Shown: one piece after another, positions 1 through 34,764 of the stretch
How the letters are laid out: the number at the start of each line of letters is the position of its first letter
Position numbering within the stretch: position 1 is the stretch's first letter
Assembly: GCA_019119205.1 (NCBI GenBank)
Contig: DWXK01000103.1
Location: 1-34,764 of the forward strand
Source: Candidatus Mediterraneibacter intestinavium
Lineage (GTDB): Bacteria; Bacillota; Clostridia; Lachnospirales; Lachnospiraceae
Length of the DNA: 34,764 bases
Reading direction: 5' to 3'
Made by a program: the position numbers and the translations under genes
The notes under the pieces: generated by a model
The model's database searches: none
What the model was told of the DNA's origin: nothing
Seen by the model: the letters and a program-made list of their open reading frames with translations, nothing else

Positions 1-117
1 TCTGCGTGGTAATCTATTTACGTATATTTAAATAAAGGATGTTATGCCACAGGGATAATAAATGCCTGCGCAATGGCATTATGGTTCCGGAACAAGGTTA
101 TACAAAGGGAGAGTATC

Positions 118-3100
118 ATGCGTTTTAAGAAAATGAAGAACCTTTTCCTCCGCCAGTCTTATCTGGATTCCTGGGAGGATTATGAGAGGAGTTTAAGAAA
201 GAGAAATTTTATCAAATGGGATTATATCATCCTGACCGCATCCAATGAGGCTCAGGCGGATGCGTACCGGGAACAGATCAGTGAGAGGCTTGAAAAGGGG
301 CTTCTTCCGGAGAGTACACATTATGCAGTCCTTCCGGATCCGGACGGGAAGAGAGTCGGATCCGGGGGAGCCACATTCCAGGTGATGAAGTATATCGGGG
401 AGCAGCTTCCGGGAGAGGAGCATCCTTTTAAAGGACGCCGGATCCTGGTGATCCATTCCGGTGGGGACAGTAAGCGTGTACCCCAGTATTCAGCCGTCGG
501 GAAACTGTTTTCTCCGGTGCCGAGGGAACTGCCGGACGGACGGGGTTCTACGCTTTTTGATGAATTCATCATTGGAATGTCGGGAGTGCCATCGCGGATC
601 CAGGAGGGAATGCTGGTTCTGTCAGGAGACGTTCTCCTTCTGTTCAATCCGCTGCAGATTGACGCCCAGTTTAACGGTGCGGCGGCGATCTCCATCAAGG
701 AGCCGGTGAGCACGGGGAAGAACCACGGAGTATTCCTGAATGATGGAAATGATTATGTGAAGTGCTTCCTTCATAAGCAGACGGAAGAACGTCTTCAGGA
801 GATGGGGGCTGTGAACGTAGAAGGTAATGTAGATCTTGACACCGGAGCGGTTATATTCGGGAATCGGCTTCTGGAAGCGTTATATGGACTGATCACGACG
901 GATCACAGACCGGATGAGGCTAAATTCCGCAGATTCTGCAATGAAGAGGCAAGGATCAGTTTTTACGGTGATTTTCTTTATCCCCTGGCAAGCGATTCTA
1001 CCCTGGATGATTTCTATAAAGAAGCAGCGGAGGGCAGCCTGAATGATGCGCTTCACGACTGCCGCACAGAGATCTGGAACGCGATCCACGAGTTTTCCAT
1101 GAAGCTGATCTGTCTTTCACCCGCGGAGTTTATCCACTTCGGGACTACGCGGGAGCTCCGGCAGCTTGTGACACAGGACGTCCAGGATTATGAATTCCTT
1201 GACTGGAAGATGCAGGTGAATTCTGCCGTGACGGGCGAGGGATTTGCCGCGCACAATGCCTATGTGGGACGCAGGGCGAAGGTGGAAGCAGGAGCCTATG
1301 TGGAAAATGCCTACGTGATCGGAAACTCCGAAGTAGGAGCGGGGGCGGTCCTTTCCCATGTGCGTGTCTGCGACCGCAGCGTCCCGGAAGATATAGTGCT
1401 GCACGGAGCGGAGCTTCGGGACGGAAGACATGTGGTACGGATCTATGGTGTGCAGGATAATCCGAAGGGAAGATATCCGGGAGAGACCGCATTTCTGGAA
1501 AATACGCTGGAAGAGATGATGGACAGAAACGGTGTGAAGCCGGAAGATCTCTGGGATGACGACGAAACCTATCTCTGGTTTGCACGTCTCTATCCGGTAT
1601 GCTCTACCCATGAGGAAGCGCTGGATGCGGCGGATATTCTGTACAGAATGGCCTGCGGGACGGCTTCAGAAGCGGAAATCAAAGCCTGGCGGGAAAGTGA
1701 AAGGATGAGCCTGTACTCCAGCTTTAATGAGACAGATATTTCCGCGGCCCATGCATGGGAAGGCGAACTTGAGAACCGGATCCTGACAAGGCGTTTTATA
1801 TGGGCATTGGAGGACGGACAGTATTACAGAGATGCGCTTGAGATTTTCGGAAAGAGGGGCATATCTGAAGATATATTTCATCTTCTCCTTAAGGATGCGG
1901 AGGAAGCGGATTTCTCTCTGAGGATACGAATCTATTACGCTCTGTCCAGATATATGAAACATGAGGGAAAGTTTTTTGAAGATCAGCACTATGATGCATT
2001 GGAGACAAGCTGTTTCGGGACGATACAGGAAGCAGTCTACAATTCCGCGAAGAAGAACCTTCCTGACAGCAGCGGCTATAAGATATGCAGAGACAGAGTG
2101 GACGTTGAGCTCCCGGTCCGTGTAAACTGGGGAGGAGGCTGGACGGATACGCCGCCCCACTGCAACGAGAAGGGGGGCGTGGTCCTCAACGCGGCAATGA
2201 AACTGCGGGGGATCTGTCCCGTGCAGATCACGGTGAAACGGCTGGATGAACTCCATGTGGAGTTTGAGAGCAAGGATATCGGTGTGTACACTGTGATCGA
2301 TAATGCGGATGAGATCCAGGACTGCCATAATCCATATGACTCCTTTGCACTCCACAAAGCAGCGCTGATCGCCTGTGGTATCATCCCCATACAGGAAAAG
2401 GCGGATCTGAAGGAGATCCTGCAAAAGCTGGGAGGAGGGATTTATCTTTCTACTCAGGTATACGGGGTACCGAAAGGGTCCGGTCTGGGGACCAGCAGCA
2501 TCTTATCCGGGGCATGCGTAAAAGGAATCTTTGAATTCCTCGGTCTGGACAGAACAGAGGATGAGATCTATGATGTCGTCCTCGGGATGGAGCAGATCAT
2601 GAGCACAGGCGGCGGCTGGCAGGACCAGGTCGGCGGCCTTACAGACGGAATCAAGTTTATCACGACCCGCCCGGGCATCGACCAGCACCTGAAGGTGGAG
2701 AAGATCGAGATGCCGGAAGATGGAAAACAGGAGCTGAAAGATCGTTTCGCGCTGATCTACACGGGACAGCGGCGGCTAGCCCGGAATCTTCTGAGGGATG
2801 TAGTAGGCGGATACATCGGCAGCAGACCGGAATCTCTGGAAGCGCTGAAGGAGATGAAGGGAGTGGCGGTGCTCATGCGGCTTGCTCTGGAGCAGGGAGA
2901 CATCGATGAATTTGCCTCTCTTCTGAAACGCCACTGGGAACTGTCCTGTCAGTTGGACAGCGGAACGACCAATACCTGTATCGATCAGATCCTGCTGGTC
3001 TGCGAAGAACTGATCGATGGAAAGTTTATTTCCGGCGCCGGCGGAGGCGGATTTATCCAGGTGATCCTGAAGAAGGGCGTGACGAGAGAACAGCTCCATG

Positions 3101-3165
3101 AGCATCTGCGCAGGGTGTTCCAGGACAGCGGCGTGGATGTATGGGATTGCGAGCTGATGATATGA
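118..3165 (+). CDS. fkp: Bifunctional fucokinase / fucose-1-phosphate guanylyltransferase
   Basis: Probable cytoplasmic GDP-L-fucose salvage enzyme: it phosphorylates L-fucose to fucose-1-phosphate and then makes GDP-fucose for glycosylation of surface polymers. The 1015-residue product has an N-terminal nucleotidyltransferase region with GSGGATF near residue 81, a hexapeptide-like left-handed helix stretch around 380-420 (GAYVENAYVIG), and a C-terminal GHMP kinase from about 670. The kinase part shows VNWGGGWTDTPPH, the ATP loop PKGSGLGTSS near 786 and ISGAGGGGF near 972. Length and order match Bacteroides Fkp (about 950 residues). The ATG at 118 is chosen because GGGAGAG lies just upstream; an in-frame ATG at 73 has no such site. 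The gene stands alone and ends at a strong terminator. The related heptose-kinase GHMP branch is a less likely alternative. Confidence 0.85.
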   Translation: MRFKKMKNLFLRQSYLDSWEDYERSLRKRNFIKWDYIILTASNEAQADAYREQISERLEKGLLPESTHYAVLPDPDGKRVGSGGATFQVMKYIGEQLPGEEHPFKGRRILVIHSGGDSKRVPQYSAVGKLFSPVPRELPDGRGSTLFDEFIIGMSGVPSRIQEGMLVLSGDVLLLFNPLQIDAQFNGAAAISIKEPVSTGKNHGVFLNDGNDYVKCFLHKQTEERLQEMGAVNVEGNVDLDTGAVIFGNRLLEALYGLITTDHRPDEAKFRRFCNEEARISFYGDFLYPLASDSTLDDFYKEAAEGSLNDALHDCRTEIWNAIHEFSMKLICLSPAEFIHFGTTRELRQLVTQDVQDYEFLDWKMQVNSAVTGEGFAAHNAYVGRRAKVEAGAYVENAYVIGNSEVGAGAVLSHVRVCDRSVPEDIVLHGAELRDGRHVVRIYGVQDNPKGRYPGETAFLENTLEEMMDRNGVKPEDLWDDDETYLWFARLYPVCSTHEEALDAADILYRMACGTASEAEIKAWRESERMSLYSSFNETDISAAHAWEGELENRILTRRFIWALEDGQYYRDALEIFGKRGISEDIFHLLLKDAEEADFSLRIRIYYALSRYMKHEGKFFEDQHYDALETSCFGTIQEAVYNSAKKNLPDSSGYKICRDRVDVELPVRVNWGGGWTDTPPHCNEKGGVVLNAAMKLRGICPVQITVKRLDELHVEFESKDIGVYTVIDNADEIQDCHNPYDSFALHKAALIACGIIPIQEKADLKEILQKLGGGIYLSTQVYGVPKGSGLGTSSILSGACVKGIFEFLGLDRTEDEIYDVVLGMEQIMSTGGGWQDQVGGLTDGIKFITTRPGIDQHLKVEKIEMPEDGKQELKDRFALIYTGQRRLARNLLRDVVGGYIGSRPESLEALKEMKGVAVLMRLALEQGDIDEFASLLKRHWELSCQLDSGTTNTCIDQILLVCEELIDGKFISGAGGGGFIQVILKKGVTREQLHEHLRRVFQDSGVDVWDCELMI

Positions 3166-3191
3166 TCTGATAAAAGAAGCGGTTATTTTGA

Positions 3192-3235
3192 AGCCCCGGG
3201 CAGGACTTCTGAGATCCTGTCCGGGGCTTTCTTCT
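3192..3235 (+). terminator. Rho-independent terminator after fkp
   Basis: A 14-bp inverted repeat (AGCCCCGGGCAGGA / TCCTGTCCGGGGCT, one G-T wobble) with a 9-nt loop is followed by TTTCTTCT. It also sits at the 3' end of the convergent minus-strand gene that stops at 3256. Confidence 0.85.
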
Positions 3236-3255
3236 ATAGTAAGAAACGCATTAGT

Positions 3256-4956
3256 TCATGCCATAACTACCATACAGTCTTTCCCACAGAATGCTATCCC
3301 GTATTTGATGAGTTTTTTCGCGCCACGACGCTTTAGCCCTTCCGCATATTTTTTTTCTTCAATCTGCTTAAGAGCCTCACTGCACGCTGCCTTCAGGTGC
3401 CCATCCTCCGCATACTTCAATTCGATGATGATACCGACTCTGTCTGGCGTCAGGATGGAGATGTCGCTGTAACCTTCCCCCATCTCTGCATTTGACCTTA
3501 CCAGCCAGCTATCCTGACTCCGCAAAAGCCCAAGCAGCATTCCATGATAAAAGTTTTCCTTCATGTTCCTGCGTACTGCTGTGTCTCTCACACTGATGGA
3601 ATCCCACAGGTAATCATGGAGCATATCCTGGATCGTAGCTGCGTCCCCTTTCGGGAATGCTGCGCAGAACCGGTTGATCCTTGCAGAGTCGGAACGTGTC
3701 ACCTCTCGAAACCAGTCCTCTGTCAATTCATAAAACAGTTTGCGTATCTCTCCATTCGGTATCCATAGCCTGAATATATCCGCATCCGCCTGCTCCATAT
3801 GCATTCCTGTCAGGTATCCTGTAGCATAAACCACGCTCCATATATTTTCGAAGCTGTCATCTATATCTCGATATGTCAGTTCCTGTTTTATACGTTTTGT
3901 TATCTGACCACCGTTTAATAACTCTTCTACTTCATCCTTAGTGGTCTGATCAGCCTGTTTCAGCATACGAAGTATCAGTTCATTTCCGCTGGTATTGGCC
4001 CAGTAGTTTTTGGGCGGAGCGGACGGATCTGCCAACAGCTCATCGCAATAATTTATTACATCCCATGGACAATACACATCCGTATTTCCAAAGCGATATC
4101 CATCATACCACTCCCGCATCACATCCTTGTAAGAAGACAGGTTATAGAACGCCAGCATTTCATCCACATCTGTATTGGTAAAGCCGAAGAACTCATCATA
4201 TCGAACATCCGAGACTGTGTGTACTTTCATATTGTTCAGCCCCGTGAAGATACTTTCTTTGGAGATCCGCAAACACCCTGTAAGCACCGCAAAGTACAGG
4301 CTGCCATTAGTTTTAAGCGCATTGCCAAGCAGGTTTCGGACAAGGCTCACCATCTCATCATAATATCCTCCCTGGAATGCCTTATCAAGCGGCACGTCAT
4401 ATTCGTCGATCAGAAGAATGACCTTCTGTCCATAGTGCTTTTCAAGGAGCTGCGAAAGCGTCTTGAGACCAGAAGCCGCCACCTCCTCCGTCATGGCATA
4501 TTTACCCTCTTCCCCTGATCCTATCTTTATCAGACGGGCATAAGACTCCTTTTCTTCCTCGGATAGAGCCTTGCTCTCTTTTAAAAAGCGGAAATCCATA
4601 GCAGCATCTCCGATAACTGTTTTCAGTGCCTCTGCCGCTGACTCATACTTCATCCCATCCACACTTTTCAGACTGATAGAGATCACCGGAAACTTCCCCA
4701 TGTATTTCTCGCATAATTCTTGTTCCTGCACAATCTTTAAACCGTCGAACAGTGCTGGGTCGCCCCCTATCTCAAAAAAGTTCTTCAGCATGCTCATGTT
4801 TAATGTCTTTCCAAAACGCCTGGGACGGGTAAACAAGTTTACTTCACCCCAGTTTTGCAGAAGCTCTTTAATGAACATTGTTTTATCTACATAATAAAAA
4901 TCGTTCGTCCTGATTTTTTCAAATCCATCAATACCGATTGGAAGTTTCTTACGCAC
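3256..4956 (-). CDS. AAA-ATPase-like / PD-(D/E)XK nuclease family protein
   Basis: A 566-residue member of the large family with an N-terminal AAA-ATPase-like domain and a C-terminal PD-(D/E)XK nuclease-like domain, common in gut Firmicutes and Bacteroidetes and of unknown cellular role. It begins LPIGIDGFEKIRTNDFYYVDKT, the usual family start. A P-loop variant TRPRRFGKT lies near residues 43-51, and a Walker B-like stretch VILLIDEYDVPL follows. The C-terminus carries SDISI...IIIELKY, the nuclease D...ExK core. I prefer the GTG at 4956 (AAGGAG upstream, family-typical N-terminus) over the ATG at 5025, which would add 23 unusual residues and overlaps a possible -35 box. It is flanked by unrelated genes. 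Such proteins often occur in many paralogous copies and are thought to behave like selfish or defence-related genes, but nothing here proves this. Confidence 0.85.
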   Translation of the reverse strand: MRKKLPIGIDGFEKIRTNDFYYVDKTMFIKELLQNWGEVNLFTRPRRFGKTLNMSMLKNFFEIGGDPALFDGLKIVQEQELCEKYMGKFPVISISLKSVDGMKYESAAEALKTVIGDAAMDFRFLKESKALSEEEKESYARLIKIGSGEEGKYAMTEEVAASGLKTLSQLLEKHYGQKVILLIDEYDVPLDKAFQGGYYDEMVSLVRNLLGNALKTNGSLYFAVLTGCLRISKESIFTGLNNMKVHTVSDVRYDEFFGFTNTDVDEMLAFYNLSSYKDVMREWYDGYRFGNTDVYCPWDVINYCDELLADPSAPPKNYWANTSGNELILRMLKQADQTTKDEVEELLNGGQITKRIKQELTYRDIDDSFENIWSVVYATGYLTGMHMEQADADIFRLWIPNGEIRKLFYELTEDWFREVTRSDSARINRFCAAFPKGDAATIQDMLHDYLWDSISVRDTAVRRNMKENFYHGMLLGLLRSQDSWLVRSNAEMGEGYSDISILTPDRVGIIIELKYAEDGHLKAACSEALKQIEEKKYAEGLKRRGAKKLIKYGIAFCGKDCMVVMA

Positions 4957-4996
4957 CTTTCCTTCACTCCTTTTCAATGCCAGCAGATATATTTTC

Positions 4997-5025
4997 ACTT
5001 TATCATGAAGCAGAAGGACATTCAA
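4997..5025 (-). promoter_or_regulatory. Possible promoter of the AAA-ATPase gene
   Basis: On the minus strand TTGAAT (5025-5020) and TAAAGT (5002-4997) are 17 bp apart, 40-70 bp upstream of the GTG start at 4956. Each box matches the sigma-A consensus at four of six positions, so this is only moderate support. It fits the GTG start, because a start at 5025 would lie inside the promoter. Confidence 0.35.
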
Positions 5026-5130
5026 GATTATTCTGGATCGTTCACATTTAGTCCCTGCATAATCCTGTTTCCATGGGAATAAGATTTTGCATAACCGGGA
5101 ATACTCGGGAAAAGTAAAGGGGAGATGAAA

Positions 5131-5226
5131 ATGGTATTGGCTGCATTTATCGCGGGACTTTTTATAGGAGGAACTGTGGGAGTTGTGTCTATGTGCCTGC
5201 TGCAGATCAACAGAGAGGAAGAATGA
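5131..5226 (+). CDS. DUF3789 small membrane protein (31 aa)
   Basis: A tiny gene coding for 31 residues: a hydrophobic segment with MVLAAFIAGLFIGGTVGVV, then a short tail ending INREEE. This glycine-rich single-span pattern with IAGLFIGGTVGV and a following Met-Cys is the signature of the DUF3789 family, as I recall it: very short proteins of Firmicutes chromosomes and mobile elements with no known function. The ATG at 5131 has GGGGAG six bases upstream; an ATG at 5125 is in frame but too close to it. It lies in the gap between the AAA-ATPase gene and the rpiR promoter. It is probably an inner-membrane micropeptide; no partner can be named. Confidence 0.7.
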   Translation: MVLAAFIAGLFIGGTVGVVSMCLLQINREEE

Positions 5227-5231
5227 ACGAT

Positions 5232-5287
5232 TTTACAAAGATTTAACATAATCTGTGAACCCGCCCACTTCTCTACTCTGCTATAAT
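5232..5287 (+). promoter_or_regulatory. PHO-box-like repeats and promoter of the rpiR gene
   Basis: TTTACA (5232), TTAACA (5243) and a weaker TGTGAA (5254) start exactly 11 bp apart, the spacing known for PhoP-type response regulators of Gram-positive bacteria. A perfect TATAAT at 5282-5287 follows 28 bp after the third repeat, and there is no good -35 box, as expected for an activator-dependent promoter. The first 18 bases match the pstS upstream region (11238-11255) at 17 of 18 positions. Confidence 0.65.
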
Positions 5288-5324
5288 AAAATCGGATCAG
5301 ATTTTTGTAATTTTATCAGAGATT

Positions 5325-5339
5325 TGTAGAAAATCTACA
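5325..5339. promoter_or_regulatory. Palindromic operator O1 (TGTAGA-N3-TCTACA)
   Basis: A perfect 15-bp palindrome, TGTAGAAAATCTACA, lies 38 bp downstream of the -10 element and 22 bp before the rpiR start, where a bound repressor could block elongation. A second copy (O2) overlaps the end of rpiR. Binding by the RpiR protein is inferred from position. Confidence 0.6.
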
Positions 5340-5361
5340 GAAGAGAGCGGGCGAAATATTA

Positions 5362-6270
5362 ATGAAGAACGGAATCACAAAACAGATCATGGCAGGCTAT
5401 GGAGACCTGCGGAAATCGGAGAAAAAAGCGGCGGATTATATCCTGGATCACATGGAGGACGCCGCGGGGGCGTCCATTGACCGGCTGGCGAAGGCGGCGG
5501 ACGTCAGCCAGCCCACGGTGCTCCGGATGCTCCGGGCGCTGGGTTTTACGGGGTATAAGGATTTTAAATACCGTCTGGTGGCGGAGCTTGCGTCCGCGGA
5601 ACCGGAGAAGGCGCGGTCGGCGGTGCCCATGTACGGGTACACGCTCCGGGAGGAGACGACCCTGGACGAGATCCCGGCTTATATGACGGAGACCGCGTCC
5701 AGGATGCTGGAGGAGACGCTGAAGAATATTTCCATAAAGACATACAGGAAAGCGGTGGATACGCTGCGGACGGCAAAGTCGATCAATATCTACAGTGTGG
5801 AGAACTCCGGGGTGGCGGCCCAGGACCTCCTGGCAAAGCTTCTCTATCTTGGGCTGCCCTGTCGGTATTTCAGCGACTACTATTATCAGCAGATCTCAGC
5901 GGGGAATCTCTCCGAGGGGGACGCGGCAGTGGGGATCTCCTATTCCGGGGAATCGAAGGACACGGTGGACGTGATGAAGACCGCGAAGAAGGCGGGTGCC
6001 ACCACCATCGCCATCACGAATTTCAAGGATTCGCCGATCAGCAGATACGCGGATATCCTGATCTGCACCAGCCAGGAGCAGTTTATCTACGGGAACGCCA
6101 TCTTTTCACGGATGCCCCAGCTTCTGATCGTGGATATGTTGTATATGGGGATCATTGCGTCGGACTATGACCGCTATGTGAAGATCCTGGACCGGGGAGA
6201 GAAGATGGTCCGGGAGCGGGCGTATCCCTCCGGGGCGGAGGAAGAGAAACCTCATAGAAAAATACCGTAG
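5362..6270 (+). CDS. MurR/RpiR-family transcriptional regulator of the phosphonate cluster
   Basis: A 302-residue DNA-binding regulator. Residues about 5-77 form the RpiR helix-turn-helix domain (SIDRLAKAADVSQPTVLRMLRALGF split over two helices), and residues about 120-260 form a SIS sugar-phosphate-type sensor domain with VGISYSGESKDTVDVM and ATTIAITNF. RpiR proteins usually sense phosphorylated metabolites. The neighbouring phn genes suggest an AEP- or phosphonoacetaldehyde-related ligand, but this is inference. The gene is preceded by PHO-box-like repeats and palindrome O1, and its stop codon lies inside palindrome O2, which suggests autoregulation plus control of the transporter downstream. 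The ribosome binding site before ATG 5362 is weak (GAGAGCGGGCG). Its very GC-rich codons resemble those of the transporter genes that follow. Confidence 0.9.
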   Translation: MKNGITKQIMAGYGDLRKSEKKAADYILDHMEDAAGASIDRLAKAADVSQPTVLRMLRALGFTGYKDFKYRLVAELASAEPEKARSAVPMYGYTLREETTLDEIPAYMTETASRMLEETLKNISIKTYRKAVDTLRTAKSINIYSVENSGVAAQDLLAKLLYLGLPCRYFSDYYYQQISAGNLSEGDAAVGISYSGESKDTVDVMKTAKKAGATTIAITNFKDSPISRYADILICTSQEQFIYGNAIFSRMPQLLIVDMLYMGIIASDYDRYVKILDRGEKMVRERAYPSGAEEEKPHRKIP

Positions 6271-6280
6271 AATTTCTACA
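6266..6280. promoter_or_regulatory. Palindromic operator O2 overlapping the rpiR stop codon
   Basis: CGTAGAATTTCTACA repeats the O1 pattern (TGTAGA-N3-TCTACA, one half-site mismatch, identical 3-bp spacer). It includes the rpiR stop codon (6268-6270) and lies about 100 bp upstream of the putative -10 box of the phn transporter operon. Confidence 0.55.
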
Positions 6281-6292
6281 TCAATACATACG

Positions 6293-6340
6293 TTAAGCCT
6301 TTGTAAAGTTTACATTCCCTTTACAAAGGCTTAATTTTTT
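6293..6340 (+). terminator. Hairpin with T-run after rpiR, overlapping PHO-box repeats
   Basis: A perfect 16-bp inverted repeat (6293-6308 with 6319-6334, arms TTAAGCCTTTGTAAAG / CTTTACAAAGGCTTAA, 10-nt loop) is followed by six T. It has the form of an intrinsic terminator for rpiR. The loop and right arm also contain two TTTACA units 11 bp apart, so the DNA may serve both as terminator and as activator site. Confidence 0.7.
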
Positions 6341-6374
6341 CTTGATAGCCGAAAAACGAAAAGCAGTGCATAAT
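6309..6374 (+). promoter_or_regulatory. PHO-box-like repeats and promoter of the phn transporter operon
   Basis: TTTACA (6309), TTTACA (6320), TTAATT (6331) and TTGATA (6342) begin exactly 11 bp apart. A -10-like CATAAT (6369-6374) follows 27 bp after the last unit, the same geometry as at rpiR and pstS. The leader between this promoter and the first gene can fold through GTTGTCGTTC (6393-6402) and GAACGGCAAC (6422-6431), just before the ribosome binding site. Confidence 0.5.
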
Positions 6375-6448
6375 CTGGATGTACGAAAGGGTTGTCGTTC
6401 CTGAGGGCGAAGGTCAGAGGTGAACGGCAACGCGAAAGGAGCTGCACT

Positions 6449-7219
6449 ATGCTGAGTTTAAAGAATGTAAAGAAGAGTTATGACGGTACGCCGGTGCTCA
6501 AGGGCATCAGTCTTGATATCGAAGACGGGGAGATCGTCTCGATCCTGGGACCTTCCGGGTGCGGGAAGACGACGCTGCTCAACCTGATCCTGGGGATCAT
6601 AGAGGCGGACGAAGGGCAGATCCTCTTTAATGGAAAGGACCTGACGAATGTTCCCATGGAGAAACGGGGCTTCAATATCGTATTTCAGGACTACGCCCTG
6701 TTCCCCAACCTGAACGTGTACCAGAACATTACATACGGACTGCGGAATAAACCGGGGATCTCCACTCAGGAGGAGGTGGACGACCTGATCCGGCTCCTGG
6801 GACTGGAGGAGCATCTGAACAAGCGGAGCGGTCAGCTCTCCGGCGGACAGAAACAGAGAGTCGCCCTGGCAAGGACCATGGTGATGAAGCCGAAGATCCT
6901 GCTCCTGGATGAGCCTTTGAGCGCTCTGGACGGGGTGATCAAGGAGTCTATCAAGGATCGGATCAGGACCATCGCCAAGGAATATAACCTGACCACGATC
7001 ATCGTGACACACGATCCGGAGGAGGCGCTGACTCTTTCTGACCGGGTCATGATCATCAACGACGGACAGATCGCACAGTTCGGTGACCCGGAGGAGATCA
7101 TCTCAAAACCGGAGAACGGATTTGTACAGCGGTTCATCCTGAACCAGCTTGAGATCAAGAAGAACAATATCTACAAGCTGTTCGCGGGACAGTTCCAGGC
7201 GCAGATGCAGGTTTCATAA
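6449..7219 (+). CDS. ABC transporter ATP-binding protein, putative 2-aminoethylphosphonate importer
   Basis: A 256-residue cytoplasmic ATPase that would energise phosphonate import. It shows all expected motifs: Walker A GPSGCGKTT (34-42), Q-loop Q80, signature LSGGQ (130-134), Walker B LLLDEP (151-156) and switch H188. It belongs to the Fe3+/polyamine/AEP importer group, judged by sequence style and by its position before phnW and phnX. ATG 6449 is chosen because AAAGGAG stands eight bases upstream; earlier in-frame codons lie in the untranslated leader. It is short compared with importers that carry a full C-terminal TOBE domain. The permease gene starts 13 bp after its stop, so the two are translated from one message. 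Specificity for AEP is inferred from gene context only. Confidence 0.85.
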   Translation: MLSLKNVKKSYDGTPVLKGISLDIEDGEIVSILGPSGCGKTTLLNLILGIIEADEGQILFNGKDLTNVPMEKRGFNIVFQDYALFPNLNVYQNITYGLRNKPGISTQEEVDDLIRLLGLEEHLNKRSGQLSGGQKQRVALARTMVMKPKILLLDEPLSALDGVIKESIKDRIRTIAKEYNLTTIIVTHDPEEALTLSDRVMIINDGQIAQFGDPEEIISKPENGFVQRFILNQLEIKKNNIYKLFAGQFQAQMQVS

Positions 7220-7232
7220 GAGGATGAAGACG

Positions 7233-9104
7233 ATGAGAAAAAACAGAGAGATCAAACTGATCTTTGTGATCGTGGCGGTGTTCTTCCTTTCTTTCCTGTG
7301 TGTTCCCATGATACGTATCCTCATGGAATCCTTTTCCGTGGACGGAGCGGACGGGTTCAACGGACTGCTCCTGGGATATGTGATCTACACGCTTCCGATC
7401 TCGTTCATGCTGATCAACAATACCATGGGATATATCGACAAGAAGTATACGGTCGTCTCACGGCTTATGGGAGACACGCCATTCAAGACCTTCCGGCTGA
7501 CCGTACTCCAGCCCCTTCTGGGGACTCTGGCGGCGTCTTTTATCCAGACATTTTTCCTCTGCTTTACGGACTTCGGTATTCCGGCGTCGGTGGGCGGGAG
7601 TTTTGAGGTGATCGCCAGCGTCCTTTACACGGAGATGCTGGGAAGCGTTCCCAACTTCGGGAACGGAGCAGTGGTGGCGCTGGTCATGCTGGTTCCCTCT
7701 GTGGTCAGCATCACAGTGCTGACTATCCTGGAGCGGTACAATGTGCGGTACAATAAGATCTCCCAGATCGAGCTGAAGCGGAGCCGGGGCAGGGATGTGG
7801 TATTCTCTCTGGCCAGCGCGCTGATCCTGATCGCTGTGTTCTCCGTATTCCTGGTCATGTTCCTGGTGCCTTTTGTGGATGAGTGGCCCTACCGGGTATC
7901 CTTCACCCTGGAGCATGTGCGGGCGGTGTTTGAGGACAGCAGTCTGTTCGGGGTATACCTGAATTCTGTGATGGTGGCTGTGATCACGGCGCTGGCGGGA
8001 ACTCTTGTTTCCTACGGCGCGGCGCTGGTGACGGCGCGGAGCACGGTGAGCGGAAGGCTGAAGAGTGTGATCGAGAGCATTGCCCTGATCACCAACACGA
8101 TCCCGGGAATGGTGATCGGTCTTGCCTACCTGTTCTGTTTCTCGGGAACACCGATCCAGAATACGTTCCTGATCCTGATCATCTGCAATATGGTGCATTT
8201 TTTCTCCACGCCATATCTGATGATGAAGAGTTCCCTCTCCAAGATGAACGGGTCCTGGGAGACCACGGCCATGCTCATGGGTGACAACTGGGTGAGGACC
8301 ATCATCCGGGTGGTGACGCCCAACGCGGTGTCCAGCCTGCTGGAGGTGTTCAGCTACTATTTCGTGAACGCCATGGTCACGGTCAGCGCGGTGATCTTCC
8401 TGGCGGGCGCGAAGACCATGCTGGTCACCACAAAGATCAAGGAACTGCAGTATTTTAATCAGTACAATGAGATCTTCGTACTCTCTCTCCTGATCCTGTT
8501 CACAAACATGGCAGGAAAGTTCCTGTTCCAGAATCTGGCGGACTACAGCCAGGCACGGCAGAACTCAGCAGCAGGAGCGTCTGCGGCGGCCGGGGCTGCG
8601 GGAAAACGATGGAAACTGACGCCCCGGAGGACTGCGGCTGTTCTTGCGGCGGCAGCGGTGGCGGCAGTCGGGATCGGCGCGGGGATCGCAGGGGAAAGCG
8701 GATCCGGCGAAGATCAGGTGGTGATCTACTCCAACGCGGACGACGAGGCGGTCCAGGCGATGAAGAATGCGCTGGATGAGAACGGATATGCAGGCGACCA
8801 CATCGAGGATTCCGGTTCTGCTCCACTAAAGAAAGTGCGCGCCGGTGAGGCGGCGGTCGGGTTCGGGCTTCGCCAGCAGGCTGTGGCGGACAAAGGGGCG
8901 GACTCCAATGAGAAGGCGATGGAGATGGCGCAGTGCATCATTGAGAATGGCAGGGAAGAACTGCAGACTTATTACCCCCTTGCCCTGTATGAGGGCGAGA
9001 CGACGGATGCGGCGAATATCTCCGCGAATCCAAAAGTGTTTGAAGAACCGCTGACCGTGGATCTTCTGGAGGAACACCAGGAACTCTCGGAAGAGTGCAA
9101 GTGA
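7233..9104 (+). CDS. Shortened ABC permease fused to a shortened AEP-type solute-binding domain
   Basis: A 623-residue fusion. Residues 1-440 resemble the two-halved FbpB-type permease of AEP/iron importers, with coupling loops at about 78-98 and 346-366. Residues 445-490 are an Ala-rich linker plus a further membrane segment (467-487). Residues 494-623 resemble an extracellular solute-binding protein, beginning QVVIYSNADDEAV, the usual mature start. Half 1 has only about 47 residues between its first helix and its coupling loop, against about 134 in half 2, so the second and third helices of half 1 are missing. The binding part is about 130 residues instead of about 330, with apparent joins near 526-530 and 553-556. 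The frame is intact throughout. ATG 7233 has AAGAGG nine bases upstream. Transport activity is doubtful. No other solute-binding gene lies nearby in the cluster. Confidence 0.75.
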   Translation: MRKNREIKLIFVIVAVFFLSFLCVPMIRILMESFSVDGADGFNGLLLGYVIYTLPISFMLINNTMGYIDKKYTVVSRLMGDTPFKTFRLTVLQPLLGTLAASFIQTFFLCFTDFGIPASVGGSFEVIASVLYTEMLGSVPNFGNGAVVALVMLVPSVVSITVLTILERYNVRYNKISQIELKRSRGRDVVFSLASALILIAVFSVFLVMFLVPFVDEWPYRVSFTLEHVRAVFEDSSLFGVYLNSVMVAVITALAGTLVSYGAALVTARSTVSGRLKSVIESIALITNTIPGMVIGLAYLFCFSGTPIQNTFLILIICNMVHFFSTPYLMMKSSLSKMNGSWETTAMLMGDNWVRTIIRVVTPNAVSSLLEVFSYYFVNAMVTVSAVIFLAGAKTMLVTTKIKELQYFNQYNEIFVLSLLILFTNMAGKFLFQNLADYSQARQNSAAGASAAAGAAGKRWKLTPRRTAAVLAAAAVAAVGIGAGIAGESGSGEDQVVIYSNADDEAVQAMKNALDENGYAGDHIEDSGSAPLKKVRAGEAAVGFGLRQQAVADKGADSNEKAMEMAQCIIENGREELQTYYPLALYEGETTDAANISANPKVFEEPLTVDLLEEHQELSEECK

Positions 9105-9124
9105 GAATCCATGCTGTGGGGAGC

Positions 9125-9202
9125 GCGCAGCACGGAATGATATGCAGGCGGCGCAGCACGGAATGATACGCAGGCGGCGCAGCACGGAACGAGTCGCAGG
9201 CA
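9125..9202. repeat. Three tandem 26-bp repeats between the transporter and phnW
   Basis: Three head-to-tail copies of a 26-bp unit beginning GCGCAGCACGGAA (9125, 9151 and 9177). Copies 1 and 2 differ at one base; copy 3 differs at about five. They start 20 bp after the transporter stop codon. They contain no obvious gene, and the lack of divergence between copies 1 and 2 suggests recent duplication. Confidence 0.9.
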
Positions 9203-9207
9203 TCGTA

Positions 9208-9229
9208 GTTGGAGGCTTCTGCCCCCAAC
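9208..9229 (+). other. Hairpin in the phnW leader
   Basis: GTTGGAGGC and GCCCCCAAC can pair (nine positions, one mismatch, 4-nt loop), followed a few bases later by TTTT. It could reduce read-through from the transporter gene into phnW or stabilise the phnW message; the T-run is too weak to call a terminator. Confidence 0.35.
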
Positions 9230-9282
9230 GTCGTTTTAGATATAGAAGTATAAGAAGGAAAAGAGAAAGGAAAAGAAAGAAG

Positions 9283-10389
9283 ATGAAAAGTTACAAATTA
9301 CTGACCCCGGGTCCTCTGACGACCACGGACACTGTGAAGAAAGAGATGATGTTCGACCACTGTACCTGGGATGACGACTACAAACAGATCACCCAGGAGA
9401 TCAGGAAAGGTCTCCTTGAGCTGGCACATGTCTCTGAAGAAGAGTACACCGCGGTGCTGATGCAGGGCAGCGGGACGTTCGGGGTGGAGTCTGTGCTCAC
9501 GAGCGTGATCGGTGAGAATGAAGAACTGCTGATCTGTGCCAACGGAGCGTACGGCGAGCGCATGGCGGATATCGCTTCCCATGCGGGCATCAAATACCAG
9601 ATCTACAATGAGCATTATAATAAAGTCCCCAATGCCCAGAAGATCGCGGAGATCCTGGACGGGGATCCGGCGATCACCCATGTGTCCATGGTGCACAGCG
9701 AGACTACATCCGGCATCCTCAATGACATCGAGGCGGTGGGAAAAGTGGTGAAAGAGAGGGGAAGAGTCTTCATCGTGGACGCCATGAGCAGCTTCGGCGG
9801 CGTGGACATCCCGGTGGCGGACTGGGGCATTGATCTCATCGTCAGCAGCGCCAACAAATGTATCCAGGGGGTTCCCGGATTCTCCTTTGTCATCGCGAGA
9901 AGAGACCTGCTGGAGGCGAGTGCGGGGAAGGCGAGAAGTCTGTCATTTGACCTGTACGACCAGTGGAAGACCATGGAAGTGGACGGAAAATGGAGATTTA
10001 CCTCACCGACACATGTGGTCCTTGCATTTGCCCAGGCGATGAAAGAACTGAAGGAAGAAGGCGGCATTGAAGCGCGGAGCAAACGTTACAGGGAGAACAA
10101 CCGTCTCCTGATCGAGCGGATGGCGGAGATGGGATTCCGTACTTATATCGACGGGACACATCAGGGGCCGATCATCACAACTTTCTTCTATCCGGAGGAG
10201 TGCCGCTTTACATTTGCCCAGATGTATGAGTACATCAAGGACAAAGGGTACGCGATCTATCCTGGCAAGGTGACCGAGGCTCCCACATTCCGGATCGGGA
10301 ATATCGGGGAGATATATAAGGAAGATATCGAAAAAGTGTGCGCGATCATAAAAGAATTTCTGGAGGGATACGATTATGAAGAAAATTAA
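9283..10389 (+). CDS. phnW: 2-aminoethylphosphonate--pyruvate transaminase
   Basis: First enzyme of AEP breakdown: it moves the amino group of 2-aminoethylphosphonate to pyruvate, giving phosphonoacetaldehyde and alanine. The 368-residue protein is full length for PhnW. It starts with YKLLTPGPLTTTDTVK and has the PLP-contacting Asp in FIVDAMSSFGG (D166) and the PLP lysine in SSANKCIQGVPGF (K192). ATG 9283 lies after a long purine-only tract (GGAAAAGAAAGAAG) that supplies the ribosome binding site; the open frame extends upstream into the 26-bp repeats but without homology. It overlaps phnX by 14 bp, so the two are translationally coupled. The intact enzymes contrast with the damaged transporter directly upstream. 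Confidence 0.95.
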   Translation: MKSYKLLTPGPLTTTDTVKKEMMFDHCTWDDDYKQITQEIRKGLLELAHVSEEEYTAVLMQGSGTFGVESVLTSVIGENEELLICANGAYGERMADIASHAGIKYQIYNEHYNKVPNAQKIAEILDGDPAITHVSMVHSETTSGILNDIEAVGKVVKERGRVFIVDAMSSFGGVDIPVADWGIDLIVSSANKCIQGVPGFSFVIARRDLLEASAGKARSLSFDLYDQWKTMEVDGKWRFTSPTHVVLAFAQAMKELKEEGGIEARSKRYRENNRLLIERMAEMGFRTYIDGTHQGPIITTFFYPEECRFTFAQMYEYIKDKGYAIYPGKVTEAPTFRIGNIGEIYKEDIEKVCAIIKEFLEGYDYEEN

Positions 10390-11149
10390 GGCAGTGATCT
10401 TTGACTGGGCGGGGACCACAGTTGATTTTGGATGTATGGCGCCGGTGCAGGCGTTTGTGGAAGTGTTTAAACAGTACGGCATCGAGCCTACGATGGAGGA
10501 AGTGCGAAAGCCCATGGGGATGCTCAAGATCGATCACATCCGCACCATGCTGAAGATGGAGCGGATCCATAATCTCTGGACTGAAAAGTACGGAAAGGAG
10601 CCGGGAGAAGAGGAAGCGCAGGCACTCTATCAGATCTTCGAGGAGAAGCTCCTCGGGATCCTGCCGGACTACTCCGATCCGAAGCCGGGCGTGGTGGAGG
10701 CAGTGAACCGCCTCAGAAGAAACGGATTCCGGATCGGTTCCACCACCGGATACAATGACAGGATGATGGAGATCGTGGTGCCGGCTGCGAGGGAGAAAGG
10801 CTATGAGCCGGATGTGTGGTTCAGCCCGGATTCTACCGGACAGAAAGGGCGTCCGTATCCGTATATGATCTTCCGGAACATGGAAGCGCTTGGCATCAAG
10901 AAAGTGAACCGGGTGCTGAAAGTGGGAGATACGGTCTCTGACATCAAAGAGGGACGAAATGCAGGGGTATGGTCTGCCGGTATCGTGGTAGGAAGTTCGG
11001 AGATGGGACTCAGCCTTGATGAGTACGAGGCGCTATCTCAGGAAGAGAAGGACCGCCTGTGCAAAGAGACAGCTGACAGATTTATAGAAGCAGGCGCGGA
11101 TAAAGTGTTCTACACCATACAGGATCTCGAAGGATTCCTCCTTGGTTAG
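10376..11149 (+). CDS. phnX: Phosphonoacetaldehyde hydrolase
   Basis: Second AEP enzyme: a HAD-fold hydrolase that cleaves the C-P bond of phosphonoacetaldehyde to acetaldehyde and phosphate through a Schiff base. The 257 residues include the nucleophile motif VIFDWAGTTVD (D10), the Schiff-base lysine in GMLKIDHIRTM (K51), STTGYNDRMMEIVVP in the core, and KVGDTVSDIKEG near the C-terminus with the Mg2+-binding Asp. All catalytic residues used by the Bacillus cereus enzyme are present. It starts within the end of phnW. It releases the phosphate that ties this cluster to the Pst system downstream, and a terminator follows. Confidence 0.96.
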   Translation: MKKIKAVIFDWAGTTVDFGCMAPVQAFVEVFKQYGIEPTMEEVRKPMGMLKIDHIRTMLKMERIHNLWTEKYGKEPGEEEAQALYQIFEEKLLGILPDYSDPKPGVVEAVNRLRRNGFRIGSTTGYNDRMMEIVVPAAREKGYEPDVWFSPDSTGQKGRPYPYMIFRNMEALGIKKVNRVLKVGDTVSDIKEGRNAGVWSAGIVVGSSEMGLSLDEYEALSQEEKDRLCKETADRFIEAGADKVFYTIQDLEGFLLG

Positions 11150-11194
11150 ACAGATATATCGGTAAAATCGATAAAAAGAAAACGGGAAAAATGT

Positions 11195-11233
11195 CCTCAT
11201 TTTATGCGAAATGGCGTAAAATGGGGATTTTTT
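11195..11233 (+). terminator. Terminator after phnX
   Basis: CCTCATTTTA (11195-11204) pairs with TAAAATGGGG (11217-11226, one wobble) and is followed by ATTTTTT. It separates the phn operon from the pst promoter that begins five bases later. Confidence 0.75.
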
Positions 11234-11237
11234 CGAC

Positions 11238-11292
11238 TTTACACAGATTTAACATTCTCCTGATTTTACATTTAACATTTCTCTTTTATGAT
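11238..11292 (+). promoter_or_regulatory. PHO-box-like repeats and promoter of the pst operon
   Basis: TTTACA (11238) and TTAACA (11249) are 11 bp apart, with further TTTACA (11265) and TTAACA (11272) units. The -10 element TATGAT is at 11287-11292, and no good -35 box is present. This matches PhoB/PhoP-activated pst promoters and repeats the rpiR upstream site almost base for base. Confidence 0.75.
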
Positions 11293-11353
11293 GATTACCG
11301 TGATGAAGATAACCAAACAAACACGAATCTTATGAAAAAGGAGATCACAAACA

Positions 11354-12277
11354 ATGAAAATGAAAAAGTTTATTGCAATTTTAGCAGCAGCAGGAATGGT
11401 AGCATCACTGGCTGTAGGATGTGGCAGCAGCTCAGATGATACATCAGCATCAGGAGATGCAGCAGCAACAGAAGAAGGAGGAGACGCAGCAGCTTCTGAA
11501 TGGGATGCATCAAGCACGATCACAGTCGTTTCCCGTGAGGAAGGATCCGGAACAAGAGGAGCTTTCACAGAGCTGTTCGGCGTTGTGGATGAGAACGACA
11601 ACGATATGACAACACTTGACGCTCAGGTAACAAACAATACATCCGTTATGATGACAACAGTATCAGAGAATGATTACGCGATCGGATACATCTCTCTCGG
11701 ATCTCTGGACGAGTCTCTTGTAAAGGCAGTTTCCATCGACGGAGCTGAGGCTACGGCAGAGAACATCGAGAACGGTTCCTACACAGTGTCCAGACCGTTC
11801 AATGTGGCAGTGAGAAATGACCTTGACAATGCAGTCGCTACAGACTTCATGGCATTTATCATGAGCACAGAGGGACAGCAGGTCGTTGCTGACGAAGGTT
11901 ACATCCCGGTATCTGAGGTAGAGGCTTACGCAGGGGATGCTCCGGAAGGAAGCTGTGTCGTAGGCGGATCTTCTTCCGTATCTCCGCTGATGGAGAAACT
12001 GGTAGAAGCATACGGAGAGGTAAACCCGAACGCATCTATCGAGCTTCAGACATCTGATTCCACAACAGGTATGACATCCACGATCGAGGGAAGCTATGAC
12101 ATCGGTATGGCATCCAGAGAACTGAAAGAGGAAGAGGCTGCTGAACTGACAGGTACAGTGATCGCAACAGACGGTATCGCAGTTATCGTAAACCAGAACA
12201 ACCCGACAGAGGATATGTCAGTAGACCAGGTAAAATCCATCTACCTTGGCGATGTGACAACATGGGATGCGATCTAA
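11354..12277 (+). CDS. pstS: Phosphate-binding lipoprotein PstS, circularly permuted
   Basis: Extracellular phosphate receptor of the PstSCAB importer, anchored by a lipid on C23 (lipobox LAVGC after a short signal peptide). It is followed by a low-complexity Ser/Ala/Asp/Glu-rich linker. The 307 residues carry the usual PstS motifs in swapped order. The VVSREEGSGTRGAF phosphate loop, normally in the second half, is at 58-71. The normally N-terminal GGSSSVSPLMEKL is at 204-216, DSTTGM at 235-240 and IGMASREL at 250-257, and the protein ends TTWDAI, the piece that usually runs into TVVSREEGSG. So the old C-terminal half comes first. The ribosome binding site is AAAAAGGAG. I recall the same arrangement in other Lachnospiraceae, but cannot verify it here. 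Confidence 0.93.
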   Translation: MKMKKFIAILAAAGMVASLAVGCGSSSDDTSASGDAAATEEGGDAAASEWDASSTITVVSREEGSGTRGAFTELFGVVDENDNDMTTLDAQVTNNTSVMMTTVSENDYAIGYISLGSLDESLVKAVSIDGAEATAENIENGSYTVSRPFNVAVRNDLDNAVATDFMAFIMSTEGQQVVADEGYIPVSEVEAYAGDAPEGSCVVGGSSSVSPLMEKLVEAYGEVNPNASIELQTSDSTTGMTSTIEGSYDIGMASRELKEEEAAELTGTVIATDGIAVIVNQNNPTEDMSVDQVKSIYLGDVTTWDAI

Positions 12278-12370
12278 AGCACCAGTTCAGCCATAGGGCT
12301 GGATGGAGACTGAGATACAAGACACAATGCAGAGAAATCTTGAAGTGAAAGACTTTCCGCTTTGAATTTA

Positions 12371-12405
12371 TGAGCCGGGCAGATACATGGCATCTTCCCG
12401 GCTCA
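12371..12405 (+). other. Intercistronic hairpin between pstS and pstC
   Basis: TGAGCCGGG / CCCGGCTCA, a perfect 9-bp stem with a 17-nt loop, ends three bases before the pstC ribosome binding site AGGAGG and has no T-run. In pst operons such stems commonly protect the abundant pstS message from 3' decay or limit flow into pstC. Confidence 0.6.
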
Positions 12406-12418
12406 TTAGGAGGAAAAA

Positions 12419-13312
12419 ATGAAATCAAAAGCATGGACTGAAAAATTCATGCAGGGAGTATTTTTCGTTGCCGCGTGTGCATCCGTGCTGGCGGTAGCTC
12501 TCATCTGCATCTTCCTGTTTGCAAATGGTATCCCTGCAATGAGCGAAATTGGATTTGTTGAATTTATCACGGGGACAGAGTGGCGTCCCAACAGCGAGAT
12601 GTTCGGTATCCTTCCGATGATCGTGGGAAGCCTCTATGTGACTGCCGGAGCGATCATCTTTGGAGTACCGATCGGTATCCTGACTTCGGTGTTTATGGCG
12701 ATGTACTGTCCGAAGCAGATCTATAAACCGCTGAAGGCGGCGACAGAACTGCTTGCCGGGATCCCGTCAGTTATCTACGGTTTCTTCGGTCTGGTGGTAG
12801 TTGTACCGCTGATCCGCAGCTTCGGTGAGACACTCAAAGCCGCGGGACTGGTACAGAATCCGGGAAACGGAAACAGTATCCTGACCGCTTCCCTTATCCT
12901 GGGAATGATGATCCTTCCGACCATCATCGGGACAACAGAGAGCGCGATGCGCGCAGTTCCCTCTCATTATTATGAAGGATCCCTGGCTCTGGGAGCGACA
13001 AAAGAGAGAAGCATCTTCCGGGTGATCATCCCCGCTGCAAAATCAGGTGTGATCGCCGGGATCGTACTCGGTATCGGCCGTGCCATCGGAGAGACCATGG
13101 CGGTCATCATGATCGTCGGAAACCAGGCGCGTCTCACATCCAGCATCCTGGATGGTATCCGTACTCTGACCGGAAATATCGTTATTGAGATGGGATATGC
13201 GACAGGACTTCACAGAGAGGCACTGATCGCAACGGGAGTTGTGCTCTTCGTATTCATCCTGATCATCAATTTCAGTGTAGCTTTATTAAAGAGGGGGGCA
13301 GACCATGAGTAA
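12419..13312 (+). CDS. pstC: Phosphate ABC transporter permease PstC
   Basis: One of the two membrane subunits of the high-affinity phosphate importer, 297 residues with about six membrane helices. Visible family features are the first helix at about 12-37, the conserved ELLAGIPSVIYGFFGL segment, and a coupling loop ALGATKERSIFRVIIPAAKSG before the last helices. AGGAGG lies six bases before the ATG. It overlaps pstA by 8 bp, which implies translational coupling. A 141-bp spacer with a hairpin separates it from pstS, which usually keeps PstC levels below those of the binding protein. Confidence 0.95.
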   Translation: MKSKAWTEKFMQGVFFVAACASVLAVALICIFLFANGIPAMSEIGFVEFITGTEWRPNSEMFGILPMIVGSLYVTAGAIIFGVPIGILTSVFMAMYCPKQIYKPLKAATELLAGIPSVIYGFFGLVVVVPLIRSFGETLKAAGLVQNPGNGNSILTASLILGMMILPTIIGTTESAMRAVPSHYYEGSLALGATKERSIFRVIIPAAKSGVIAGIVLGIGRAIGETMAVIMIVGNQARLTSSILDGIRTLTGNIVIEMGYATGLHREALIATGVVLFVFILIINFSVALLKRGADHE

Positions 13313-14165
13313 TAAGACAACCATTGGTGACAAGTTCAGGACTTATCTGAAACATCCGGGCTCTTTTATCGTGATGCTGCTCGTGATGCTGTCAGCGATC
13401 ATCACGTTCGCCGTGCTGATCTTCCTGATCGCTTATATCCTGATCAACGGACTGCCGCACATCACACCGTCTCTCTTCTCTCTGGAGTACAGTTCAGAGA
13501 ATGCGTCGGTGGTGCCTGCGCTGGTCAATACGATCGTTATGACACTGCTGTCCCTGCTGATCGCAGTTCCGTTCGGAATTTTTTCTGCGATCTTCCTTGT
13601 GGAGTATGCGGCGAGAGGAAATAAATTCGTTGAGGTTATCCGGCTGACGACAGAGACGCTGTCCGGTATCCCCTCTATCGTATACGGCCTGTTTGGTATG
13701 CTGTTTTTTGTAAATGCACTGGGCTGGGGCTTCTCCCTTCTTGCCGGCGCATTTACCATGGCGATCATGATCCTTCCGCTGATCATGAGAACGACAGAGG
13801 AGGCGCTTAAAGCAGTTCCGGATTCCTATCGTGAAGGAAGCTTCGGGCTGGGGGCGGGAAAGCTCCGGACCGTGTTCCGCATCGTCCTTCCGTCCGCGAT
13901 CCCGGGCGTCCTTGCAGGTGTGATCCTGGCGATCGGACGTATTGTCGGCGAGACTGCGGCCCTGATGTACACATCGGGAACCGTGGCTCAGATCCCGGAC
14001 AGTATCATGGGATCGGGACGTACTCTGGCGCTGCACATGTACACTCTGTCCAGCGAGGGACTTTACATGGACCAGGCATACGCGACAGCGGTCATCCTGC
14101 TTATCCTTGTGGTAGGCATCAATACTCTGTCAAGCGTGATTGCAAGAAAACTCACAAAAGCATAG
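13305..14165 (+). CDS. pstA: Phosphate ABC transporter permease PstA
   Basis: Second membrane subunit of the phosphate importer (286 residues, six predicted helices). It shares with PstC the [15 protein letters not shown] motif and has the coupling loop [22 protein letters not shown]. It ends with [11 protein letters not shown]. Its ATG lies inside the end of pstC with GAGGGGGG upstream, and pstB begins 13 bp after its stop. Length and motif order are normal, with no damage. Confidence 0.95.
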
Positions 14166-14178
14166 AAAGGGAATGGAA

Positions 14179-14928
14179 ATGTCAAAGATAAGTATCAAGA
14201 ATCTCGATTTATATTACGGCGATTTCAAAGCCCTCAAAAATGTAAATCTTGAGATCGAATCCAATAAGATCACCGCTTTTATCGGACCTTCCGGATGCGG
14301 TAAGTCTACTCTGCTCAAGTCCATCAACCGTATGAACGACCTGGTGGAAGGATGCCGCATCGACGGCGAGATCCTTCTGGACGGCCAGAATATCTTCAAG
14401 GGCATGGACGTAAACATGTTAAGAAAACGTGTCGGAATGGTATTCCAGAAGCCGAATCCGTTCCCGATGAGCATCTATGACAACATTGCGTTCGGACCGA
14501 GAACGCACGGGATCCACTCAAAAGCAAAACTGGATGATATCGTGGAGAAGTCACTGCGCAGCGCGGCGATCTGGGAAGAGTGCAAAGATCGTCTCAAGAC
14601 CAGTGCGCTGGGGATGTCAGGCGGACAGCAGCAGAGGCTCTGCATCGCAAGAGCGCTTGCAGTAGAGCCGGAAGTGCTGCTGATGGATGAGCCTACATCT
14701 GCTCTTGACCCGATCTCGACTTCTAAGATAGAAGACCTTGCGATGGAACTGAAAAAAGACTATACTATTGTCATGGTAACACATAACATGCAGCAGGCGG
14801 TACGTGTGTCTGACAATACAGCCTTTTTCCTGCTGGGTGAAGTTGTAGAGTACAATGATACGGAAAAACTTTTCTCTATACCGTCAGATAAGAGAACAGA
14901 AGACTATATCACAGGGAGGTTCGGTTAA
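14179..14928 (+). CDS. pstB: Phosphate ABC transporter ATP-binding protein PstB
   Basis: ATPase subunit of the phosphate importer, 249 residues. It has Walker [10 protein letters not shown], the PstB-typical [21 protein letters not shown] stretch (Q-loop), the signature [15 protein letters not shown], Walker [14 protein letters not shown] and the switch histidine in [10 protein letters not shown]. Of two close ATGs, 14179 is preferred because AGGG stands seven bases upstream; 14173 would be too near the Shine-Dalgarno sequence. The phoU start codon follows its TAA directly. Confidence 0.96.
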
Positions 14929-15600
14929 ATGCGGAATAGGTTTGACGAGCAGCTCCATCTCCTGGATGAGCAGCTCACACAGATGGGAGAGTTGTGCGAG
15001 ACAGCGATCGCGAAAGTTACGAAAGCTCTGGAGAGCGGGAGCAAAGATCAGGCAAGGATCATCATCAGCGAGGATGAGGAGATCGACCAGCTTGAGAAGG
15101 ATATCGAGAGACTGTGCTTAAAACTTTTGCTCCAGCAGCAGCCGGTGGCAAAAGACCTGAGAAGGATCTCGGCGGCTCTGAAGATGATCACAGATATGGA
15201 GCGTATCGGAGATCAGACATCCGATATCGCGGAGATCATCCTTTCCTCAAAACACTGGGCTCCGGCGGCAGAGAACATCCATGTCATCGGGACCATGGCG
15301 TCTGAGGTGAGCAAGATGGTGCGCAACAGCGTGACGGCATACGTAAAGAGAGACCTGGAACTGGCGCGTGACGTTATGAGCGCGGACGATGCCATTGACC
15401 AGTATTTTGATGAGGTCAGAGATGAGATGATCGATTTCATCAGAGATGAGAAAGGTGAGAATGGAAAGAAGATCTTCGATCTTATCATGGTTACAAAATA
15501 CCTTGAGCGTATCGGCGACCATGCGACGAACATCGCTGAGTGGGTAGAATTTTCTATCACTGGTGTTCACAAAGACAGCGCGATCATACATGAAAGCTGA
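14929..15600 (+). CDS. phoU: Phosphate transport regulator PhoU
   Basis: PhoU links PstSCAB activity to the PhoR sensor and restrains phosphate uptake when phosphate is plentiful. The 223-residue protein has two three-helix bundles with the metal-binding repeats: MITDMERIGDQTSDIAE (about 84-100) and VTKYLERIGDHATNIAEW (about 188-205). Its ATG abuts the pstB stop codon, and the ribosome binding site AGGGAGG lies in the pstB coding region. It closes the pst operon and is followed by a strong terminator. Confidence 0.95.
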   Translation: MRNRFDEQLHLLDEQLTQMGELCETAIAKVTKALESGSKDQARIIISEDEEIDQLEKDIERLCLKLLLQQQPVAKDLRRISAALKMITDMERIGDQTSDIAEIILSSKHWAPAAENIHVIGTMASEVSKMVRNSVTAYVKRDLELARDVMSADDAIDQYFDEVRDEMIDFIRDEKGENGKKIFDLIMVTKYLERIGDHATNIAEWVEFSITGVHKDSAIIHES

Positions 15601-15613
15601 GGAATGGTGATGC

Positions 15614-15640
15614 AGCCGGCTGAATAAGCCGGCTTTTTTT
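15614..15640 (+). terminator. Terminator of the pst operon
   Basis: Two copies of the self-complementary AGCCGGCT (15614-15621 and 15627-15634) form an 8-bp stem with a 5-nt loop followed by a run of T. Confidence 0.9.
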
Positions 15641-15668
15641 GCAACGGCGACTGCTTACGATCCCGGAT
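15636..15668. repeat. Dispersed 33-bp repeat, copy A
   Basis: The 33 bases from the terminator T-run through GGCGACTGCTTACGATCCC recur at 23382-23414 with only three differences, all transitions. Both copies begin in the T-tract of a terminator. Confidence 0.75.
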
Positions 15669-15733
15669 GCCTTATGGCACTTCCGGTAATCGAAATAAAA
15701 GACAAGATAAGAAAAAATAGATAGCGTGCAACT

Positions 15734-15762
15734 TATTTTTTGAGCATGCTGTCTCAAAAATA
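15734..15762 (+). other. Hairpin upstream of phoB
   Basis: TATTTTTTGAG and CTCAAAAATA can pair (one bulge, 8-nt loop) 25 bases before the phoB start. It may be a leader structure or a protein-binding dyad. I found no PHO-box-like repeats and no convincing promoter in 15641-15786. Confidence 0.35.
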
Positions 15763-15786
15763 GGGAAGAGAAGGAGAACTTGAGAG

Positions 15787-16461
15787 ATGATATTTTGTGT
15801 TGAAGATGACGATAATATCCGTGAACTTGTGATATATACGCTGGAAACAACGGGGCTTAAGGCGAGAGGGTTTGCGGACGGAGCCGCATTCATGGAGGCT
15901 CTCGCATTTGATACACCGGAACTGATCCTGCTCGATATCATGCTTCCCGGTGATGACGGGCTGGAACTGTTGAAAAAACTGAAGTCCTCCTCGAAGACCA
16001 AAGGGATCCCTGTCATCATGGTGACGGCAAAAGGCTCGGAATATGACAAGGTAGTGGGACTTGACTCCGGGGCAGACGACTATGTGACGAAACCTTTCGG
16101 CATGATGGAGCTGGTCTCCAGGATCAAGGCAGTGCTGCGGCGCACCGGAAAAGTGGAGGACCGTATCGATATGGACATCTCGGGAGTCCATGTCAATGTG
16201 AAAAAGCACGAAGTCACTGTAAATGGAAAAGAGATATCCTTGACATTAAAGGAATTCGAGCTTCTTGAAAAGCTGATGAGAAACCAGGGGATCGTCCTCA
16301 CCAGAGACCAGCTCCTTGCCGAGATCTGGGGCTATGATTTCGACGGGGAGACAAGGACGGTGGACGTGCATATCAGGACGCTGCGCCAGAAGCTTGGTGA
16401 GAAGGGCGAGATCATCCAGACAGTCCGCGGCGTGGGATATCGTGTAGGGGGAGACGTATGA
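15787..16461 (+). CDS. phoB: PhoB/PhoP-type response regulator (OmpR family)
   Basis: Transcription factor of the phosphate-starvation two-component system, 224 residues. The receiver domain has the acidic pocket E6-D7-D8, phosphoacceptor D50 (LILLDIMLPG), T80 and K102 (TKPF). The C-terminal winged helix (about 125-224) contains LTLKEFELLEKLM, DVHIRTLRQKLG and TVRGVGYRV. GAAGGAGA precedes the ATG. It overlaps the kinase gene by 4 bp (ATGA). Its place right behind phoU makes it the likely reader of the 11-bp-periodic boxes before rpiR, phn and pstS. Assignment to PhoB/PhoP rather than another OmpR regulator rests mainly on this context. Confidence 0.9.
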   Translation: MIFCVEDDDNIRELVIYTLETTGLKARGFADGAAFMEALAFDTPELILLDIMLPGDDGLELLKKLKSSSKTKGIPVIMVTAKGSEYDKVVGLDSGADDYVTKPFGMMELVSRIKAVLRRTGKVEDRIDMDISGVHVNVKKHEVTVNGKEISLTLKEFELLEKLMRNQGIVLTRDQLLAEIWGYDFDGETRTVDVHIRTLRQKLGEKGEIIQTVRGVGYRVGGDV

Positions 16462-17777
16462 AAAGTAAGATCCAGCGCATCCTGGTGCTGATCCTGTTTG
16501 TGACACTGCTTCTGTTTTATGCTATCCTTGCAGTGATCCTTTATAACCGCAATATGTCCATCCTGGAGGCGGAAGTGCGCCAGGAGGCGAAGTATATCCA
16601 GACCGCGATCAATATCTCCGGGACGGATTATCTGGAACAGATGGACGAAGTGGACTGGGACACCCGGCTGACTCAGATCGCTTCAGACGGAGAGGTGCTT
16701 TACGACTCCCGCAGAGACGAGACCACCATAGAAAACCACAGCAGCCGCCCGGAAGTTCAGGATGCGCTGGAAAATGGAACGGGCGAGGATGTCAGGATGT
16801 CGGATACGGTAGGCAGAGAGATGTATTATTATGCTGTCCTTCTGGATGACGGTTCTGTTCTCCGGGTTGCAAGATCTGTGGACGGTCTGATCAGGACGGC
16901 AGTAAATGTGTTTCCTGTCATGGGTGCGCTGGCGGTCCTGATGCTCTGTGTTGCGGTCCTGCTGGCGAGATGGCAGACAAAACGGCTGATCAAGCCGATC
17001 AATGAGCTGGACCTGGAAGAGCCTCTGGAAAACGACATCTATCCGGAACTGCATCCTCTGCTCGTGGCGATGGATCAACAGAACAAGGAAAAGGAAGCCG
17101 TTTCCAACATGAGAAAGGAGTTTTCCGCCAATGTGTCACATGAACTGAAGACTCCGCTCACATCCATCTCCGGCTATGCGGAGATCATGAAGAACGGGAT
17201 GGTGCGGCCGGCAGATATCCCTGTATTTTCAGAGCGGATCTACAAGGAGGCGCGCAGGCTGATCACTCTTGTGGAGGATATCATCAAGCTGTCCAAGCTG
17301 GACGAGGAGTCCGTGGAACTTGAGAAAGAACAGGTCAACCTCTATGAACTGACCAGGGAAGTGGTGAGCCGCCTTTCCCCGCAGGCCGCCCAGAAGAATA
17401 TCCGGATGGAAGTCACCGGCGAGCCGGTGGTCTATAACGGCATCCGGCAGATCCTGGACGAGATGATCTACAATATCTGCGAGAATGCGATCAAATATAA
17501 TAATGACTACGGACGTGTTTCCGTGTGGGTCGGCAATACGCTGGAGGGGGCAAAGATCAGTGTGTCGGATACCGGGATCGGCATCCCGGAGGAACATCAG
17601 GACAGGATCTTTGAGAGATTCTACCGGGTAGACAAGAGCCACTCCAAGGAGCGCGGCGGGACCGGACTGGGATTGTCCATCGTGAAGCACGGGGCGATCC
17701 TCCACGGCGCGAAAGTCATCGTGGACAGCGAGCCGGGGAAGGGGACGCGGATGGAGATCCACTTTCCGAAGAGATGA
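16458..17777 (+). CDS. phoR: PhoR-type sensor histidine kinase
   Basis: Membrane histidine kinase paired with the upstream regulator, 439 residues. Helix 1 is at about 8-29, an extracellular region at about 30-148, and helix 2 at about 149-171. The catalytic core follows: H228 in FSANVSHELKTPLTS, the N-box around IYNICENAIKYN, and the G-boxes VSDTGIGIPEEH and GGTGLGLSIVKHG. Between helix 2 and the H-box there are only about 50 residues, with no PAS domain. Many Firmicutes PhoR proteins carry roughly 110 residues more there, and the local sequence DQQNKEKEAVSNMRKEF could be a join. With or without that segment the kinase core is complete. A terminator follows the gene. Confidence 0.9.
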   Translation: MKSKIQRILVLILFVTLLLFYAILAVILYNRNMSILEAEVRQEAKYIQTAINISGTDYLEQMDEVDWDTRLTQIASDGEVLYDSRRDETTIENHSSRPEVQDALENGTGEDVRMSDTVGREMYYYAVLLDDGSVLRVARSVDGLIRTAVNVFPVMGALAVLMLCVAVLLARWQTKRLIKPINELDLEEPLENDIYPELHPLLVAMDQQNKEKEAVSNMRKEFSANVSHELKTPLTSISGYAEIMKNGMVRPADIPVFSERIYKEARRLITLVEDIIKLSKLDEESVELEKEQVNLYELTREVVSRLSPQAAQKNIRMEVTGEPVVYNGIRQILDEMIYNICENAIKYNNDYGRVSVWVGNTLEGAKISVSDTGIGIPEEHQDRIFERFYRVDKSHSKERGGTGLGLSIVKHGAILHGAKVIVDSEPGKGTRMEIHFPKR

Positions 17778-17816
17778 AAGATAATAAGAGAGTCAACTGA
17801 TGACAACGAGATTTCA

Positions 17817-17839
17817 GGGGCGCAGACGCGTCCCTTTTT
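17817..17839 (+). terminator. Terminator after phoR
   Basis: GGGGCGC pairs with GCGTCCC (one wobble) around a 4-nt loop and is followed by TTTTTC. Confidence 0.8.
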
Positions 17840-17845
17840 CTTTGC

Positions 17846-17874
17846 TTGTCAGACGGAGAAACGTGTGCTATCAT
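17846..17874 (+). promoter_or_regulatory. Promoter of the gntR-clpC operon
   Basis: TTGTCA (17846-17851) and TATCAT (17869-17874) are 17 bp apart, with an extended -10 TG at 17866-17867. No CtsR heptad operator (GGTCAAA-type) and no CIRCE element can be seen here. Confidence 0.75.
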
Positions 17875-17906
17875 GTCTATAACACGGTGCGGAAAGGAGA
17901 AAACAT

Positions 17907-18275
17907 ATGCTGATAGAAGTTGATTTTGACAGTGATGAAGCCATCTATATCCAGCTCTGCAACCAGATCATCCTGGGGATCGCGACCTCGGTGATACAGG
18001 AGGGGGATTCCCTGCCGTCGGTACGTCAGCTTGCGGATACGATCGGGGTGAACATGCACACGGTGAACAAAGCGTACAGTGTGCTGAAAAGAGAGGGATA
18101 TATCAGTCTGGATAAGAGGAGAGGCGCCGTGATCGCGCTGGACATCGACAAGATGGAACAGCTCGAAGAGATGAGACGCCAGCTCAGGATCGTGCTCGCC
18201 AGGGGATGCTGCAAGAATATCTCCCGGCAGGAGGTACATGATCTGGTGGATGAGATCTTTGACGACTATGAGTGA
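17907..18275 (+). CDS. GntR-family regulator (YtrA type) ahead of clpC
   Basis: A 122-residue repressor-sized protein with an N-terminal winged helix (about 10-75, including GDSLPSVRQLADTIGVNMHTVNKAYSVL split over two helices and KREGYISLDKRRGAVI) and a short C-terminal dimerisation tail, as in the YtrA subfamily. YtrA members usually repress the operon they start. Here the next gene, 23 bp on, is clpC, so it probably controls clpC in place of the CtsR repressor found at this spot in Bacillus. AAAGGAG precedes the ATG. No inverted repeat strong enough to name as its operator was found around the promoter. Confidence 0.85.
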   Translation: MLIEVDFDSDEAIYIQLCNQIILGIATSVIQEGDSLPSVRQLADTIGVNMHTVNKAYSVLKREGYISLDKRRGAVIALDIDKMEQLEEMRRQLRIVLARGCCKNISRQEVHDLVDEIFDDYE

Positions 18276-18298
18276 CCTGACAGGAGGATATTTTTATT

Positions 18299-20797
18299 AT
18301 GAACATACCATACACGAAACAGGCGGAGGACGCCATCCGGTATGCGGGAAAAACGGCGAGAGAGATGCGGCATCCGTATATCGGGACAGAGCACCTGCTC
18401 CTCGGGCTGAGGCGGGAGTACACCGGAGTTGCCGGACAGGTGCTGGCGCAGAACGGTGTGGAGGAGGAAAAGATCCTTCATCTGATGGATGAACTGATCG
18501 CGCCGGCAGGAGATATGCTCGACGGAAAGAAGCCAAAAGAAAGCCCCAGACTTGGGGATATTCTTGAGAACAGCGCAAAGGAGGCGCACAGGCTCCATAC
18601 TTCCACAGTGGGAACAGAGCATATTCTTCTGTCCATGATACGGGATGTGGACTGTGTCGCGACCAGGATCCTGATCACGCTGAACATCAATCTCCAGAAG
18701 ATCTTCCAGGATATCATGGCTGCGGCGGGGTTCGATCCGAAGGAATACCAGGAAGAACTCCAGGATGAGGCAAAGGGCGGCCGCTCCATGACGGAGCAGT
18801 ACTGTACGGATATGACGGCGCGGGCAGAGGAAGGGAAACTTGACCCGGTGGTCGGGAGAGAAGATGAGATGTACCGGCTGATGCAGGTCCTGAGCCGCCG
18901 GACAAAGAACAACCCGTGTCTTGTGGGAGAGCCCGGAGTGGGCAAGACAGCGATCATCGAAGGACTGGCACAGCGCATCGCGGCGGGCGTGGTCCCGGAG
19001 AAGATGAAAGGAAAGAGGATCTACACCCTGGACCTTCCGGGGCTGATCGCGGGCTCAAAGTACAGAGGCGAATTTGAAGAGAGGATGAAGGGCCTGATCT
19101 CCGAGGTGGAAGCTGCGGGGAATATCATTCTTTTCCTTGACGAGATCCACACGATGATCGGAGCCGGAGGCGCAGAGGGGGCGATCGATGCTTCCAGTAT
19201 CCTGAAGCCGTCTCTGGCGAGAGGAGAACTGCAGCTTATCGGCGCCACTACCATCACGGAGTACCGGAAATATATTGAGAAAGACGCGGCGCTGGAACGC
19301 CGGTTCCAGCCGGTCTCTGTGGAAGAACCGACAAAGGAACAGTGCAGAGAGATCCTGTGCGGTCTGAAAGAACGCTATGAGAAACATCACAGTGTCGTGA
19401 TCGGTGAGGATGCCATTGATGCCGCGGTGCAGATGTCGGAGCGGTATATCACGGACCGTAATCTGCCGGACAAGGCGATCGACGTCCTGGATGAGGCGTG
19501 CTCCAAGGTGAGCCTCCGGGGATATAAGATACCGGAGAACCTCACTGCCCTGGAGTCGTCATTTAAGGAACTGGCAAAACAGAAGGAAGAGAGCATCCGG
19601 AACGGGGATTTTGCGGAGGCGTCCCTTGTACAGAAGGAACAGGACGAGGTGCAGAAGAAACTGGCAGCACTCCGGAAGCGTTTTGAGAAGAAAAGTGCTT
19701 CCATGCATCCTCAGGTCACAGAGGAGGATATCGCGGAAGTGGTGTCCGCATGGACAAAGGTCCCGGTGCAGAAACTGGCAGAGAGCGATGCACAGCGCCT
19801 GAAGAAGCTGGAATCAGTACTCCATAAGAGAGTGGTCGGTCAGGAGGAGGCGGTCAGCGCTGTCGCCCGCGCGGTGAAACGCGGAAGAGTGGGACTGAAA
19901 GATCCGAAGAGACCGATCGGTTCGTTCCTGTTCCTGGGCCCCACCGGTGTGGGAAAGACCGAGCTGTCCAAGGCGCTTGCCGAGGCACTGTTCGGAAGCG
20001 AAGAGTCCATGATCCGGGTGGACATGTCGGAGTATATGGAGAAGCATTCCGTGGCGAAGATGATCGGATCGCCGCCGGGCTATGTGGGACATGAGGAAGG
20101 CGGACAGCTCAGCGACCAGGTACGCACGCATCCTTATTCGGTCGTCCTGTTTGATGAGATCGAGAAGGCTCATCCGGATGTGTTCAATATCCTCCTTCAG
20201 GTGCTGGACGACGGGCATATCACCGATTCCCAGGGGAGAAAGGTGGACTTCTCCAATACTGTGATCATCATGACTTCCAATGCGGGAGCGAAAGCGATCG
20301 TGGAGCCGAAGAAACTGGGATTTGCGGCGAAAGAAGATCCGGCAGGGGACTACAGGCGCATGAAACAGAATGTGATGGACGAGGTGAAGCTGATCTTCAG
20401 GCCGGAGTTTCTGAACAGGATCGATGAGATCATCGTATTCCACTCTCTTGAGAAGAAGGATCTGAAGAAGATCGTGACGCTGCTGTGCCGTGACCTGACG
20501 AAACGGCTGGAGGGACAGATGGATATCCATCTTACTCTGCGGGAGTCTGCAAAGAACCTGATCGCGGAGAAGGGGACTGACACGAAATATGGGGCGAGAC
20601 CTCTCAGGAGAGCGCTCCAGACTGAACTGGAGGATAAGCTTGCAGAAGCCATCCTGAACGGCGAAGTGAAGCGCGGGGATCATGTGGAAGCCGGCGTGTC
20701 CCAGAAGAAGATACGGTTCATCACAGTCGGCAGTGAACAGCAGCCATTACAGGGGGATGGTGTGAACTGTGACAGTACAGGGAAAATTCACTCCTGA
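18299..20797 (+). CDS. clpC: ATP-dependent Clp protease ATPase subunit ClpC
   Basis: Hsp100 unfoldase that feeds proteins to ClpP, 832 residues. It has two Clp-N repeats (about 1-145), AAA module 1 with GEPGVGKTA near 210 and [13 protein letters not shown], and the ClpC-type middle domain with a UVR motif at about 420-465. AAA module 2 has GPTGVGKTE near 547 and [14 protein letters not shown], then a ClpP-docking loop with LGF near 673, then the D2-small domain [18 protein letters not shown] lies 11 bases upstream of the ATG. Neither mcsA nor mcsB (arginine kinase) accompanies it, unlike in Bacillus. The last 35 or so residues are poorly conserved. Confidence 0.95.
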
Positions 20798-20809
20798 AAA
20801 ATAATTCAG

Positions 20810-20838
20810 TAGAAAATACATTTTGTTTAGTATATAAT
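20810..20838 (+). promoter_or_regulatory. Promoter of the 137-residue protein gene
   Basis: A perfect TATAAT (20833-20838) lies 17 bp after TAGAAA (20810-20815, four of six matches to TTGACA), 46 bp before the start codon. Confidence 0.6.
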
Positions 20839-20883
20839 AACGATAGCAAAGAAATTTGTGGAATACTTAGGAGGAAAGTTAAG

Positions 20884-21297
20884 ATGGCAGCAGTGAAAGA
20901 ATTATTGCGCGCAGAGAGTGACGGCACACTGAGCTTCGGAGATTATACTCTCGCATCCAAGACGAAGAAAGACAACTATGAATTTGAGGGAGATCTCTAT
21001 AAAGTCAAGACATTTTCCGAGATCACGAAGCTGGAGAGAAACGGAATGTTCGTTTATGAATCCGTTCCGGGAAGTGCAGTGGAGAACTTTAAAGTAACAG
21101 ATAAAGAAGTTGCATTTTCTGTTTCCGCACCGTCGGATGTCCAGTTTACTCTCGAACTTGAGCCGGAGAGCGAGTATGAGGTGTTCATTGACGGGGCGTC
21201 GGCAGGACGCATGGCGACAAACCTGAGCGGCAAACTTAGTGTCAGTGTGGAACTCTCCGCTGATCAGAGCGCAGAGGTCAAAGTTGTCAAATGCTGA
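20884..21297 (+). CDS. Conserved small protein of unknown function (137 aa)
   Basis: A soluble 137-residue protein with no signal peptide or membrane helix. It starts AAVKELLRAESDGTLSFGDYTL, has a central EGDLYKVKTFSEITKLERNG and FVYESVPGSAV, and a C-terminal beta-rich half (VQFTLELEPESEYEVFIDG, KLSVSVELS) that suggests a small beta-sandwich. I recall close relatives in Lachnospiraceae that some databases label endosialidase. The length and lack of catalytic motifs make that label doubtful, so I give no function. It has its own promoter, an AGGAGG ribosome binding site and its own terminator, which suggests strong, independent expression between clpC and radA. Confidence 0.75.
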   Translation: MAAVKELLRAESDGTLSFGDYTLASKTKKDNYEFEGDLYKVKTFSEITKLERNGMFVYESVPGSAVENFKVTDKEVAFSVSAPSDVQFTLELEPESEYEVFIDGASAGRMATNLSGKLSVSVELSADQSAEVKVVKC

Positions 21298-21326
21298 TAG
21301 GGTACTGCAGATAAAGAGATTTTAAC

Positions 21327-21355
21327 GGGGCGGATGGATTTCTGCCCCCTTTTTG
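21327..21355 (+). terminator. Terminator after the 137-residue protein gene
   Basis: GGGGCGGA and TCTGCCCC pair (8 bp, one wobble), followed by C and TTTTT. Confidence 0.85.
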
Positions 21356-21423
21356 TGGTATCGCGGCAGCTCGCAAAGTATTCAAGGGCTCCGCTTTGTT
21401 GCGGCGAAGAGAAAGGATAAGGA

Positions 21424-22791
21424 ATGGCAAAAGGAAAGAAAACCGTATTTTTCTGTCAGAACTGCGGGCACGAAGAGTCGAAATGGCTGGGACAGTGCCC
21501 TATGTGCAAAGAATGGAATACGTTTGTAGAGGAGACAGCGGTCACCGGTGTGACGAAAGGGACGACTGTGGCGGCACGCTCGGTCCGGGAAGCGAAAGTC
21601 GTACCGCTGACTCAGGTCACGGCGGATGACGACGTGCGCTGTGAGACAGGGATCAGAGAACTGGACCGGGTGCTGGGCGGCGGGATCGTGCCCGGCTCGC
21701 TTGTACTGGTGGGCGGCGACCCGGGGATCGGAAAGTCCACCCTTCTTCTGCAGGTCTGCCAGAGGATGGCGCAGATGAAGAAGATCCTCTATATCTCGGG
21801 GGAGGAGTCTCAGACTCAGATCCGGCTTCGGGCAAACAGGATGGGGCAGTTTACATCGAACCTTCTCCTGTTCTGTGAGACAAACCTGGAGATCATTCGG
21901 GGTGTGATCGAGAAGGAGAGACCCGAACTGGTGATCATCGATTCGATCCAGACGATGTACAGTGAAAATGTGGCATCTGCTCCGGGCAGCGTGTCCCAGG
22001 TGCGGGAGTCTACGAACGTCTTCATGCAGCTTGCCAAAGGGCTGATCATCCCTATCTTTATCGTGGGGCATGTGACGAAAGAGGGGACTGTGGCAGGTCC
22101 CCGTGTGCTGGAGCATATGGTGGATACGGTGCTGTATTTTGAGGGGGACCGGCATGCGTCTTACCGGATCCTGCGGGCGGTGAAGAACCGTTTCGGCTCC
22201 ACCAACGAGATCGGAGTGTTTGAGATGCGCCAGGAAGGCCTGATGGAAGTGGAGAATCCATCGGAGTATATGCTCAGCGGGAGACCGGAGAAAGCCTCGG
22301 GTTCTGTGGTGGCGTGCTCCATAGAGGGGACAAGACCGATCCTGATCGAGATCCAGGCGCTGGTCAGCCGGAGTAATTTCGGGATGCCGAGGAGGACGGC
22401 GGCGGGTACCGACTATAATCGTGTCAATCTCCTTATGGCTGTCCTGGAAAAGCGACTGGGACTGTCTCTGTCCAACTGCGACGCCTATGTCAATATTGCC
22501 GGAGGGATCCGGATGAACGAGCCTGCCATTGACCTGGGGATCGTCCTTGCACTGGTGTCCAGTTACCGGAACCGGCCCATCGACGAGAAGACCATCGTCT
22601 TCGGCGAGGTGGGATTGAGCGGCGAGGTCCGTGCGGTCAACATGCCGGAGCAGCGCGTCAATGAGGCGAAAAAACTGGGGTTTGAGACATGTATCCTGCC
22701 GGAAGTCTCCCTTAAGACAGTACGCGATGTGAAAGGGATCCGGCTTGTGGGAGTGAAGAATATCGGGGATGCGGTCAATGCGATATCGTGA
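21424..22791 (+). CDS. radA: DNA repair protein RadA
   Basis: RecA-like ATPase that helps process recombination intermediates and extend strand exchange. The 455-residue length is standard. Domains in order: a C4 zinc finger (C11, C14, C25, C28), a RecA-type ATPase with Walker A GDPGIGKST at about 98-106 and Walker B VIIDSIQTMYSE, the RadA-specific KNRFGST motif near 254, and a C-terminal Lon-protease-like domain (GGIRMNEPAIDLGI, GEVGLSGEVRAV). GAAAGGA lies upstream of the ATG. The clpC-radA neighbourhood is the same as in Bacillus, with one extra gene between them. Confidence 0.96.
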   Translation: MAKGKKTVFFCQNCGHEESKWLGQCPMCKEWNTFVEETAVTGVTKGTTVAARSVREAKVVPLTQVTADDDVRCETGIRELDRVLGGGIVPGSLVLVGGDPGIGKSTLLLQVCQRMAQMKKILYISGEESQTQIRLRANRMGQFTSNLLLFCETNLEIIRGVIEKERPELVIIDSIQTMYSENVASAPGSVSQVRESTNVFMQLAKGLIIPIFIVGHVTKEGTVAGPRVLEHMVDTVLYFEGDRHASYRILRAVKNRFGSTNEIGVFEMRQEGLMEVENPSEYMLSGRPEKASGSVVACSIEGTRPILIEIQALVSRSNFGMPRRTAAGTDYNRVNLLMAVLEKRLGLSLSNCDAYVNIAGGIRMNEPAIDLGIVLALVSSYRNRPIDEKTIVFGEVGLSGEVRAVNMPEQRVNEAKKLGFETCILPEVSLKTVRDVKGIRLVGVKNIGDAVNAIS

Positions 22792-22802
22792 AAGTTTTAA
22801 CG

Positions 22803-22856
22803 GGTGCCGTGTACTTTTTAAAAGGTGCCGTGTACTTTTGTAAAAGTACACGGTAC
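22803..22856. repeat. Two direct copies and one inverted copy of a 16-bp element
   Basis: GGTGCCGTGTACTTTT occurs at 22803-22818 and 22824-22839, and its near-exact inverse AAAAGTACACGGTAC follows at 22842-22856. Either direct copy can pair with the inverse, giving two alternative 15-bp hairpins with one wobble. No T-run follows. This fills most of the radA-thioesterase gap. Confidence 0.85.
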
Positions 22857-22919
22857 TCGCTGCAAATGCGGCATCAATTTGAATAATTCCGAAAATTCGA
22901 ACAGAAGGAGGAACAGAAC

Positions 22920-23336
22920 GTGGAACCATACACAAGAACGGCAAAGTATTATGAAACGGACCAGATGGGGATCATCCATCATTCAAACTATATCCGCTGG
23001 ATGGAGGAAGCGCGGATCGATGTGCTGGACCAGATGGGATATCCATACAGGAGATTTGAGGAGATGGGCTATATCAGCCCCGTACTCCATGCGGAGTGTG
23101 AGTATAAAAAGAGTGTGAAGTTTGACGATGAGGTGAAGGTTGTCGTCACGCTGAAGGAACTGGGAAGGGTAAAGTTTACTCTTGGGTATGAGATCTACAA
23201 TATGAGCGAGGGCGGCGAACTGAGCGCATATGGGACTACGACGCACTGCTTTTTGAAAACGAACGGGCGGCCGGTACTGATCGACAGAGATATGAAGGAA
23301 TTTGCGGACGCGCTGAATGCTCTGAGGGGAGAATAA
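22920..23336 (+). CDS. Acyl-CoA thioesterase, hotdog fold (YbgC/4-hydroxybenzoyl-CoA thioesterase type)
   Basis: A 138-residue single-domain hotdog enzyme that probably hydrolyses short or aromatic acyl-CoAs in the cytoplasm. The active-site region YYETDQMGIIHHSNYIRW (about 10-27) has the catalytic Asp (D14) and the following G-x-x-x-H-x-N-Y pattern of this family. The rest fits the family: EARIDVLDQMGYPY helix, SVKFDDEVKVVVTL strand, and THCFLKTNGRPVLI near the end. GTG at 22920 is the start, with AGAAGGAGG nine bases upstream. The physiological substrate cannot be told from sequence. It ends at its own terminator. Confidence 0.88.
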   Translation: MEPYTRTAKYYETDQMGIIHHSNYIRWMEEARIDVLDQMGYPYRRFEEMGYISPVLHAECEYKKSVKFDDEVKVVVTLKELGRVKFTLGYEIYNMSEGGELSAYGTTTHCFLKTNGRPVLIDRDMKEFADALNALRGE

Positions 23337-23356
23337 GCCCTGGCTGACAAGAACGG

Positions 23357-23386
23357 GGGATCCTGTGCAGCAGGATCCCTATTTTT
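23357..23386 (+). terminator. Terminator after the thioesterase gene
   Basis: GGGATCCTG / CAGGATCCC, a perfect 9-bp stem with a 5-nt loop, is followed by TATTTTT. Confidence 0.9.
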
Positions 23387-23414
23387 GTAATGGCGACCGC
23401 TTACGATCCCGGAT
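23382..23414. repeat. Dispersed 33-bp repeat, copy B
   Basis: Same element as at 15636-15668 (30 of 33 identical, core GCTTACGATCCCGGAT), again starting in the T-tract of a terminator. Confidence 0.75.
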
Positions 23415-23438
23415 CTTAAGTGATATCAGGCCGCTTCC

Positions 23439-23493
23439 TTGACAATATCGAGTATCGATAATATAATAAAAATAGAAATATCGATACTCGATA
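23439..23493 (+). promoter_or_regulatory. Consensus promoter with paired operators for the DUF2812-padR operon
   Basis: A perfect TTGACA (23439-23444), 17-bp spacer and TATAAT (23462-23467). TATCGAGTATCGATA (23446-23460) fills the spacer, and its exact inverse TATCGATACTCGATA (23479-23493) follows the -10 box. Each site contains its own ATCGA-N3-TCGAT dyad. So strong a promoter under two operators implies tight repression, most likely by the PadR protein encoded in the operon. Confidence 0.8.
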
Positions 23494-23513
23494 ATTGGAT
23501 GGGAGGCGATCCT

Positions 23514-24809
23514 GTGAAAGAAGAAAAAAAGCGTACCAGGAGAGTGTTCAAAGATTTTGGTTACCTGGAATGTGATGCCTTTGCAGAGTATCTTCACGGT
23601 ATGTCGATGAAGGGATGGCATTTTCGGGAATGGAGGCTTGGGCTTGTTTTTGAAAAAGGAGAACCAGAGGATGTCTGTTATTGTGTAGAAGTCTTTCCGA
23701 AGGGGAGTGAGATGGATACAAAACCGGAAGAGCCGGCGGAGGAATACGCCGAGTACTGTCAGGCAGCCGGATGGGAGTTCCTTGACGGGCAGCGTAGGTT
23801 CTGTATCTTTCGGAAAGTGGCGGAGGACGCCGTGCCGATCGTTACAGAAGGGGAAAGGTTTGATAATGTGAGAAAGGCAGAATGCAGCCGGCTGGGCAGC
23901 GAGGTGATCGCTCCCCTGCTTATCACTGCATTGTTCTGGTTCAGGGCGATGGGAAGAGAGTTTGAAGACTGGATGTTCTCAAACTTATGTCTTGTGCTGC
24001 TCCTGACAGTGACGATAATGATGCTTGTGAGGTTCATACAGTACATCGCAGTGATCGTGTGGGCTGTGTCCGGAAAGCGAAAGAGGGTTTCCGGGAAGAA
24101 GACCATTTATGGCAGAAAATACTGGGAGGCGGTATGGAATGGGATTTATGTACTGTTTCTGGTGGGAGTGTTTCTTCTGCTCGCGGCAGAAGGTGGCGTG
24201 GAGGAGTGTGTTATAGTGGGGACGGTGTTTCTGCTGGTGTCCGGGTTTTCCTGGGGAATCGCATACTTCCGCCCAAGCCGTGCGGGAAACTGGGGAATCC
24301 AGATCGCAGGAGGTTTCGCATTCGTTTTTCTGCTGACCTTGTTTATTGGTGTATGGGTTGTGTCAGTTCCGGAAGAAAGAGGCAGGGAGGAAGCGCTGGC
24401 ACAGCTTCCGCTGGTACAGGCGGACTACAGGGAGATGACGGGAGAACCGGTGTCGGCAGACTATCAGTATACGGAAAGCATCCTGGGGAGCCGGCTGCGC
24501 GGAATGGTCGAGTATGGGGAAAATGGATCAGAAGATAATGAGGGAGAAACAGACCGTCTTACTTATGAAGTGTACCGTTCGTCACATCCCTGGATCCTTG
24601 TTGAAGTGTGGCGGCGGGAAACGGACAGTCAGGCTTTGCCATTGGGAGAAGAGAATGTATGGGATGCACTTGATGCAAGATATGTGGGAGAAATGCAGGG
24701 AACCGGTATCCTCTATGTCCGATGGGGCGACGCAGTGCTGGTCCTGAGCGCGGATGCGATGCCGGATGAAGGGCAGATGCGTGTGATAAAAGAGAAGCTT
24801 GCCTTGTGA
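23514..24809 (+). CDS. DUF2812 domain membrane protein
   Basis: A 431-residue protein. The N-terminal 110 or so residues form a soluble DUF2812 domain (RRVFKDFGYLECDAFAEYLH, MSMKGWHFREWRLGLVFEKG, YCQAAGWEFLDGQRRFCIFRK). About five membrane helices follow between residues 125 and 290, then an external-type C-terminal domain of about 140 residues. DUF2812 proteins are typically encoded beside PadR regulators; their function is not known, and sensing or membrane stress roles are only guesses. The start is the GTG at 23514, with GGGAGG seven bases upstream. An upstream in-frame TTG at 23439 is actually the -35 box and cannot be the start. The usual order is padR first, and here it is reversed. 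Confidence 0.83.
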   Translation: MKEEKKRTRRVFKDFGYLECDAFAEYLHGMSMKGWHFREWRLGLVFEKGEPEDVCYCVEVFPKGSEMDTKPEEPAEEYAEYCQAAGWEFLDGQRRFCIFRKVAEDAVPIVTEGERFDNVRKAECSRLGSEVIAPLLITALFWFRAMGREFEDWMFSNLCLVLLLTVTIMMLVRFIQYIAVIVWAVSGKRKRVSGKKTIYGRKYWEAVWNGIYVLFLVGVFLLLAAEGGVEECVIVGTVFLLVSGFSWGIAYFRPSRAGNWGIQIAGGFAFVFLLTLFIGVWVVSVPEERGREEALAQLPLVQADYREMTGEPVSADYQYTESILGSRLRGMVEYGENGSEDNEGETDRLTYEVYRSSHPWILVEVWRRETDSQALPLGEENVWDALDARYVGEMQGTGILYVRWGDAVLVLSADAMPDEGQMRVIKEKLAL

Positions 24810-24898
24810 AGCTGCTGTCTGAGAACATGGTCCACGGCAGATATACAGCTGCAATGAGAAGATCGTGAGAATGAAAGCAGAGAGAAAAGGAGGAAGAA

Positions 24899-25231
24899 AT
24901 GGCAAGAGAACAGTTTCAGACATTGACCGAACCGATGTATTATATCCTCCTTGCGCTGACGGAGGAGTGCTGCGGTGTGGATATCATGGAAAAGGTGCGG
25001 CAGATCTCGGGAGGCAGAGTCCGGGTGGGACCGGGAACACTGTATGCCATGCTGTCAAAGTTTGAGGAGAACAACATGATACAGAAAACAGCGGAAGAGG
25101 GAAGACGGAAATCCTATATCATCACAGATACGGGCAGACAGATGCTGAAGGCGGAGTATGAACGCCTGAAGATGATGCTGAGAGATGGAGCGGGTTTCTG
25201 GGATGAGTTTGAAAGTAATGGTGCAGAGTGA
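24899..25231 (+). CDS. PadR-family transcriptional regulator
   Basis: A 110-residue winged-helix repressor. It shows the PadR pattern: LTEPMYYILLALTEECCGVDIMEKV at the N-terminus, GRVRVGPGTLYAMLSKFEENNMI with the recognition helix, then EGRRKSYIITDTGRQML in the wing, and a short C-terminal dimerisation helix. AAAGGAGG lies six bases before the ATG. It is the second gene of the operon, 89 bp after the DUF2812 gene, and has no promoter or operator of its own. It therefore probably acts on the TATCGA dyads at 23446-23493 in a feedback loop. A terminator overlaps its stop codon. Confidence 0.92.
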   Translation: MAREQFQTLTEPMYYILLALTEECCGVDIMEKVRQISGGRVRVGPGTLYAMLSKFEENNMIQKTAEEGRRKSYIITDTGRQMLKAEYERLKMMLRDGAGFWDEFESNGAE

Positions 25232-25263
25232 CGTCCTGTTTAGGCAGGGCGTTTCTTTTTTAT
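25231..25263 (+). terminator. Terminator after padR
   Basis: ACGTCCTG pairs with CAGGGCGT (8 bp, one wobble, 6-nt loop), followed by TTCTTTTTTATT. Confidence 0.8.
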
Positions 25264-25298
25264 TCTATAGGAAAGACCGTTGGTCTTGTTTATGAAAT

Positions 25299-25347
25299 AA
25301 ACAGTATACAACAGTTGACAACAGTTAAATACTGTTATATACTGTTT
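25299..25347 (+). promoter_or_regulatory. Promoter embedded in a five-half-site operator
   Basis: TTGACA (25315-25320) and TATACT (25338-25343) are 17 bp apart. AACAGT occurs at 25300, 25310 and 25320, and its inverse ACTGTT at 25331 and 25341, spaced 10 or 11 bp so that all face one side of the helix. The outer arms AAACAGTATA / TATACTGTTT (25299-25308, 25338-25347) are perfect inverses. The GntR protein encoded 18 bp downstream is the obvious ligand. Confidence 0.8.
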
Positions 25348-25365
25348 GACAAGAGGAGGATACAC

Positions 25366-25740
25366 ATGAAGATCATAATCAACAGTTCATCAATGGTACC
25401 GATATATGAACAGATCATGGAGCAGATCAAGGCGAAGATCGTCTCCGGAGAGTTAAAGGAAAATGATGTCCTTCCCTCAGTGAGGACTCTGGCAAAGGAA
25501 CAGAAGATCAGTGCCCTCACGGTCAAGAAAGCGTACGATAATCTTGAACAGGAAGGGTTCACTGTCACGGTCCACGGAAAAGGGACATTTGTGGCAGCGG
25601 CGAACACAGAGAAGATGAAGGAAGAGCAGCGCCGGGAGGTGGAGCTTGACCTGGAAAAAGCGATCCAGAAAGGCAGAAGCTGCGGCCTGGAGGACGAAGA
25701 GATCAGAGAATTGTTTGAGTTGATAATGGAGGATCAGTGA
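25366..25740 (+). CDS. GntR-family regulator (YtrA type) of an ABC transporter operon
   Basis: A 124-residue regulator with an N-terminal winged helix (VPIYEQIMEQIKAKIVSGEL, DVLPSVRTLAKEQKISALTVKKAY, GFTVTVHGKGTFV) and a short C-terminal dimerisation segment rich in charged residues. This is the YtrA layout. YtrA-type repressors usually head operons for ABC transporters that respond to cell-wall-active antibiotics, and here an ATPase gene starts 1 bp after its stop. The ATG at 25366 has GAGGAGG upstream. It probably represses itself through the operator array at 25299-25347. The inducer is unknown. Confidence 0.9.
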   Translation: MKIIINSSSMVPIYEQIMEQIKAKIVSGELKENDVLPSVRTLAKEQKISALTVKKAYDNLEQEGFTVTVHGKGTFVAAANTEKMKEEQRREVELDLEKAIQKGRSCGLEDEEIRELFELIMEDQ

Positions 25741-25741
25741 G

Positions 25742-26593
25742 ATGTTAAAGATAGAGCATCTGAAGAAAACATACGGAGATTTTACGCTGGATTGCACGAT
25801 GCGGGTAGAACCGGGCTGCATCACAGGGCTGGTGGGGGAAAACGGCGCCGGAAAGAGTACGACGTTCAAAGCGATACTGGGGCTGATCTCCGCTGACAGC
25901 GGGACTGTCGCTCTGTTCGGAAGGACACCGGATCAGTTCACAAAAGAGGACCGCCAGAAGATCGGTGTGGTGCTGGCAGACTCCGGCTTCAGCGGGTACT
26001 TAAGTGTAAAGGATGTGCTCCCGGTCCTGAAGTCGATGTATACGGGATTTGATCAGATGAGATTTGAGGATCTGTGCAGAAGGTTTGATATCCCAATGGA
26101 GAAGAAGATCAAAGAGTTTTCGACCGGGATGAAGGCAAAACTGAAAGTGATCGCTGCGGTCACTCACGGGGCAGAGCTACTGATCATGGATGAGCCTACT
26201 TCGGGCCTGGACGTTATGGCGAGAAGGGATGTGCTGGACATCCTGCGGGAATACATGGAGGAGGACGAGACGCGCAGCATCCTTATCAGTTCGCATATCT
26301 CCACGGACCTTGAGAACCTGTGTGATGATATCTATATGATCCATGACGGTAAGATCATCCTGCATGAGGATACGGACGTACTCATGGGGCAGTACGGACT
26401 GGTCAAGGCAGATGAAGAGCAGTTTGAAAAACTGGACAGATCATACATTATAAGCGTGCGCCGGGAGAGCTACGGATACGCCTGCCTTACAGACCAGAAA
26501 CAGTATTACAGAGAAAATTATCCGGGCGTTGTAGTGGAAAACGGGATGCTCGATGAGATCATAGCAATGATGATAGGAGGGGAAAGATTATGA
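25742..26593 (+). CDS. ABC transporter ATP-binding protein (export type)
   Basis: A 283-residue ATPase of the CcmA/YtrB-like group. It has Walker A GENGAGKST, the helical region ADSGFSGYLSVKDVLPVLKSMY, a signature variant FSTGMKAKLKVIAA (STGMK replaces SGGQ, common in this group), Walker B LLIMDEPTSGLD and the switch histidine in LISSHISTDLE. A C-terminal extension of about 80 residues follows. It works with the membrane protein encoded next, whose start overlaps its stop codon (ATGA). The presence of a YtrA-type regulator suggests a role in antibiotic or envelope stress, which is inference. Confidence 0.92.
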   Translation: MLKIEHLKKTYGDFTLDCTMRVEPGCITGLVGENGAGKSTTFKAILGLISADSGTVALFGRTPDQFTKEDRQKIGVVLADSGFSGYLSVKDVLPVLKSMYTGFDQMRFEDLCRRFDIPMEKKIKEFSTGMKAKLKVIAAVTHGAELLIMDEPTSGLDVMARRDVLDILREYMEEDETRSILISSHISTDLENLCDDIYMIHDGKIILHEDTDVLMGQYGLVKADEEQFEKLDRSYIISVRRESYGYACLTDQKQYYRENYPGVVVENGMLDEIIAMMIGGERL

Positions 26594-27252
26594 AAGGATT
26601 ATTGATCAAAGATTTTCAGCTTGTGAAAAATCAGGGGAAGTCTCTGCTCGTGGTGGCGCTGGTCATTGCGGTGTTCCTTGAGATATCGGGGATGGATTCG
26701 GGATTTTCGATAGGCTATATCACGCTTATTGTCTCGATCTTTGCATCTACGACCATCTCTTACGATGAATATGAGAATTGCTTTTCTTTTCTTCTGACCC
26801 TTCCGGCAAGCAGAAAAGATTATGTAAATGAGAAATATATCTTCAGTGCGTTCATGGTCCTGGGCGCATGGATCATCGGTATGGCATTCGGGATCGTTTT
26901 CGGTGTGATCCGCGGGGAGGAGATACTGACTCTGGAATGGTTTGCGATGTGTATTTCCTACATGGCTGTGGCGGCGGTGTTTGTGTCGGTCATGCTTCCG
27001 CTCCGGCTCAAGTTCGAAGGAGAAAAGGGAAGAGTCGTTCTGCCATTGGTGATCGCGGCAGCGGGGATCCTGATCTACGGCGGGGTAAAGCTGGCAGATC
27101 TGGCGGACATTGACCTGATGAAAGCGGCGGTCGATGTGATGAACCGGATCGGGGCAGCAGGGATCATCGGGATGCTCATAGCAGTCCCGGCGGTCGTCGC
27201 TGTGATCTCCTGGCTGTGCAGCTGGCATATCCTGAGGAAGAAAGAATTCTAA
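26590..27252 (+). CDS. ABC-2 type permease (ABC2_membrane_5-like)
   Basis: A 220-residue membrane protein with six predicted helices, the partner of the preceding ATPase. The family signature is the N-terminal KGLLIKDFQLVKNQGK before helix 1 and SYDEYENCFSFLLTLPASRKDYVNEKY after helix 2, typical of small bacitracin/envelope-type ABC-2 permeases. It ends with SWHILRKKEF. It is translationally coupled to the ATPase gene and converges with the LysR remnant, the stop codons overlapping by 4 bp, with no terminator seen between them. Confidence 0.85.
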   Translation: MKGLLIKDFQLVKNQGKSLLVVALVIAVFLEISGMDSGFSIGYITLIVSIFASTTISYDEYENCFSFLLTLPASRKDYVNEKYIFSAFMVLGAWIIGMAFGIVFGVIRGEEILTLEWFAMCISYMAVAAVFVSVMLPLRLKFEGEKGRVVLPLVIAAAGILIYGGVKLADLADIDLMKAAVDVMNRIGAAGIIGMLIAVPAVVAVISWLCSWHILRKKEF

Positions 27253-27984
27253 AAGAAACGGTCTATAAAATCCATCATTGACCGCACAGCGTCTCCCTGA
27301 TGCCTCAGCCGGTGATAAGTGAGATAGAGATATCTTCCGTCTGAGAGCCAGTCCGGGCGCAGGATCCGGATGTTGTCGTAGATGGCGAGTGATTCGGTCT
27401 CCACTACGATGGAGACGCCGAGTTCCTGCGCCACAAGCTGGGCGATGGCATCTTCGCTGTATGCGTAGTGGCTGATCTGAGGATGCAGCTGGAAGCGGTC
27501 AAACAGTGCAGATACCTGCCGGTACATGGGATAGTCACTGCGGTATGAGACGAAAGGAACGGTACAGACGTCCTCCGGAGACTGAAAAGCAGTGCGGCTG
27601 TATTCTCCATGTTCCGGAAGGATCAGCACAAGGGGCTGGTACAGGAGTGGGCGCTGGATGATGTCCGGATCCGGGGCAGTCCTTGAGCAGATCCCCAGGT
27701 CAAAGCGCCCTTCTTTTAATCCCTTCACGATCTCATCACTGGGCATCTCGTCCGAATAGATCAGATAGTTTCTCTCACTCTGAGACAAAAACTCCCGAAA
27801 CAGTCTGGGAATGCAGCGATATGCTACGGAAGCGGTGTATGCGAAATGGATCTCGGAGTTCAGTTTATCTGCCTTTTTCTTCATATGTTCTTTTGCAGCT
27901 TCTGTCTGCTGCAGGATACTCCGCACGTAAGGAAGAAATTCTTCTCCATAAGAGGTCAGGGTGATGCCGCGTCCGCTGAGACAG
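27249..27984 (-). pseudogene. LysR-family regulator lacking its DNA-binding domain
   Basis: Only the effector-binding part of a LysR regulator remains. Reading on the minus strand, homology begins near 27980 at SGRGITLTSYGEEFLPYVRSILQQ, the linker that normally follows the helix-turn-helix. It continues through SEIHFAYTASVAYRCIPRLF, EGRFDLGICS and LVAQELGVSIVV to a normal C-terminus. Upstream the frame holds no start codon and meets a stop near 28030, inside the oppositely oriented MATE gene. About 57 residues with the entire DNA-binding domain are gone. A product could begin only at internal GTG 27926 (225 residues) and could not bind the usual operator. The gene would have controlled the divergent MATE transporter; one deletion explains the loss of both 5' ends. 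Confidence 0.75.
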
Positions 27985-29121
27985 ATATTCCTTTTTGCGG
28001 TTCCGCTCGTGTTCGGGACGATCTTTCAGCAACTTTACAGTTTTGCCGACACGGTGATCGTGGGGCGGTGCCTTGGGACAGATGCTCTGGCGGCAGTGGG
28101 CGCCACATCTTCCCTTCATTTTCTGATATTGGGATTTGTGCAGGGAGCCTGTGTGGGGTTCGGTATCCCTGTGGCGCAGAACTTTGGAGCAGACGATCAC
28201 GAAGAGATGCACCGGTATTTCTGGAACGGAACATGGCTGTGCGTGTTCCTGAGCGCCGTCCTCGCGGTCGCGGCGACGGGGCTGACGGAGACCCTTCTGA
28301 CAGTCATGAACACGCCGGAAGAGATCTTCTCCATGTCGGCGCGGTATATCGGGATCCTTTTCATGGGGATCCCGGCGAGCATCCTCTACAACTATTCTGC
28401 CAGTGTTATGCGGGCGATCGGAGACTCACGGCATCCGTTTTATTTCCTTCTTTTCTCCAGCATTCTAAACATCGCACTGGATTACGTGTTGATCATGTTT
28501 TTTGATATGGGTGTGGGAGGCGTGGCAGCAGCTACGGTCTTCAGCCAGTTTGTCAGCGGAGCGCTCAATGTGTGGTGGATGTTCCGTCACATGGAGGATG
28601 TGAGGGTGAAAAAGGATGAGATGAGTCCGTCCCTGCGCCATGTAAAGCGCCTCTGCATTGTCGGTCTGCCCATGGGATTTGAGTATTCGGTTTCTGCGAT
28701 CGGTGCGGTGATCCTGCAGAATGCCATCAACTCTCTGGGGAGCACTGCGGTGATCTGGGTTGTACTCCTGGCAGCGGCAAAGCCTCTTGTATATATCGTG
28801 CTGGGAGAGACTGTCTCGGATGTGGCTCTGGGGGCGCAGAGATATCTCTTCCTGTGCAGCTGTCTGTTCGTATTCCACGGTTCCCTGATGATCTTCCGGA
28901 ATACGCTCCAGGGGATGGGGTACAGTTTTCACGCGATCATCTCCGGAGTATGGGAACTCGTGGGAAGAAGCCTGGGCGGATGGCTTGCCGTGCACGCTGC
29001 GGGCTTTACGGCAGTCTGCCTGGCTAATCCGATGGCGTGGATCTTTGTACTTGGCTACTGCGTTGTCCTTGTGTTCTATATGATCCGGAAAAATGAGAAG
29101 CGCCTTGGCATATATCAATAG
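27964..29121 (+). CDS. MATE-family efflux protein, 5'-truncated and internally shortened
   Basis: A multidrug/toxic-compound extrusion membrane protein. The remaining 385 residues start at MPRPLRQIFLFAVPLVFGTIFQQLYSFADTVIVG, which is the first helix, so the usual 10-15 leading residues are lost and the frame begins inside the LysR remnant. Helices 1-6 appear normal. In the second half AINSLGSTAV runs directly into IWVVLLAAAKPLVYIV, skipping the roughly 55 residues that usually include helix 8 and its following loop (the GQNxGA-type motif region). The C-terminal helices are present. The ATG at 27964 has a fortuitous AAGAGG. The family length is about 440-450 residues. It is probably non-functional; type CDS is used only because the frame is open. 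Confidence 0.65.
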   Translation: MPRPLRQIFLFAVPLVFGTIFQQLYSFADTVIVGRCLGTDALAAVGATSSLHFLILGFVQGACVGFGIPVAQNFGADDHEEMHRYFWNGTWLCVFLSAVLAVAATGLTETLLTVMNTPEEIFSMSARYIGILFMGIPASILYNYSASVMRAIGDSRHPFYFLLFSSILNIALDYVLIMFFDMGVGGVAAATVFSQFVSGALNVWWMFRHMEDVRVKKDEMSPSLRHVKRLCIVGLPMGFEYSVSAIGAVILQNAINSLGSTAVIWVVLLAAAKPLVYIVLGETVSDVALGAQRYLFLCSCLFVFHGSLMIFRNTLQGMGYSFHAIISGVWELVGRSLGGWLAVHAAGFTAVCLANPMAWIFVLGYCVVLVFYMIRKNEKRLGIYQ

Positions 29122-29900
29122 ATATCTTTTCGCTCATAGACGAAAAATGCTGCTGCGATCCCGGCGATCGTCACGCATGCGCCGACGGCTGCCATCGCAG
29201 GATTGATGGTGGACTCTGTGATGATATCCGCTGCTTCCGCATAGCCGAAGGGAGTGATATATTTCAGCCATTCGGCGTCTTCGGTGAGATTTGCGATGAT
29301 GTTAAGGAAGTACAGGATCGCGGCGAGTCCCAGTCCGGCTCCAATCCCGCTTTTTCTTAAAACTGCGGAAATGGCAAAGCAGACTGCGGCGATCTCTGAC
29401 TGCAGGAGGAGATAAGCTGCATGGAGCAGGAGGAATTCTTTCATCTGCAGTTCCTCCCCGATCGCCTGAACTACAACAATGGAGGTCAGCATGCTGACTG
29501 CATTCAGGATCAGGATCTGGCAGAAGATACCGAACAGCTTCTCCGCAACGATCCGGGTACGGCTCACCGGATGGGTGAGAAGGTACTCGGCGGTGCGGTT
29601 CTTCTCTTCGCCGGCGAGAGAGGATACCCCGATATATGCTGCAAAGAAAGCGCCGCCGATGCCCAGGATATTTCCGCATTCCAGTCCGTAGAACCCCATG
29701 AGTTCGCCGAAATTTAAGCGGTCCATGCCGAACGCCTCGGTGAAGGAACCCATGGAGGAAAATGCGGCATTTAATTCATTTACCTGACCTTTCATATCCG
29801 GAAATATGATAAGGCAGATCAGGAGCAGGGAGGCGATGGCAGCAGTCCAGACCGCCAGGGAGATCCGGCTCCGTTTCAGTTCAAATTTCAGCAGTGTCAC
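29115..29900 (-). CDS. ABC-2 type permease
   Basis: A 261-residue membrane subunit with six predicted helices. It begins TLLKFELKRSRISLAVWTAAIAS and contains SSLAGEEKNRTAEYLLTHPVSRTRIVAEKL, typical of NatB/ABC2_membrane_2-type exporters. Starting at GTG 29900, it overlaps the ATPase stop codon (GTGA), with GGAGG upstream, so the two are translated together. It converges with the MATE gene, overlapping by a few bases. The substrate is unknown; the family moves ions, peptides or antibiotics outward. Confidence 0.85.
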   Translation of the reverse strand: MTLLKFELKRSRISLAVWTAAIASLLLICLIIFPDMKGQVNELNAAFSSMGSFTEAFGMDRLNFGELMGFYGLECGNILGIGGAFFAAYIGVSSLAGEEKNRTAEYLLTHPVSRTRIVAEKLFGIFCQILILNAVSMLTSIVVVQAIGEELQMKEFLLLHAAYLLLQSEIAAVCFAISAVLRKSGIGAGLGLAAILYFLNIIANLTEDAEWLKYITPFGYAEAADIITESTINPAMAAVGACVTIAGIAAAFFVYERKDIY

Positions 29901-30865
29901 AGTGATCCCTCCTGTTCGTAAAAGTGCATGAAGATCTCGTTCAGGTCCGGTTCGGTGACACTGATGTCAGTATAGGGAACCTGGGAGAGTCCGTCTAAAA
30001 GTTTCTTTATATCACCCTGCCAGAGAAAGCTTGCAGTGTTCCCCTCGGAGCGGAAATCCCGGACAGGGCTTTTGTCCCGGATTGAGTTGCTGTTGTGAAC
30101 TGAGAGAATGTCCTGGACCGGTGAACGGGAATTAGGGGAAATGATCCTCTGCAGTGCTTCTCTGAGCCCATGCATGTCCGGACATACTATGGAGATCCGT
30201 TTCGCTCTGGTGCCGGCCAGCTCCGTGATATGCCCGCAGGCAGCCAGGCGTCCTTCCCGGATGACTGCGGCGCGGCTGCACCAGCGCTGGACTTCTGATA
30301 GGATATGGGAGGATAGGAAGATGGTGGCTCCCTCGGCATTCCTCTCCTGCAGGATCTCAAAGAATTCCTTCTGGATCAGCGGGTCCAGACCGCTGGTTGG
30401 CTCATCGAAGATGTAAAGCCCGGGCCGGTGCTGGAGAGCGCACACGATGGCGGTCTTTTTGCGGTTCCCGAGGGAAAGTTCGTCCGTCTTCTTTCCGGGA
30501 TCCAGCTGAAGACGTTCGCAGAGTCTCCTGGCTTCAGCAGAGCAGTCCATGTGGCGCAGACCTGCCGAAAGCTTCAGGATCTCTGAGACTGTTGTTCCGG
30601 GATAAAACATAGCTTCCGATGGAATATATCCTGTATTTTCAAGGATTTTCTTCTTGTTGTCACCTATATTCATGCCGTAAATCAAGGCGGAGCCTGATGT
30701 GGCGCGCATCAGCCCCATGAGAAGGCGGATTGTGGTACTCTTGCCGGCTCCGTTGGGACCGATGAAGCCGAAGAACTCCCCTTCTTCGACGGAGAAGCTC
30801 AGATCGATGATCCCCCGTGCCTTTCCATAATATTTTGTCAGTTGATCTGTCTTGATCACTTCCAT
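29897..30865 (-). CDS. ABC transporter ATP-binding protein (export type)
   Basis: A 322-residue ATPase with Walker A GPNGAGKST, Q-loop region GYIPSEAMFYPGTTVSEIL, signature LSLGNRKKTAIVCAL (SLGNR in place of SGGQ), Walker B YIFDEPTSGLDP and the switch histidine in LSSHILSEV. The C-terminal 90 or so residues are an accessory domain that includes an odd basic Ser/Asn/Arg-rich stretch near 250-285 (SPNSRSPVQDILSVHNSNS), perhaps an expanded linker. ATG 30865 has AAAGGAGG nine bases upstream and replaces a longer frame start at 30961 that lacks homology. It forms an operon with the overlapping permease gene. Confidence 0.88.
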   Translation of the reverse strand: MEVIKTDQLTKYYGKARGIIDLSFSVEEGEFFGFIGPNGAGKSTTIRLLMGLMRATSGSALIYGMNIGDNKKKILENTGYIPSEAMFYPGTTVSEILKLSAGLRHMDCSAEARRLCERLQLDPGKKTDELSLGNRKKTAIVCALQHRPGLYIFDEPTSGLDPLIQKEFFEILQERNAEGATIFLSSHILSEVQRWCSRAAVIREGRLAACGHITELAGTRAKRISIVCPDMHGLREALQRIISPNSRSPVQDILSVHNSNSIRDKSPVRDFRSEGNTASFLWQGDIKKLLDGLSQVPYTDISVTEPDLNEIFMHFYEQEGSL

Positions 30866-30953
30866 TAAAGAAATCCTCCTTTCCTGATATTTTTTCGAAT
30901 GAGACCTGCCCGGAAAGGCGGCGGTCCTTTCTGGTGGTTCGGTTTCTCTGTTT

Positions 30954-30968
30954 ACAGACATTATCTGT
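30954..30968. promoter_or_regulatory. Possible operator upstream of the minus-strand ABC transporter
   Basis: ACAGACATTATCTGT is a dyad (ACAGA-N5-TCTGT). On the minus strand it includes GATAAT, a possible -10 box, about 100 bases before the ATPase start; the -35 is poor. Its position suggests repression by an unknown regulator. The rest of the 182-bp gap (30866-31047) shows nothing else I can name. Confidence 0.4.
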
Positions 30969-31047
30969 CCGTTGACCGTTTTTGGGAAGCCCTCTTATCA
31001 AATTATTTTATCTCAGATGCTCGTCTGAACCTTTTCCGGGAACTCGG

Positions 31048-31320
31048 TTACTTCAGAAGATGAGAATATTCCGGATGCTTTTCGAACCATTTTGCTGCGT
31101 AGGAACAGCTGGGAACTGCCTTTAAACTCCTGTTTTCCAGCTCTGTGATCACTGCGCCCATCAGTCTGCCGGCGATCCCCTGACCGCGGAGAGAGGTGTC
31201 TACGAAAGTATGGTTTATATCGACGGTCTTTTCATCAATATAAGGAAATGTGATTTCGGCAAGGAGGGAGCCTTCCTCTGAATAAAGTATGACTGCGTTT
31301 TCTTCATGTGTAAAATTCAT
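31048..31320 (-). CDS. Small GNAT-type N-acetyltransferase (YjdJ/Acetyltransf_CG-like)
   Basis: A 90-residue minimal GCN5-fold protein. It shows ITFPYIDEKTVDINHTFVDTSLRGQGIAGRLM, the beta-4/acetyl-CoA loop of the family with R-G-Q-G-I-A-x-x-L, then VPSCSYAAKWFEKHPEY, the conserved C-S-Y-A-x-x-W-F-x-x-H-P ending. Proteins of this type acetylate unknown substrates. AGAAAGGAAG lies upstream of the ATG. It follows the ABC-F gene by 27 bp on the same strand with no terminator between them, so it is probably co-transcribed. Confidence 0.88.
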   Translation of the reverse strand: MNFTHEENAVILYSEEGSLLAEITFPYIDEKTVDINHTFVDTSLRGQGIAGRLMGAVITELENRSLKAVPSCSYAAKWFEKHPEYSHLLK

Positions 31321-31347
31321 TGTTATTCTTCCTTTCTGTGTGGATAA

Positions 31348-32904
31348 TTATATGATCTTCGTCGTCCACTGTGTACAATCCCATACTTCTGAGACCACAT
31401 CCCGATAGAATTCGGGTTCATGGCAGATCAGGAGTACGCTTCCGCGATATTCGGTCAGCGCCTGTTTCAGTGAATCCTTTGCATCTACATCGAGATGATT
31501 GGTGGGCTCGTCCAGCAGAAGGATGTTCGTCTCCCGGTTGATCAGCTTGCAGAGACGGACCTTCGCCTGTTCGCCGCCGCTTAAGACCCGTACCTGGCTT
31601 TCGATGTGTTTCGTGGTAAGTCCGCATTTGGCAAGAGCGGAACGTACTTCATACTGGGTAAATGATGGGAATTCTGTCCAGAGTTCGTCGATGCAGGTGT
31701 TCGTATTGATGCCCTTTACTTCCTGCTCAAAGTATCCAATCTGCAGATTCTCCCCCAGTTCACAGGTCCCTTCCAGTGCCGGGATCAGCCCCAGGATACT
31801 CTTGAGGAGTGTGGTCTTGCCAATGCCGTTGGCTCCGACAAGCGCGATCTTTTGTCCCCGCTCCATCGCGACTGTAATCGGCTTTGAGAGGGGCTCGTCA
31901 TAGCCGATGACAAGATCTTTTGTCTCGAAGAGAAAGCGCCCCGGAGTTTTTCCATATTTAAAATGAAACTGAGGTTTTGGTCTCTCCGCAGCAAGTTCGA
32001 TCACGTCCATCTTATCCAGTTTTTTCTGCCGGGACATCGCCATGTTCCTTGTGGAGACCCGCGCTTTGTTCCTCGCGACAAAGTCCTTCAGCTCGCTGAT
32101 CTCCTGCTGCTGGCGGCGGTAGGCTGCCTCGAGCTGTGCTTTTTTGACCGCGTAGACTTCCTCGAAATGTGTGTAGTCTCCTACATAGCGGTCAAGAGAC
32201 TGGTTTTCCATATGATAGATGATGTTCACTACTTCATTTAAGAATGGAATGTCGTGGGAGATCAGGATGAAGGCGCTCTCATATTCCTGGAGATAGCGCT
32301 TCAGCCAGGCGATGTGTTCCTCGTCCAGATAATTGGTGGGCTCGTCCAGGAGAAGGATGTCCGGCTTTTCCAGGAGCAGTTTTCCGAGCAGGATCTTCGT
32401 CCGCTGCCCTCCACTCAGATCTGTGACGTCCTTGTCCAGTCCGATGTCGAGAAACCCGAGTGCCCGGGCAACTTCTTCCACTTTCGCGTCGATGACATAG
32501 AAGTCGTGCATCGTCAGAGTGTCCTGTATCGTCCCCAGTTCCTCCATCATGAGCTCCATTTCATCTTCGGAAGCGCTGCCGAGGGTGTCGCAGATATCGT
32601 TCATTTTCTGCTCCAGTTCAAAAAGCCATGCAAATGCGGACTTCAGTACGTCACGGATCGTCATTCCCTTCTCCAGGACTGTGTGCTGGTCCAGATAGCC
32701 GATGCGGACATTTTTCGCCCACTCGATCTTTCCCTCGTCCGGCGTCAGGTGCCCGGTCACGATATTGAAGAAAGTAGATTTCCCTTCTCCGTTGGCGCCC
32801 ACGAGTCCGATGTGCTCCCCGCGCAGCAGGCGGAAAGAGACGTCCGAGAAAATGGCTCTGTCCCCGAAACCGTGAGTCAGATGTTCTACAGTCAGAATGC
32901 TCAT
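31348..32904 (-). CDS. ABC-F family ATPase
   Basis: A soluble ribosome-associated type ATPase with two ABC domains and no membrane part, 518 residues. Domain 1 has GANGEGKST, LSGGQRTKILLGK and LLLDEPTNYLD; domain 2 has GANGIGKTT, LSGGEQAKVRLCK and LLLDEPTNHLD. Between them is the charged coiled-coil linker (YAVKKAQLEAAYRRQQQEI, RNKARVSTRNMAMSRQKKLDKMD) that probes the ribosomal P-site in ABC-F proteins. The closest named group by overall look is YbiT/YkpA rather than antibiotic-resistance ABC-F proteins, but the subgroup cannot be fixed by eye. AAGGAGA precedes the ATG at 32904. Confidence 0.92.
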   Translation of the reverse strand: MSILTVEHLTHGFGDRAIFSDVSFRLLRGEHIGLVGANGEGKSTFFNIVTGHLTPDEGKIEWAKNVRIGYLDQHTVLEKGMTIRDVLKSAFAWLFELEQKMNDICDTLGSASEDEMELMMEELGTIQDTLTMHDFYVIDAKVEEVARALGFLDIGLDKDVTDLSGGQRTKILLGKLLLEKPDILLLDEPTNYLDEEHIAWLKRYLQEYESAFILISHDIPFLNEVVNIIYHMENQSLDRYVGDYTHFEEVYAVKKAQLEAAYRRQQQEISELKDFVARNKARVSTRNMAMSRQKKLDKMDVIELAAERPKPQFHFKYGKTPGRFLFETKDLVIGYDEPLSKPITVAMERGQKIALVGANGIGKTTLLKSILGLIPALEGTCELGENLQIGYFEQEVKGINTNTCIDELWTEFPSFTQYEVRSALAKCGLTTKHIESQVRVLSGGEQAKVRLCKLINRETNILLLDEPTNHLDVDAKDSLKQALTEYRGSVLLICHEPEFYRDVVSEVWDCTQWTTKII

Positions 32905-32956
32905 AAATTATCTCCTTATTATAGAAAGTTGTTTTTCTTGTGTGAAATTCGCTCTC

Positions 32957-32985
32957 ATTCTACACGAAAAAGGCGATGTTGTCAC
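32957..32985 (-). promoter_or_regulatory. Promoter of the ABC-F gene
   Basis: On the minus strand GTGACA (32985-32980), a 17-bp spacer and TAGAAT (32962-32957) lie about 55 bases before the start codon. Confidence 0.5.
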
Positions 32986-33007
32986 CACAAAACTCAGGGA
33001 TTTCTTA

Positions 33008-33036
33008 TTGTAAGTCTCGACTGTTTGTGGTATTCT
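33008..33036 (+). promoter_or_regulatory. Possible promoter of the Rpn-family gene
   Basis: TTGTAA (33008-33013) and TATTCT (33031-33036) are 17 bp apart, about 170 bases upstream of the start. The leader between (33037-33208) contains a short GGCGGC/GCCGC stem but no other recognisable element. Confidence 0.4.
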
Positions 33037-33208
33037 GTGAATACGATATCGGCGGCGTTCTTGCCGCTTGGTCATCACAGCCGCAAGGCTTCTCATTTTC
33101 GGGCTTCTCTTCGAAGCGACTACCCGATGATGAACGGAACAATGCAAACAGAAAAAATGAAAAGGATATCATTTATTTGATGTACCAGGCACAGAGGAGG
33201 AAATGTGT

Positions 33209-34261
33209 ATGGCAAATGTACTGCAGCAATGTTTCCCGGAAATCCGTACCCGGGAGGCGGTCCTCAGAGAGATCTCGGAAAGTGAAAAACTGTGGTCTGT
33301 CTGGATGAAATGGAATGATCAGCAGCAGAAAGAATTTCTCGACTGCTGCACTGGGGCAAAGGGGGTCCGGATCCTGTATGATGCATTTTTTAAAGAGGTC
33401 ATGAACCCGGAAACAGCACCGGAACGGCTGGAAGAACTGCTCTCCCTGATCCTTCGGCAGAGGATAAAGATCCTGAAGGTGCTGCCAAATGATTCCACGC
33501 GGATCTCAGATGAAAATTCCCTTGTTATCATGGATATCGTGATCGAACTTGAGGACCACAGCATCGCAAATGTGGAGGTCCAGAAACTGGGATATAAATT
33601 CCCCGGGGAGAGGGCAGCCTGTTATTCGTCGGATCTCCTGCTCCGCCAGTATAAAAGGGTGAAAGGGGAGAAAGGAAAGAAATTCAGTTATCGGGATATC
33701 AAGAAAGTATATACGATCATTTTTTATGAACACAGCCCGGCGGAGTTCCATCGTTTTCCGGATCGGTTTATCCACCGGTCCTCCCAGAAGACGGATACCG
33801 GGCTTGAGATCAATTTGCTGCAGGAATTCGTGTTCATACCGCTTGACATTTTCCGGGGGATTCTGCACAATGAAGGTATCAGAGACAAACTTGACGCATG
33901 GCTGACATTTCTGAGTGTGGATGGACCGGAGATGATCGTAAAACTGATCACAGAGTATCCCCAGTTCAAAGCCTATTATGAGGAGATCTATCAGCTGTGC
34001 CGGAACACGGAAAAGGTGATGGAGATGTTTTCAAAGGAATTACAGGAACTGGACCGGAATACAGTGCAGTATATGATCGATGAGATGCAGGATGTGATCG
34101 ATGCGCAGAAGGAGGATCTGGATAGGCAGAAGGACGTGATCGATGCGCAGAAAGAGGATCTGAGTAAGAAGAACAATATAATTGATGGACAAAAAACATT
34201 GATCGATACCCAGAAAAGGCAGATTGAAGATTTAAAGAAGCAGCTAGCTGAAAAGGGTTGA
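33209..34261 (+). CDS. Rpn/PD-(D/E)XK nuclease family protein with heptad-repeat tail
   Basis: A 350-residue member of the PDDEXK_2/Rpn family (often labelled transposase or recombination-promoting nuclease). The catalytic core is visible as an acidic residue in LVIMDIVIELEDHSIANVEVQKLG, where E-V-Q takes the place of E-x-K, as is usual in this family. Core helices follow (YSSDLLLRQYKRVKGEKGKKFSYRD, KKVYTIIFYEH). The C-terminal 55 or so residues are about eight 7-residue repeats of type DVIDAQK/EDLDRQK, a parallel coiled coil that probably drives oligomerisation. ATG 33209 is preferred to 33203 because GGAGG stands eight bases upstream. It is followed by a terminator and the rRNA promoters. 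Function in the cell is unknown. Confidence 0.82.
   Translation: MANVLQQCFPEIRTREAVLREISESEKLWSVWMKWNDQQQKEFLDCCTGAKGVRILYDAFFKEVMNPETAPERLEELLSLILRQRIKILKVLPNDSTRISDENSLVIMDIVIELEDHSIANVEVQKLGYKFPGERAACYSSDLLLRQYKRVKGEKGKKFSYRDIKKVYTIIFYEHSPAEFHRFPDRFIHRSSQKTDTGLEINLLQEFVFIPLDIFRGILHNEGIRDKLDAWLTFLSVDGPEMIVKLITEYPQFKAYYEEIYQLCRNTEKVMEMFSKELQELDRNTVQYMIDEMQDVIDAQKEDLDRQKDVIDAQKEDLSKKNNIIDGQKTLIDTQKRQIEDLKKQLAEKG
34091..34216 (+). repeat. 42-bp tandem repeats in the tail of the Rpn-family gene
   Basis: Units begin at 34091, 34133 and 34175. The first two agree almost completely over their first 30 bases (GTGATCGATGCGCAGAA shared exactly); the third is diverged. Each unit codes for two heptads, so gain or loss of a unit keeps frame and coiled-coil register. 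Confidence 0.75.
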
Positions 34262-34283
34262 GAGCAAGAGGGATATTTAGAGA

Positions 34284-34317
34284 GGGTCAGTTGCAAATAT
34301 AGGCAAGTGACCCTTTT
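34284..34317 (+). terminator. Terminator after the Rpn-family gene
   Basis: GGGTCAGTTGC pairs with GCAAGTGACCC (11 positions, one mismatch, 8-nt loop), followed by TTTTAAAT. It isolates the gene from the rRNA promoters. Confidence 0.75.
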
Positions 34318-34404
34318 AAATATAGAATATATGTATTTAACAAACAGAGAAATGATGTCAGAATTGTGCGAATTGTCTGAAATAAATAAAAAATAGAAAA
34401 AACA

Positions 34405-34433
34405 TTGACAATTCCTTTTTGAGATGATAAGAT
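34405..34433 (+). promoter_or_regulatory. rRNA-type promoter P1
   Basis: TTGACA, 17-bp spacer, TAAGAT; CTGTCGC follows seven bases after the -10 box. The A/T-rich stretch just upstream (34377-34404) could be an UP element. Confidence 0.8.
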
Positions 34434-34568
34434 AGCACCTGTCGCTGAGGACAGCACCTTGAGACCGCAGCACAGAAGCACTGCCGGAGACGCGGAGGCG
34501 GAACGACCGGAGTGCGGGGAGCGGAAAAGGGGAGCTGGAAGCGCTGAAAAAACAAATGAAAAAAGTTG

Positions 34569-34597
34569 TTGACAACGCTGAACTGATGTGATAATCT
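34569..34597 (+). promoter_or_regulatory. rRNA-type promoter P2
   Basis: TTGACA, 17-bp spacer, TAATCT; GCTGTCGC again follows at the presumed start site. An A-rich segment precedes it (34546-34566). Confidence 0.85.
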
Positions 34598-34666
34598 ATA
34601 CAAGCTGTCGCTTGAAGCGGACCGAGAGGAAAGCGGAGAGGACAGAAAAGAAGAATAAAAAAGTTC

Positions 34667-34695
34667 TTGACAAAGCGAAAGAGATTTGATAAAAT
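34667..34695 (+). promoter_or_regulatory. rRNA-type promoter P3
   Basis: TTGACA, 17-bp spacer, TAAAAT; GCTGTCGC follows. It has the same plan as P1 and P2, with an A-rich upstream segment (34648-34663). Confidence 0.85.
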
Positions 34696-34697
34696 AT

Positions 34698-34764
34698 CAA
34701 AGCTGTCGCAAAGAGAGAACGACAGGAACCTTGATAACTGAACAATAGACAACAACCCTTGAAA
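34698..34764 (+). other. Leader of a probable rRNA operon, cut by the window end
   Basis: After P3 come a CTGTCG / CGACAG hairpin (34703-34708 with 34720-34725) and the sequence GATAACTGAACAATAGACA, a style typical of the 16S rRNA leader in Lachnospiraceae. The 16S gene itself is not in the window, so an rRNA operon is inferred from the promoters and leader only. Confidence 0.65.

Follow-up and report, generated by a model that had tools for sequence, protein, structure and literature searches.

Phosphate response regulators bind head-to-tail 11-bp direct repeats, as described in the accessible part of PMC4415409. Catabolism of 2-aminoethylphosphonate (AEP) by PhnW and PhnX is under Pho control in enterobacteria, and in Pseudomonas putida BIRD1 the LysR-type protein AepR acts as a second, AEP-dependent regulator; RpiR occurs nowhere in the portion of this phosphonate review available to us (PMC10574752). 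For the RpiR family itself, the available sections describe a 15-bp site of RccR from Pseudomonas, TGTAGTnnnACTACA, with SPR and footprinting as the tests of binding (PMC5489143), and, for NanR of Streptococcus pneumoniae, a site well upstream of the promoter with a proposed activation by the tetramer (PMC12713135). The literature searched yielded no RpiR-family phosphonate regulator of the kind proposed below.

We analyzed a stretch of 34,764 nucleotides from Candidatus Mediterraneibacter intestinavium (the window), in which rpiR, an AEP operon (phn), the pst operon and a two-component pair follow one another (Table 1). The rpiR product has an N-terminal HTH_6 domain (70.9 bits) and a C-terminal SIS domain (65.9 bits), both above the Pfam cut-offs. 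PhnW and PhnX, which make up the AEP phosphonatase pathway, both score above their cut-offs. The names of pstC and pstA come from position and conservation in relatives. The PhoB match (235 bits, cut-off 296) and the PnpS/PhoR matches (254 and 230 bits) are under the cut-offs; the place of this pair behind pst-phoU is kept in relatives. The phnU fusion is 623 aa long versus 883 to 891 aa in the three relatives read. Because the transporter gene of the nearest relative is longer by 268 aa, the phn operon may be nonfunctional in this particular strain.

Table 1. Predicted genes and regulatory features of the locus (positions in the window)
Feature	Position	Strand	Remarks
rpiR PHO element, two units 11 bp apart	5232..5248	+	first 16 bases conserved in 30/30 genus rows
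rpiR -10, TATAAT	5282..5287	+	TGC before it (extended -10); no -35 match
RpiR operator 1 (predicted), TGTAGAAAATCTACA	5325..5339	.	rpiR 5′ leader; 38 nt 3′ of -10
rpiR, RpiR-family regulator, 302 aa	5362..6270	+	HTH_6 + SIS; nearest solved chain 8k3b
RpiR operator 2 (predicted), CGTAGAATTTCTACA	6266..6280	.	overlaps rpiR stop codon
Perfect 16-bp inverted repeat, 10-nt loop	6293..6334	+	probable rpiR terminator with T-run 6335-6340
phn four-unit PHO array	6309..6347	+	unit 1 in hairpin loop, unit 2 in right arm
phn -10, CATAAT	6369..6374	+	60 bp 3′ of array start
phnT, AEP-type ABC transporter ATPase	6449..7219	+	best model PhnT2, 299.6 bits, below cut-off 457.7
phnU fused to substrate-binding-protein fragments	7233..9104	+	PhnU2, 254 bits, under cut-off
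phnW, 2-aminoethylphosphonate-pyruvate transaminase	9283..10389	+	TIGR02326, 524 bits, above cut-off
phnX, phosphonoacetaldehyde hydrolase	10376..11149	+	TIGR01422, 361 bits, above cut-off
Hairpin + T-run between phnX and pstS	11186..11234	+	probable phnX terminator; -25.5 kcal/mol; ends just before PHO element
PHO element of pst operon	11238..11254	+	26/26 genus rows
pstS -10, TATGAT	11287..11292	+	49 bp 3′ of PHO start
pstS-pstC-pstA-pstB-phoU	11354..15600	+	pstB, phoU above NCBIfam cut-offs; pstS 187.8 of 206.6 bits
phoB + phoR two-component pair	15787..17777	+	best matches PhoB, PnpS/PhoR, all below cut-offs

The initial annotation had placed TTTACA/TTAACA-like units at exact 11-bp steps upstream of rpiR, phnT and pstS, and eight of its nine units hold. 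The pairs at 5232/5243 (TTTACAAAGATTTAACA) and 11238/11249 (TTTACACAGATTTAACA) lie where it put them and share 17 of 18 bases, and the phn units at 6309, 6320, 6331 and 6342 read TTTACA, TTTACA, TTAATT and TTGATA. The third rpiR unit, at 5254, was dropped: it reads TGTGAA, lowers the array score when added and, by eye, is not conserved across the genus. The units resemble what we take to be the Bacillus unit, TT(A/T/C)A(C/T)A. At rpiR and pstS the PHO element has the consensus TTTACRnAnATTTAACA and lies 49 to 50 bp 5′ of the -10; the four-unit phn array is in the same register. This common geometry is better expressed as the distance between the core pair's first base and the -10: 50 bp for rpiR, 49 bp for pstS and 49 bp for phn units 2 and 3. 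At each promoter 11-bp direct repeats precede a -10 hexamer, as in a Pho regulon. The promoters were also said to lack a good -35, which is true of rpiR and phn; at pstS, however, the hexamer TTTACA (11265), 16 bp 5′ of TATGAT, makes a fair -35-like element. With a unit matrix written after the units had been read, the two-unit score at rpiR, phnT and pstS was reached by 0 of 1,000 dinucleotide shuffles per region, and the four-unit score at phnT likewise by 0 of 1,000.

The PHO element is placed selectively. Among 58 genomes of the genus it has 104 matches, with 0 in the reversed control, and 102 of these precede pstS, rpiR, phoH, ppk1 or pit. By following gene, 52 belong to pstS (a rpiR-type box at L148, where rpiR is lost, was entered here), 33 to rpiR, 12 to phoH, 4 to ppk1 and 1 to pit, and 2 to nothing known. 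The motif is thus not scattered at random, and the sites themselves are conserved in the genus: at rpiR and pstS in every row (30/30 and 26/26, scored over PHO bases 1 to 16 of 17) and at phnT in 22/22. The best -10 hexamer is 49 to 50 bp away in all 30 rpiR rows and 49 bp in all 26 pstS rows, and it is 60 to 61 bp from the array start in all phnT rows. In the genome of the window, TTWACAN5TTWACA has five matches: the window, which makes up 1.3% of the sequence, contains three, and another precedes a Pit phosphate transporter. This loose pattern is not enriched over that genome (6 in the reversed control). The C78 match, TTTACAAAAATTTTACA, was ruled out as a Pho site: it precedes nadA-nadB (names read from translations) and is, we guess, a NiaR-type site. 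A two-mismatch copy of the PHO element precedes phoH-HD-ppk1, at a threshold that gives 14 matches in this genome versus 10 in the control. Taken over the genome and its relatives, the motif is common to pstS, phoH, ppk1 and pit, as expected of a Pho regulon. Outside the genus, 20 of the 25 phnT upstream regions tested have an array whose score no more than 1 shuffle in 300 attains, whereas pst genes were seen next to phn in only 1 of 33 family loci (judged over the stretches fetched and at the identity thresholds used). The proposal of shared Pho control of phn and pst is supported, but the pst neighborhood is not what ties them.

A second site, TGTAGAnnnTCTACA, was absent from the initial annotation and resembles a known RpiR-family site. 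Its core, GTAGAWWWTCTAC, has exactly two exact copies in the 2.6-Mb genome, one in the rpiR leader and one before the phn array, with no further exact operator there. A first palindrome pattern, GTAGAAWWTTCTAC, had the wrong spacing and gave no exact site; the 13-bp form matched. The short pattern GTAGAnnnTCTACA is not rare, with 90 matches versus 162 in the reversed control for the genus (both hand sums) and, at one mismatch, 16 rows versus 26 in the genome of the window, so the case for an operator rests on position and conservation. Operator 1 lies 93 to 94 bp 3′ of the PHO start and matches at least 10 of 12 bases in 30/30 genus rpiR rows; operator 2 does so in 22/22 phnT rows, 43 bp 5′ of the PHO array, and this distance is fixed in the genus while the intervening bases vary. 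A predicted palindromic operator thus lies at the regulator's own promoter and at a neighboring target, as expected for the RpiR family. Operator 2 is about 100 bp before the phn -10, a position uncommon for simple repressors.

In other genera the operator follows the rpiR gene. The rpiR gene adjoins phnT in 16 of 33 family loci, and it lies near phn genes in one Bifidobacterium and one Evtepia locus as well. Among other genera, 13 of the 16 loci with adjacent rpiR have an operator at phnT (match of at least 10/12), versus 0 of 8 loci without (Fisher p = 2e-4), a count that leaves out L183 and L191, whose contigs end close upstream (L183: 629 bp before phnT); with L183 kept, it is 13/16 versus 0/9 (p = 1e-4). 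The three loci with rpiR that lack a good operator at phnT are L181, L182 and L174 (9/12). A scan of 397 family genomes with a composite pattern of operator plus array gave 7 matches, in 7 genomes, and 0 in the reversed control. All 7 lie between an rpiR and a phnT; six were known loci, the window among them, and one (G353) is new. The same combination of operator and array also precedes a probably secreted phosphodiesterase in two species.

Across 14 loci from 13 other genera, the operator-array distance is 42 to 43, 29 to 33 or 21 bp. At a period of 11 bp these distances are in phase with R = 0.880 (n = 14, L172 dropped) or, with one genus counted twice, R = 0.885 (n = 15), by a statistic that ignores kinship; on the seven distinct distances only, p = 0.0015. 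Periods of 10.5 to 12 fit about equally. In a tree from which two paralogue rows (branches of length 10) were left out, one clade holds six of the seven 29- to 33-bp loci. Hence there may have been only about three independent changes of length, for which our own arithmetic gives p of about 0.02. Since the distances fall near 11-bp steps both here (43 bp) and elsewhere, RpiR and PhoB might come together at phn in a single complex, in helical phase, that acts as an AND gate with phosphate starvation and AEP as its inputs; we offer this tentatively.

These data suggest that the operon for AEP use (transporter, phnW, phnX) is a member of the Pho regulon that is also controlled by the neighboring RpiR, a reading in which we have fairly high confidence. 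The sequence also lends good support to control by RpiR through its own operators at rpiR and phn. The initial annotation had AEP use opened by phosphate starvation; motif placement and conservation support this, but with operators at both rpiR and phn it becomes a two-input control, with RpiR as the missing second input. When phosphate is short, PhoR would phosphorylate PhoB, which would bind the head-to-tail 11-bp repeats that lie some 50 to 60 bp 5′ of the -10 of rpiR, phn and pst. It would thereby recruit RNA polymerase to these promoters, of which those of rpiR and phn have no -35. RpiR would bind TGTAGAnnnTCTACA: on the leader site, 38 nt behind the -10, it could act as a roadblock to its own transcription, and on the site before the phn array it could set how well PhoB works there. 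Its control of phn is probably substrate dependent. A metabolite arising from AEP uptake would alter RpiR, and full expression of phn would then require both low phosphate and the presence of AEP. A predicted T-run hairpin after rpiR would split the two transcription units, and since its right arm includes PHO unit 2, one DNA stretch would do both jobs.

That hairpin admits other readings. The phn array lies partly inside the inverted repeat (arms 6293-6308 and 6319-6334), which the initial annotation did not mention, and one could take the array for nothing but the rpiR terminator, with the TTTACA units as by-products of its arms. The stem is indeed perfect (-21.3 kcal/mol, z -7.9) and, like the one after phnX, gives a stable predicted hairpin with a T-run behind it. 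It also changes as an RNA stem would: across 26 aligned rows the pairing holds, with compensating changes at one pair (CG, UA, GC), and another pair is U-G in 8 of 21 distinct rows. Even so, we consider this very improbable, since near-invariant sequence (94% mean column identity, 26 rows) and a kept promoter distance are not expected of a terminator; in other genera the hairpin arms are quite different and the 11-bp units still lie 3′ of the hairpin, with 60 to 62 bp from unit to -10 in 12 of 14 operator loci (not L175 and L189). The same near invariance across species, which to our knowledge terminators seldom show, could instead make the repeat a DNA site of another regulator. Covariation is confined to one pair, which fits this: pairs changed on both sides are no more numerous than expected by shuffling (the count was at least as high in 450 of 500 shuffles). 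Yet the U-G changes break the DNA symmetry and spare the RNA stem, and other genera have terminator-like hairpins of different sequence at the same place, which makes such a site unlikely. No Rfam family matches within the window.

As for RpiR, the arrays could be PhoB sites that act by themselves, with the TGTAGA palindrome serving autoregulation or another pathway and having no role at phn. According to the available text of PMC10574752, Pho control of phosphonate use is common, and L183 and L185, where no rpiR is seen, have an array-like stretch with a -10-like hexamer at 61 to 62 bp. Against this, the operator is also found at phn throughout the genus, at a fixed distance across varying bases, and it tracks the presence of rpiR across genera; we judge the idea rather improbable. 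It is doubtful, though a more serious prospect, that RpiR senses a sugar phosphate or another signal, the second input then being carbon or cell-wall status and not AEP. The SIS domain speaks for it, as do RpiR-family proteins that bind KDPG or ManNAc-6-phosphate (PMC5489143 and PMC12713135, sections available to us). The company that rpiR keeps with phn in the family, in Bifidobacterium and in Evtepia speaks against it, as does the want of a further exact operator in the genome of the window.

These results predict for this Lachnospiraceae genus a Pho regulon of pst, pit, phoH-ppk1 and phn, defined by an explicit box, and name a candidate RpiR-type regulator of AEP use together with its operator. 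They suggest that some gut bacteria may take AEP as a phosphorus source only under phosphate shortage. In the window the hairpin is separate from the operator and holds a PHO unit in its right arm; in 8 of the 14 loci of other genera, the operator is itself also the stem of a terminator-like hairpin 3′ of rpiR. There, about 80 bp would serve the binding of RpiR, the termination of rpiR and activation by PhoB, a compact overlap in which one stretch of DNA would have three regulatory tasks.

Compared with the described systems, within what their accessible text covers, the locus is like the PhoP boxes of Bacillus subtilis and the PhoB boxes of Escherichia coli in its 11-bp direct repeats, here beside pst and a PhoB/PhoR-like pair. 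In place of CTGTCAT, the putative unit here is TTTACA/TTAACA, with the core pair starting 49 to 50 bp before the -10. With the enterobacterial and P. putida systems it has in common AEP catabolism by phnW and phnX and a likely phosphate control; the second regulator would be of the RpiR family here versus the LysR-type AepR in P. putida BIRD1. NanR is likewise an RpiR-family protein with a site well upstream of the promoter, but its ligand is ManNAc-6-phosphate, its operator sequence differs, and the available sections mention no PHO array (PMC12713135). The RccR site, TGTAGTAAAACTACA, has a TGTAG core and a 3-bp spacer, as does the operator here (PMC5489143, available sections); unlike that of RccR and HexR, the half-site of this operator is TGTAGA, and its target would be phosphonate use and not central carbon metabolism.

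The 5.2-17.8 kb part of the window carries, in order, rpiR, phnT, a permease/binding-protein fusion, phnW, phnX, pstSCAB-phoU and a PhoB/PhoR-like pair. Curated family cut-offs were passed by phnW and phnX; for PhoB, PhoR and the transporter parts, the best family match scores under the curated cut-off. The assembly is derived from a metagenome (2.6 Mb, 104 contigs, 81.6% complete) and, judged by its relatives, probably belongs to a Mediterraneibacter species. The permease and substrate-binding protein for aminoethylphosphonate (AEP) form one fused gene, a single chain of 883-891 aa in the three relatives compared; the window copy, at 623 aa, has stretches absent in both halves. Two further coding stretches of the window were seen in passing: a 31-codon open reading frame directly 5′ of the rpiR PHO box, its end also present in the related locus L045, and one for a large protein that combines a fucose pyrophosphorylase domain with a GHMP kinase domain, an L-fucose salvage type of enzyme.

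Coordinates of features in the window and in two loci from relatives (L202, L204)
Feature	Position	Place or remark
Operator 1, TGTAGAnnnTCTACA	5325-5339	rpiR leader
Operator 2, TGTAGAnnnTCTACA with one base different	6266-6280	over the rpiR stop codon
AEP permease/binding-protein fusion	7233-9104	
Small open reading frame	5131-5226	
Fucose pyrophosphorylase/GHMP kinase protein	73-3165	
LamG-phosphodiesterase gene	L202:1461-4552	behind RpiR operator and PHO array
LamG-phosphodiesterase gene	L204:2087-5001	behind RpiR operator and PHO array

The initial annotation had placed nine PHO units before rpiR, phn and pstS. Eight of them are where it put them, in exact 11-bp steps; the ninth, at 5254, reads TGTGAA and is unsupported as a PHO unit by score. 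None of 1,000 shuffles per region reached the two-unit score at rpiR, phn or pstS, or the four-unit score at phn. From the start of the core pair to the -10 element there are 50 bp at rpiR, 49 bp at pstS and 49 bp at phn (units 2-3). The arrays had also been described as lacking a good -35, which fails at pstS, where a -35-like TTTACA stands at 16 bp spacing.

We then looked at the motif across the genome and its relatives, a scan that the initial annotation had proposed. The loose pattern TTWACAN5TTWACA is not enriched as such, since it gave 5 matches in the own genome and 6 in the reversed control. Three of the 5 lie inside the window; the fourth is identical to the pstS box and lies 529 bp upstream of a gene for a PHO4-family phosphate transporter, which has a DUF47 partner, and the fifth precedes nadA. 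The sharper TTTACRnAnATTTAACA had 104 matches in 54 of the 58 genus genomes, own included, and 0 in the reversed control. When the next gene was taken from the queried genes within 900 bp, it was mostly pstS (52), rpiR (33), phoH (12), ppk1 (4) or pit (1), with none in 2 cases. From these places, the box is predicted to mark a Pho regulon. In the own genome, a copy of the box that differs at two positions is found at the phoH-HD-ppk1 operon; it rests on its place, because at two mismatches there are 14 matches versus 10 in the control.

Upstream rows were built from the window, the fetched genus loci and L078 wherever a gene start was found; L077, L079-L084 and L088 were excluded as the same contigs under public names. 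The box is present in 30/30 rpiR rows (first 16 bases; base 17 differs in two), where the best -10 hexamer lies at 49-50 bp, and in 26/26 pstS rows, with the best hexamer at 49 bp, matching TATAAT at just 4/6 in two. At phnT, array units 1-3 and a -10 at 60-61 bp occur in 22/22 rows; unit 4 is displaced by one base in L067. Many genus genomes appear to have partly lost the phn cluster (L069-L075, L052, L056, L068, L147 and L148), possibly an assembly artefact. Several with a reduced cluster retain the rpiR promoter and pst; just 215 bp separate the two boxes, of rpiR and pstS, in L148.

A second, palindromic site, TGTAGAnnnTCTACA, was overlooked in the initial annotation. It is a close relative of TGTAGTAAAACTACA, which RccR of the RpiR family binds according to PMC5489143, and we treat it as a candidate RpiR operator. 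GTAGAWWWTCTAC has exactly two exact copies in the own genome, both at the tabulated operators. The operator lies 93-94 bp after the rpiR box in 30/30 genus rows and 43 bp ahead of the phn array in 22/22, the intervening bases being variable. Counted by hand from the genus listing, GTAGAnnnTCTACA gave 59 distinct sites, spread over 34 of the 58 genomes, and 49 of these sites belong to rpiR or phn; its matches number 90 versus 162 in a reversed control that is blind to place. Two more of the 59 sites are at a putative third target, found in two species (G003, G044), where the same set of operator, hairpin and array lies 167 bp upstream of a gene for a protein with LamG and type I phosphodiesterase domains. 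Just 2 of the 58 genus genomes carry this gene, and the own genome is neither of the two. Judged from its ends, the protein is probably secreted and wall-anchored. The nearest solved sequence, at a weak E of 0.0039, is the phosphonate monoester hydrolase 4upk; freeing AEP from esters would fit. A second palindrome, GTAGAAAAACTAC, lies roughly 100 bp upstream at L202 and L204.

Behind rpiR, the window has a perfect 16-bp inverted repeat and a T-run (-21.3 kcal/mol, z -7.9), with PHO unit 1 in the loop and unit 2 inside the right arm. Another strong hairpin precedes the pstS box (-25.5 kcal/mol). We aligned the first in 26 rows (25 genus plus L161; 21 distinct): 99.4% of cells pair and 13 of 16 pairs are invariant. 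One variable pair has CG, UA and GC types, and another switches between U-A and U-G. The number of changed pairs is no higher than in shuffles (450/500 reach it); the count of cells with both sides changed is above all 500, as is the covariation score. A single varying pair makes thin evidence, and the U-G forms point to an RNA stem.

Looking beyond the genus, we detected phnW in 33 of the 348 Lachnospiraceae genomes (the own one counted; E up to 1e-90) and fetched 33 phn loci from the other 32. An rpiR relative precedes phnT in 16, phnT comes without rpiR in the stretch in 10, and phnT itself was not matched at the threshold used in 7; pst genes adjoin phn in 1 of 33. The operator (at least 10/12 bases) is at phnT in 13/16 loci with rpiR versus 0/8 without (Fisher p 2e-4), L183 and L191 being left out because of contig ends. 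In 14 loci from 13 genera (operator at least 9/12 bases), it lies 43, 43, 42, 31, 29, 32, 31, 43, 43, 42, 31, 31, 33 and 21 bp from the array, clustering near steps of 11 bp by a phase test that ignores kinship. A composite pattern built from the same loci had 7 matches, each in a different one of the 397 genomes (control 0), six already known and one new (G353), 7/7 between rpiR and phnT. In the RpiR tree, Bifidobacterium, Evtepia and L181, all without the operator, form a separate clade (support 100/100); L182 likewise lacks it, yet falls outside that clade. In predicted folds, at least 5/6 operator arm positions pair mutually, with a T-run of at least 5 within the next 30 nt, in 8 of the 14 other-genus operator loci (L167-L172, L178, L179) and, by this loose criterion, also in 2 of 22 genus rows (L054, L055); the other 20, window included, do not fold so. 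By eye, L169-L172, L176 and L179 have in common a TTGTATTTTTTnnnGTACAAT-like sequence before rpiR, and no clear PHO box was seen upstream of rpiR there. In L211, from another genus, rpiR-phnT lies directly 3′ of an HD gene resembling the one in the phoH operon, a further Pho neighbor.

These data suggest that PhoB would activate rpiR, phn and pst under phosphate starvation, while RpiR may restrict its own synthesis via the leader site and act on phn via the upstream site. The upstream place at phn suits an activator or PhoB partner better than a plain block; PMC12713135 gives a precedent for an RpiR protein acting from upstream, NanR of S. pneumoniae. The putative ligand would most simply be AEP or phosphonoacetaldehyde. 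A table for Bifidobacterium longum has an RpiR gene among phosphonate-transporter genes (PMC8477406), and an RpiR gene is named with ethanolamine genes (PMC10132767); RpiR control of phosphonate genes is not described in those passages, in a search thin on subscription journals. Pho control of phosphonate use is already known, as are second, substrate-dependent regulators, and neither RpiR nor GntR occurs in the source (PMC10574752). The Pho control predicted here is shared with the phosphonate systems covered in that text; the second regulator is of LysR type there, and the candidate here is of the RpiR family.
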